DNA from: Quillaja saponaria
Lineage: Eukaryota; Streptophyta; Magnoliopsida; Fabales; Quillajaceae
Length of the DNA: 64,000 nucleotides
Reading direction: 5' to 3'
Assembly (NCBI GenBank): GCA_029379385.1
Contig: CM055611.1
Coordinates: 17,678,062-17,742,061, forward strand
In this document: one piece after another, positions 1 through 64,000 of the stretch
How positions within the stretch are numbered: the stretch's first letter is position 1
How the letters are laid out: each line of letters starts with the position of its first letter
Program-made: the position numbers and the translations under genes
Notes under the pieces: generated by a model
Told to the model about the DNA's origin: nothing
Database searches by the model: none
Seen by the model: only the letters and a program-made list of their open reading frames with translations

Positions 1-105
1 GACCTAGTAGGTAAAAATTTAAATATCATATTCAAACCTATTAAAGACCTAATTAAAGGCTCATTAGGGCCGGGCTGACATGGACTCGGCCCAATTACCA
101 CCCTA
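1..105. mobile_element. Terminal part of a hAT-like element (entering from outside the window)
   Basis: The stretch contains GGGCCGGGCTGACA and ends in GGCCCAATTACCACCCTAG. Read in reverse, that end starts CTAGGGTGGTAATTGGGCC, which resembles the terminal inverted repeats of plant hAT elements (TAGGG-TGG-AA-GGGCC). The other end lies outside the window, so no target duplication can be tested. The element was apparently inserted in or beside the LINE fragment that follows. The assignment is by motif resemblance only. Confidence 0.35.
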
Positions 106-625
106 GTGGAATGTCCAAAATTTGTCCACATACATGGCCGTACAAAATAACAACGAATCATCGGCCAACAACAAATTTGAAACATTTGGAGAGCGACGAG
201 CAATTTTGACCCCTTGCAATTCCCGGTTATGTTATGACCATGATAGCAAATGGGAAAAACCTTCAGCACATAATATAAACAAGAAAGGTGATGGATCACC
301 TTGTCTAAGACCACAGGAAGAGTGAAAGAAACCTCTGGGCTCACCTCCCACCAAAACAGAATATGAAACAGTTGAAATGCACTCCATTATCCAACGTATC
401 CACTTTTGCCCAAATCCGAGCTTAACCGTTACTTGTCGGAGATATACCCATTCCGCCTGGCTTTACTCATATCTGGCTTAACTGCCATGTGATAACTACC
501 AGTTCCCCCTTTAGTCTTCAAATAGTGAATGAGTTCATGGGACACCAAAATGCTATCCGAAATAAGTCTACCTTGCAAGAAGGCACTTTGGATACAGGTT
601 AAAAGTGAATTCCCTTTTATGAAAG
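106..625 (-). mobile_element. LINE (non-LTR) reverse transcriptase fragment in the last intron of NLR block 0
   Basis: The minus strand encodes broken pieces of a plant L1-type reverse transcriptase. One piece reads LRQGDPSPFLFILCAEG and another LLLADDSLLFC, the latter being the catalytic ADD box (the usual Y/F-A-D-D with L here). Both are followed by stops and frame changes, so it is dead. It lies just upstream of the DC1 exon at 791. The segment from about 398 to 600 matches the LINE fragment at about 53290-53490, which sits in the same intron of NLR block 2. This shows the insertion predates that duplication. Confidence 0.75.
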
Positions 626-790
626 ATGATGAATTCGGTAACTATTACTGAAAGACCTAATTAGTTTTTTTTTTTTTCTTGATTCCTCACTGGCCATGAA
701 CTAAACAAGAAGGTTAACGTTCCTTTTTCTTGATTACTTTAATTTTTTTAAATAATTATTCCTTTTCTTTCTATTTTAACTTTCTTGTAG

Positions 791-973
791 CAAGAGGAAA
801 TGGCAAAAGAATTTCCAAATATTATCAAGCATTTACTACATAAAAAGCATGAATTGCTTCTAGCTTGGGGAACACATGGTTATGATAGGTGTGGTGAATA
901 TAGAGATGGCTGGTTCTATTTCTGTGGGAGATGTGAATTTGATTTAGATCTGAGTTATGCTTTCGGACAGTAA
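791..973 (+). pseudogene. Decayed DC1-domain last exon of NLR block 0
   Basis: The exon follows a perfect acceptor (TTTCTTGTAG at 781-790) and starts CAAGAG, as do the exons at 28483, 53720 and 62772. The translation is recognisably DC1 (HxxxHKKHELLL, RC, FCGRCEFDLD). The first Cys of the first CxxC is Tyr (GYDRC) and the last Cys is also Tyr (LSYAF). The second conserved His is Asp. A small deletion relative to the block 2 copy brings a stop at 971-973. The downstream donor-like GTAAGT (about 1002) survives. Three zinc ligands are lost, so this copy cannot fold as a normal DC1. The LRR exons lie outside the window or are gone. Confidence 0.8.
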
Positions 974-1071
974 TTAAGTTGTTAGTGAATCTGGAAACGA
1001 GTAAGTTAAAGAGTCCAACTTAAGAAGATGAGATATTTTTATGACAAGAAAGATTGCAACGTTGGGATAGG

Positions 1072-1389
1072 TAACCAAAAAAAAAAAAAAAATTGAAACA
1101 AGAAAAGCAGGTTGCAGAAATCACTTTCTCAAGAAAAAGATATATTTCTTTCTCTTATTTTTGAAACAAAGCACTAAATACAACTATATATAAGAAGTAT
1201 GAATAACAAAACCTACTGATTCAACTCTTAAGATACTGCCACTAACTAGTAACAATCTGCACTAATGTAGCAACTATCTCATAACAGTCTCTTTTATCAA
1301 TTAAAGAGGTTGACTTATTCAAACTAAAACAAATTAGCTAGAGTGAAAACAAGAAAATAGCAAATCAGTAAGATGTACTAATTTTGACA
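1072..1389 (-). repeat. 3' LTR of the Copia element (left copy)
   Basis: This is the left LTR, 318 bp, matching 9092-9409. On the minus strand it begins TGTCAAAATTAG and ends near GGTTA, so the ends are TG...TA rather than TG...CA. It is directly flanked by ATAGG at 1067-1071. Confidence 0.92.
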
Positions 1390-1399
1390 ATCCCCTTTA
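1390..1399 (-). other. Polypurine tract of the Copia element
   Basis: On the minus strand CTAAAGGGGAT abuts the LTR start TGTCAAAA. Position and composition fit the plus-strand primer of a Copia element. Confidence 0.75.
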
Positions 1400-2387
1400 G
1401 TGCAATCTTACATCAGTCACCCCAAGTGCATTTCTGAACGACACAAACCTCTCCTTTGTAAAAGCCTTAGTAAAGATATCTACTACTTGTTCTCTAGTTC
1501 GCACACTTTCTAAAACAATTTTTTGCTCAAGCACCTTTTCTCTGATAAAGTGATGTTTAATTTCGATGTGTTTCTTGCAGGCATGAAACACAGGATTTTC
1601 AGCAAGCTTTATGGCACTTTCATTGTCACAACGAATTGGAACAGTGTACTCAACTCCAGCATAAATATCTCTGACAATAGTCTCAGCCATATACACTTCT
1701 TCGCTGCCATTGTTGCTGCTACATACTCAGCCTCTGTGCTAGAAAGAGCTACTAGTCTGCTGCTTTTTACTACACCATGAAACTACTGTTGAATTACTAA
1801 AACAATACCCAGTAGTTGAGCGGCGATCATTCACATCACCTGCCCAATCTGCATCAACAAAGACACTAAAAAAAAAGGTATCACTTTTCTTATACCCATA
1901 TTTTAAGGTTCCTTTCACCTAGTGCTAGATCCTTTTTGCTGCATCCAAATGTGGAACTTGTGGCTTGTCCATAAACTGAGATATGACTCCAACTAAAAAG
2001 GCAATATATGGTCTTGTGATGGTTAAATAGATCAAACTTCCTACAAGCTGTCAAATTTTTTTTTCATCATTTAGTAGCTTTTCTTCATCCTTCTTCAGTT
2101 TCATATTTGGTTCCATAGGAGTTGACATTGATTTGGACCCCCCCCCCCCAATGCTAAAATGCTCCAGTAAGCTCTTAGCATAATGCTCTTGAGATACAAA
2201 ATACCCATCTTCTAATCTCTAAACATCCAAACCAAGGAAGCATCCAATTTCACCCAAATTTTTCATCTCAAACCGAACTGCCAAATCATCTCGTAAGCAT
2301 ACAATTCCATCATTATCATCCCCCATGATAACCATGTCATCCACATACAACAATACTATTATGCTGTGATGATCCTCAAAACACGAG
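1397..2387 (-). pseudogene. Copia RNase H and C-terminal reverse transcriptase remnant
   Basis: The frame at 1397-1696 encodes the Copia RNase H end, with CDNESAIKLAENPVFH and KHIEIKHHFIREKV motifs. Further 5' on the minus strand (about 2320-2350) the RT catalytic box YVDDMVI is readable. Stops and frame changes separate the two. The upstream RT portion lies beyond the nested insertion, at 5917-6290. Confidence 0.85.
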
Positions 2388-2392
2388 ATATG

Positions 2393-5300
2393 AATAAATT
2401 CAAGTTATAAAATAATAAATATGAAAACAAATTAGTTAAATGGTACTATAAGGAAATTGTTATGGTCTGATAATGTAGTGTAGTATAGAAAATTTTCGCC
2501 ATTAAGTAATATATATTATATTATAACTTGATATACATATGTACTGAAATAAAAATAAAATTTCACCACATTTGGGGTCAAATTAGAGCTAGATTTTTAT
2601 TTTGTAAATTTTGAGAGAAATAAAAGCTAGCATAGGGATGAATTACGTACCACCACAAATTTAGTATAAAGAATATATATATATATATATTAGGATGACC
2701 ACAAATTTCAATCAACATAAAATTTTATATTTTATCATTTTACATTTTGTCTTTCTCTCCACTGTATTACACCGACCTATTTAGAACCTTCCAGGTTTTT
2801 TTCTCTCTGTCGTGCCACTCTCTTGCTTCGCCTCCTGTTTTCTGCTGGATCTAGCTGTGAGCTCCTCCATTTTTGGCATCTTAACCTAACTGTTTGGAGA
2901 GTCATGTCCTTCCTTTTCTCTTGTAGGCCATAGGAGCTTTATTTTGGAGGAGCTAGGGAGCTGGATTGCAACTCCGTTGGCAGCAACTTGCTGCTATATC
3001 CTCCCCTAGTTTTGCTTCTTATTGTTCTGCCTTCAGGAAATTTCATGGCAGCCAAGCTCCCATCTCCTCCATACCATAAATTTTCTGCACTTCTAACCTT
3101 AACAGGCCGTGCAGCCTTGTGAGGTAACTCTATCTCTCATCTTCCTTTCTTCTCAATCATGAAGCAGCCACTAGAATTGATTAGACTCTGCCATGGATTT
3201 ACTGTTATGGTAGCTGAATTGTTTGTCTCTTCTCTTTGTTATTTAGCTGTGTGGTTGGTGAATAATGGTTAGCAGAAGGTGCTGCTACAATGAATTAAAG
3301 AAGGCAACCGTGGGTTCCTTAGAAGCTTGAAGTGTGAACTTCTAACCAATCTTTGTCTTTAGGTAAATTTCTGTACTTATAATTGTGGTTAAGGATGTAA
3401 AACAAATAGCTGGAGAGGATGAAAATTTCTTGAAGACAGTGATCATTTGTAAATTGCTTGTGTTGTTGGAAAATAGGTGTTGTTAAGTTTTTGATTTCCT
3501 TGGTTAATGAAACCAAATTTTTTTAGCTTGAAGTGGGGAAATACAAGTAATGGAGGATTAGGTATTAATTGTTGTTAAATCTTTACAATTCAAGTTTGTA
3601 GGAATTCTTGAATGATTAACTTAACTTTAAAGTTAGTAAAAGAAATATAAATAAAATACATTCTAGGGATTTAGTTTAACTTTTATGGATAGATATACAT
3701 ATACATAAGAAATGAAGTCGGTTATCCTTACTGTGTTTATTAAAAAAAGAAAACCTCAAAGAAAATAATCGTAGTGTATTGATTAAAACCTAATATATTT
3801 GATTCTTGGTAATTAATGTTAGTTAAATCAAAGTCTAATAAAGTGTTGGATGATACGAGTAAAGGGGTTTTGAAAGGATGCAGGGGACAGAGTTCATAGG
3901 GTAACATAAATTCGGTATTTCGAGGGTCTTCAGGACAGAATTAAATTAAGAGTTCAAAAGATAAAATGTATCTTATAGTCTTGAAATGATGTCTGCAAAA
4001 TTTCGTAGCTTGATTCCAAATATTTTGTGAGTTATAGCTATTAGACTCTGGGTAGGTCAAGCAGGATTCGTAGTGCCCCGTTTTTGGTTCATGTAAGAAA
4101 TTGAGTGGGTTAATGACAGATTTTAGAAAAATTTTCTAAATAAGAAATATATATATATACTTGTATACTAATAAACCCAATAAACGGAATTGGATTTTGT
4201 TTTTCCTAGGGAAAGTTATGTTCAATTAACTACGGTCAGGTCAAAGTTGTCAAAAATCTTGCGTGTTACTAGAATTTGATGCAACTTCAAACAATAAACT
4301 GTATTGATAGACATATCCAAAAATTACAAATGATATACCATTATAAAGTTACATGTGTCTAGTATTTTATAAATTTTACGAAACTGAATTCGGAGTTTCA
4401 CGGAAAAAAAATATGACCGTTAAAGTGGACATTGGTCCAAACATCAAGTTGGGACAGCTTTAACATTTTTAACACACTAAATGCTTTCTATTTTTTTTAA
4501 TGGTTTCTCCTATTATATGCTTTGTCAAGATATTTAAAAGCCCTCTTCATTGATAACCTTATCGCCTAAAGTCTAATCCATATTAATTGATATGTAATAG
4601 TTTAAAGGAAAACTTTCATAAATAAACCTATATAAGTTGAGATATTAGTTTAGCAAGTAAAAGATGATAACAATAACGTTTATCAACTAAGTAGTATTTG
4701 AAATTATGAATTTCAGTTCCGGATTCCAATGTGAACCTGATGAGACGGATGGACACAAGTATGAGTGACGAATGAAATGGGTAACAGGTGAGTGGTTAAT
4801 TGCTGCCTTTAGGGGCTAGATTAATATGTGTGATTATATGTTTATTTGAATACGCATGATATGTGAAAAATAAGCCAGTAAAGTACTTCAGTAATGTATT
4901 TGAATTATGTTGTTTGAGATTGATGGTTGTGCTTGACATTGATTGTGGTTGATAAGGGCCAACTCGTGAACATTTTCTGGAAAATGATTTTTATCTCTGA
5001 AAATAAGATCCAGGTGCACCTAGGATACCCTGATTTAAAAGCATGAGAAATCCTGATTCTGATGAATATATTTTTAAATTAAGTGCTCAGCCCTGGTGGG
5101 ATGGATTTGTGTACGGAGATTAATTTGGTGTGCGGGCGCGTAAATGCCCGGCAGGGGGGTGCTATTGGTGTGCGGGGCTGGGTCACTCGTTGGCCTTTTG
5201 GTTGTTTTGTTTTATATCATTGTTCTTATAAATTTGTGATCTTGTGTATCATATGAATTGTGAATTTGTGAAACCTACAATGTGCACGTGTGATGTGAAA

Positions 5301-5911
5301 CATTATGTGAATCATGTTATATGATGTTAATATATATGTGATATGCTTGTGTTGTGTGATGCTAGTACCCTTTGGGTACGATTTTCCACTCACTGAGTCC
5401 GTAGGACTCACTCCTTTCCTGTGGTTATATTTTTTTTAGTAGCATGACTTCAAAAGAAGTTAACCGCTAATATGAGATTTTGCTAAGGATTTGACGACAA
5501 GGTATGTCTCAGAATCTCATACTTGAAGTTAAGGATGAAAGTTTGCAGTCACATTAGAACTGTGGGTGTCAAATGTGACATGATGTAATATTCTAGTACT
5601 TGTTTTGTTGATGATGTGAACGGAGCAGAGCTCCTTATGGTCTTTATATTATGTTGAGTAATAAAAAATAAAAAAATTTACAGGACTGTATTTTAAGGCA
5701 TGTTCCATATTGTAATGGACCTCTGCCGAAATTTTCAGTAAATATGATTTGCTATAATCAACAAACTTTTAAATCTTAATTTTTGTCTTTATAATTTCTT
5801 GGTTTTATTCTTTGGTGAGTCAAGAGTCATGGTCATTTCTTATTTGAGTCAGGGTTACGGAGGTTTGGTTACCACTCCTCCGGCCAGTCATGCCTTCATG
5901 AGGGGTGTGAC
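2393..5911 (+). mobile_element. Nested 3.5-kb insertion in Copia RT, probably a solo LTR
   Basis: The insertion separates the two RT halves and is bracketed by the 5-bp direct repeat ATATG (2388-2392 and 5912-5916). It has no convincing coding capacity. The + strand ends in GGGGTGTGACA, typical of plant Ty3/Gypsy LTR ends. It also holds a CACTGAGTCCGTAGGACTCAC palindrome-like motif (about 5392-5412), seen in long plant LTRs. With TG...CA termini (2391-5912) the flanking repeat would not be exact, so boundaries are uncertain by about 2 bp. Part of it (about 3850-4000) resembles 32340-32470. The solo-LTR identity is an inference. Confidence 0.55.
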
Positions 5912-5916
5912 ATATG

Positions 5917-6300
5917 CGCTTCTCTAATTCTAGCTTAACAAACATACTAGAATCTAAATCAGAAATTTTAAAACTGCAGAAAGTAAGATATTGAGCAATC
6001 TTACCATACCATGCACGCGGGGCCTGTTTTAAACCATATAGCACCTTCTTGAGCCAGCGAACATGATAAGGAAATTGCTTGGAAACAAAGTCTTATGGCT
6101 GCTCCATGAATACATCACCATCTAGCTCACCATAAAGGAAAACATTCTTTACATCAAGCTGCCACAAATTCCATCCTTCAAATACTGCCAATGAAATAAT
6201 AGTTCTTAATGTTACCATTTTAGCAACTGGGCTGAATGTCTCTTCGTAATCCAACCCATAGTTTTGAGAAAAGCCATGGGCCACCAAGCAAGCTTTATAT
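5917..6300 (-). pseudogene. Copia reverse transcriptase, N-terminal part
   Basis: The frame at 6093-6287 reads [20 protein letters not shown] and [20 protein letters not shown]. The frame at 5917-6044 continues with LYGLKQAPRAWYGKI. These are hallmark Copia RT blocks. A frame break near 6050-6090 and the nested insertion at 5911 inactivate it. Confidence 0.9.
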
Positions 6301-6424
6301 CTGTTAATTATTCCATCCTTCTTTTTTTCAGCTTATAAACCCATTTACAGGTTATTGGCTTAACATCATTCGGTTTTGGCATAAGCTCCCATGTGTCATT
6401 TTTCAACAAAGCAGTTATTTCTTC

Positions 6425-7060
6425 TTACATTGCTGCCTCCCATTCTAGAATACCTTTTGCTGCATCATAGCCTGATGGCACACTGTTGTCTACTGCTCCT
6501 ACAAAAAAATATGAAGTGATCGAAGACTGATTTATATTAACTTCATAATCTTTCAAATATCCAGGCTGCTTTTTCTCCCTAGCTGATCTTCTGGAAGTAT
6601 CATGTATTTCATTGTCAGTGCTTGAAGAACTTAACCTACTGTCAGAACATTCAGCACTCCCTCTTGCTGTAGAACCTTCTTGGCTAGTGAAGTTTTCATC
6701 ATTGTGAGAAAATAACTCAGAGTTGATTGAATCATCAACCTTTTCTGTTAGGTGCAAATTGCCGTCAACAGTTAACCATTCTTGATTGTAATACATTTAT
6801 CAAATACTACATTTCTTGAAGTGACACATTTCTTCGTTATTGGATCCATGCACCTCCGTCCTTTCTTATTTACATTAAAGCCTACAAATAAACATTTTTT
6901 TGCTTTGGGATCCAATTTAGTTCTATTACTTTTTGGAACATGAACAAAACAAATAGAACCAAACACACGAATATGACTCACATCAGGCTTTACATTGTAT
7001 AAAAGTTCAAAAGGAGATTTAATACCTCACCATGCAGGAAGACAGTTGATCACATAACAT
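6425..7060 (-). pseudogene. Copia integrase C-terminal / IN-RT linker region
   Basis: The frame at 6772-6981 carries RVFGSICFVHVP and KKCLFVGF, the conserved block after the Copia integrase core. The frame at 6425-6796 is the acidic, Ser-rich linker before RT (RRSAREKKQPGYLKDYE). The two overlap in different frames, so a frameshift lies near 6780. Confidence 0.8.
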
Positions 7061-7080
7061 GCACATATCATTACTTCAAC

Positions 7081-7464
7081 CTAAAGCTCTCGAGGAAGAT
7101 TCTTTCCATGTATCCAAGACAAATTGACTTCTGAAAGATGAGCTAATTTTCTTTCCGCAACCCTATTTTGCTGTGGAATTTTAGGAGAAGTCATCTGCCT
7201 ATTTATGTCTTTAGCGTCATAGTGTTGGAGGAACTCGTGTGACATGAATTCACCTTCATTATCAGTGCTCAAGCATTTAATCTTTAATTGAAATTGCTTT
7301 TTAACTACATTTTCAAATTCCATAAACTTTGAGAATGCTTCATTTTTATCATTCAGAAAGTATACCCATGAATACCTGGAATAGTCATCCACAATGATCA
7401 TCATGTATTGAAATCCACTATAGCTTTGTGTTCTAGTTAGCCCCATCAAATATGCATGAACCAA
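7081..7464 (-). pseudogene. Copia integrase catalytic core
   Basis: The frame reads IIVDDYSRYSWVYFL, then CLSTDNEGEF, then QQNRVAERK. This matches the D-D-E layout of the rve integrase core (D in VDDYSR, D in STDN, E in VAER). It is part of a pol polyprotein that is no longer one frame. Confidence 0.88.
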
Positions 7465-7764
7465 TTCAAATGGATTCTTCTTGCGATTTGACGAGTTCTT
7501 GAAAGGAAGAATTTGAGATTTTCCATATTAACACCCTTGGCAAACTACACCTTTTAGAAAATCTTTTATAACTGTTATTGGAGGAAATTTGCTGCGACAT
7601 TTGGTATCCCACATGGCCTAATCTTGCATGCCAAATCGATGCACCATCATTTCAGCTTGTTCTCTCCACATAAGCTTCAGTTGCGGACATAACAAACAAA
7701 GAGTCCTTTTTCTCACCAACAAGAAGAATATCAGCAACTATATTCTTTATATTTTCCAGAATTT

Positions 7765-8070
7765 TCACACCTTTGGGACCAAATAACACATATTTTCCTG
7801 AATCAGTGATTTGGAAACAAGATTTTTCTTTAATCCTAGTACATGGTAAACATCATCTAAAACCATATCTTTCTCCTCCAACCCTTCTGTTTTGATACTT
7901 ACACTACCTTCTTTCTCCACAGGATGCACAGAGTTATCTGCTGTAATAATTGCTCGATCTCCAAGGTGTTGGTGCAGCTCTGAAAACAGTGAATCGTTTC
8001 CAGTCACATGGTGTGAGTAGCCAGAGTCAATGACCCATTCTTTCTCAAAGTTAATAGAGGATGGAATCAC
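7765..8070 (-). pseudogene. Copia aspartic protease region
   Basis: The frame has WVIDSGYSHHVTG. Copia proteases carry D-S/T-G followed by an HM/HV block, so the catalytic DSG is present. It sits between the zinc knuckle (gag) and the integrase, as expected. Confidence 0.82.
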
Positions 8071-8115
8071 GGCACTTGTCTTTGCTTAAGTTTTAGCAAG
8101 TATGGTTGAGAGACA

Positions 8116-8959
8116 CTACTCCCATTGTAATTGATCATAAGGTTCATCAGTCACCACATTTGCACTCTCGTCCCCAAGTTTCACACGACAATTCCTGTTG
8201 ATATGACCAAGCTTTCCACACCTATAACACTTCACATTCCTCCATCTAAGCTGGTTGTCCTTCATTGTAGGCAAATTTTCTGCAACATTCTTGTAATTTG
8301 ATTTAGAATCCTCTTTTGAAAAGAGAACATCATCTGCTTTAGGTTTTAAGGACATTTGCTTTGCGAAGGCTTCTTGATTAGCAAGCTAATTCTTTAACTC
8401 TTCCACTGAAGATTGACTAGCCCACCCTTGTATGGAGGTTACAAATGGCATGTATCCATTTCGGAGACCACAGATAAGATACCGCCGTAACCATGCTTCA
8501 CTAATAGGCTCTTTCACATCCTACTCTGCAATTTCAGAACACAAATTTTTAACCTTCAAAAAATAATCTGAAATTGTCATACCTCCTTGCACTAACCCTT
8601 GCAAGCTCATTCTCAAGCAACTGTAGCCTGGCTGTGTTTTTCTTGATAAATAACCTCTTTAGAGTTTTCCACACTTCCTTTGGCAACTCCAAATCACAAA
8701 TATGATCAATGTGCTCCTTGCCAACTGACATTCTCAAGACAAAAAGAGATTTCCCACACTTGATCTTCCATTTCCGCCGTGATTCAACATTTTCGAGGAT
8801 ATCTTAGGGAGTAATTGAATCATCACCGTCAACTAGATCTCATAGGTCTTGACCTTAAAGGAAGACTTCCATGCATAATCGCCAATAATTGTAATTTATG
8901 CCTACAAGCTTCTCCATACCAAAATTGGTTAAGCTACTTCCACTGTTGTTGAAATCCAT
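8116..8959 (-). pseudogene. Copia gag with CCHC zinc knuckle
   Basis: The probable start is the ATG at 8957-8959 (MDFNNSGSS...). It is followed by YNYWRLCMEVFL (the usual NYxxW gag block), then pieces at 8549-8737 (LPKEVWKTLKRLF). A knuckle CYRCGKLGHINRNC lies at about 8180-8225. The pieces are in different frames with stops between them, so gag is dead. A run of about 35 A at 8981-9015 lies just upstream. Confidence 0.85.
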
Positions 8960-8977
8960 CTTTACACCAAGATACAG

Positions 8978-9016
<39 letters not shown>

Positions 9017-9078
9017 GGTTTTCTGCACACCTGACACAAGAGAAAAAGAAAAAAAAAACTAGCTACCAATTCCAACTT

Positions 9079-9091
9079 GGCTTTGATACCA
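9079..9091 (-). other. Primer binding site (initiator tRNA-Met type)
   Basis: The minus strand reads TGGTATCAAAGCC directly next to the 5' LTR end. It differs by one base from the usual plant Copia PBS TGGTATCAGAGCC, complementary to the 3' end of initiator Met-tRNA. Confidence 0.88.
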
Positions 9092-9409
9092 TAACAAAAA
9101 AGAAAAAAAATTTGAAACAAGAAATGCAGGTTGCAGAAATCACTCTCTCAAGAAAAATATATATTTCTTGCTCTTATTTTTGAAACAAAAGCACTGAATA
9201 CAACTATATATAGGAAGTATGAATAACAAAACTTACTGATTCAACTCCTAAGATACTGCCACTAACTAGTAACAACCTACACTAATGTAGCAACTATCTC
9301 ATAACAGTCTCTTTTATCAAGTAAAGAGGTTGACTTATTCAAACTGAAACAAACTAGCTAGAGTGAAAACAAGAAAATAGCAAATCAGTAAGATGCACTA
9401 ATTTTGACA
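9092..9409 (-). repeat. 5' LTR of the Copia element (right copy)
   Basis: This is the 318-bp partner of 1072-1389. It ends at the TSD ATAGG (9410-9414). Confidence 0.92.
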
Positions 9410-9414
9410 ATAGG

Positions 9415-10960
9415 TTCAAGTTTTTATGCAATCTAAAAATGAGTTATATATGTTTGATCTTTGGTTTTGTTGTTTTGGTGTTCTATGTAACATATGTATT
9501 TGTGAGAGAGATTATTACATGCCAAAAACTAATTATGTTCAAGAAAAAGGAAGACTTAGGCTTCAACATGTAGAACCCGAGGAAAAAAATTTGAAGCAAA
9601 TGCATATCTTTAGCTTGGTCAATGATTGACAAAGAATTCCAAAACTATTACCTACTAGTAAAGGGAAAAAGTTAAAAGGTTGCAGTTGGATGCTACTACA
9701 TTATCTTACACAAATATATGCATATTTTTGGGTTATCTTAATTTTCACAAATAGTAATACATGTTAAGAGTTACAATCATTAGATTCAATAGTTATAACT
9801 TAATTGTGCTAGGAGATACAACTATTGATTTAAACTAGTAGTTTATTGTGTAAAGAGACACAATTGTTGATTATGTGACTATTCATAAAATTTCAATATA
9901 TAGTCATACTTCTTAGAAATGTGGTTATTCATTCCTTATCTAGTTATCCTAAACAGTTGTTATTAAGATTATAAGAAGATTTGTTGTATTCTATAAGAGA
10001 CTTGTTTGTAACTCCTAAATTGTAAAATTATATAAGACAATATCTCTTTAAAGATAATATTGAATCATCAACACATCACAAAGTTTTCAAATCTCCTCTT
10101 TGTTTTATATACTAACTTTCTACTAATTATAAAGAGATATTGCAATGAGAATTGCACTATGAGGAGAATTGAAGATATTGATCAAATTTTGTGGCATCTT
10201 AGTTTGTATCTTTGTATTTTTTCACAATTGATGATAAAGTGGAAGGATGTCTTTCTAATTCAATTTGAAAAGAAAAGTGTGGAAGTCAATTTTTTTTCTT
10301 CTCTAAATTTACTTTATTAAAGTAATTGATTTTCATATATGCATGATGGTTTACTCTCTCTGATGTTAATTTGTGTAATTATTTATAGATTGGGACATGT
10401 TAATCCAACAATGACAGCAATGAAAGGAAGCAAATTCATGGCATGGTGTTATTATATTTATTTGGAATTGGTAGGCAGAATTATTATAAATGCCTCTTAA
10501 TTTGTTATCACAAGTTGTGGATTTTTTGCTATGTGCAGAAATAGCATTAACAAACTAATTAAGAAAAGCTTGGCAAAGTGATCAGAAAGTGGTGTAAAAG
10601 CCATTGCTTTCTTCCGCTATCAAGGATCACCAAGTCCAAATTATGATAACCCTTTCACTTTATCATTTCTCTAAATCCCACTATTTCGCAGATACTGCAA
10701 TAATTAAAAACAAATATCATAGGTTGCCCTTTTTGAATAAACTGATTGTTAGTTATGGCTCTCTGTTTGACTGCAGAGAGAAGATAAAGATAAAGGTGAA
10801 TTAAACTGATCATCATGTAAACTTATTATTGGTTGGTGAATTTTGGTTGGTGAATTCTCTCAACCGTGGCTATGTGGGCTGGGACTGTAACATAAGATCG
10901 GAGAGAAGGACGGCCAACCATAATTATAGATTTTTAAGAATCCTTCCTACTGAAAGGACT
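9415..10960 (+). repeat. 3' flank of NLR block 0 (segmental duplicate of 53999-56130)
   Basis: The sequence resumes block 0 after the Copia insertion (TTTTTATGCAATCTAAAAAT...). It matches the region after the block 2 DC1 exon over most of its length. Shared landmarks are TGTTTGATCTTTGG, GAGAGATTATTACA, GATATTGCAATGAGAATTGC and AACTGATCA-CATGTAAACTT. A frame at 9426-9629 (67 codons, CICERDYYMP...) has counterparts at 28821-29012 and 53959-54192. I regard these as duplicated 3' UTR or flank rather than a proven gene. Confidence 0.75.
9735..10080 (+). repeat. LTR-like repeat, truncated copy (family of 15417-15779)
   Basis: The stretch from AATAGTAATACATG through AATATCTCTTTAAAGATAAT resembles 15460-15779, 17960-18281 and 54440-54790. 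The 5' part of the unit (TGTTGGATAG...) is missing here. It was probably already present before the block 0/2 duplication, because block 2 has its copy at the same place. Confidence 0.55.
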
Positions 10961-11242
10961 TGTGACTTTTGGTAAGTAAATAAATGAAAAGAGAAAAAAA
11001 GAAAAAGCAGTCCAATGTGAACAATGGTTTTATCACTTTTTGTTCAAAAAATAGAGGAGGAAGAATCCGGTTAAGTTATCTATTTTTTCTTCTATAGTAT
11101 TTTTGTATAGGCTGTATTGCGTTGTGTCTATATAAGACTTCACAACATTTTTTTTTTTCTCTCAGTTTAATCTGTTGTATGTATGTGGGTTTGTAACAAC
11201 CGACATAATTCTTCTACTTCCATACGCAAAAGAAATTCGCAC
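10961..11242. other. Intergenic, nothing recognised
   Basis: AT-rich sequence without an open frame or repeat I can name. Block 0 homology fades out near 10960. Confidence 0.5.
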
Positions 11243-11296
11243 TTATGTGAAGAACTGGTAAAACAAAATGAATGAATTGATTGGAGAGGTAAATAA
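11243..11296 (+). pseudogene. Tiny relic of an NLR coiled-coil coding segment
   Basis: GTGAAGAACTGGTAAAACAA followed by AATGAATTGATTGGAGAGGT closely matches 45664-45710 in NLR block 2. That segment encodes the conserved DVQNWLNKVNELIGEA stretch of the CC domain. The Trp codon is now followed by a stop (TGG TAA). The match is about 50 bp and then ends. It is a scar of a fifth NLR copy, or filler DNA from a repair event. Confidence 0.6.
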
Positions 11297-12089
11297 AAAA
11301 AAAAACATTATCAGTACCGTGGGCAATGGAAATAGTTCAAGCTGCAAATGTACTGAGGAGTTTAAAAGCCCATAAAACATTATCAGTACCGTGGGCAATG
11401 AATGAATTGACATGCAACATTTAGTTAAAAGCCCATAAAAATTGTCTTAACAAAAGTTAAGATGAATATCAAGACTCAAGAGGAGGTTGCCTAACTAAAA
11501 GAAAGTTTCGCATTAACTTAATAAGGGTTAGAGAGTCCACTCTATTAAATTGTTTCAGAATGATGATTTGCTACAATAAATTTATGCAGTCAATGAAAAC
11601 CATACAAGGTAACTCTTTGGTCGCTGTAAAATTTGCATAGGGCCAGGGCCCAAAAACACAACCACGATTCTCATCCATGCTGGAACCTCCCAATGAGTTA
11701 TGGGAATTCATTGAAATAACGAGGTAAAAATAATATATATGTCTACTGATAAAAGTGTAATTTAATTTATAAAAATAATAATAAGAATAAAATTATCATT
11801 TAAGAGTTTGACTATTACATACTAATTTTCAGATGAATTTTATAAATAAAATCTGACTTACTTTTTGTAAAATTCAAAATTGAAGAAAAAATAAATTTCA
11901 AATTTAATTATTTAAATTTTTAACTAATTCATTTGTAACAAATATAAAAAAGGAAATTTTTATTTAAAGTAACTGAATTTTACATTTAAAAAAAAAATCA
12001 ACTTCCACGGGCCTTGTTGTAAAGAATAAAATATTAACCAAATAAAAGTTTTACAATAAAATATTAACCCAAACAAAGTAAAGGAGACG
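11297..12089. other. Intergenic, with short shuffled direct repeats
   Basis: The motif CATTATCAGTACCGTGGGCA occurs at about 11307 and again at about 11378. TTTAAAAGCCCATAAAA also occurs twice (about 11360 and 11425). The rest is AT-rich and unassigned. Confidence 0.5.
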
Positions 12090-13570
12090 GGTTCTTTTTT
12101 AGGTTATTTATAGTTTTGGTCCTTAAAAATTATTTTTTTTATTTTGGTCCTTCAAGATTTAATTATTTTTATTTTGACTCTCCAATATTTAATTCTTTTT
12201 AAAATTGAATTCTTAATCAACCCAAAATTATTAATTTAAGTAGAACACAACATTTTAGTTGATATGGTTAAGAATGCATACAAAAAATTAATGAATTATG
12301 AAAAATTTATTTTTGAAAAAAGAAAAAAAATCAAATGTAGCATTTAAATTTGAGGAAACAAATTTGTCTAATAATTTAGCCAATATTCATTATTTTTTTT
12401 TTATTATCTCCTAAAATATGTTAACTAATTTCGTCTGATTTGTCATATTTTAATTATTTTAAATTTTTTAAAAACTCAATTAAAATAAATTAAATTATGA
12501 AAAACCAAAATAGAAAGGAAAAAAAAAAACTAAATAAGAAATTGATTTAGAAAAAATTAAGATAAAAAATAATGTAATCGTCATAAACTAAACAAGCCTT
12601 CTTTTCTTTTCTTTTTCTAATCAAACTCGCCCACCAATTTTCAAGAAAATTTTACTTCTTTTGATTCTTCGATCTTTTATCTTGTTGGCAGCTTTCTTTG
12701 ACTCTCTGCAATATTGTCTTAATTTTCCTCCCCAAATGGCTGAATATTATCACACTTTTATCAATTTTACTTTATACTTGTTTAAATATTTTTCGTAATG
12801 TAATCCAAGTTCTAACACCATTAATCACTTGAATGAAATTATGATTTAAATTTAAATTTTTTGTCATGTGTGCTAATTTAATAAAATAATTAAATTTTCT
12901 TTCTCACTCCTATTCATCACCTCCCTCTAACATTATAAAATTAAATTTTGTGATGATTTATATAATTTGAAATAAAGTTAATAAAAAAGATAATATAAAA
13001 CAAATTTAGTAAGATATAATAGTTTTAGGACAAAATTGGATAAATTATATATTTTAAAGACCTTTTTTTTTTTTTGTCAACCCATATATGCCTGGTACTA
13101 AATATAACAATTTTGGACCAAAATCTAATTATGTCAATCTCAAAAAAAAAGACATTATAAATATCTTCAAAAAGTTATGAGATAATAATAATTTATGCTT
13201 AATATAAAAAATAAAAATATTTTAATGATAGTAAATGTTATTTGTCTATTTTGTACATCGCTATCTCATACATATACTTGTCGATCAATAATGGAGCCAC
13301 CTGAAAAGCAAAATTATTGAGTTTGTCGTCTTATTACTCTTCTTCTCTTTGGGTTCTCTGTTTTTGTGTGCGTTATCTTCTTGTTTTCTTAAAGACGCAT
13401 AATCATTCAAATAATTGTACGAAAAGAAGAAGAAGAAGTAGACGACATTTATGGTTTAATCAATGGTCTCGTGATGTTGCCAGCTGGCTACAACATAGGG
13501 ATTTTGAATACAAGAATGCAAGTTTTAATATTTTAGTTAATATAATAAGTTTTTTACTTAAAATATTATA
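12090..13570 (+). repeat. Orphan copy of the NLR upstream flank
   Basis: The region 12090-13080 matches 33780-34800 (landmarks CAAGATTTAATTATTTTTAT, TTGTTGGCAGCTTTCTTTGA, ATTCATCACCTCCCTCTAAC). In part it also matches 20050-20620, upstream of the intact NLR. The end at 13390-13490 (CATTCAAATAATTGTACGAA, TGGTCTCGTGATGTTG, CTACAACATA) matches 45150-45240, which directly precedes the block 2 gene. No NLR exon follows here, so this is a promoter-side duplicate that lost its gene. Confidence 0.7.
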
Positions 13571-13659
13571 ACGGGACAAATTGAAAAACTGAATTTTAAA
13601 ATTTTGATTTCTATCTTTACATCACCGTCACCAGGCTCATTATCACCGGCTCGTTTTTT

Positions 13660-14480
13660 GCAAAAAAAAAAATTAAAACTAGATTTAAAAAATTTAATTT
13701 TAGACCATATATTTTAAATTAAAAAATTATCATATAAATTAAAAAATTATTTAAAATTAAAATATCACACATTCTAAAATTAAAAATTATTATACTTTAT
13801 AAATTTAAAAATTATTATACACTTTAAATTTAAAATTTATCATTCACCTTAAAATTTAAATATATCATACACTATATTAAAAAAATATTATATATTTTAA
13901 TATTTTAAAATTTTAAAATTCATGATTTTTTTTAATTTAAAATATTTGATATTTTAAAAATTTTAAATATATGATATATTTAAATTTTAAAATATATAAT
14001 AAATTTTAAATTTAAAGTGTCTAATATATTTTAAAATTTAAATTATATGATAATTTTAAAATATGATATTTTTAAATTTAAAAATTTATTATAAATTTTA
14101 AATTATAGTTATGATATTTTTAAAATTTAAAATATATAATAATTTTTAAATTTAGAATATTTGATATTTTTTATTATAGTATATGATAAATTTTAAAATA
14201 TATAATAAATTTTAAATTTAAAGTATATAATAATTTTAAAATTTATAGTGTATGATAATTTTTAATTTTAGAGTGTATGATATTTTTTATATATAGAGTT
14301 TATGATAGTTTTTAAATTTATAATAAATGATATTTTAAAATTTTAAAATGTATAATAATTTTAAAATTTGTAGTATATGCTATGTTAAAAATTTGAAATT
14401 TATGATATTTACTAATTTTTAAAATGTTTAAATTTATATGTTATTTTTTTAATTTAAAATTAATGGCCTGAAACTCGATT
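13660..14480. repeat. Low-complexity AT tract with a degenerate short-period pattern
   Basis: About 0.8 kb consists almost only of A and T, with recurring TTTAAAATTTA and TATGATA words at irregular spacing of roughly 20-40 bp. It looks like a decayed AT-rich minisatellite. No coding signal. Confidence 0.7.
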
Positions 14481-14702
14481 TTCAAAATTTTGATTTTAAC
14501 TTTTTTACAAAGGTGGGCATATGGGTGTGTTGTGATGGGCCCATGAGCTGGTGATGTGGAGCTAAAAACTATGATTTTCAAAATTTGATTTCTCAACTTA
14601 TCCCATTTGGACATATTAAATAAGAAGCTTATCATATTGACTAAAAATATTAGAACTTGGACCCTGTTATCTAAAATTCTCTACAACATACACAAAATAT
14701 CA

Positions 14703-15923
14703 TGGGGGATGAGCGATACACATATCACTCTTGATAGAGAATATTTGATATAGTAACTCCACCTATATTAATATAGAAGTGGTGCCGCTTCAAGCAAAGA
14801 CTAGAGGGTTATCTTTGTAAATATTTATGAATCCAGGAGTAGCATATGGCCATATTTGTGCTAGAAATAGTTTTAGAATCTTATGATAATTGGATAATAT
14901 AATGTGTGTATTTAATTTCGGTTCCAATACAAGGAGTATTGGTTTAATCTACGGACTCCAATTACTTCATTAGAACTTTAAAATAATTACACTAATAGAA
15001 AGTTTAATGTATAAGACACTTTCTACTATGTGTGATATTATGATTAGGATTAGGATTATATTATAATCTAGTGTGGGATTATTAGATAGATTATAATATA
15101 AATCCTAAATTGGAATGTCTTTTCATTAATAGTAATTCAATAGTTATTTGATATAGTAACTCCACCTATATGAATATAGAAGTGGTGCCGCTTCTAGCAA
15201 AGACTAGAGGGTTATCTTTGTAAATATTTATGAGTCTAAGAGTAGCATATGACTATATTTGTGCTAGAGATAGTTTTAAAATCTTATGATAATTGGATAA
15301 TATCGTGTGTGTATTTAATTTTGGTTCTAATACAAGGAGTATTGGTTTAATCTATAAAACACTTTCTACTATGCATGATATTATGATTAGGATTATATTA
15401 TAATCTAGTGTGGGATTGTTGGATAGATTAGAATATAAATCCTAAATTGGAATGTCTTTTCATAACTAGTAATTTATGTGAAGAGATCTAACTATTGAAT
15501 TCAATAGTTATAATTTGTTAGATGACAAGAGACACACTAATGAATTAACAGTTATAGTTTATTATGTCAAAAGTTATGATTGTTGAATACATTACTATTC
15601 ATTCTCTATATATAGATGGCTTCTATAAGTAGTGAAGAAGAATTTTTTCTATAATAAGATTCTAATAAACTTTGTTGAATCTTAGAAGGGACTTGTTTGC
15701 AATCTTCAAGTTATTAGAGTATACATATAATATCTCTTTAAGGATAATCTTGTAACAATAATAAGTTTCAAAGTCTACATGTCTTATATTTTATTATTTT
15801 TTCTAACAAAGACAGCCATAACCAGAAAACATTAGTGGCTGGGCAGCAGATTAGAATTACCCAAAGGTCAAGTCAAATTTCCTAGTTGGACAATCTAACA
15901 AAGTTCCATATCAGCATCAGTAT
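14703..15923. repeat. Complex LTR-like repeat, copy 1 (two tandem subunits)
   Basis: The region has two head-to-tail subunits, each starting near TTTGATATAGTAACTCCACC (about 14747 and 15146). They share GCAAAGACTAGAGGGTTATC, ACAAGGAGTATTGGTTTAAT and TATAATCTAGTGTGGGAT. The second runs into a segment starting TGTTGGATAG (15417) and ending AAGTCTACA (15779), which has LTR-like TG...CA ends and is about 363 bp long. The whole, with the following GACAGCCATAA...CAGCATCAGTAT stretch, is repeated at 17190-18430. No coding capacity is seen. I infer a non-autonomous LTR element remnant. No clean target duplication was found. Confidence 0.65.
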
Positions 15924-15949
15924 AGACAAAGACTAAAGGATGTTTTCTT

Positions 15950-16350
15950 AAAGATGCTTAATTCATTCAAATAATTATACGAAAAGAAGAAGTAGACCAC
16001 ATATGTGTTAGATATAAAATCACTCCTTGGGCCACGCTTGAATAGCAAACTAGAATTCAAATAATTTTATTCTTCTCTTTTTCCCATGTGATGCTGCAAG
16101 CCCCCCTCCTTTCCCTTGGCTATATTCCCTCTCCTTTCCTTTTCTTTATTTTTTTAAATTTAATTTCTTAAGAAAAGTCACCCAGTCTTATTTTTTTTTA
16201 ATATTTTAATTAAATTTTATAATAAAATTATATTATCAATAACTCTTATTTTTAAAATATTTTTCTAAATAAATCTTAAATTTTGAATTGAAACTTTTTA
16301 TATGTATAACGAGATTTTAAGTTTGTCGTTGATTACAAGTACCAGTAGAA
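15950..16350. repeat. Copy of the NLR upstream segment found at 21050-21350
   Basis: The stretch from GATGTTTTCTTAAAGATGCT through CCCATGTGATGCTGCAAGCC and the following TTTCC-rich part matches 21047-21350, about 1.1 kb upstream of the intact NLR. It is another piece of duplicated promoter-side sequence. Confidence 0.7.
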
Positions 16351-17189
16351 AAAATTTCTTGAAAAAAAATTAATGTGGATATGTTTTTCCTTTGTGGGAT
16401 TCAATATTAAGATTATTGAATTGGTATTCTTGTGAATACATTATGAGTATGGTTATAAATATTTTCACATACTCCCTAATTTTGAAGGATCCGGATCCGA
16501 TTTTGAAATAGTTCAAATTGTGGGGTAATGAACATGTTATCGAAAATATATATGGTACCAAGAATACCAAAGAGGATTATTTGATAATGATTTTTTGGTG
16601 TATTAGAATAATACACATTGAAATTAGTTAGATAACTAGTGTGTGGGATCATGAGTTTTGAAAGACAATATAATTTCTTGGACAAGAAAGAAATATAGTT
16701 ATATATCATTTTGCAATGGAATCAAATTGATTGCTTAGTAACAATTGGTAAGAAGATTAAAAGGATTGGAGAATTTATTGTGAAATAAATTTGTGTCCAC
16801 ATCCAATGCTTCCTAATTATATTTGTCCATTGTAATGTTAAAGTAAATTTGTTAAGTGTTCTTGTAAAATAATTTATAATTATATGTCTAGACATCAATG
16901 TAAGTTGTTATAATTTTATGAGACAAATTTAAGAATGAATTTTATTGTCAATGTGAGATTGATCAAAACTGCTTCAAATGCAGTAAAACTAATATCTAGT
17001 GGAATGAGGCTGAAACCCTTTTATAAAAAAGGCACCAGCAATGGGAACCCAACTTTGACTTAGTAAAAATTATTTTCAAAATTTAATGGATAATAATAAG
17101 TTATTGTTTGTGTCTTCAAAAAAACACTAAATTTCGATTTTAATATCATAGCCTTATTCTAGAATGTCAGTGCTTAATAGAATGTGTAT
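16351..17189. other. Intergenic, nothing recognised
   Basis: AT-rich sequence with only short chance frames (the longest minus-strand ones are below 80 codons and have no recognisable motifs). Confidence 0.5.
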
Positions 17190-18430
17190 GGAGGATGAGT
17201 GATACACATATCACTCTTAATGGAGAATATTAGATTTAGTAACTCCACCTCTATGAATATAGAAGTGGTGTCACTTCTAGCAAAGACTACACGATTATCT
17301 TTGTAAATATTCATGAATCCAGGAGTAGCACTTGACCATATTTGTGCTAGAGATAGTTTCAAAATCTTATAATAATTGGATAATATCATGTGTGTATTTA
17401 ATTTCGGTTCTACTACAAGGAGTATTGGTTTAATCTACGGACTCCAATTACTTCATTAGAACTTTAAAATAATTACACTAATAGAAAGTTTAATATAGAA
17501 GACACTTTCTAGTGTGCTTGATATTATGATTATGATTATATTATAATCTAGTGTGGGATTGTTAGATAGATTATAATATAAATCCCAAATTGGAATGTCT
17601 TTTCATTAATAGTAATGTATTTGAAGAGATATAACTATTGAATTCAATAGTTATTTGATATAGTAACTCCACCTATATGAATATAGAAGTGGTGCCACTT
17701 ATAGCAACGACTAGAGGGTTATCTTTGTAAATATTTATGAATCCAAGAGTAGTATATGACCATATTTTGTGCTAGAGATAGTTTTAAAATCTTATAATAA
17801 TTGGATAATATCATGTGTGTATTTAATTTCAGTTCTAATACAAGGAGTATTGGTTTAATCTATAAGACACTTTCTACTATGCATGATATTATGATTAGGA
17901 TTATATTATAATCTAGTGTGGGATTGTTGGATAGATTAGAATATAAATCCTAAATTGGAATGTCTTTTCATAAATAGTAATTTATGTGAAGAGATCTAAC
18001 TATTGAATTCAATAGTTATAATTTGTTAGATGACAAGAGACACACTAATAAATTAAAAGTTAAAATTTATTATGTCAAAATTTATGATTGTTGAATACAT
18101 GACTATTCATCCTCTACATTGGCTTCCATAAGTAGTGAAGAAGAATTTTTCTATAATAAGATTCTAATAAATTTTGTTGGATCTTAGAAAAGACTTGTTT
18201 GCAATCCCCAAATTATTAGAGTATGCATACAATATCACTTCAAGGATAATCTTGTAATAACAATAAGTTTCAAAATCTACAAATTATGTCCTGTGAATCT
18301 ATTATTATTTTTTTCTAACAAAGACAGCCATAAAACATTAGTGGGTGGGCAGCAGATTAGAATTACCCAAAGGTCAAGTCAAATTTCCTAGTTGGACAAT
18401 CTAACAAAGTTCCATATCAGCATCAGTATG
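17190..18430. repeat. Complex LTR-like repeat, copy 2
   Basis: This direct duplicate of 14703-15923 lies about 2.5 kb downstream and again has two tandem subunits (about 17220 and 17657). The terminal LTR-like segment is 17925-18281. The flanking GACAGCCATAA...CAGCATCAGTAT tail (18326-18430) is shared, so the copying event covered more than the transposon. Confidence 0.7.
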
Positions 18431-20045
18431 ATCCAAAAAACATGGAATGCCTCTATCTATCTATTACCATCTAGTACTAACTATTATGGCTCAAAATAGA
18501 ACTGGCACACTGTAGAAGCATGTGCATCTTCCATTATTTCCTTCTCTTTTTTTCTTTCTTTTTTTTCAAATTCACAGGTACTTCAGTTGAAACCATGATT
18601 GCTTCACATGAAGACCACTGACACCGACAGTGGGCATGACAAATACCGTTTTGTACCTGGAAACTCCTAGATGTAGACAACTTTACACAGATTGTGTGGC
18701 TTGAATAGTATACATAAAAAGCAATATGTCAAGAGAACAGTGAGAATGCTCGGTTATAAACACCACTAAGAAAAACTTAAAATGCTATGACTCAATCAAT
18801 TCTGAGGGTTTGGTGGAACCCCTAAGGAAGGGCACAAGCTGGTTGAATGAGGAAATTCTGTCTAGGGCTTGGTATCTCTGTTCCCTGATGGTAAAGCTCC
18901 TCTAGGAAAGCCCCGTGAGGGCTTTCAAGGTTGATGGCCCTCTTACCCTATTTTTCATCAGCAAAAAAAAAAAAAAACAAGGGCAAAAAAATTGTCGTGC
19001 AGGTAGCTTGATGTCCCAAACTATTAAATTCGATCCTAAAGGACAAATGCTCTGTCTAATAAATTGAAGGCTCAGTATGTAGCAATGATTGCACATGTTC
19101 TCATTTTTTCTATGAGAAAAATATATATATATAAAAATATGCAATGGAGATTTTCTCATTCAATGAAAGTGAAAGATCACTGGACCACAGTACAGTCACA
19201 TTGACTTAAAAAAAGAGGATAATGGTAAAAATATAAAGATGTGACTACGCACATAAAACATCTGACATAAATTGTGACATTAATTCCAAACAATATTATC
19301 GATTGCACCAATATTATTGAATTCCGGATGAAAGGACTTAAACTTAATCTAAAGGCATTGAATTTAAGTCCATCTACATCGAGAACAGGAAAACTATACG
19401 TGAAAAAACAACAAAGAACTTTACTAGACAAAAACTAAAGGAGATACACCAGGTAATCATATTGCACCGCTCATCACAGTCCAAATGTGTGGATTTTTAA
19501 GTGAATTTCAATAGGTCCCACAAATCTGCTCAGTGAACGCGGGTGACCACGTATTACTTGGTGAAAAAGTAAATGGAGTTACCTGACGGCAATCAGATCC
19601 AACTGAGTAAACAAAGTAACGTAAAACAAAGTACAGTTATGTCCTTGGTAGTAATATACCAAAATTTCAGTTATTCATAAAAGCTTGGAGATAATAATTG
19701 ACAAGAATGAGAAGTCAATAATCTGAAGTTGGAAAGTTTTGATCAAGGTTGTTGCAGCCACTTGACATGTACCGTACGTAACTCACGTAGTAATACCTAT
19801 CTACTAATTAATAAGTTTTTATATTCGTGAATGTTATTGGAAATTATTTGCACTTCTATCGTATTTTATACCCTATAATCCTTTTCATGCGAATGCAGAG
19901 CAAACAATCATTCCGCTTCAGGTGGCTTCAAACCACCATAGCACAAATTGAGAAACTGGTTATAGAGATCAAACCTGGGTAAACTCATGAAGAATGTCTC
20001 TGTTCCGGGCTAAAACAATTGGTTGGTGCAGCAGATGCAGCACTT
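18431..20045. other. Intergenic, nothing recognised
   Basis: About 1.6 kb without a convincing frame. It is mixed composition, less AT-rich around 18600-18950. I could not assign it to a gene or transposon. Confidence 0.45.
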
Positions 20046-22310
20046 CTACTCCTTAAGCCTTCTTTTCTTTTCCTTTTTTAATGAAATAAGCCCACAAATT
20101 TTCAAGAAAATTTTGCTTCTTTTGATTCTTCTTTATCTTGTTGGCAGCTTTCTTTGATTCTCCATTTCTTTCTATCTTAATTTTCTTCCCCGGGTGACTG
20201 AAAGAGGATGCCTCCTCCTTCATTAGTAAAAGTAAAATATACTCACATTTTTATCAATTTTATTTCTTATATATATATTTTTATTATTATTTTTTGGTAA
20301 TGTTACCCTCGCTCTAACACCATTAATAATTTAAATAAAAATTATGACTTAAATTTAAATTTTTTGTCATGCGTGCTAAGTTAATAAAAATAAAAAAAAT
20401 TATTTCTCACTCTTATTCATCACCACCCTCTGACATTATAAATTAGATTTTGTGATGATTTAGATATTTTAAAATAAAATTAATAAAAAAGATAATACCT
20501 TTAAAATGAATTAATTAAAACATGATAGTTTTAGGATGAAGTTGAAAAGAAATATATACTTTAAAAACATATTTTTTTTGTCAACTTAGCATATACGTGC
20601 ATGATACTAAATATCTATATCCATATTATTATAAAAACCAGAAGGTTATTGTGGTCTCTTACTATTTAACATACACATTAAAATTATTTAGAAGTAAAAT
20701 TTATTCAATCATTTAATAACTACTAAATAATAACCTCCTTGCTTTCCTACTCTCATACTCTCTTCCACCCTCCCACTCTCTTACTCTCTCTCACCCTCTC
20801 ACTCCCCTCTTCTCTCCTGTATCAATTTAAGCCAAAACAACAATTTTCATCAAAATTTAATAGTGTTAGCTTGAAAAAAAGATATTACTAATTTAGTTTT
20901 TCAATTGCTACTGGTTAGGGATAGAGCCACCAATAAAGCAAAATTATTGAGTTAAAAGCATGATTACCTCTTTTTTTAACATATAAATTAGTTTGAGTGG
21001 CACACTAACTAAAGTTTGATTCCCTATGTCTTTGTGCGTTATCACGATGTTTTCTTAAAGATGCTTAATTCATTCAAATAATTATACAAAAAGAAGAAGT
21101 AGACGACATATGTGTTAGATATAAAATCACTCCTCGGGCCACGCTTGAATTTCAAACTAGAATTCAAATAATTTTATTCTTATTCAGTTATTCTTCTCTT
21201 TTCCCGCAAAACCTATTCTTCTCTTTTTTCCCATGTGATGCTGCAAGCCCTTCTCCTTTCCCTTGGCTATATTCCCTCCCCTTTCCTTTTCTTTATTTTT
21301 TTAATTTTAAAATCTTAAGATAAGTCACCCTAAGTCTTATTTTTTTTAATATTTTAATTAATTTTATATAAAAAAATTATATTATCACTAACTCATATTT
21401 TTAAAATATTTTTTTCATTCTGCAAGACTCTTTTCCCATGTGATGCCTGCAAGCCCTTCTCCTTTCCCGTGGCTATATTCCCTCTTTATTCTTTCTCGTT
21501 ATTTTATTAATTTTAAAATCTTAAGAAAAGTCACCTTAAGTCCTCTTTTTTTTTTTTTTTTTCAATATTTTAATTTATTTATAAATAAAATTATATTATC
21601 AATAACTATTATTTTTACAATATTTTTCCCATGCTGCAAGACTCTTTTTCCATTTGATGCTGCAAGCCCTTCTCCTTTCATGTGATTTTATTCTCTCTCC
21701 TTTCCTTATCTTTATTTTTATAATTTTAAACTCTTAAGAAAAGTCACCATAAGTCTTTTTTTTTTTCAATCTTTTAATTAATTTTATATTAAATTATATT
21801 ATCAATAACTCTTATTTTAAAAATATTTTTTAAATAAATCTTAAATTTTGAATTGAAACTTTTTATATCATTTTTATATTTAATTTTATATTTTAAATTT
21901 TAATAATTAAGTAAACTTATTTTTTTTAAATATATTAATTAATTTATAAAACTAAAATTAATTATTTAATAAGTTGAGAAATGGAGTAATATAGGTTCTG
22001 ATTACTTCAAAATTGTTGAGATTGTGATCAGTAAAACAAGAAACTTAAAACTCATTGCAAACTACAAACTGGAAACTGGTTATGCGAGTCTTTTACTCAT
22101 TATCTCCACCAACAAATAAAATATATTCCACGTCGGAAGTTCTCTGGCCAAAAGTAAAAGTTAGCAATAATTCCTTTTTCTTTTTCTTTTTTTTGGTACA
22201 GTTAGTTAGCAATAATTTAAGCAAATAAGAATGATGTAATTGCAGCCGTGTGAAGCTTCCCATTCTTCTTCTCCAAAACCAGAGATCATATTCTTCTTCC
22301 ATAGATATCT
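20046..22310 (+). promoter_or_regulatory. Upstream/promoter region of the intact NLR-DC1 gene
   Basis: 20060-20620 is a copy of the upstream module also seen at 12600-13080 and 34300-34800. 21050-21350 matches 15950-16350. Within 21230-21840 a unit of about 210 bp, starting TTCCCATGTGATGCTGCAAG, occurs three times in tandem (about 21230, 21432 and 21648). The 3' end (21940-22040, TTCAAAATTGTTGAGATTGT) matches 33700-33780. No TATA box can be singled out in this AT-rich sequence. Confidence 0.55.
21230..21840. repeat. Three tandem copies of a ~210-bp unit upstream of the NLR
   Basis: Each unit has CCCATGTGATGCTGCAAGCC or a close variant, a CTTCTCCTTTCCC-rich part, TTTTAAAATCTTAAGA, AAGTCACC-TAAGTC and an AT-rich tail. 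The third begins TTCCATTTGATGCTGCAAGC. The array lies 0.6-1.2 kb before the start codon. Confidence 0.75.
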
Positions 22311-22313
22311 GAG

Positions 22314-22431
22314 GTACTTTCTTCTATCTTTTCCTTTGAACTAATTTGCTTGTGGCGATAACATCTAAAACATAGGTAGCCCTTTCAAGTTTAATTTATT
22401 TAAACTTGTATCTACTTACTGCTTGTGCAGG
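22314..22431 (+). other. 5' UTR intron of the NLR-DC1 gene
   Basis: The leader TCTTCTTCCATAGATATCTGAG is followed by a GT donor at 22314. An acceptor CTTGTGCAG ends at 22431, 19 bp before the ATG. The leader is conserved at 45320-45352 in block 2 with the same GTACTTTCTTCTA donor context, while the block 2 acceptor is weaker (TACAAG). A leader intron of about 118 nt is an inference from this conservation. Confidence 0.5.
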
Positions 22432-22450
22432 CTATAACAAAAGTGAGAGG

Positions 22451-25400
22451 ATGGAGATTGTTATTGCCATTGCTGCAAAAGTTGTGGAATACACTGTTGC
22501 TCCTATTGGACGTCAACTGGGGTATCTTATTTTCTACCGCAGAAATGTTGAGGATCTCAGAATCCAAGTTCAAAGGCTGGAGGAGACCAAAGAGAGGGTC
22601 CAACGGGACGTGGATGCTGCTAAAAGGAATGGTGAAGAAATTTACATTGATGTGCAGAACTGGCTTATCAAAGTGAATGAATTGATTGTAGAGGCAAGTA
22701 AGTTGTTTCGACATGAAGGCCTAGCAACGACGGGGTGTTATTCCACTGGTTCCTGTCCAAATGTATTGTCCCGCCACCAGGTTAGTAGGAAATCAACCGA
22801 GTTGTTGTTGGAAGCTACCAAAATCCAACAAAGGGGGGATTTCACTTCAGTTTCTTCCAATCCCCCACCACTCCCCTTGGCTGCAACATTAGTTACTAAA
22901 GATTTCAAGGCCCTTGACTCGAGGACAAAAACTTTAACAGAGATTATGGAGAAATTGAAGGATTCTACAATTCAAACGATCGGCGTGTGGGGGTTGGGTG
23001 GCGTGGGTAAAACCACACTAGCTAAACAACTCGCCAAGGAGGTTGAGGAGTCCAAGATGTTTGTGACGGTGGTCATGGCAACAGCCACTGTGAATCCAGA
23101 CGTGAGGCGGATTCAAGGTGAACTAGCAGATCAATTGGGTTTGATATTTGAACAGGAGACAGAAATGGGAAGAGCAAATCGGTTGTGGCAGAGGATAAAT
23201 CAAGAAAAAAGTATTCTTATTATTATTGATGATATATGGGGTGAATTTGAATTGCAGGCCATAGGAGTTCTGTTAGGGGATGGCCATAAGGGAAGTAAGT
23301 TGTTGTTGACATCTAGAAGTTATGATGTGCTAAAGCGTGAGATGGGCATTCAAGTGGGATTCCGACTCGAAGTGTTAGAAGAAGATGAGGCGTGGAGTTT
23401 ATTGGAAGAAATGGCAGGAGATACTGTAGAAGATCCCAATGTGCAGCCTATTGCAATGGAAGTGGTGAAAAGATGTGCGGGTTTGCCCGTTTTGATTGCT
23501 ACTGTTGCCAAGGCCCTGAAAGATGAGGAATTATATGCTTGGAAGGATGCCTTGAAACAACTGGAAAGATTTGACAACGAAGGGGTGCATGAAAAAGTTT
23601 ATTCAGCTTTGGAGTTGAGTTACAATCATTTAAAAGGTCAGGAAATGAAGTCACTGTTCTTGCTTATATCTCTTCATGGACAACCTTTCGTTTACAAGTA
23701 TGACTTGTTGATAATTAGCGTGGGTTTGGGTTTATTCAAAAATGTGGAGACATTGGAGGATGCAAGGAACAGACTTGATAAATTGACGAAGGACCTCAAG
23801 GCATCTTGTCTTTTGATTGAAAACCACAGAGAATGGGTCCAAATTCATGATTTAGTTCGGGAGACCGGTTCTTCAATTGCAAAAAAAGACCAACTATTTC
23901 ACATTGGTCTTGAATCTGAATCAAAAGGCTGGCCAAGGAAGGATACATTTGAAAATTTTCGTGGACTCTTGTTGTCTGTACGCCATCAAAGTGATCTTCC
24001 CGAAAGGTTGGAATGTCCGCTGCTCCAGGTATTTGCATTAAGATGTCAAGATCATTTGAAAATTTCATATTCTTTTTTTGAAGTGATGAGAGAAGTGAAG
24101 GTTTTATGTTTATATAGAATGACGTTAATTTTATCACCACCTCTCGTCCTTCATGGATTGAAGTCTCTTCTTGCTTTATACTTATATGAATGTACCTTGG
24201 AAGACATAGCAATAGTTGGAGAATTAAGCCACCTAGAATTTCTGAGTGTTCGTTCGTGTAACCTCAAGCAACTACCCTGTGAGATAGGAAGACTTGGTCG
24301 CCTAAAGATGTTGGATCTGGAAGGTTGTAATAGCCTTGAAGTGATTCCACCAAGAGTTATATCAAACTTGATTGGTTTGGAAGAGTTAAATATGGAACGT
24401 AGCTTCTCCAACTGGGAGGTTGAAGGATGCAGCAATGCAAGCGTAGCTGAGTTAAATGAATTGCCTAGATTGAGGAGTTTATGCGTTCATATTCCTTATT
24501 CTGAGACCTCTTCCACTAATATGAACTTATCGTTTTTTGAAAAGCTACAAATGTTCAAGATTGAAATCGGACGGAGGTCAGAGTTACGTAGCATATATGA
24601 TTATATAGAGCGTAGCAGATATGATGAGTACTCCAAAATGCTGACATTGGAATTCTGTAAATTGGAGAGTCAGGTCAGAATTTTGGTAGAAAAAGTTGAT
24701 TATTTGGACTTGTATGAAGTGAAAGGTGTCAATAATGTTTTCCATGATCTGAACGCAAAAGGTTTTTCTCGATTAAAGTCTCTTAGGGTCTCAAAAAATG
24801 ATGATACTGAATGCATAGTTAACTCTAAAAGCTTGAATCATCCCATTCTTGCTTTTCCAAACTTGAATGACATGCAGCTTACCAATTTGAATAATTTGGT
24901 ACATATATGTCATGGCCCATTCACTGAGGAATCTTTTTGCAAACTAAGAGATGTCACTGTGTCCGACTGTGTAAGATTGAAAAATGTGTTGTCAGCTTCC
25001 ATGGGAAGAGTCATTCCACAACTGGCTCACTTACGTGTTTCAAGTTGCAAGTCGATGGAGGAGATTGTACTTTTGAAAAGAGAGGTGGAGAATCTTGACC
25101 CAATGTTCGTTGACATTATCGAGTTCACTCAGTTACAGACTCTAGTGATGTGGGATGTACCTGCGCTAATTAGTTTCTGCTCAATGGAGAAGACATCATC
25201 TACATCTCAAGGGATAAATTGTCAGTCACTTTTCGGCCACAAGGTATGCTTTTTATCATCTCCATATTGTGATTATTTATGAGTTCCCGTTATGAATAAA
25301 TAATTCTTAGGATAAAAGAAAAAGAATTTTTTTAGTTTTTATTTTGCATTTTATTTTTAATTTTGATATTGAATTACAAGAGATCTTAAAATTTCTAACA

Positions 25401-28400
25401 AACGTAGTCAAATAATCAGTTAGGTGGAGGAGTTAACTTTGCATTCAGTATCATCATATTTTCAATAATATGTCACCGGCATTTCTAATTCTTGAATTGC
25501 AAAATTGTAATTTTGCTGAATAACATCATTCTTTCAGTAATAACTTTGCATTTCTAATTCTTTAGCCACTGAATTGTATAATTGTAATTTTACTGATTAA
25601 CATCATACTTTCACTAAATGTATATAATACAATTAATAATAAAGAATGAAATGAATAACATATTCACACATTAATTTAACACTAGTCAATTTATTTTATT
25701 TTATTTTATTTTCCAAAAATATTAATTTTCAGCTAAGATTAATATAATCATTGTCACCAATTAATTATTTATTAATTCAACTCAATAGAAATATGAGTAT
25801 GTATTAATTTATTATATATATATCAATATTTTTTAAGAAATATAATGGTAAACAAGTTTGGATTGATTAGAGATGATTAAGATAATTTAGGGTGATTTGG
25901 TTGAGATAGAAGTTGCATTGATTGACACAAATTTGAGGGTAGGATGTTAATTGGTACTGATTAGGGGTAGTCGAGGTTGATTGATACTGCTTAGGGATAC
26001 GTGCTGTTAATTAGTGACTGAGGATGATCAAAAAGGTGATTGAAGTTTTTTTAACTGTCCGAGTAATTTGTCTCAATTCATACCGCCCCATTCAGACAAC
26101 AAGTTTCCCTTCCTTATTTTCTGACAGTTTGCTTGAATTTTAATGATTGCATATGTGCAGGTTTTATTTCCTATGTTGGATGCTTTGGAAATAGGTGGCA
26201 TAGATAACTTGAGGAATGTGTGGGATCACCAAATCACCTCAAATTCTTTTTCTAAATTAAAACGTATAAGAATTAGTGGCTGTGCTAAACTAGTGACCAT
26301 TTTCCCATATAATCTTATCAGAAACTTTTCGAGTTTAGAAATTCTTAAGATTGAGAATTGCAATTCGGTAGAAGAGATTTTTGATCTTCGAGAGCAACAT
26401 GATGAAATAACACAGGCTAATGTTGTGGGGATTTCTTGTCATTTGAAATATTTTCATTTACAAGGATTGCCAAAATTGAAGCATATGTGGAGTGGAGATT
26501 CTCAAAAAATTCTGAGAATATTTCAAGATCTACAAAGTGTAAAAGTTGAAAAATGTGAAAACCTGAACTATATCTTTCCTGCCTATTTAGTGAAATGTCT
26601 CTTGCAACTAGAGGAGCTTGAGATTATTTCTTGTGAGGTAGATGAAATCGTTGCTAAAGATGAAGGATCAAGTGAAGTGATCAGGTTCCATTTTCCTCAA
26701 TTGAAGCGGATTGTAATAAAAAGTCTACCAAAACTCAAGAGCTTCTACTCAGGAGTGATTGACACTTTGGAGTGTCCAATGATAAGGGAGCTACGCGTGT
26801 CTGACGTGGGAAATGAAACATTGAATTTTTCATTCCAGGTCTCGGACAATCAAGGAGATGCACAACAACTGTTTTCTACAAGAAAATTGTTCCTTCTAGC
26901 AGAAAAGGTATGCATATTCATCATGATCACATAAAATAAATAATCAAATTACAAGGTGATCGATAATGAACCTATTTTTTTGAAGATTATATATGAGAAT
27001 TGAAATAATTTTTTATTGTATTTGTTACTCTAGTTAAAAAAAAAAAAAAAAAAACGCAAAAGGATGAATGTTGAAAGATATCTACCAGTAAATAGTGCAA
27101 GATTTATAATTGAAAAAGTAAGAAAAATCAATATTTTATAGTTTAGCTTTCGAAATAATCTTGTAACAAGTTTGCATGGTCTATAGTCCATACTTTTAAC
27201 TCTTTTTTTTATTTTTTTTTATTTTACTTTTTGAATAAGTCATTGTATACATAACAATACATATGGTACAAATTTGACCTATGTCCAAGCCCATTAAATA
27301 GTTGACATATGGACTTGAAAACTATGATTAATTATACAAATGTCTCCCTTGCAATTAATAGTATAAACAATAATCTTGCTTCATTTGTTTTTTTCTTCAT
27401 CACCTTTCTCCTGTAATCCAGGTGATTGGCCCCAACCTGGAGAGTCTATGTCTGGGAGGCAAGACAGCCACGATTTTGTTTTTGAATGATCAATTTCAAA
27501 ATTTGTTGCACAACCTTGAAATTCTACAGGTATTTGACTGTTCTAGCTTGAGAAGCATGGTACGTACGGCATATTCATCAGCATCTTTTCAGAATCTACA
27601 TACTTTAGGACTGGAGTCTTGTGGTGAACTAATCAATTTAGTTACATTCTCCACTGTTAAAAGTACTCTAGTACGACTCAAGAAATTGGCCATAACTAAT
27701 TGTGGGAAGATAAAAGAAATAATATCATCCACTGATCATCAAGGACAAGATGTTGAAGATGATGAAGTTGCCTTCAATCGGTTGGAAAGTTTGACTCTTT
27801 GTTGTCTGCCAAACTTGAAAGGCTTCTGTTTGGAGAAATGTACCTTGAAATTTCCACTCTTGAAACAATTGTCTGTGGTAGGGTGTCCCGAATTGAAGGC
27901 CTTCACTCCAGGTATCTTGATCGCACCATTAGTCCGAGGAGTGGGGGAGAGTAAATATGTAGGAAATTCTCAACGTTGGGACGGCGACCTCAACAATACT
28001 ATAAAACAGATGTTCATAGACATGGTATGTTTTATTTCTTTCTTAATTTGTACGATATTGGGTCGATTTTGATTTTCATCTTCCGAAGTTTATGGTAAAC
28101 ATTAAAATGAAAATTAAATATTAAACATGCAACTTAAATAATCTTTTATACAATCTAAATGTCACTATATATATAATTTATACATTTTGATGAAAATTGA
28201 TGACATCGGTTACTATTTTTGAATGACCTAACTAATTTCTTTTATCTTGCTTTCTCACTGACCTTGAACTAAACAAGAAGGTAAACTTTCCTTTATAAAT
28301 AATTACAGCCTTTATCATCCTTAGTGATATTTGTGTAAGACCATTATATCTTTAGTTTGGAAGAATCAAGTTCCAAATTGTTAAAATAAATTTTATTTTT

Positions 28401-28701
28401 AGTTAAATTAACTTTTTATGTTTACTTTATTGTTTGAAATAATTATTCTTTTTCCTTATTTACTGTTTTAACTTTCTTGTAGCAAGAGAAAATTAGAGCA
28501 AAAGGATGTCCAAGAACTATCAAGCATCCACTACACGAGGAGCATCAACTTGTTCTGGTTCGGGGACATTTTGGTTGTGATGGGTGTAAAGAATGCTGCC
28601 GTGACTGGTCCTATTCTTGTGGAATATGTGAATTTGATTTACATCTGAGTTGTGCTTTGGAGGGCAGTGATAAACCCATTAACGAAGCTGGAAACAAGTA
28701 A
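22451..28701 (+). CDS. Intact CC-NB-ARC-LRR immune receptor with a C-terminal DC1 domain
   Basis: This is a predicted intracellular NLR receptor of the At4g27190/RPS5-like CNL class. Exons are 22451-25243, 26161-26907, 27422-28024 and 28483-28701. All junctions are phase 0 with GT-AG borders, giving 1453 residues. The CC region is about residues 1-130 (DVQNWLIKVNEL at 67-78). NB-ARC carries the P-loop GLGGVGKTT (181-189), kinase-2 ILIIIDDIW (255-263), RNBS-B GSKLLLTSR (281-289) and CAGLPVLI (342-349). IHD (465-467) stands in place of MHD. LRRs run from about 520 to 1380 over three exons. Residues 1382-1453 form the DC1 domain. The start is the MEI Met, which aligns with block 2. The frame opens 15 codons earlier, but that stretch contains the probable leader acceptor. 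Retention of the last intron would end the protein 16 codons after exon 3, without DC1. Nucleotide-switch function is from family knowledge, and the ligand is unknown. Confidence 0.9.
22991..23017 (+). promoter_or_regulatory. Candidate miR482/2118-type target site over the P-loop
   Basis: The nucleotides encoding GLGGVGKTT (GGTGGCGTGGGTAAAACCAC within it) are the region that miR482/miR2118 family miRNAs usually cleave in plant NLR transcripts to start phasiRNA production. This is an inference from family knowledge. No miRNA sequence of this species is available here. Confidence 0.3.
25244..26160 (+). other. Intron 1 of the NLR-DC1 gene
   Basis: The donor is AAG|GTATGC and the acceptor CATATGTGCAG. 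It is 917 nt and AT-rich. Nothing else is recognised in it. Confidence 0.8.
26908..27421 (+). other. Intron 2 of the NLR-DC1 gene
   Basis: The donor is AAG|GTATGC and the acceptor CTGTAATCCAG, length 514 nt. Its 3' part (27290-27420) is conserved at 61615-61741, which identifies block 3 as a copy of this gene. Confidence 0.8.
28025..28482 (+). other. Intron 3 of the NLR-DC1 gene (joins LRR to DC1)
   Basis: The donor is ATG|GTATGT and the acceptor ACTTTCTTGTAG, length 458 nt. The same donor and acceptor are kept at 50894/53719 (block 2) and 62335/62771 (block 3), and the acceptor at 790 (block 0). The internal landmark CTTGAACTAAACAAGAAGG (about 28263) is found in all four copies. Confidence 0.82.
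28483..28701 (+). CDS. DC1 (C1-like zinc-binding) exon of the NLR, intact
   Basis: The 72-codon exon begins QEK and ends at TAA. It has the DC1 pattern: KHPLHEEH, then GCDGC, WSYSCGIC and FDLHLSC. The putative ligands in the full protein are His1396/1399/1402, Cys1413, Cys1416, Cys1427, Cys1430, His1435 and Cys1438. DC1 domains are plant-specific relatives of C1 (diacylglycerol/phorbol ester) domains. They usually occur in multi-copy DC1 proteins, some linked to stress and defence. One domain at the end of an NLR fits the integrated-decoy idea, which is inference. The stop TAA sits inside GTAAAT, a possible donor. Confidence 0.87.
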   Translation, partial: QEKIRAKGCPRTIKHPLHEEHQLVLVRGHFGCDGCKECCRDWSYSCGICEFDLHLSCALEGSDKPINEAGNK

Positions 28702-29060
28702 ATTAAAGAGTCCAAATTAAGAAGATGAAATATTTTTGTGAAGTGTAAGATTGGCCTCGTTGAAAGTTGAAATAGCCGAATGCGTGCAGGTTTTTTCATG
28801 TAATCTAGTATGTTTGATTTTTGGCCTTTTTTTTTTTGAATTGTAATCTAGCATGTTTGATCTTTGGCGTTGTTGTTTTGGTGTTGTATGTAGCTTATGT
28901 ATGTATTTGTGAGAGAGATTATTACATGCCAAATGCTAATCATGTTCAGGAAAAAGGAATAATTAAGTTTCAACATGTAGAACCTGAGGAAGTGAGAGAT
29001 TATTTTAACTAGAAAAGCTGATCCATATCTTTTAACAACTCTATTAAGAAACAATGAAAT
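28702..29060 (+). other. Probable 3' UTR / 3' flank of the NLR-DC1 gene
   Basis: The region is conserved with 53936-54190 and 9415-9600. It has an acceptor-like GCGTGCAG at 28782-28789, which pairs with the GTAAAT at 28698 to give a possible 92-nt intron. It also has a conserved frame CICERDYYMPNANHVQEKG. No polyadenylation site is certain. Confidence 0.45.
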
Positions 29061-29690
29061 TAATGACTAGAGCAATATAGATGTTCCCCTTTCCCGCTCT
29101 CAAAAAATTAAGAAACAAACATGCGTAGTTCATTGTCCTATTAAATTATTGAAGAAGGTTAACTTTGGTTTAACAAAAAAAAAAAAAAAAAAGTAATTTG
29201 ATTAGTGAAAATATGGTATCGCTTTAGTTTGAGCAATGCTATGTGACTTGATTAATTGGAATCTAGATGTTTGCTATTTGAGTCTCTCCTCCCCAATCTC
29301 TATTATTATGTACAATACATCACTTGTAAAAAAGAATTATTCTTCAAGTTCTATGTTAATATAAATATTTTTTGTGGTAGATTATTCACTGAAAATTAAA
29401 GACTGGGTAAATAACAATAAATTATTACCTCTATTAATTATTAAAAAAAAATCAAATTTAATCATTACAGAATAAACTACCAAACATAAGCTGTGGTAGT
29501 TTTTTTTAATTCATTACAGAATAAACTACCAAACATAAGCCTTGTTGAGTCCCCAATGGGTTAGACAGGTATGAGATTATCGCTGTTAGGTTACCATTTT
29601 TCTCTTATGACTGTTAAATTGTTGAAAAGTCAGTACCTAGATAAAAATAAAATAATATGAAAAAGAAAAGAAAGCCCAGAGAGACACACA
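29061..29690. other. Intergenic, AT-rich
   Basis: The unit ATTACAGAATAAACTACCAA is duplicated at about 29464 and 29513. No gene is recognised. Confidence 0.5.
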
Positions 29691-29699
29691 CCTTCCTTT

Positions 29700-30520
29700 C
29701 CATGACAAGCGGAAGTAGAACCCAAGCCTCCTCGTTAGAAGCTTCGTACTTTCAATTAAAGACTGCCCATGTTCCATTTGTTGAAGAAAATGTGATCGCA
29801 GCTTTAGTCTCACACCTTCAAAGATTCTGATTTTAAGAAATTTTGTATAGATTGCTGTAGAACCCTAATTTTAATGCCGATTTCCAATTGGGTCTTGATT
29901 GGAAGCTACGGAGGCTTGGAACCATTTCAAACCATTTACAGTCAAAGATTGAACAAAAAGACAATCAAGATTCAGCAAAAATTGGGGGAGATTCACAAGT
30001 CTAATATAAAGTTGTCTAAGAAATGATCTGGTAATGAGCATACATCTTCTGAGGGTTTTATTAACTGTTATAGTGTCTGATTCTGTTTTACATGATGCTT
30101 GTAAAGCAACACATAACTTCACCAAAATATTGATCAATTTGATAAGAAATGCTAGGTGGGATTTGGATATGGTGATTAATACAATTGATCCTGATAGAGT
30201 ATGCAAAGAAAACGCATAATCGATACGCCTTTCTGTCATATGTGCATATGTTTAGGGATGTTTCAGAGTTTTGATTCAGTAGAGTATGGATTGGGAGGGA
30301 ATGGAACTGTGTGTGATGGGCATGTTACAAATACGGAGAAGAAATGTAGCACTTTTTGAAGCAACTTCTCGAGCATGTATCTAGTAATCCAATCGAGTTG
30401 CTAAGTAGTAATCCCAGTTGTGATTTTTCAAAATTGTGATATGAAGGATCAGTAGTTTATCCATCATACAATAGAAATAACGATATTTTTATGATTTTTC
30501 AAGAGATTTATTTTCTAGAA
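29700..30520 (+). pseudogene. DUF641 / GRAVITROPIC IN THE LIGHT 1-like retro-pseudogene
   Basis: Pieces in shifting frames read LKTAHVPFVEENV, then DFQLG, GTISNHLQSKIEQK, DSVLHDACKATHNFTKILI and KKTHNRYAFLSYV. These are in the correct order for the plant DUF641 (GIL1/IRKI) family, whose Arabidopsis member GIL1 acts in light control of gravitropism. The order is kept without introns but with many stops and frameshifts, so it is non-functional. Processed origin is possible, but the parent gene may itself lack introns in this part. A weak continuation reaches about 30520. The 78-codon frame after it (30491-30727) shows no clear family match. Confidence 0.65.
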
Positions 30521-30729
30521 TTACCGTTTAATGATACAAGTTTAATTAGGTCGTGGAATTTAGTTACAGAAATAGGCATAAGGTATATAGAATGTTTACT
30601 AGTTAGCATGGTGGCATATGAGATGTATTGGATGACTCAATGTCAAGCTATACAAGGAAATCCTCCAATAGATGTCTTGAAGATACATTTGAATTACAAA
30701 TCAAACTATGATAACTCGATATCATAAAA

Positions 30730-32520
30730 TCGAGTTTTAGACATAATATGTAAATTCTAGTTATAAAAATAAATAATTAAATAAGTAACTATATAATTAA
30801 GCGTGTTATAATCCGATATTAAAAATATGAATTTAAACAATTTGGTGTAACTCATTATCGTAAAAATAAATACAAGCATTTGAAGTAAATAAATTATATA
30901 AGTTTGTACAATTAAAATAAAACTTGGTTGATTAGAAACTTTGACTTGATTTGATATATTTTATTGAAGTGTGTAACATATGTAAATAAAAAGAAAACAA
31001 ACAAGAAAACAAATATAATATATAAATATACGTACATGTGTCTAGAATTCATTTACCACTACATGTTTTAAAGCATATGACTTTGACTTGATTTTTTAAT
31101 TCATTTTTTTTGGTTTTTTCCTTTCTTGTTTCTCATGTGTCTTGACGGAATCTTGGAGAAACTTCTCCACTAACTGACTTTCCTTTATTTTCTTTTGCTG
31201 ACCGAGCTTTCCTTGTTTTACAGTTAGAGTAGCTGCCATCCTCTTGCTTGATGGAGCTCTGATTTTTGAGGTTGGAACCGACTTGGAACCAACTTAGCCT
31301 CTTTCTTTTCCATTTTGCCGTTTTTTACTTCTAGTCCTACTCCTTATCCCCTGTTTCAGCCCCATGAAAGAAAAATTCTTAAAGGTGCATTACTTGGTAG
31401 CTTGTTTCTCCTTGGTCATTTGCCTTGCTTTGCTTAGTCCCAAGTTTCAGCCGTGTAGCAGCTAGTTGTTCCATGTTGCCGTACTTTGCTCTTTTTCCTT
31501 TGTCTTTGTTGCTGAGTTCTCCAAGTGCAGCCATGCTACCCTTTCCTTTGTTCTACCCTGGAGAAGTTTTTTTTTTTTTTAGTTGTGTTTTCCTCCACCT
31601 CGTGTCTTAGTTTCTTTCCTTCATCTCGGCCAAGGACAACACCGTGGCAGCAAGCGGAATTCCTTTGCTTGGCAACGCTGCTAGGTGCTTTTGATAGTGG
31701 TAGCAACTCTACCTATTTGCAACAGCATTGCCACCAACAATAGCCACAAACAAGTTAGCTGTGAGTTAGGCTATTCCTTTTGATTCTATATAATTAATTC
31801 TTTTTTCTTTGCTTGTTGATTATTGATAAAGGGTTGAGTTTTGTAAATTTGGAGAAGGAATTAGAATGGAAGGTTAGGGATAAAGAACTTATGGGGTGAT
31901 GGTTTGACAATTGGAAAGGTAAAATGTGGAATTGAAATAGGTTGATATTAGAATGATTTTATTCAAGCTTTGATGCAAGTTAGATAGTTAGTTTAATTTA
32001 AATTCAAGTTGGAATATAAATAATTGGGAATATATGGATTTATGTTGAATTCTTGTGCATGTATATTCAGGTATATACTCATATCAATGAAATGAAATCA
32101 CACATTCAAGATGTTTGATAAAATGTCTACATGAAACTAGCTATACAAGAAATTAGCTATAACTATATGAGTAAAACTTGGTAGATTTAATTTTTGATGG
32201 TTAGTTGTTATTGGAATTTGAATAAAAAATTCATGAACAAGAGTAAAGAATAGTTGGTTAGTGTAGTGGGTTAAGAAGTTAATGAAAGTAAGTAGTGAGT
32301 ATGAGCAAATGTGAGTTAGTTGTAGGTAAAGTCTTTAAAAATGAGAGTTAAGTGGTTTTTGAGAAGGTACAGAGCCAGATTTTATGAGTTAAGGAAATCG
32401 AGTATTTCAAATGTCTTATAAACTTAATTAGGTTATAAATTTATAGAGAAAATGTATCTTTGGGTTCGGTTCACTCTTCTTCCTTTGTGGGCATATCTTT
32501 CTCATTTTAGCTAAATTTTT
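30730..32520 (+). repeat. LTR-derived sequence related to the 3.5-kb insertion at 2393-5911
   Basis: The stretch from about 32340 to 32470 (CAGAGCCAGATTTTATGAGT, GAGAAAATGTATCTTTGGGT) resembles 3880-3980. The GC-richer 31180-31750 stretch with TGCC/GCAGC words resembles 2780-3130. Boundaries are unclear. I take it as a degraded relative of the same long LTR. The small frames (31425-31743) have no protein motif. Confidence 0.4.
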
Positions 32521-32639
32521 TGTATCCGTGCTTGGTCTGGCTTGCCCACAAATGATGTTACCAATAACCACCATAATCCACCACTATCAAATAATTTAAC
32601 CAACGATACTCCGATTAGGCAAATAATTCAAAGGCAGAT

Positions 32640-33001
32640 GATTTCAGCAAGCTCTTCAATTTTGTCAATTTCTTCCCGTACATATAGATCTAAAAAATTC
32701 GCATTGGTTGGTGGAGTTAAAAGGTCAGAGGAGGAGAAGGAGGGGACCGTGGTGGTGTAGTTGTCGATCGGAGCAGATGTCATGGGCCTTGGATATGGGT
32801 TTTTCTTCTTTCCAAGTTGAAACAGATTGTCTGCAGCTTGTTCAAGCTATTAACTGGGTTGGGGTTGAAAATCTTTCAAAATTTGGGATTCTTGTTGTAG
32901 ATTGAAATGGTCTTCTTGCTGAATTTCAGTGTTCTGTTATTAGCCATATTCGCAGACAATGAAATCAAGCTAATCAAAACCAAAAAAAAAAAAAAAAAAA
33001 T
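32640..33001 (+). mobile_element. LINE 3' end with RNase H fragment and poly-A tail
   Basis: A frame reads WALDMGFSSFQVETDCLQLV, typical of the plant LINE RNase H-like (RVT_3) domain (ETD, with D as a catalytic position). It runs into SVISHIRRQ. It ends in a run of about 18 A at 32982-32999. The 5' part is truncated. Confidence 0.7.
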
Positions 33002-33660
33002 CCAAGTTTGATGAAGATGACGAAGGTTGGGAGAAATTAAATTATTAACATATATATATTATTTCATAACAGTTCCCAATTTCATCACAACACAAATAAA
33101 ATCATCAAAAATTAAAATCTCAATCTACATATTGTAGATAAGACATTATCTTTGAAACTAGAATTTGGGGTCTTGTTGCAAAGATTATATCACCTCTGTT
33201 GGTAAACTCAACAGATGAAACAACAATGGTTGAAATTTCTAAGTTCCTGCATCAAGAGTACAAAAAGGTGGGATGTTTAATTAAAAACATTTAATAAAGT
33301 TGTGGATAAAAACATAAATATTAGGATTTCTTTACAAGTTGCATGCACCTATTATTATAAGTCATGTGTACAGGTGGCATATTCGTAGGGTGACATGTGT
33401 ATAATTTAGTTGGGCATAAAGTACTACAATGGGGGTTTGCATAGTTCACAATTTTTTATATATACGTCAATTTTTATTTAACATACTTGTTCATTATAAT
33501 TGTTTTATGGAAGATATATAAAAATCGCAATTTTCTAAGACCACTTGGCAATTCTATTCATCCTTAGTCTGCCCTGCAAATAGAAAAACGACCCTTATCC
33601 ATATTTCTTTGTGGGGCCTACTTCTTACAATATAACTCAATTAGCCTTAATTTTTTTCGA
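33002..33660. other. Intergenic, nothing recognised
   Basis: AT-rich sequence without long frames. Confidence 0.5.
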
Positions 33661-34800
33661 GTATTTTTACGTCCTTTAAGTAAATTAATTTATAAAATAA
33701 AAATTTATTATTTAATAAGTTGAAAAATGTACTAATTTAGGTTCTGACTATTTCAAAATTGTTGAGATTGTAATTAGTAAAAAAAGAATTTTATTCTGAT
33801 CAGGTCCCTGTAAGATTTAATTATTTTTATTTTGATCATCTGAGATTTTTTTTTAATTTTTAAATTTAATTTTTAAATAATACAAAAGTATTAAATTTGA
33901 CTTATACATAACTTTTAGTTAATATGGTTAAAAATAAATAAAGAAAAAAATTTATGAATTATGAAAAATTCCATTTTTTTGAAAAAAAAATTATAATATT
34001 TAAAATTGAGAAAACAAACTTGTCTAATAATTGAGTCAATATTTATTTTTTTTCTTTTCATGTATTGCTATTTATTTTTTTCATCATCTCCCATAAATAT
34101 GTTAACTAAGTTCAGTCTGATTTGATCTCAATTTAATTATTTTAACTTGATTAAAAACTCAATAGAAATAAATTAACTTATGAATAATTTAAATAAAAAA
34201 AACTAATCATAAAAGACCTGAATTTAAAAAATAAAAAAACAAATTTTTAAAAGTTAAAATAAAAAATAATGTAATCCTCGCAAACTAAGTAAGCCTTCAT
34301 TTCTTTCTTTTTCTAATCAAACTGGCCCACCAATTTTCAACAACATTTTACTTCTTTTCTTCTTCTTCTTCTTCTTTATCTTGTTGGCAGCTTTCTTTGA
34401 TTCTCTATTTCTTTTTGTCTTAATTTTCTTCCCCAGTTGACTGAAAGAGAATGCCTCCTCCATCATTAGGAAGAATAAAATCTAGTCTTGTAATATTATC
34501 ACACTTTTATCAATTTTATTTCATACTTATTTAAATATTTTTTTTAATGTAACCCTAGTTCTAACACCATTAATAACTTGATTGAAGATTATGATTTAAA
34601 TTTAAAAATTTTGTCATGTGTGCTAAGTTAATAAAATAAATTTCTCACTCCTATTCATCACCTCCCTCTAACATTATAAAATTAGATTTTGTGATGATTT
34701 ATATATTTTAAAATAAAATTAATAAAAAAGATAATATAAGACCAAATTGGTGAAATATAATAATTTTAGGATGAAACGGAACAAATTATATACTATCAAG
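33661..34800 (+). repeat. Orphan copy of the NLR upstream flank
   Basis: 33665-33780 matches 21925-22045, just upstream of the intact NLR. 33780-34800 matches 12090-13080. Shared words include TTTAATAAGTTGA, TCAAAATTGTTGAGATTGT and TTGTTGGCAGCTTTCTTTGA. No NLR exon follows, so this is another gene-less duplicate. A CTT/TTC microsatellite lies at about 34355-34376. Confidence 0.7.
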
Positions 34801-35177
34801 ACATTTTTTTTTTATCAATTCAGCATACACATGCCCTGACTAGGACTAAATTCAAACATGATCATCCTGGATTCAGATTAAAATTTTAACTACAAAATTT
34901 AAAATTTTATTTTAATTCAGATCACAATTTAGATTCTAAATCGAAATTCAGTATAAGAATTCAAATTCGTATTCAAATAATGCTATATTTAAAATTATTT
35001 GATTTGAATCTCAATATAATTTAAATATAAATATAATTAATAACAATTTAAATTAAATTAATAATTTTCTTCCAAATTTTAATAATGTCAAGATAAAAAA
35101 AGACATTTTAAATATCTTAAAAGTTATGAGATAAAATATTAATTTATTATTATAAAAAATAAATATACTTTCTTTCT
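34801..35177. other. Intergenic AT-rich
   Basis: AT-rich sequence with repeated AAATTCAAATT-like words. No coding signal. Confidence 0.5.
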
Positions 35178-37430
35178 TTTTTTTGCTAAGAAGTAATTTA
35201 TTGAAAAAGATCAAAGGGTACAAGGTGGAACTTCTCTAGGGAGCCCACATGGTGGATACAAGGAGAAACATCACCAGTGATATGGTTACAAAAAGCCCAT
35301 TAAGCTAAATTAGCAGCACATATGTTGGCTATCCTACTAACTTTCTTGGCAACCCAAATAAAATTCAAATTAAGCACTAAGAGAGCGTATGCAATGTTAG
35401 GCTCAATAAGCCAATCAGGGCAGCTGGCAGGACAGTTAAGAGCAGTTATAACAATAGAGCTTGCACTTTCTAAACTATATTGGACATTACCGCTGGACTT
35501 TTGAATAAGAGAAGCTGCAAGCTTGCAAGCTTCTGCTTCTACAATAATACTATTAGAGGTGCTGGTTTACTCAGTAAAAGCATGGATCACAGAGCCTGTA
35601 TAATCTCTAGCAATTGCCGCAATCCAATAGCCTTCATCACTAGAAAATGCTCCAAAGTTAATTTTGATCCATCCTTGTGGAGGAGGGGACCAATTATCTA
35701 CTTTGAGTGGTCTACTATGGATCAAAGATGAGTGATAACAGTTCATCAAATCTCTTCTTAAGATTGGAAACTAAGTCTATGAGGCTCTAGTCTGGTGAAA
35801 TTCTGATTGTGCACTGCTTGGTTCTTGTAAAACTAGTGTGAATCAAGGGCAAGAGAGGCATAACTCAGAAGGTGCCTATTATCAAGGCCTAAAGTTGTTG
35901 ACTACTACCATTTTGTTAATAAGGAAGCCAAACCATTCTTGAGCATTTCAGTGAGAGAAAGCATTAATCTGAATACCCCAAGGTGAGATGATCCAAGGTT
36001 TCCTCATGAAATCATAGTGGAAAAGGATGTGTTTCATATTTTCCTTAGGATGGCCACATACAAGACAGGAAGTGTCCAATTGAATACCATAGGAAGCAAG
36101 AATTGTTTTGGTTGGGATGATATTACACAAAACTTGCCACCATAGGAATTTGAGTCTTTTGGTAAGCTTGGAGTTCCAAAGAGCTAACCATGTTTTTTTA
36201 ATCTAGAATTTTCAAACTATTAAAACAATGGTCCTAGTCCACAAGATAAGCAAACTTGACAATGAATATACTATTCTTCATAAGAACCCAATCCATTTAT
36301 CTGGCTGGGAACAACAGGCAAATGCATTTGAAGGATGGTATCTGCATATTGAGAGCTGAAGTTGTCATAGAGCTTATTCACATTCCATCTTTGAGTTGAG
36401 ATGTCAATAAGGGTCAGACACAGTCATAAGTCCAAGTCTAGGATAACCAATAAGAAGAATGTAGAAGTTCTCTGAAATAGGAACCCATGGATCTTTCCAT
36501 ATTAATGTGTCCCTCCCATTACTAACTTGAATGCAAGCTCCTTTTGCCACAATGTCTTTACTGCTGGAGATACCACGCTAAAGCCATGAAGAGATTCTAG
36601 AATGACTGGGGTTGAGAAAAGCTTGATTTCTGAAATATTTATGCTTCAAAGTTTAAGCCCAAAGGGCATTAGGCTCATTTAAAATTCTCTAGCCAATTTT
36701 TGCAAGTTATGCTTCATTAACATCTTGAACTTTGTGAAAGTCTAAGCCTTCATAAGATTTTGGCATACATATTTTATCCCAAGCTTGAAGATACAGGGCT
36801 CTTTTAGAATCTTGGTTAACCCCCCACCAAAACTTCTCGAAAAGTCCATTCATCTCATTAGTTACAGATTAAGGCATCATGAGAGTTTAAGAAGTGTAAT
36901 GGGATATTGCTTGCTCGACTGACTTGATTAGAATTAATCTACCAGCCTTAGGAAGTGTGTGTGACTTCCAACCAGCAACTCGAGATTAAACTCTGTTGAG
37001 AACATCTGAAAAGGTAGCCTTTTTTATACATGTTGAATAGATGAAGGTAGACCAAGATATTTAGCTGTAAAATCACCTTGTGAAAGGTGCAGTAAGTTTG
37101 CAGTTTCTACCTTTGAGTCATCAATGACATTTCTACTGAAGAAGATCCCGAACTTAGCAAAGTTTATTTTTTGTCCTGATCATAAGCAATATATATTGAG
37201 TATTTCTTGAAGCACATAAGCTTGCTTATGAGAAGCATGTGAAAAGATGATAAAATCATCAGCAAAAAGTAGGTGGGAGAGTATTGGACCACTTATTGAA
37301 ATCTTGATACCCTGAGAGTAACCCTCAACCATATATTTATTAATGAGTCTGGAAAGGAGCTCAGTACGAAGGATAAATAAATATGGAGAAAGAGGATCTC
37401 CTTGCCTTAAGCCTCTTTGAGATTTGAATG
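35178..37430 (-). mobile_element. 5'-truncated LINE (L1-type), RT to RNase H
   Basis: On the minus strand, from 37430 down, the order is an RT segment with LRQGDPLSPYLFIL-like and LLFADDFIIF boxes (about 37390-37240), further RT, and a zf-RVT block. The zf-RVT block has CNIIPTKTILASYGI and CLVCGHPKENMKHILFHY at 36130-35990. An RNase H-like domain follows, with PPPQGWIKINFGAFSSDEG at 35700-35640. The poly-A end is the T-rich tract at 35168-35185. Many stops make it inactive. The 5' half, including the endonuclease, is missing, as is common for LINE insertions. Confidence 0.85.
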
Positions 37431-40229
37431 ATAGTAAATATTATCTGTTTATATTTTATCTTATGGTATGCATCATATATGTTTGATAAAATGCCTGTTA
37501 GAACTTTGCATATGGGTTTTTTAAAAGTTGCTTTTATTTATACCGGATACCTGTTATTGTTCCTATCTTGATTTCTAACTAATTTCTTCTGATTTTCTGT
37601 CAGCAATGGCATTAGTAAAGGAAAAAAAAGGTATATGCAAAGTTTTTGGTTCCAATATGTAATATTGTTTGTATTACCTATACAAACAAACTAAGCCTAA
37701 GTTTTAGAATTTTGAGAGCTTTCCTCACTGTATGGATATATGAAGAGAATGGGAGTTGGTGCACACCTGCTTGCATTCTTTCTGTTATGTGATTTTATTG
37801 TATCTGCCTATTATCTCTCTTTTAGTGCTAAATCTTTTTGTTTATGCACAAAAAATGACGAGGAAGAAAGGAAAGGGAGCAATCCAGTGACCAGCTTTAG
37901 CTTTTTTTTTTTTTTTTTTTTTTGCAATTTCAGTTGTTTATTTTAACATATTTTATGTGTGATTTTTTTTTTCAACTATTTAAATTTAAGATCTTGATAT
38001 GTGAGTATTATTACTTCAGTTAGCATATTGTGTTATATTTAACTGCTCATGATATTTCACTGAAATTATGGTAGCATGTTCTCTATTTGATTTTATTTTT
38101 ACTTTTTAACTAATTGTGAGTTCCATTACTGTATGACAAATAAATTCTTTTATAGGGCTTTTGTAGAATATCTTTTATTTATTTATTTAATTTTTTTTTT
38201 AACTCAATCTCACAGTTCCAAGCTTATACGCACCAGGTAATTATACTCTTTTGGTACACCTTGGTGTGTACCGAATATGCACTAAATTTTCTTCTTTTTT
38301 TTCCCCCTAATTCAGGTTCAACTCATTTGATACCTTTGGTCATTAGTGATAATTAAAGAAAACTTAAATGTATTGACAAACAAAGTACGAAATTGCATTC
38401 AAGCAAAACTAGTTTTGATGAAATTATTTTGAATAGAATTTCTAATTACGTAATTACACACCTATTAATTTCCTTTATTTATGTAATATTTCTTTATATT
38501 TAGTAAGTTTTATTCTGTGAGTAAATCTTTATATGTCTTGTTTTCATATATAAATATATTTAATTATATATTTTTAATTATGTAACTTAACATACCCTAC
38601 CATACTTGCACCATGATTTTTTAGAAAATGACAAACCTACGTAACCATATCATACTGTACCACACCAAAGTACCCATATCGATGCTTCCTAGTCTGGTAG
38701 CAAAATTAAGTGCTTGACAATTATAATTTTCAGCAATAATCATATTATGTAGTTGGTTTTTACTTTTTAGTATAATTATTTAGTAAGAGCTAAAATCAGC
38801 ACCGTTGTTATTGCAAGAATTTGAGTTTTTTTTTCCTCTGAATTGTCTGGAAGATTGGAAGAGTCAAAATGATTTGTGTGTTTGTTTAATGAACTGAATA
38901 GACGAAAATGTTTTGTCTAATTGTGGTGCTTACATTGACAGAAAAAAATGGTAGGTCCAGAAGAATGCTGATCAAAACGTTGGCACCGTTGAAGGCATGG
39001 AACACAATTTTCTTTTTTCTCTTTTTCTCTTTTATTTATTTATTTATTTTTATTTTTTAAATAGGGAGCTGGTAGAGCCTCTTATTTTGGGTTTATTGTG
39101 TTGCTAAAATGAAAAATAAAATAAAAATTGTAAACTGAAAGTGATCTACAATAAAATCATAGGTGGCTTTGGGTACCAAACATGATGTAGCATGAGGAAA
39201 GAGAATTTGTTTTCTTCATGTTCAGACTGCACAAATACTTGAGTAGTTCTGAATTCTAAAGGGAATATAACTTTCCTGTTATGTCTACACTCATGTTGAC
39301 TATCTGTTAAACCTTACTTGAAAAAGCTTATGATAATTTATCTTTGCATACCTATTGTCATGGAATTTGTAATTATTTTGAGCTGGGATGCAGATTATGG
39401 TATGACAAAAATTTGAGCAATTTCCGAAAGATAATTGGTTGGAGAATGTAGGTTCTGTTAGTCTATGGAACAACATTTTCATCAATACATTTGTTGTGTT
39501 TTAATGTAAGACTGAGTTTACTGTTATGGATAATGATAGCTGGAGGATATAGGTTCTTAGTTTATGGATAAACATTTCCAGAGCTAGCCATACATACGCA
39601 TGCCTGTATAAGGCCAGCTCTTCATTAATCTTTTTTTTTTTTTTTTTCTTCTGTTATATGGAGTATTATTCTACCTATACAAAATCCTTCTTTTCTTCAT
39701 GGGAATAGGATTCTGGTTTTGCAGAATTGCATCTTCACATTCTAAGTAACAATAGTTAAGCTTTGATGGATCTGCCAATTAAGATATACAATATGGTTCC
39801 TATGAACAGAGCTCAGTATGTTATGATTGTAAGATTGTGTTCAAGTTATATGTGTAATTCATAATTAGATTTGTAAGTTTTATATGCAAAATACTTACTA
39901 TGTGAAATGAAATGTGCTTTTATCAATGGGTACGTCAGACTATTGCATGATGTTCTAACAATTTTTGTTTAAAAGGTCACTAATTCAAGTCTCCATAATA
40001 CTTATTGTAAATAAGTAGAATTGTTGTTTGTAAGGCATTTTATTTATATTATCTACCTTGTTATGTGCATATTTCTAAGACCCTGTCTCTCACTGTCTCA
40101 GTTTTTCTCTGGTTTCTTATATTTCTTTAATCCATTAAACTCACTACTTGCCTTTTTCTTCTTTCTTTTTCCTTTGAATTGGATTGGTTGAATATAAATG
40201 GGAAGAACACTAAATAATATTGGAGAGCT
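37431..40229. other. Long intergenic stretch, no gene recognised
   Basis: Composition is somewhat less AT-rich than elsewhere and some splice-like signals occur (CTGTCAG at about 37605), but no exon with a recognisable product was found. Homopolymer T runs lie at 37904-37923 and 39633-39648. A short direct repeat (GGAGAATGTAGGTTCT / GGAGGATATAGGTTCT) lies at about 39440 and 39541. It could be intron or UTR of an undetected gene. Confidence 0.4.
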
Positions 40230-40560
40230 CACTACAAGACAATTCAGTATCATAGACCGCAAAATGCAGTCTCTAATAGTCCAATTCCGGTCTTTGATGT
40301 GTAGTCTCAAGTACCCTAGTGTCTAATGTTACGTATCAGAGACCGCATTGTCTCTGATACTATTAGGGACCTCATATTTTACTATCAGATAAGCTGTGGT
40401 CTCCTTTGCTCATTAATCTTGTTATCAAAGACCACTTGCGGCCTCTAATAGTTGGTCTCTGATAATCTTCAGAGACTATATTACAATATCTAATAGTCGG
40501 TCTTTGATACTTATTAGAGGCTGCTTGTTGTCATTGATGATATAAAATAAAATTATAATA
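40230..40560 (+). mobile_element. Terminal region of a CACTA (En/Spm) element
   Basis: CACTACAAGACAATTCAGTA starts at 40230, matching the plant CACTA terminus CACTACAAGAAAA. It is followed by dense subterminal repeats in both orientations: AGAGACCGC, GTCTCTGATA, GGTCTCTGAT, CTAATAGTCGGTCTTTGATA. These are typical transposase-binding subterminal arrays. The opposite terminus (TCTTGTAGTG) was not found downstream, so the element is truncated or its other end has decayed. Confidence 0.75.
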
Positions 40561-40790
40561 TCATTAAAATATATTTTTTGAATTTAAAATACCTATCGAT
40601 TTTAAAAATAACAATAGAGTACTAAATTCAAAAATCACAAGTTTTTATTAATAAACATAAATGACAAATCAATTCAAGATTTTATAGTATCAAATTTGTT
40701 TACATTATAAAGTTCAAACAACGACAAACTAAAACTAATGTCGTGCTAAATCAACATCCATGTCTTGATCACGTGATTTTTCATCCTGAG

Positions 40791-40944
40791 TGATTTTTCA
40801 TCCTGAGATTGTTGAGCCCCCGAAGATGAAATAATAGCCTGCAGTGAAACAATATTATAGGAATCAGTGATTTTTCATCCTGAGATTGTTGAGCCCCCGA
40901 AGATGAAATAATAGCCTGCAGTGAAACAATATTATAGGAATCAA
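40791..40944. repeat. Perfect 77-bp tandem duplication
   Basis: The unit starting TGATTTTTCATCCTGAGATT and ending TATTATAGGAATCA occurs twice with no visible difference (40791-40867 and 40868-40944). It is preceded by a partial third start. Identity suggests a recent event or an assembly duplication. Confidence 0.88.
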
Positions 40945-43586
40945 TTTCATATTATACTTTGACATGTAATTAATTAGCATATTAAGAAAAATACTTAATA
41001 ACATAACAAAGTTCTTTACACATACTACATTCTTTTCGTATGCATGTGGTCTTATAGAAACATACATAAAAAAATATATATATATTTGCCTCCAATACGT
41101 TAAGGATCTTTTAGAAGTAAAATTATGAAAGATTGGAATTAGTTTTCAGTTAACAGTATGTACAACTTGAATTAAGGCATAATTTTTAGCTTATCCCTTC
41201 TACATAGATAAAGACTACTGAATACTGAATCACTATACCTTTTTAATTTGGTTCCTCGAGATATGTCTGTTGGGCAATTTATTCACATTTTAAGTAGCAG
41301 GCTACATTTGGCTTCTGGGAAAGCTCTAACTTGTTTTTGTGAAAAACACCTTACCCCAAACCAGTAAAAGATGAAATGCACTAGAGGTCCAAAAGTTGAA
41401 CAACGGCTTCAATATTCTTTACCAAAATGCCTTTAAGGAAAAAGCACGTAAGAAGTGATATTATCAAATTTGACCAGTGCAGGACAAAAACCTTCAATGA
41501 TCTCTACATCACTAAGACAAATATTAGCATTGTTAAATTTGATGGAATTGCTGCCACTGCAAATAAAACTTAAGCCACATGCCATTGCTAATGTTGTTTA
41601 TCTACCGCAGTATAAAAGTGTTTCTTCAATAACTTTATCCTTCAGACTTATAAATGCAATTTTGAGTAAAAGCAGCACAGAAAGCCAAATCATAATGAGT
41701 TTTATACAAAGACTGGACGAACACCATGTGCAAACACAATCATCCTGACAGACAAGCACCCATGCACATAATAGATGCATGCTACTACATGATTGAGGCT
41801 GTCTGAATTTCAGCAAAGGAAGTGATTCTTATATGAATGCCATATTTAAATGATCAATAAAATATAAAGATTTTTTTCTTAGAAAAGAGAAAGAAAAAAG
41901 GGAAAAAAGAAAGCTGGTATGTATCCACATAAACAACAGCATTTACCAAAGAATTGATAGTATTGAAACAATTTATTAATATGTAATTATTTAATAATAA
42001 GATCAGGACAGAGAACAGGATTTTACTCTCAAATTCTTTCAAGATTAGAAATTCCTTTGCCATTTCCCTTTGAATCCTCTGCCTTCAAACACGACACACC
42101 ATAAAAATTAGTAACTGAACTTTAAGGCATAACCAACAAGGAGGTTAAATTTAATAATTTGAAAAGGCAAGACATACAAATAATACGTTCCAGCTCCACA
42201 GAAGCAAACATGGACTTAAATTCAAAGAAGCTACTTAGACCTTCATGAAGCACATTAATATCTTAAGAAATATAAGCATGGGAATTAAACAAAGCACGAC
42301 ACGGAATGACAGTTGAGGTTGATAATCTGTACTGGGTAGAGAGTGACAAAGTTAAGCTAAGAAATGAGATATCTATCCAAAGATAAGGTTATTAACAACA
42401 GAAAATCAGACAAGAGAAAGGTGCTTGAGATGGTCTTGTAAAAAACAATGACAGTAAACAAATTCATCTGCCCGAGCATTGTCTGACATCACTCCGATAG
42501 GAGATACAGAAAGAATTCAAGATCCGAAATCCTATTAGCAGCTCTCATGTTCTAGTTTTGGTTTGAAATGCTTAGTATTTGAAACAGAAAATGCGAAAAC
42601 AAGACAACCCGAAATCCAATCCAATTCTTTGTTGCATTGAGATAGTTTCCAAGGTGAATAGATCATGTCTGCTCTACACCTGACACAATTATCTTCCTGT
42701 AAACAGAATTCCAACAATCAAACAAGATCCCAAACCTGTGCACATAGCCACATACATATATAACAAGAACACTAAATGGCCGAAACACATACATGAGAAA
42801 ATTAAACATTATCGTGGAGATAAACATAAGGATTAAGGGGCACACCACAAGTTCTCATAAAATTATTTTATAACCTCACAATCTCGTTATTTTCTCATTC
42901 TTATCTGTCATCACAAATTCTAATTTATAATTTTTGAAAGGAGTGATAAAAAATAAATGAGATAGAAATTTTCTTTTTCTTTTATTTTTTTTCCCAACTC
43001 AGCATACATGTGATAAAAATATTATATTTTAAGTCACCCTAATAATTTCCATCCAAAATTAGTAGTGTTAGACCAAAGGAATATATTACAAATGTTTTAA
43101 ACTTTATGAAATTATATTAACCAAAAAAATATTTTTGGTATGAAATTAATAAAAATATGACTTTAATTTATCATGATAGGAGATGGTTTTTATTTTGTCA
43201 AAAAAAATAAAATAAAATTGATATCACTATCGGTGATAAATTATTTTCCGAGATGATTAAGTAATTGATCATAAGGACATTCATATAGATGTGGCAATGC
43301 CAATTAAACTCATTAACTTCTTGAATTAGAATTTCTTATAAAATAAATTCTAAAAAAACAATTATAAATTTTATAATCACAACATAGATAGATGGCTAGA
43401 AAATAATCAAAATATAGTTCGGGTTTAAATTTCATAGAAAATGTAGTCGGTATTATTTATAATAATAGACAAATGAAAGACTTTCTATTTCATCCACTTG
43501 AAATTTTGAAAATGGATTGGTTGAACTTGAAAATTACTGATTGAAAATTGAAATTAAAGAAATTGAATAAGTAAATAGTTGACTTG
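40945..43586. other. Long intergenic stretch, no gene recognised
   Basis: No frame above 100 codons and no motif. It may contain the interior of the CACTA element that starts at 40230, but no transposase was recognisable. 42900-43580 is AT-rich. Confidence 0.4.
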
Positions 43587-43594
43587 GATTAGTT

Positions 43595-44840
43595 TAGAGA
43601 TGGGAAATGGGCTGGGTCCAAATCGGGCCCGGCCCTGCCCCACTCTAATGGGTCTCTTAATGGGTTTTTAATGAGTCTGAGTCTGGGTATTTTTATATTT
43701 TACCCTTTAGATATGGGCAAAACCCAAGACCCGCTAGGCCTAAGATAATTTTTTAATAATATCAAAATTTATATTGTTATAATCACTATACTTTGATATT
43801 GAGTATTAAAATTTTATCATATAGAAAAATAATTTAGTATTAATAGTTTTGATATTAGAATTTGATTTTTAAATTTAAAAATTTTGAAAATGTAATGAGG
43901 AATATTACTTTTGAAAATTCATGATTTGATGAGAATTTACAAAATCATAGGTCTAGGATCAATTTCTCATCCATTCAACTACCACTCAATTTCTAATGTC
44001 GTTATTTTTTTATCGAATATTCGAATTAAGATATTACATTGGTATTATTATACATGATTTGTAATTTATCCAAAATATTAAAATTTTTAGTTAAGTTTAA
44101 CTGATTTTTATATGCACAAACATGTCACATGAGTTAAAATTTTAAAATGTCTATTGACCCGACAATATAATTTATTTATTATCCAATTTTTCTATTTCTT
44201 TCTTTGAAATTTTCAGTTGAATTTGTTATTCAATTGAGTTCATTTCTATTTTTTTTTTATCGGTAATCAAGATTTTAATTACATGTCACTAAATAACATT
44301 TGACAAAATTAGTAATAAATTGGGACAACATTTATACTTATTCGCAAGAAAATATTTAAACTGTTTAGTGCTTAAAGATATTTGGACAAAGAAGGAAATT
44401 GAAATTTTGAACAAAAAATATTAGCTTCTTTAATACAAGTATTATATTTGATTTTATTTTTTGTGTGTTTTAGCTTGCATTGTTAATTTGAAATGCCGAG
44501 TAGCTAGCAATGAAATTTTGCTCCCTTTTGTCATTTTAAGTAAACATAGAGTATTAAATTATATCAAGTGACCAAAAATTTAATGTGTCTTAAGTAAACA
44601 AATTCTTTAAAAAATTATGTTCTACTATTTTTTTTTTTTTTTTAAATTAGTAGAACATAGTTTAAAAAAAAAATTAAATAAATAAAATTTGGGTATATGA
44701 ACAGACCCATTGGGTCTGGGTCTGGGTATACCCAAAAAATGATGAATTTAAGATAAGTCTCATTTTTGGGTCTATATTGGATATGAGCAAATAAGTGGTC
44801 CGGTATGGGTTGGGCCAGACTCGGCCCATTCCCATCTCTA
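43595..44840. mobile_element. Non-autonomous hAT-type element with 8-bp target duplication
   Basis: The ends are inverted repeats: the left end TAGAGATGGGAAATGGGCTG against the reverse of the right end, TAGAGATGGGAATGGGCCGA. The element is flanked by a perfect 8-bp duplication GATTAGTT (43587-43594 and 44841-44848). Eight-bp duplications and GGGCCGGGC-type subterminal sequence fit the hAT superfamily. It is 1246 bp with an AT-rich core and no transposase frame. GGGTCTGGGTATAC-like words recur near both ends. Confidence 0.88.
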
Positions 44841-44848
44841 GATTAGTT

Positions 44849-45463
44849 GGATGGTAAGATCGGTGAACAAAATATCACTCAAACAAAAGTAAAAGCGAGA
44901 CTGGCTTTAGTGCTTTTTTTAGTCTAACTGGCCCCTTATTTCTTTGACTATTTCTTTCTGCCTTAATTTTCTGACTGGAAGAGGATGCCTCTTTTATTTT
45001 CTAAATTCCTACTTCATACATTCGCAATTGGTCTACTTGGTCGGCCATGGATGGAACAACCTGTACAGAAAATTATTAATTGGGATAACGTATTATTTAG
45101 TGCAATAAATTCCTCCTTTGGTCCACATCCTTATCGTGATTTTTTCTTAAATCCGCTTAATTCATTCAAATCATAATAGAAAACTATACAACATTGTCGT
45201 TTAATGGTCTTGTGCTGTTCTCTTGCTACAACATTCACAACATATGATTTACCCATTAATCTTTAGCTCACTAATCAATTGTATTTTGCTTTATCTTCTT
45301 CTCCGTCGGAAACCGGAGATCATATTCTTCTTCCAGACCATAGATATCTGAGGTACTTTCTTCTAGCTTTTCCTTTGAAACAATTTCCTTTTACTTGTTC
45401 TTCAGTTGACAGTTAAACTTGTATCTACTTCCTGCTAGTACAAGCTACAACAAAAGTGAGAGA
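44849..45463 (+). promoter_or_regulatory. Upstream region and leader of NLR block 2
   Basis: 44935-45240 retains words of the NLR upstream module (TTTCTTTGACTATTTCTTTC, GAAGAGGATGCCTC, CTTGCTACAACATTC). The leader at 45320-45352 (GGAGATCATATTCTTCTTCC, CATAGATATCTGAG) matches 22285-22313 of block 1, with the same GTACTTTCTTCTA donor. The start codon is at 45464. A 63-codon frame at 44985 is a chance frame in this module. Confidence 0.6.
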
Positions 45464-46422
45464 ATGGAGATTGCTATTGCCATTGCTGCAAAAGTTGTAG
45501 AATACACAGTTGCTCCTATTGGACGTCAATTGGGGCATCTTATTTTCTACAAAAGTAACGTCAAAAATCTCAAAATCCAAGTTCAAAGGCTAGAGGAGAC
45601 CAAAGACAGGATCCAACGAGATGTGGATACTGCAAAAAGGAATGGTCGGGCAATTCACACTGATGTACAGAACTGGTTAAACAAAGTGAATGAATTGATT
45701 GGAGAGGCAAGTAAATTGTTTGGAGATGAAGGCCGTGCAATAACGGGGTGTTATTCCACTGGTTCCTGTCCAAATGTTTTGTCCAATCACCGGATAAGCA
45801 GGAAATTGAACAAGTTGTTGCTGGAAGTTACCAAAATCCAACTGAATGGGAATTTGGGTTCAGTTTCTTACAAAATCCCACCACCCTCGTTGACTGTAAC
45901 GTTAGTTACCAAGGATTGCAAGGCTCTTGACTCAAGGACAAAAATTTCAACAGAGATTATGGAGAAATTGAAAGATTCTACTATTCAAACGATCGGGGTG
46001 TGGGGGTTGGCTGGTGTGGGTAAAACCACACTAGTCAAACAAGTTGCTAGACTGGCTGATGGGTCCAAGTTATTTGATAAGGTAATCATGGCTACTGCCA
46101 CTGTTAGTCCAGATGTAAGGCGGATTCAAGGTGAACTAGCAGATGCATTGGGCTTTAGATTTGACGAGGAGACCGAAGTGGGAAGAGCAAATCTGTTATG
46201 CCAGAGGATAAGTCAGGAAAATAACATTCTTATTATTATTGATGATATATGGGGAGGTTTTGAGTTGGAAAGAATAGGAGTTATGTTAGGGGAAGGCCAT
46301 AAGGGAAGTAAATTGTTGCTGACATCTAGAAGTCATGATGTGTTAAAGCGTGAGATGGGCATTCAAGTGGGATTCCGACTCAAGTCTTACAAGAAAAGGA
46401 GGCTTGGACTTTATTTGAAGAA

Positions 46423-48302
46423 ATGGCGGGAGATACTGCGAAAGCTCTTAATGTGCAACCTATTGCAATTGAAGTGGTAAAAAGATGTGCAGGTTTGCCT
46501 GTTTTGATTGCCACTGTTGCTAAGGCCCTGAAAGATGCGGCGTTATATGTTTGGAAGGATTCCTTGAAACAACTGGAAAGATTTGACAAAGATGGGATGC
46601 ATGCCGAAGTTTATTCAGCTTTGGAGTTGAGTTACAACCATTTAAAAGGTCAGGAAATCAAGTCACTGTTCTTGCTTATTGCTCTTCATGGACAACGTTC
46701 TGTTAGTAAGCATGATTTGTTGATAATTAGTATGGGCTTGGGTTTATTCAAATATGTGGATACATTGGAAGATGCAAGGAACAGACTTAACAAATTGACG
46801 AATGACCTCGAGGAATCTTGTCTTTTGATTAAAGACGAGAGAGAGATCGAGAATGTCAAAATTCATGATTTAGTTCGGTATGCTGGTTCTTCAATTGCTG
46901 CAAAAGACCAACTATTCCGTACTGATATTGAATTTGAATCAAAAGAATGGCCACGGAAGGACATACTTGTAAAATATCGTGGACTCTTGCTCTCTGTACA
47001 CCATCAAAGTGACCTACCCGAAAGGTTGGAATCTCCGCAACTCAAGTTATTTGCATTAAAATGTCAAGAGGATCATTTGAAAATTTCAGATTCCTTTTTT
47101 GAAGTGATGAGAGAAGTGAAGGTTTTATGTTTTTATGAAATGAAGTTAATTTCATCACCACCTCTCGTCCTTCATGGATTGAACTGTCTTCGAGCTTTGT
47201 ACTTGTATGAATGTACCTTGGAGGACATATCTATAGTTGGAGAGTTGACAAATCTAGAAATTCTTAGTGTTCGTCAGTCTGACCTCAAGCAACTACCCAG
47301 TGAGATAGGAAGACTCCATCGTCTAAAGATGTTGGATCTGATGTATTGTAAGAGCCTTAAAGTGATAACACCGACAGTTATATCAAACTTGATTGGTTTG
47401 GAAGAGTTAAATATGGAAGGTAGCTTCATCAACTGGGAGGTTGAAGCTGGATGCAACTCGAAAAGCTACAATGCTAGTCTAGGTGAGTTAAAGGAATTGC
47501 CTAGTTTGAGGAGTTTATGCATTCGGATTCCAGATGCTCGGACTTTATCGACTGATATCTTCTTGTTCTTTGGAAAGCTACAAAAATTCAAGATTGAAAT
47601 TGGAGAGAGGACATCTTGGCCGTCCATATACAAGTTCTCACAAATACTGACAATTAAATCCTCTGGTTCTTGTATCATTCAGTCAGAGAATTGGATCCGA
47701 ATATTGCCAGAAAAAGTTGAATATTTGAAGTTGGATAGAGTGAATGGGGTGAAGAATGTTTTCCTTGATATGAATGCAAAAGGTTTTTCACAATTAAAGG
47801 TTCTCAAGGTCTCGAATGATGCTGAAACTGAATGCCTAATTAACTTCATAAGCTCAAAAAATCCCAGGCATGTTTTGCAAAGCTTGGAAAAATTGGTCCT
47901 CAAACATTGGAATAATTTGGTACATATATGTCGTGGCCCAATAACAGAGGAATCCTTTTGCAAACTAAGAATTGTAAGGGTGTATGGATGTCAAAAGTTG
48001 AAAAGTTTGTTCTCCTTTCCCATGAGTAGAATCATTTCACAACTTGTTGAAATACAAGTTTCAAATTGCGTTTCCATGGAGGAGATTGTATCGTTGGGAA
48101 GAGAGATGGAGAATCATGACCCAGGGCTCGGTGACATTGAGTTTGCCGAATTACGCTATTTAAAGATAATGGGTCTACCCGCGTTAATTAGTTTTTGCTC
48201 AATGAGAAGGATATCATCTGTATCTCAAGGACTATCCCATAAACTACCAATTGACACTGAAATCGAAAAGATGGATGCCACGGGCAAATATGAAAATTCT
48301 AG
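46423..48302 (+). pseudogene. NB-ARC C-terminus and first LRR part of block 2 (second frame)
   Basis: This frame continues the block 1 alignment after the 1-base deletion: MAGDTAKALNVQPIAIEVVK onwards, then CAGLPVLI. IHDLVR again stands where MHD is expected, followed by LRRs with NLEILSVRQSDLKQLPSEIG. Apart from the frameshift it remains open for over 620 codons, so the break is young or the copy was under constraint until recently. Confidence 0.85.
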
Positions 48303-51129
48303 GTATGTTCTTAATATTTGCATTTTAAATTAAATTAATAAATTTAAATATCTCCATATAGATATGAGTCAATACAACGTAAGATTAAGGCTCTTATTAT
48401 TTTTTTTATACAAAAGCTTATGCTTAATTTAAGGGTCATAGATATGACTGAGGTGTAATGTGTGTGACTTATAAACTAATTTATATAAGTAGGGAATCAT
48501 AATATTTACAATATGTGTAGATATAATCCGTGTCTACTTCTTGAGGCAGACAAAAAACCCATGTTTATCTATAAAAATGAATGGTGGATTTTGCTATAAA
48601 GTATTATAAATATCTATGATTCTCACTCAGTCGAGTGGATAGAGATCTATTGAACCCAGAGGCTACAACCCACCAGGCCACCACTGCCACATACTTATAT
48701 GAAACAAATTAATCCAACCAATTTTTTGTTTTTAGTGTGATGTCCTTGTCAAAGTACCCAATTTATAAACCAACGCTGAGTTATATGTCTAAGAAGCATT
48801 TGAGAATAATAATGGAGGTTGGAGGAATATATCTCCAAAAAATATATAAATCGTAGTTTTGTCATATATAAATAAAAGAGTCATTATTTAAACAGGTAAT
48901 TGGCAGCCAAATAATATTTAAATATGTCAATTAGAAAAACCTGAAAAAGGACAAATTTAATGTGTACTAATTAGTAGGTTAATTAGTGTGTTAGAATTGT
49001 TATATTTCTCTGTACCAAAAAAAAAAAAAAAACTCTTATATTTCTTGTGATTGTTTTTTTTTTTAGGTGAATTTCTTGTGATTGTCAGTACGTGCCCAAA
49101 TAAATACATAAGGTCATAATTATAAAAGTATATAATAATATTTTATTTTATTTTCACTCATCACACAGACAAGAAATGTATTACAACATTTCATTTTGTG
49201 AGCTTTTATATTTTTAACCATCCAAATGAGATAAATATTAAATGTCGATTTTTTCAATACTCTCAGCTCATTTCTTATAGTCTAGCGACTGGAATCCATT
49301 ATTTTGTTTCCCTTGAAACTCCAAAATAGACACTTAAAGCTTTGTTGCCCCAATTCATAAGTTTCCTGGCCTCCCCTATTTTCTGACATTTTGTTTGGAT
49401 TTTTATGATTGCATATGTGCAGGAAATAATGTTGGAGACTTCGGCAATAGAGCGCATGGATAAGTTGAGGACTGTGTTGGAACATCAAATCACCCCAAAT
49501 TCTTTTTTCAAAGTAAAATTGATAGAGATTAGTGATTGTGCTAAACTAGTGACCATTTTTCCATCTCACCTTGTTAGAAACTTTCAGAATTTGGAGACTC
49601 TTAAGGTTAAGAACTGCAATTCCGTGGAAGAGATTTTTGATCATCGGGAGCTACAGGATGAAAAAACACATGCCAATGTTGGAGGGATTTCTTGTCATTT
49701 GAGATATTTGAATTTACAAGGATTGCCAAAATTGAAGTATATATGGAGTGGAGATCCCAAAGGGGTTTTCAAATTATTACAAGATCTACAAAGTGTTGAA
49801 GTTGAGGAATGCAAAAACTTGAACTATATTTTTTCAGCCTCTGTAGCGAAATGTCTCTTGCAATTGGAGAAGCTTGAAATTATTTCTTGTGGGGTGACAA
49901 AAATTGTTTCTGAAGATGAAGGGTCAAGTGGAGTGGTCAGGTTCCATTTTCCACAATTGAAGCACATTAAATTAAAAAGTCTACCAAAAATCAAGAGCTT
50001 CTATCCAGAAGTAATGTTTACTTTGGAGTGTTCGATGTTAAAGGAGCTAGACATAGACGTGCTTGATAATTTTGTGTAATTATTTTAAAGATTATACATG
50101 AGAAGTGAAATAATTTTGTGTTGTGTTTGTCATCCCAACAAAACGAAAATAAAAACAAGAGCAAATATTTGAACCACTGAATAGTGCAAAAACTATGATT
50201 AATTATACAGAAGCATGTCTCCCTTGCAATAGTCTAAACACTAATCTTGTTTCATTTTCTTCTCTTCATCATCCGTTTCCTTTAATCCAGGTAATTGTCC
50301 CCAAATTGGAGAGTCTATGTCTTGGAGCCAAGACAACCACGATCTTATATTTGAATGATCAATTTCAAGATTTGTTCCGCACCCTTAAAATTCTACGAGT
50401 ATGTGACTGTTCTAGCTTTAGAAGCTTGGTACATACATCATATTCATCAACACTTTTTCGGAATCTACATACTCTAGAAATAGAGTCTTGTGATGGATTA
50501 ATCAATTTAGTTACATTCTCTACTCTGAAAAGTACTCTAGTACGACTCCAGAACTTGAGCATAAGGAATTGTGAGAAGATAGAGGAAATAATATCATCAA
50601 CTGGTCATCAAGTACAACATGTTGAAGATGATGAAATTGCCTTCAATCAGTTGGAAAGTTTGAAACTTTTTTGTTTGCCAAACTTGAAATGCTTCTCTAG
50701 AGAGAAATGCACTTTGAAATTTCCATCCTTGAAAGAAGTAATTGTGGTAGCATGCCCCAAATTGGAGGTGTTCTCTTCTGGTATTTTGGTTGCACCATTA
50801 CTCTGTGGAGTGATACAGAATAAATATTTAGAAGGTGAGAAACGTTGGGAAGTCAACCTCAGCAACACTGTAAAAGGGATGTTCATAGACATGGTATGTT
50901 TTCCTTCTTTCTTTCTTAATTTGAACAATATTTCGTTGATTTCGTTTTCCATTGTTAAACTTTACTTTCGAAACCAATCAATTAGTATAAGGATAGAGAA
51001 CAATAGACTTACATATAGTGTTAAGCCCTGAGCCTTAGAGACATGTTATTACATATATATTCTCCCAATTCCAATAAAATGCAACTGATTTTAGTATGAG
51101 TTTGCGATCAGAACATATATGGCTAGAAC

Positions 51130-51740
51130 TTATAGAGGGTTCTAATTTCTGCTGGGCCCTTATAGAGACGTGTCATTACACATTGACATCCGTCTTCAAT
51201 ATTTTAAGTAAGCACTAAGATAAATAGTTGTCCCGTAGCATGAATACAAAGCAGTCCTCTGGCTGCTTCAATAATGTTCTTGGCATCACCTTCTAGAATT
51301 ACATTTTTCCATCCCACGATCCTGAGCATAAGAAGTCGCCTTGCGTAAGGCTATAGCCTCCAACACTGCAGCATCCACAATATCCGGTGTAATTTGAGCT
51401 CCAGCCCCCAGAAATACGCACTTCACTATCTCTAGCCATAAACCCCTACACTGCCTCTGTTATGCTGCTTATCAACCGCGACATCAAAGTTAAGTTTAAG
51501 GATGATTGCAATCTAGGTGCTTGCCAATCAGCTGTTGGTATGGACTCTGCCAGTACAGCTCATCTTTCCTCATCCTTATGGCTGTCTTGAATTTAAGTTC
51601 TAATAGCAATTGGCCTTACGGACAACCTTCTAAACATCCCTGTTTTGGTCCGCAAAAGGCTTTGTCATTGCGCCTTCCAAACATACCACAGAATAAAGCA
51701 GCTACATGACCCGTCTGATGTAGCACAGTATGTGATTTAA
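51130..51740 (-). mobile_element. LINE RNase H fragment in intron 3 of block 2
   Basis: The minus strand encodes pieces of the plant LINE RNase H-like domain (EAIALRKATSYAQDRG, then VILEGDAKNIIEAARG) with a frame break between. With the RT piece at 53270-53495 it may be one LINE, interrupted by 51750-53260. Confidence 0.65.
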
Positions 51741-51749
51741 GGAAAAATA

Positions 51750-53260
51750 TGAGAATGAGGGAGAGGGGAGGAGTAATAGGTATAAATTTCGGTTTGAGAA
51801 ACTTGCAAACATGTAATTCAATTTCAATTTTCAATTTATCAAAATATCCTTAAACAAGTGCATACTAACCCTTTATATAAGTTTTACATAAAACCCTAAG
51901 ATAAAAATGTAAAAAATAAAATAAAATAAAAAGATTTAAAAACATAATAGTAAATACTAATAAATAAATCTCTAAATTCTAGTTTTACATAAATAAATAA
52001 AAATAATAATAATAAACTTCCATATAATAATGATATCGTTCCCATCATTCTTCTCTTGTTGGAAAAAACTTGATCTCGAATTTTGTAATGAGGGGATATG
52101 AGGTCATGAGGAATAGAATCCTGCAACAAGGTTGAAAATTTTTTGGCAATGAGAACTCTGTCAGGGATCACGAATACTTAAAATTGCAATAAGATTGTAA
52201 AATCAATGTGCTCGACCTCTGCTCTGGAATCTGCTCTGGAATATCATCTACGAGCTTTAGAACTTCATTGGCAGGCTCAAAAATGTCTAGTTAACTCAAT
52301 CATGTCTGAGACTGTCATCATACTGCTCTAGAATGTCAAAGTGCTCAATCATATCTACAATTGAAACATCATCATCCATTGCGAGTGGCTCATGAACATC
52401 ATCAGCTTCATGATCCTGACTCCCATCCTCTAGTGAAAGAGACTCAATGACATCTTCAACTTCAAAGTAATGAGTATCATTATTTGGTGTTGGTGATGTA
52501 GGCTTAGTCGTGAAGTTTTTAATTCCTACAAGTCTTCCTGTATTTGACTGTATGTATCAACCATAGGGTTTAGACCTAACATTGCAAGCACCGCACCCAT
52601 TGTTGCACTAAGCCTCATCAAGTTTTTTGTTAAGTAATTTTCATATAAGGAACCATAGGGTTCAAGGTGTAGAAGGTTGTGATAACAATGAGATTTGATG
52701 AGACTAGGTGTACTTGAGTGTATAGCTTGGCTGATCATAACTAAGATAATGTATCAATTCAGATACAAGTTCGACCAAACAATAACCATATCCCTACTTT
52801 TCTAAGTAAAGAATATAGATACAGAACCTGAAAGTAACACATAAGGGTCTCGACAAGAAAATACATAGATCCACAAACACATTAGGTCAACTCTTAGGAT
52901 ATGACTCGGATAACTCTATGACAATTGAAAAATGTTATAGGAATGTTTCTATACATAACTACTCTAGGAAACTCAATGCTGAAATAGGGATTAATAGACA
53001 AAAGCTCTATCAATGTGCTCTTTAATAATATGTCTAAACGAAGTGTGATAGATACATGAGCTCAACATAGAGTACCAAGACATTGAAATATAAATAAAAT
53101 AGAACCAATGTTTGGAATTTTTTTTTTTTTTTTAAACTTAAATTTTCAGCAACCTAAAAAACTAAATAAAACATGAAAAGTAATGTGAAATAAAGATTTA
53201 AATAATTAAAGTGAGTAAATGGTACCAATTCTTGCATTTTGAGACAAATTTTGAAGAAAA
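51750..53260. repeat. Unidentified insertion between two LINE pieces
   Basis: The region has minus-strand frames such as 51896-52171 (SIPHDLISPHYKIRDQVFSN) and 52526-52738. I suspect retrotransposon origin but cannot assign a family. It is absent from the equivalent intron in block 1. Confidence 0.35.
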
Positions 53261-53269
53261 ATAACCCAT

Positions 53270-53495
53270 AAATGAATTCTATGCGTCGAAAATTTTGCCA
53301 AAATCCGAGCTTAACCATTATTTGTCGGTGATATACCCATCCCACCCTGTCATAGGCTTTAGTCATGTCTAGCTTAACTGCCATGCGATAACTACCCCTT
53401 CCTCATTTAGTCTTCAAATAGTGCATGAGCTCATGGGCCAGGGCCACCAAAATGTTATCCGCAATAAATTGACATTGCAAGAAAGCGCTTTTTAT
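53270..53495 (-). mobile_element. LINE reverse transcriptase fragment, orthologous to 398-600
   Basis: The minus strand reads MAVKLDMTKAYDRVGW, the first catalytic RT block of plant LINEs (DMTKAYD). The same fragment lies at the same place before the block 0 DC1 exon, so the LINE entered the common ancestor of blocks 0 and 2. It is missing from blocks 1 and 3. Confidence 0.78.
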
Positions 53496-53719
53496 GGAAG
53501 ATGGTGAAGTCAGTTACTATTACTGAAAGGCCCAAATAGGTTCTTTTTCTCGATTCCTCACTAGCCTTGAACTAAACAAGAAGAGTAACTTCTTTCTAAA
53601 TAAATTACGACCTTCATCATCCTAGTGATACTTGTTTAATTAACTTTCCTTTTTCTTGATTGCTTTAATTTTTAAAATTTTATTTCTTTTCTTTATTTAC
53701 TATTTTAACTTTCTTGTAG

Positions 53720-53935
53720 CAAGAGGAAATGGCAAAAGGATTTCCTAATATTATCAAGCATCCACTACATAAAAAGCATGAATTGCTTCTGGCTCGGGGA
53801 ACACATGGTTGTGATGGGTGCGGTGAATATAGAGATGGCTGGTCCTATTTCTGTGGAAGATGTGAATTTGATTTAGATCCGAGTTGTGCTTTGGAGGATA
53901 GTAATAGAGTCACTAACGAATCTCGAAACGAGTAA
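53720..53935 (+). pseudogene. DC1 exon of block 2 (open frame, one ligand changed)
   Basis: The exon follows acceptor TTTCTTGTAG and encodes 71 residues, with KHPLHKKHELLL, GCDGC, YFCGRC and FDLDPSC. All four CxxC cysteines and the last Cys remain. The His of FDLH is Asp, so one presumed zinc ligand is altered. The frame is open and the exon ends in TAA within GTAAGT, a perfect donor consensus at 53932. It belongs to a gene broken upstream and is therefore listed as pseudogenic. Confidence 0.8.
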
Positions 53936-54403
53936 GTTGAAGAGTCCAACACAAGAAGATGAGATATTTTTATGAAAAGAACATTGGAATAGGTGCAGGT
54001 TTTTTATGCAATCTAAAAATGAGTTATACATGTTTGATCTTTGGTTTTGTTGTTTTGGTGTTGCTATGTAGCGTATGTATTTGTGAGAGAGATTATTACA
54101 AGCCAAATACTAATCATGTTAATGAAAAAGGAAGACTTAGGCTTCAACATGTAGAAACTGAGGAAAAAATTTGCACCAAATGCATATCTTAAGCATGGTC
54201 CTTCTTCCTTGGTCAATAATTGACAAAGGAATCCAGCCTAGCTACTTGTAAAGGGAAAATGTTAAAAGGTTTCAGTTGGATGCTTCTACGTTATCTTACA
54301 TGAATATATGCATTTTTTATTGGTTAAATTATCTTCTTTTGTTTCCTTTAAGTCTGCATAAATTTTTTTGTTACTCTTTCAAATTTATAAAATAAAGTGA
54401 GTA

Positions 54404-54790
54404 TGTTGTATGGATTGTAATATAAGTTCTTAATTGAAATGTCTTTTTATGAATAGTAATATATGTCAAGAGTTACAACTATTAGATTCAATAGTTATAA
54501 CTTATTTGTGCTAGAAAACACAAATATTGAAATTAAACTAGTAGTTTATTTGTGTAAAGAGACACAATTGTTGATTGTGTGACTATTCATAAAATTTCAA
54601 TATATTGTCATACTTCTTACAATAGTGATTATTCATTCCTTATATATGGCTTTCCTAAGCAGTTGTTATTAAGATTTTAAGAATATTTATTATATCATGA
54701 AAGGGATTTATCTGCAACCTCTAAATTGTAAGATTATACTGACAATATCTCTTTCAAAATGGTATTGAATTATCAACATGTCTCAAAACC
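54404..54790 (+). repeat. LTR-like repeat, family of 15417-15779
   Basis: The stretch from TGTTGTATGGATTGTAATAT through GACAATATCTCTTTCAAAAT aligns with 15417-15779 and 17925-18281. It lies at the same position as the truncated copy at 9735-10080 of block 0. No flanking duplication is clear. Confidence 0.55.
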
Positions 54791-55494
54791 TTCAAATCTC
54801 CTCTATGTTTTATATACTAACTTTCTAACAATTTTAAAGAGATATTGCAATGAGAATTGCACTACAAGGAAAATTGAAAAGATATTGATCAAATTTTGTC
54901 TCAACTTGACTTGTCACTTGGTATTTCACAAATTGATGATAGGGTGGAAGGATGTCTTTCAAATTCAATTTAAAAAGATAAGTGTGAAGTGTCACTTTTT
55001 TTTTTTTTCTTCTCTAAATTTACTTTATTGTAATAATTCATTTTCATATATGCATCATGGTACAATTGGTGGTTTACTCTCTTTGATGTTAATTTGTGTA
55101 TTTATTTATTGATTATGAAAAGGTAAACTCCTTTCATTTGGATTGTTAATCTAACTATGACAACAACAAAAGGAAGCAAATCCATGGCATGGTGTTATTG
55201 TATTTATTTGGAATTCGTAAGCAGAGTTATTATGAATGCCACTTAATTTGTTATTACAAGTTGTTGTGGATTTTTTGCTATGTGCAGAAATAGCTTTAAC
55301 AAACTAATTAAGAAAAGCTCGGCAAGGTGATCGTAAATGGTGTAAAAACCATCGTTTTCTTCCGCTGATCACCAAGTCCAAACCATGATAACCCCTTCGC
55401 ATTATCATTTTTCTAATTCTTACTATTTCGCAGATAATGTAATAATTAAAAATAAATATCAAAGGTTGCCCCTTTTGAATAACCATGATTGTTA

Positions 55495-55982
55495 AGCTTA
55501 GTTTGGTAATACTCTTTTTGAAGGATACTTATGTTTATAAAGACTATAAGTTAATTTTTTTATGCTCGGTCAAAAAAAAATAAAAAAAATAGTGAGGTCC
55601 TTCTACTCTGAACTTTTAAAAGTCAGTGGTGTTTTTAAAAATACATTAAGGGATGCTTTTAAAAGCTAACTTCTACTCTTAAATCTTTAAAAAACTAATA
55701 TAACCTCAACTTTTAATAAAAAATATTATATTTATCCTTTTATAATTAATGCAACAAGTTAATTCTCTCTCTTTTTTATTATCAATATCTAATATAGTCA
55801 ATTTAAATTTTTGGAGCAACTTTATAATGAATTTACCAAATACTAATTTATGACTTTTATTTATTGAAAGCAAGTTTTTGTATTATTTTACCAAATAATA
55901 CTGCTATAACTTTTTTAAAGCAGTTCTAAGAGTGCCATGAGATTACAACACCTCTTGAAAAGTCACAGCATTAAACCAAGCC
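55495..55982. mobile_element. Tourist-like MITE (488 bp) with TTA target duplication
   Basis: The insertion is flanked by TTA (55492-55494 and 55983-55985). The inverted ends are AGCTTAGTTTGGTAAT and the reverse of ATTAAACCAAGCC. The paralogous block 0 has the empty site at about 10745-10756 (GATTGTTAGTTATGG). TTA duplications and short length fit PIF/Harbinger-derived Tourist MITEs. There is no coding capacity. Confidence 0.82.
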
Positions 55983-56130
55983 TTAGTGATGGCACTCTAT
56001 TTGACTACACTCTATTTGACTACAGAGAGAAAATAAGCATAAAATTGAATTAAACTGATCACCATGTAAACTTATTGTTGGTGGTTTCAGGGACCTCTAC
56101 CATAAGCATATTTATTTTCTCAACAGTGGC

Positions 56131-58050
56131 TACAATATTATAATCATAAAATCATACTCTTAAATCTTAATATTTCTTTTAATTCATAATACTTTGCTTT
56201 AAATTTTAATTTATAATATTATAATTATTTGTAATTTATTAATTAAAATTTTAAAATTAAATGTTAATTACTAGTCAAATATAGTTTGACAAATTATAGA
56301 TTTATTAATATTGAAAAACAGTAAAAATAAAATAAAAGAAATAGTCTATTTTGAAATAAAATAACAACTAAAAAGTATTTATGTAATTGTAAAAACTCAC
56401 TAGAATATTTAAAAAAATCAAAATTTCTTTCAATAAACAACTTTTAAATTCATAAACAAATAGATAAATTTAACATAAAACTTAAATTCATAAGTTTATA
56501 TATACAAATTTTAATTCTTAAGATGAGAGAAGAATTAAAATTTAAAATAATAATACTATAATCTGGAAACAATACTGTTATTATTTTTTAATTCATAGTA
56601 TATTAAAAAAAATTAATTCATAAATTTACGAAAAAAACTTAAAAAAATTTTGATTATTAAGAACTTATTAAATAAAAAAATTTGAGACATTTAATTTTAA
56701 CAACTATTGGCATATAATTATTAAAACAAGTATAATTTCGTTTATGAACATACACAGACAAATAGTTGTTTGATTTTTGGTTTGAAACGGCAAATTAACG
56801 GTTTGCTCTTTAAATTTTTAATTTTTTTTTAAGTTTAAAATAAAAAAGTAATGGCAAGTAATGTCAACCTGCTTGCTTTTGAAACGGCTGCAGCAAACGT
56901 TGTCTGCCTTTTATTTATTTATTTATTTTTTTTACAAATATAGCCTTAAGAAATATTTGTCTTTAAAAATAGATAATAAATGTATTTATTTTTTTTAATA
57001 AATTGAATGCAAGTGTCACATAAGTTTCTTTGTTTTTTTTAGTTTGACAGAATTGATAAAAAATATTTTTGTTGATATATTTTTTTTATTTCAATAATTT
57101 TAAACTCTTGGATGTCCTTTATATATATATATATATATATATATACTAAGAAAAAAAAATTATAGCATCTCAAATCATAGTTTGCAACCACAGTCTTTGG
57201 ATCATCAAAAAAAAAAAAATATAATAATAATATCTCAACGCATGATTTATAATCAAAAGTTAAACCGAATTTGCTCAAAGTGACAAGCTACCTCATATAA
57301 GAGAAACAATACTTTAGCCATCAAAACATAAACTCCATCAACCACTTAGTTGGTTAACCTTGGTTTAATTTATCATTATTATGTTTAATTAATAAATCAA
57401 ATATTAGATTATAAAATAACTTATTCTCATTTTTGAAATGTAATTATAATTTAATTACTTTATAGAACATATCAAACTATTTCCAATGTTACTTGTTAAA
57501 ATTCAATAAAAATTTTACTAATTTTTAAAAAGTAACATTCTCATACTATTTAAAAAAAAAAAAAAAAAGTGCCAAGATAAATTTTAGAAAATCATATACA
57601 CTAATTAACATATGATTAAAAAAAAATTTAAGTAAAGCTTTCTTACCATTTATTAGTTTTAATAGTTTGAAAATATCTAAGATCTTACCAAAATTGTGTC
57701 TCTAATTTTTGCTTACACTCTATTGTTTCATTATTGATTACTAAAGTATTATCTCTTACCTAAATTTTTTTTAAAATAATTTAAGAAAAATTCTCAATAC
57801 CTTTTATTTCTAAAGCACCTCAACATCTTGCTTGGGTTACAACAAATTTTATTGCACAAATTTTTAATAATAAGAAAAATTATTATTGCAAGACCTCCAA
57901 TTAAATCATGTTACAACTTTTTTTTTTAGAATTATGTGATTGTAAAAATGATAACATAAAATGGTAAAATATTATGGTATACGTTGTGAAAAAATAAATT
58001 TAGTGTGCATCTATATATATATATATATATAACAAAAATAATCAAAAAAG
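56131..58050. other. AT-rich intergenic stretch
   Basis: No gene is recognised. It contains TA microsatellites at 57120-57145 and about 58010-58030, and poly-A runs (57208-57219, 57553-57568). Confidence 0.55.
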
Positions 58051-59100
58051 AAAAATAGTGTAACTTATTGTCCTATGACAAGTTTCTGGATCTGCCAGAC
58101 TGCACCTGAAGGTCTAACCTCTGAAGCAATCGATCAAACACTAATAAAGAAGCAGTCAATACATATCGGTGGTCCAACGGAGGTAATTTTATCATTAGAA
58201 AGAAGAAGGAGAAAAAGGTCAGAGAAGATGGTCTCTGACTCTCTGTACAGCTGCTGGGTTGCATGAAGAGAATGAGGTGAGAAGAGTTAGGGTTGGAGGC
58301 AAATATTCTTAATTTTAACAATGATATTTACATATAAAATATAAGGGCAATTATCAGTTTAATATCAGTCTTCTCTGATATTAAACTAACTTCTCTGATC
58401 AAGCTTGGAAATCTAGAATTATCAGTCTTGTGTTTGTAACTCTATTTTATTAAATCGGAACTCTTAATTGCATTATTCTTTTCAAAATGCTTTAAAACAT
58501 TTGTTGAGATTTCTGTCTCATAATTTTTAAATTGTATTACTAGATTGATTCATTGCAGCAAGTACTAAACAGTTTGGAAGAGATTGTTAGTTGATGGGAA
58601 TGAGTTATGTTTTTATGTATAGTATACATGTATAGGCTTTTGTATCGTAACAGCGTAACTCTGTAATGTAATATAATGTACTAATGTAGAATGAATTGTA
58701 AAATAACCATTCCAGTTTGTAGATGTGATCTTTTGTATTTGAAACGAAAGAATGTATCTTTTATGCCAAGTCTTGTCTTTGCCACAAGTTGTAAATTCAA
58801 TAGATTAATAATCTAAGTTGACGGATTTCCCAATGTATTAGCATTATAATTTCACCAAGCCAAGGTAACATAATATGCAATTGGTCACTGGCACAATGAA
58901 TTAGTTACTGTGTTACTAGCCTATTAATTAGAATGTCAAGCAATACTAAAGTTCATGATCATTACAATTACTGTCAAAATAAGAACAATTAGTAACTGGT
59001 AAGGGCTATCAGTTACAACAATTAAACTTGAGCCTAGACATAAGAAAATTTGAGAAAAACTTCTACTAAATCTTTATTTGTGTTAGTTAAATACTACTAC
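58051..59100. other. Unassigned sequence
   Basis: A GC-richer piece at 58070-58290 has a 63-codon + frame and an 82-codon - frame without motifs. 58586-58720 (TGTTAGTTGATGGGAATGAG, TATACATGTATAGGCTTTTG) looks like a Copia-type LTR but no borders are seen. No firm call. Confidence 0.35.
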
Positions 59101-59477
59101 TAATAATAATAATGTCTCCTTTTTTTTTTTTCACGCACCATGTCTCGTCTTGGTAGCTGTCCTTCGTCTCTCTTCCTCTCCACCATGACAGAAAGTTACT
59201 TCCTCCTTTCCACTTAAAAAAAATACAAAATAAATAAATAATAATTCTGACTCTCTTTTACAACTCTCCCACATGGTACTTCCTTTTAACTTGCACTCCC
59301 CTATAAAGCTAGCTACAGTGTACAGTATCGTTAACACAGATTTAGGCTTCCTTCTTTTTTTTTCTTTTTTTTTTCTGGGTTTCGAGAAAAGAAAACAATG
59401 CGTCAGCATCTTTTTCATTTCCCTTGATCATTTTTGTTTTAAAGATTATAGGGATTGAGTTTGCTTATTTTTACAAA

Positions 59478-60215
59478 CTATGGGGCCATTTGGTGTGGCG
59501 TCCCAGCCACGCTGCAGAGCGGCCAATTCTTTTTTCTTCCTATTTTACCCTTTTTCTCTTTTTTTTGCACTATATCTTTCCAACTTATAATCCTTATGCA
59601 TATTCATTTTTTAATTTTTTTCCTTTTACATTTTATAAAAAATTCTACCATATCCCTTCAATTTATTAAGAATTTTTTTTTCTTTATCTTTTCAAAACAT
59701 TTCAATCTTATCCCCCCAACTTGTTATCTTGGAATTTTTTTTTTCTTTTTTGTCCTTTACTTTTTTAAAAAAATTTCAACCTTATCCCTCCAACACTGAG
59801 CTATGTAAAAACAATTCAATTTTTGTTTTTTTTAATAAAATTTGTTTGTGTAGAACGAATTAGTCTAATTTCAATTAAACCTTAAAACTGGAATTAATAA
59901 TTATTATAACTTTTATTTAAGTTTGCTATTTACTATTAAAATAATAAATTTAATCTCAATTAAAAATAAAATCTGGAAAAAATAAAATATTTTCAATTAA
60001 ATATCAAACTTGAATAAAATAATAAATTCAGCTTAATTAAATTTTACACAAAACAATTTACATGCCCTTTCGGTAATTTGTACACAAAACAACATCTATA
60101 ACCATGGTTTCAGACCATGATTTTGAACCGTTCAAACAGATAATACTTTTGTGACATGATAGTTTCAATACCTTACTAACCATAGGTCTCTGCCCTCACC
60201 TCCATACTAAACGCA
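59478..60215. mobile_element. Possible non-autonomous DNA transposon
   Basis: The left part GGGGCCATTTGGTGTGGCGT and the reverse of the right part (GGTGCGTTTAGTATGGAGGT) are imperfect inverted repeats. They have the ...TTTGGT... core common in plant hAT and PIF/Harbinger MITEs. No exact target duplication was found. The interior is T-rich with CTTATCCC-type words repeated near 59590, 59710 and 59785. Confidence 0.4.
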
Positions 60216-61614
60216 CCTTACATTGATGTATATATATATATATTGTCATTGGTTATTCTATATTTAAATAATTTTTCATAGCACTTGAATTTTGATTTAG
60301 ATATGCTACTTAATTTTGGTCAAGTTCGTGGTTCCAAGCAGTAGTTCTTCTTTTGTATGTTGATAAATTCCTTACAATCATTCATCGGTATCGTGGTTGT
60401 TGTCCGTTCTCTTAAGAAATTCTTAGTGGACCTTTTAGTTGGTTCAAGCTTATGTTGCAGACTAATTCAGCCTATATTGGTTTGTATCACTTTGTCAAGG
60501 TGAGTGACAATTTATTGTTTGTGGCACATCAAACTTTTTACATATTTTGAATTGTAATAGCCATTATTTCAAGCTTTTAACTTTTGATTTGGATTTACTA
60601 TTTTATGTTTCAGATTTTGAAATAATTTTCTAATAAATTTACATGATCTATATAATTGGTACTTTCCTTTTATTTATTTTTAAACGAGTCAATTTATATA
60701 TAACAAGCATACAATACAAATATTACCGTTTAATTGATAAGCCACTAAATCTAGTTTTGATTATATAATTATTTTAAATATGATTAAAGAGTTCAACTTA
60801 TTTTTAAAAAACAAATAATTTATTTTATTTAATAAAGATATCTTTATCTCAATTTTGAATGGAATAAAACCCTAAAAAATATATAACTTATGTAAAATAC
60901 AACTCTAAAATTCTTACTGACTATTAAAAAGTGAAAAATTATTTCTAAAAATATATATATTTTTTTTTTGAAATTTAATTGTCATGATTAATCATTAGTG
61001 GAATAATATTAATCTTTCTAAGTTAAAATAGATAATTAGTAGAAATTTTTCTCATTAAAAATAAAAAAAATAAGAAAGTTTTAGTTAATAATTCACAATA
61101 TATTAAAATAGTACAATTTACGAAGAAAAATGTTATAAAATAAAATAAATAAGAAATACAAATACAAGCTAGTTGTCTCTTGGCCCAGCTGAACTTGTTT
61201 TTGTTTTTGTTATTTTTTTAGGAGATCCAATGTTTGATTCTTTTTTGAAGCCCTACACATGAATTTATTCCCTCCTTTCCCTCCATAAAAAATATATATA
61301 TAATATATATTAATAATAAATTAAAAAATGAGATTTATAATTATTTAAGATTTTTTGAAAATTTGAGGATTTTTCATTCAATATTTATTATAAATAAATT
61401 TAACAAAAATATTTTTAGGAAAATTGTACTTTTAATAAAAAGGTAATTCTTTACTTTTAAAATGTGAGTTTAAATTTTAGAATGGCATATCAATTAAAGG
61501 GTAAAGTTAATATTATATATTTATTATTATTATTATGGATAAAATGACTAATTTTAAAGAAAAAAAAATTAAAAGTGAGCTTTTTAGTTATTATCTGGTT
61601 GTTAAGGTTATACG
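60216..61614. other. AT-rich intergenic stretch
   Basis: No frame or repeat is recognised. TA microsatellite at 60228-60242. Confidence 0.5.
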
Positions 61615-61741
61615 GATGAAATAGTTGACATATGGACTTGGAAACTATGATTAATACAGATGTCTCCCTAGCAACTGAAAGTATAAACAATAATCTTGCT
61701 TAATTTGCTTTTGTCTTGATCACCCTTTTCCATTAATCCAG

Positions 61742-62951
61742 GTGATTGTCCCCAACTTGGAGATTCTATGTCTCGTAGGCAACACAAGCCACGATTTTGT
61801 ATTCTAATGGTCAATTTCAAGATTTGTTCCTCGACCTTGAAATTCTACGGGTATATGACTGTTCTAGCTTGAGAAGCTTGGTACCTGCAGCTTATTCCTC
61901 AACACCTTTTCAGAATGTACATACTCTAGAACTGATGAACTAATCAATTTAGTTACATTCTCCACTATTAAAAGTGCTCTAGTACGACTCCAGAATTTGG
62001 GCATAAGCAATTGTAAGAAGATGGAGGAAAATAATATCATCAACTGATCATCAGGGACAAGATGTTCAAGACGACGAAATTGCATTCAGTCAGTTGAAAA
62101 GTTTGAAACTTTTATACTTGCCAAACCTGAAACGCTTCTGTCTGGAGAAATGTACCTTGCAGTTTCCATCCTTGAAAGAAGTGAATGTGGCAGGGTGCTC
62201 CAAATTGAAGGTGTTCTCTTCAGGTATTTTGGTTGCACCATTACTCTGTGAAGTGATATCTTATGACTAACCAAGATGAAAAACGTTGGGAAGGTGACCT
62301 CAACAACACTATACAACAATTATTCATAGAGATGGTATGTTCTATTGCTTTCTTAATTTGAACGCTATTTGGTTGATTTCTTTTTCCATCTTTGAGTAAC
62401 TTACTTAATTATTTTTCAAGGTAAAAGTGACTATGTATTTTATTTCTTTTTATGAAAAATGATGACATTGGTTACTATTACTGAAAGACCTAACTAGTTT
62501 CTTTTCTTGATTTCTCACTGGCCTTGCACTCAACAAGAATGGTAACTTTCCTTTTTATATAAAATACAACTTTCATCATCCTAGTGATATTTTATTTAAG
62601 ACCATTATCTCTTCAGTTTGAAAGAATCAAGTTCGAAACTGTTTAAATACATATTATTAACTTTCTATGTTACTTTAATTTTTGAAATAATTACTCCGTT
62701 TCTTTATTTACTATTTTAACTTTTGTTTTGGAGTGATAAACTAATAATTTACTATTTTAACTTTGTTGTAGCAAGAGATGTTTCCAGATAATAAAAAGCA
62801 CCCACTTCATGAGGAGCATACACTGTTTCGGACTCGGAGATCTTATGTTTGTGATGGGTGTGATGAAAGCGGATATGAGTGGTCCTATTGCTGTCCAACA
62901 TGTGATTTTGATTTACATCTGAGTTGTACTTTGGGGGCTTTGGAGGAGTAA
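61742..62951 (+). pseudogene. 5'-truncated NLR-DC1 remnant (block 3)
   Basis: Homology to block 1 starts in intron 2 (about 61615 against 27290). The LRR exon is 61742-62334, about 10 nt shorter than the 603-nt block 1 exon 3. It has several frame breaks near 61780-62040. An intron 62335-62771 with kept borders (ATG|GTATGT; TTTGTTGTAG) leads to the DC1 exon 62772-62951. Exon 1 and exon 2 are missing, replaced by unrelated AT-rich DNA. It is not a functional receptor. Confidence 0.85.
62772..62951 (+). pseudogene. DC1 exon of block 3, all ligands present
   Basis: The 59-residue frame has [30 protein letters not shown] and FDLHLSC. All Cys and His ligands are retained, including the FDLH His lost in blocks 0 and 2. 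The C-terminal tail is shorter (GALEE, then TAA inside GTAAGT). The domain is intact although its host gene is destroyed. Confidence 0.83.
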
Positions 62952-63490
62952 GTTAAAAAGGTTCAAATTAAGAAGATATTGAAATATCTTTGCTGACAAG
63001 GAAAATTGCACGCGTTGAAAGTTGAAAGTTGAAATTGGTGCTATGACCAAAAAAAATAAAAATTGTTGGAATAGGTGCAGGATTTCTATGTAATCAGAAA
63101 ATGAATTATGGATGTTTGATCTTTGAGTTTTTGTCTTTGGTCTGTATAGCGTTTGTATTAAATACTAATCATTATTGATCATCATGATGTCCGAGATAGG
63201 AATTAATAGAACTTGTAAGTAGTTATTATTGCATAAAAAATTTTCAGAAGCTGAATATTGTATTTTGTGTTCCAAGAAAAAGGAAGAATTAGGCTTCTAA
63301 CATATTGAACCTAAAAGGATGTGAGAGATTATGACAACCCTCCAGGCTACATTACGATCCTCAATTGCATGCACCACTATTCATAATTGTGCAGCTGAGG
63401 GGTGATACACAAGGATCCGGTCATCCCAAGCATGGAAATGGTAAGGGGAAGATGACAGGTGTTCACTTCAAACTTTTTACAGGGTAGAAT
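62952..63490 (+). other. 3' flank of block 3
   Basis: The acceptor-like TAGGTGCAG at about 63072-63080 and the TGTTTGATCTTTG sequence repeat the arrangement after the other DC1 exons. It is then interrupted near 63160 by about 100 bp of unrelated sequence before AAGAAAAAGGAAGAATTAGG resumes. Confidence 0.5.
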
Positions 63491-63509
63491 GTATAATAAT
63501 ATGACTAGT

Positions 63510-63658
63510 TTCTGAGTTGTACGATGAACCCAGCGATGAAGAGTTTTCAAGTGGAGATGAACAATATTGAACCGATCAAGAGTTTCATGAACCTATCCCT
63601 CCACCGACTTTGACCCCTTTCAAACCCACACCCATTAGGAATGCACTTGGACCAAGGT
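63510..63658 (+). pseudogene. Unrecognised coding-like fragment
   Basis: The frame reads ELYDEPSDEEFSSGDEQY, then a stop, then EFHEPIPPPTLTPFKPTPIR and NALGPR. The acidic-then-proline-rich composition is protein-like rather than random for this AT-rich DNA. I do not recognise the family. The in-frame TGA suggests a relic. Confidence 0.35.
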
Positions 63659-64000
63659 AAACTTATGAACATGAAATCAATATTTTTCTCAGGGGATAGG
63701 TAAGAGATAGTTTTAGGTAGCAATCAAGGTTGTCAGTCGTATGATTCCTTGCCCCAGTGTGTGTGTATTTGTGAGGAACAGGTGAAGGCTAGGCTTCGCT
63801 ATCTTTTTCACCCTTTTATAGTGGAATTGTGTAACTTTTAAGAATATGCCCAACTCAGATTGTGCCAAATGCTATAAGATTTTTGCTCTGATATATCAGT
63901 CTGTTGCATATTATAGGGTACCCACTTCTATTCATGTATTTTGCAATTGTTTTGAAATCAAAAGACAAGCTAGTGGATGGGTGTTCTTCCAAGGTAGAAA

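Follow-up and report, generated by a model that had tools for sequence, protein, structure and literature searches.

A CNL gene of Quillaja saponaria with a nucleoredoxin-like DC1 domain in its last exon: gene structure, family history and a possible role as integrated bait

Integrated domains in NLRs point to host proteins that are under pathogen attack. The locus described here raises the question of why a receptor gene of Quillaja saponaria should end in a DC1 zinc finger, where this domain came from, and what it might sense. The gene lies on the plus strand of a stretch of 64,000 nucleotides (hereafter the window, to whose first letter all positions refer), and we propose that it encodes a CNL whose integrated domain is a bait of the nucleoredoxin type, a proposal whose chances seem to us about even.

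Four exons with GT/AG borders (22451–25243, 26161–26907, 27422–28024 and 28483–28701) join into a single frame in phase 0, and their lengths of 2793, 747, 603 and 219 bases are each divisible by three. The spliced product has 1453 aa (1453 codons and one terminal stop) and is identical throughout to a publicly deposited predicted protein, P0001 ("Disease resistance protein [Quillaja saponaria]"). A sequence-only reading of this DNA had claimed that four phase-0 exons run into a DC1 domain, and each of them was found where it had been placed, with its GT/AG borders, one open frame and the identical public protein. A chance open reading frame is ruled out by that identity and by the retention of the exon in paralogues. 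Exon 1, which is open, ends in phase 0 and is followed by a GT donor at 25244, encodes the N-terminal region at the coiled-coil position, the NB-ARC domain and the first LRRs. The NB-ARC domain (residues 159–392; 22925–23626) reaches 135.3 bits in Pfam against a cut-off of 23.5, and contains GVGKTT, IIIDDIW, GLPV and IHDL, which we take to be the P-loop, kinase-2, GLPL and MHD motifs; the motif set of this intact copy looks complete. Exon 2 encodes further LRRs (LRR_RPS2, 157 bits) and exon 3, as assigned from Pfam and frame, the last ones, ending in a DLNNTI motif; across full-length P0001 LRR_RPS2 scores 260.3 bits, the repeats being spread over exons 1–3. Rx_N has no match in P0001 at E ≤ 0.01, the CC label coming from position and kin, and the sole match of an EDVID-like pattern falls at an LRR position and is uninformative. 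The best explanation is an RPS2/At4g27190-like CNL that has an integrated domain at its C-terminus. Both the gene model and the integrated domain are real, and by that model the DC1 is a non-canonical domain in frame with the NLR, as in NLRs with an integrated decoy. The 28024|28483 join across intron 3 (28025–28482, 458 bases, GT-AG), judged from its borders and register, is likely to be transcribed.

Exon 4 (28483–28701) encodes 72 aa and a stop, and is nucleoredoxin-type by its nearest solved relative. Compared alone with Pfam C1_2 it gives 30.2 bits (E 5.6e-7, cut-off 26) over exon residues 16–58 (P0001 residues 1397–1439; 28528–28656), which bears out the earlier assignment to DC1. The same model scores 24.1 bits in full-length P0001, below the cut-off of 26, so annotation by that cut-off misses the domain; C1_2 is missing from the Pfam matches precomputed for P0001. 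The sequence-only reading had also described a complete set of Cys/His ligands, and indeed all nine positions common with the DC1 of At1g60420 are present, as putative zinc ligands. Its description of the domain as a lipid-binding type found no such support: binding of lipid or diacylglycerol was rejected as improbable for exon 4, which has no C1_1 match at E ≤ 1. The DC1 of AtNRX1 reaches 17.3 bits against C1_1, below the cut-off of 26.5.

Among solved structures, exon 4 has a single close relative, the DC1 tail of Arabidopsis NUCLEOREDOXIN 1 (AtNRX1, At1g60420, PDB 1v5n), with 51% identity, the nine shared Cys/His positions and a similar flank; by profile this structure scores 79.8 bits, the next match 16.4. 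A single nucleoredoxin sequence matches exon 4 with 56.8 bits against 30.2 for the family-wide C1_2 model, its alignment extending into the flank; part of the gap is due to the longer alignment, and AtNRX1 is the one plant DC1 reference compared. Unlike P0001, AtNRX1 carries its DC1 alongside three TRX domains. Among the 17 matches of P0001 at E ≤ 0.01 the thioredoxin family is absent, just the nucleoredoxin-like tail being present. A search for a donor among DC1 proteins of 220–700 aa gave no candidate, and the nucleoredoxin origin thus rests on the PDB comparison, from which exon 4 most likely derives from a nucleoredoxin 3′ end rather than from another DC1 family.

Three further DC1 exons, starting at 791, 53720 and 62772, lie within the window, all on the plus strand. 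Paralogue 2 (45464–53932) has the same layout, with exon 3 at 50291–50893 and the DC1 exon at 53720–53932, and is broken: exon 1 is spread over two frames, the frame of exon 2 runs into a stop, and one conserved His of the DC1 is changed to Asp. Paralogue 3 (61742–62951) consists of an exon 3 remnant, matched in pieces up to 62334 with its frame broken, and an open DC1 exon (62772–62951). A further copy is represented by a decayed DC1 exon (791–970) that has lost three of the nine shared Cys/His positions. The DC1 exons at 53720 and 62772 sit after exon 3 copies with matching donor and register, the register of 28024|28483 being kept at 50893|53720 and 62334|62772, and all three joins have the donor ATG|GTATG and the acceptor TTGTAG|CAAGAG. 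The splice from 28024 to 28483, which the earlier reading had deduced from consensus borders, phase and conservation in paralogues, is thus conserved in two of them. Intron 3 measures 458, 2826 and 437 bases in copies 1 (the intact gene), 2 and 3, and alignment pieces in or across it show 74–82% identity between copies, with 77% and 80% for the two pieces that are intron only. Since intron 3 is homologous between the copies, the DC1 exon and its intron predate the duplications, and one acquisition with duplication afterwards fits best. The surroundings of the DC1 exons at 791 and 53720 (404–1050 and 53293–53981) are 75% identical from a point well upstream of the stretch common with the intact gene, so both apparently have in common an insertion in intron 3 and a duplication that came later.

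How far does the fusion extend beyond this window? A search with the DC1 end alone had returned 2 proteins out of only 5 candidates; with residues 1181–1453 as query, 34 proteins out of 1132 candidates were obtained, the search reaching only relatives with shared five-residue words. Two annotated Quillaja proteins have the same layout as P0001: P0002, whose contig equals that of P0001 in length (26.4 Mb), and P0003, from a contig of 21.7 Mb. A Quillaja DC1 profile, run unfiltered over the 34 proteins, matched P0001–P0003, all from Quillaja; these went into the profile and score highly by construction, the result being the low scores of the others, none of the remaining 31 lying above 0 bits. 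Thirty of these 31 come from other plants, and the last one, P0034 of Quillaja, is cut short in exon 3 after 16 matched residues. The architecture of NB-ARC plus DC1, suggested earlier as something to look for in related genomes, is therefore present in three Quillaja proteins and in 0 of the 30 non-Quillaja proteins of the set. The NB-ARC match of P0002 is split and short (64.4 bits), from either a gap in the gene model or a degraded receptor that still has its DC1.

The DLNxTI motif, which in P0001 stands just before the splice, lies 5–18 residues before the C-terminus in 12 of the 31 DC1-less relatives. Other tails after the last motif measure 38 (P0009), 134 (P0026), 500 (P0007) and 533 (P0011) residues, and 15 of the 31 have no match; these counts are from a strict pattern, and by eye P0005, P0011, P0019 and P0025 carry a near-end variant. 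A tree made by a quick method from the first 760 residues (600 for P0034) covers 27 of the 34 proteins, P0008, P0017, P0024, P0029, P0031, P0032 and P0033 having been omitted by hand. In it all four Quillaja proteins group in a single clade (SH-aLRT 100) with a long stem (0.5). The rows nearest to it are of genera that we take to belong to Rosaceae and Rhamnaceae, and not the sampled legumes. Gain of the DC1 on the Quillaja line would fit this distribution; its loss elsewhere, or unannotated DC1 exons elsewhere, are possible as well. More tentatively, and with something less than an even chance, we picture a lineage-specific, expanded family of Quillaja CNLs with an NRX1 DC1 tail; the zinc-finger tail of nucleoredoxin would then be attacked by pathogens and guarded through an integrated decoy.

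Could the DC1 exon instead belong to a different, adjacent gene, and the join be a mistake of annotation? The join is known from a gene model, and Met is found inside the DC1 exon of the other three copies. Exon 4 of the intact gene has none, and the codon just upstream, at the acceptor, is an in-frame TAG (28480–28482) that blocks translation into exon 4 from the upstream intron in that frame; the exon is therefore no independent gene in that frame, and a separate DC1 gene was rejected for the intact copy. With TAG in frame directly before the DC1 exon in four of four copies, and with exon 3–exon 4 borders identical in three, we regard such an error as highly improbable. It might also be that the tail is neutral or decaying, and that many transcripts end in intron 3. 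Exon 3 read through its donor gains 15 further residues and then meets a stop, so that an intron-retaining transcript would give a canonical, ordinary CNL. The dN/dS between copies 1 and 2 (95% bootstrap intervals in brackets) is 0.38 (0.27–0.53) for the CC-NBS, 0.49 (0.33–0.74) for exon 2, 0.75 (0.48–1.20) for exon 3 and 1.10 (0.55–2.98) for the DC1, for which it is also 1.04 (0.46–2.71) between copies 1 and 3 and 0.79 (0.37–1.72) between copies 2 and 3. A ratio near 1 is what neutrality predicts, as is the loss of Cys/His positions in two copies (one in copy 2, three in the decayed copy at 791). On the other hand, all nine AtNRX1-shared positions are intact in copies 1 and 3, P0002 and P0003, despite a DC1 identity of 59–63% among P0001–P0003, and the splice borders are preserved in three copies, which makes a neutral tail distinctly unlikely in our judgement. 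A conserved scaffold with a changing surface would be the pattern expected of a bait in an arms race; relaxed constraint in the broken copies accounts for the DC1 ratio equally well, and the intervals overlap.

If the tail is functional, it need not be a bait for nucleoredoxin. It may mimic another DC1 family, such as the large group of Cys/His-rich C1 proteins, a reading helped by an effector-target table that sets AT5G22355 (C1_2, C1_3) beside the avrPto effector group (PMC4759884) and by the single DC1 reference with which exon 4 was compared; the 56.8 bits of the nucleoredoxin sequence against 30.2 for C1_2, a gap that is partly alignment length, and the match reaching the flank speak for nucleoredoxin, and we consider another family rather unlikely. 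Alternatively, the DC1 could be a working part of the receptor with a role in the resting state of the LRR, in self-association, in localisation or in recruiting a nucleoredoxin partner. The position directly behind the last LRR, the Cys/His positions retained in P0001–P0003 and the presence of the tail in three annotated genes would all suit such a part, for which it is awkward that none of the 30 non-Quillaja proteins has one; its chance seems to us small, though real.

A nucleoredoxin-type bait has some background in what is described for the host protein. According to passages of PMC8154045, knock-out of Arabidopsis NRX1 leads to autoimmune traits and more resistance to P. syringae, and catalases are targets that NRX1 protects from oxidation; according to PMC7730559, again in part, resistance to A. 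brassicicola is higher in atnrx1 null plants, and overexpression raises susceptibility. Passages on other plants count cotton GbNRX1 among Verticillium wilt resistance genes (PMC8456104) and describe wheat NRX1 as going up upon rust infection (PMC12688404). As far as these passages go, NRX1 restrains defence in Arabidopsis and the picture across plants is not uniform; the passages of the four papers report no effector binding to NRX1. Interference with NRX1 could benefit a pathogen, and a receptor that carries an NRX1 tail could sense it. In the proposed scenario, the last LRR exon of an ancestor of the Quillaja cluster would have gained, or already had, a donor just past its DLNxTI end, and would then have been joined to a downstream exon, most likely a nucleoredoxin 3′ end encoding the C-terminal DC1 zinc finger. 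The receptor would act as a sensor: an effector that binds or alters nucleoredoxin via its DC1 tail would bind the tail of the receptor too, upon which the intact NB-ARC might become active and defence start. The whole chain, from gene structure through a nucleoredoxin-derived tail to effector sensing, could to our mind equally prove right or wrong. Should the tail indeed imitate nucleoredoxin, it would point to the DC1 of NRX1 as a concrete target that has been little studied, in a protein whose loss raises defence in Arabidopsis. Effector attack would then involve this DC1, and no description of such a role was found among the literature matches listed.

NLRs with integrated domains, and even NLR-C1_2 fusions, are already known. 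A 2016 paper lists, in the rows seen, fusions of an NLR to C1_2 or C1_3, those with C1_2 (DC1) in B. rapa, O. sativa and T. cacao; they resemble P0001 in that join and differ in belonging to other plant families, with no Quillaja in those rows (PMC4759884). In a passage of a Haynaldia paper C1_2 is listed under Os, and the description beside the entry belongs to another domain (PMC8832786). Rice Pi-ta, as given in passages of PMC5067614 and PMC9528084, has a splice form with a thioredoxin domain, and it is called an NLR-thioredoxin in PMC5819176; like the Quillaja gene this is a CNL that splicing provides with an additional domain from a family of redox proteins, but the Quillaja gene has a DC1 zinc finger and no TRX domain. 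RGA5 likewise has a small bait domain at its C-terminus, but this is HMA and not DC1, and RGA5 acts with a second NLR (PMC4759884, in part). No second NLR was seen on the other strand of the window, where 34 NLR proteins gave 0 minus-strand and 610 plus-strand matches. A word search of the main text gave no DC1, C1_2 or Quillaja in a 2025 survey that covers 305 genomes (PMC12787737), and no DC1 or C1_2 in a soybean NLR-ID paper (PMC10934728). Among the literature matches listed, judged by title, passages or main text, no report of this fusion was found; both the nucleoredoxin-like tail and the fact that it has spread in a Quillaja gene family appear to be new. A fusion such as P0001 can be missed by annotation at the Pfam cut-off, since the score of the full protein falls below it, and surveys of integrated domains that use such cut-offs may undercount its like (30.2 bits for the exon alone, 24.1 for the full protein).

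The remainder of the window contains several minor features, and a comparison with Rfam gave no match in it. A tandem array of a 213-base unit (21226–21830; 2.9 copies, 82%) lies some 620 bases before the start codon of the NLR. On the minus strand, 1076–9411 looks like a decayed LTR retrotransposon, with end repeats (1076–1391 and 9095–9411) that are 94.6% identical; its open reading frame 7081–7527 matches an integrase core (rve, 34.7 bits). Finally, a 77-base unit is duplicated in tandem at 40789–40943, and as its two copies match at 100%, this duplication is probably very recent.
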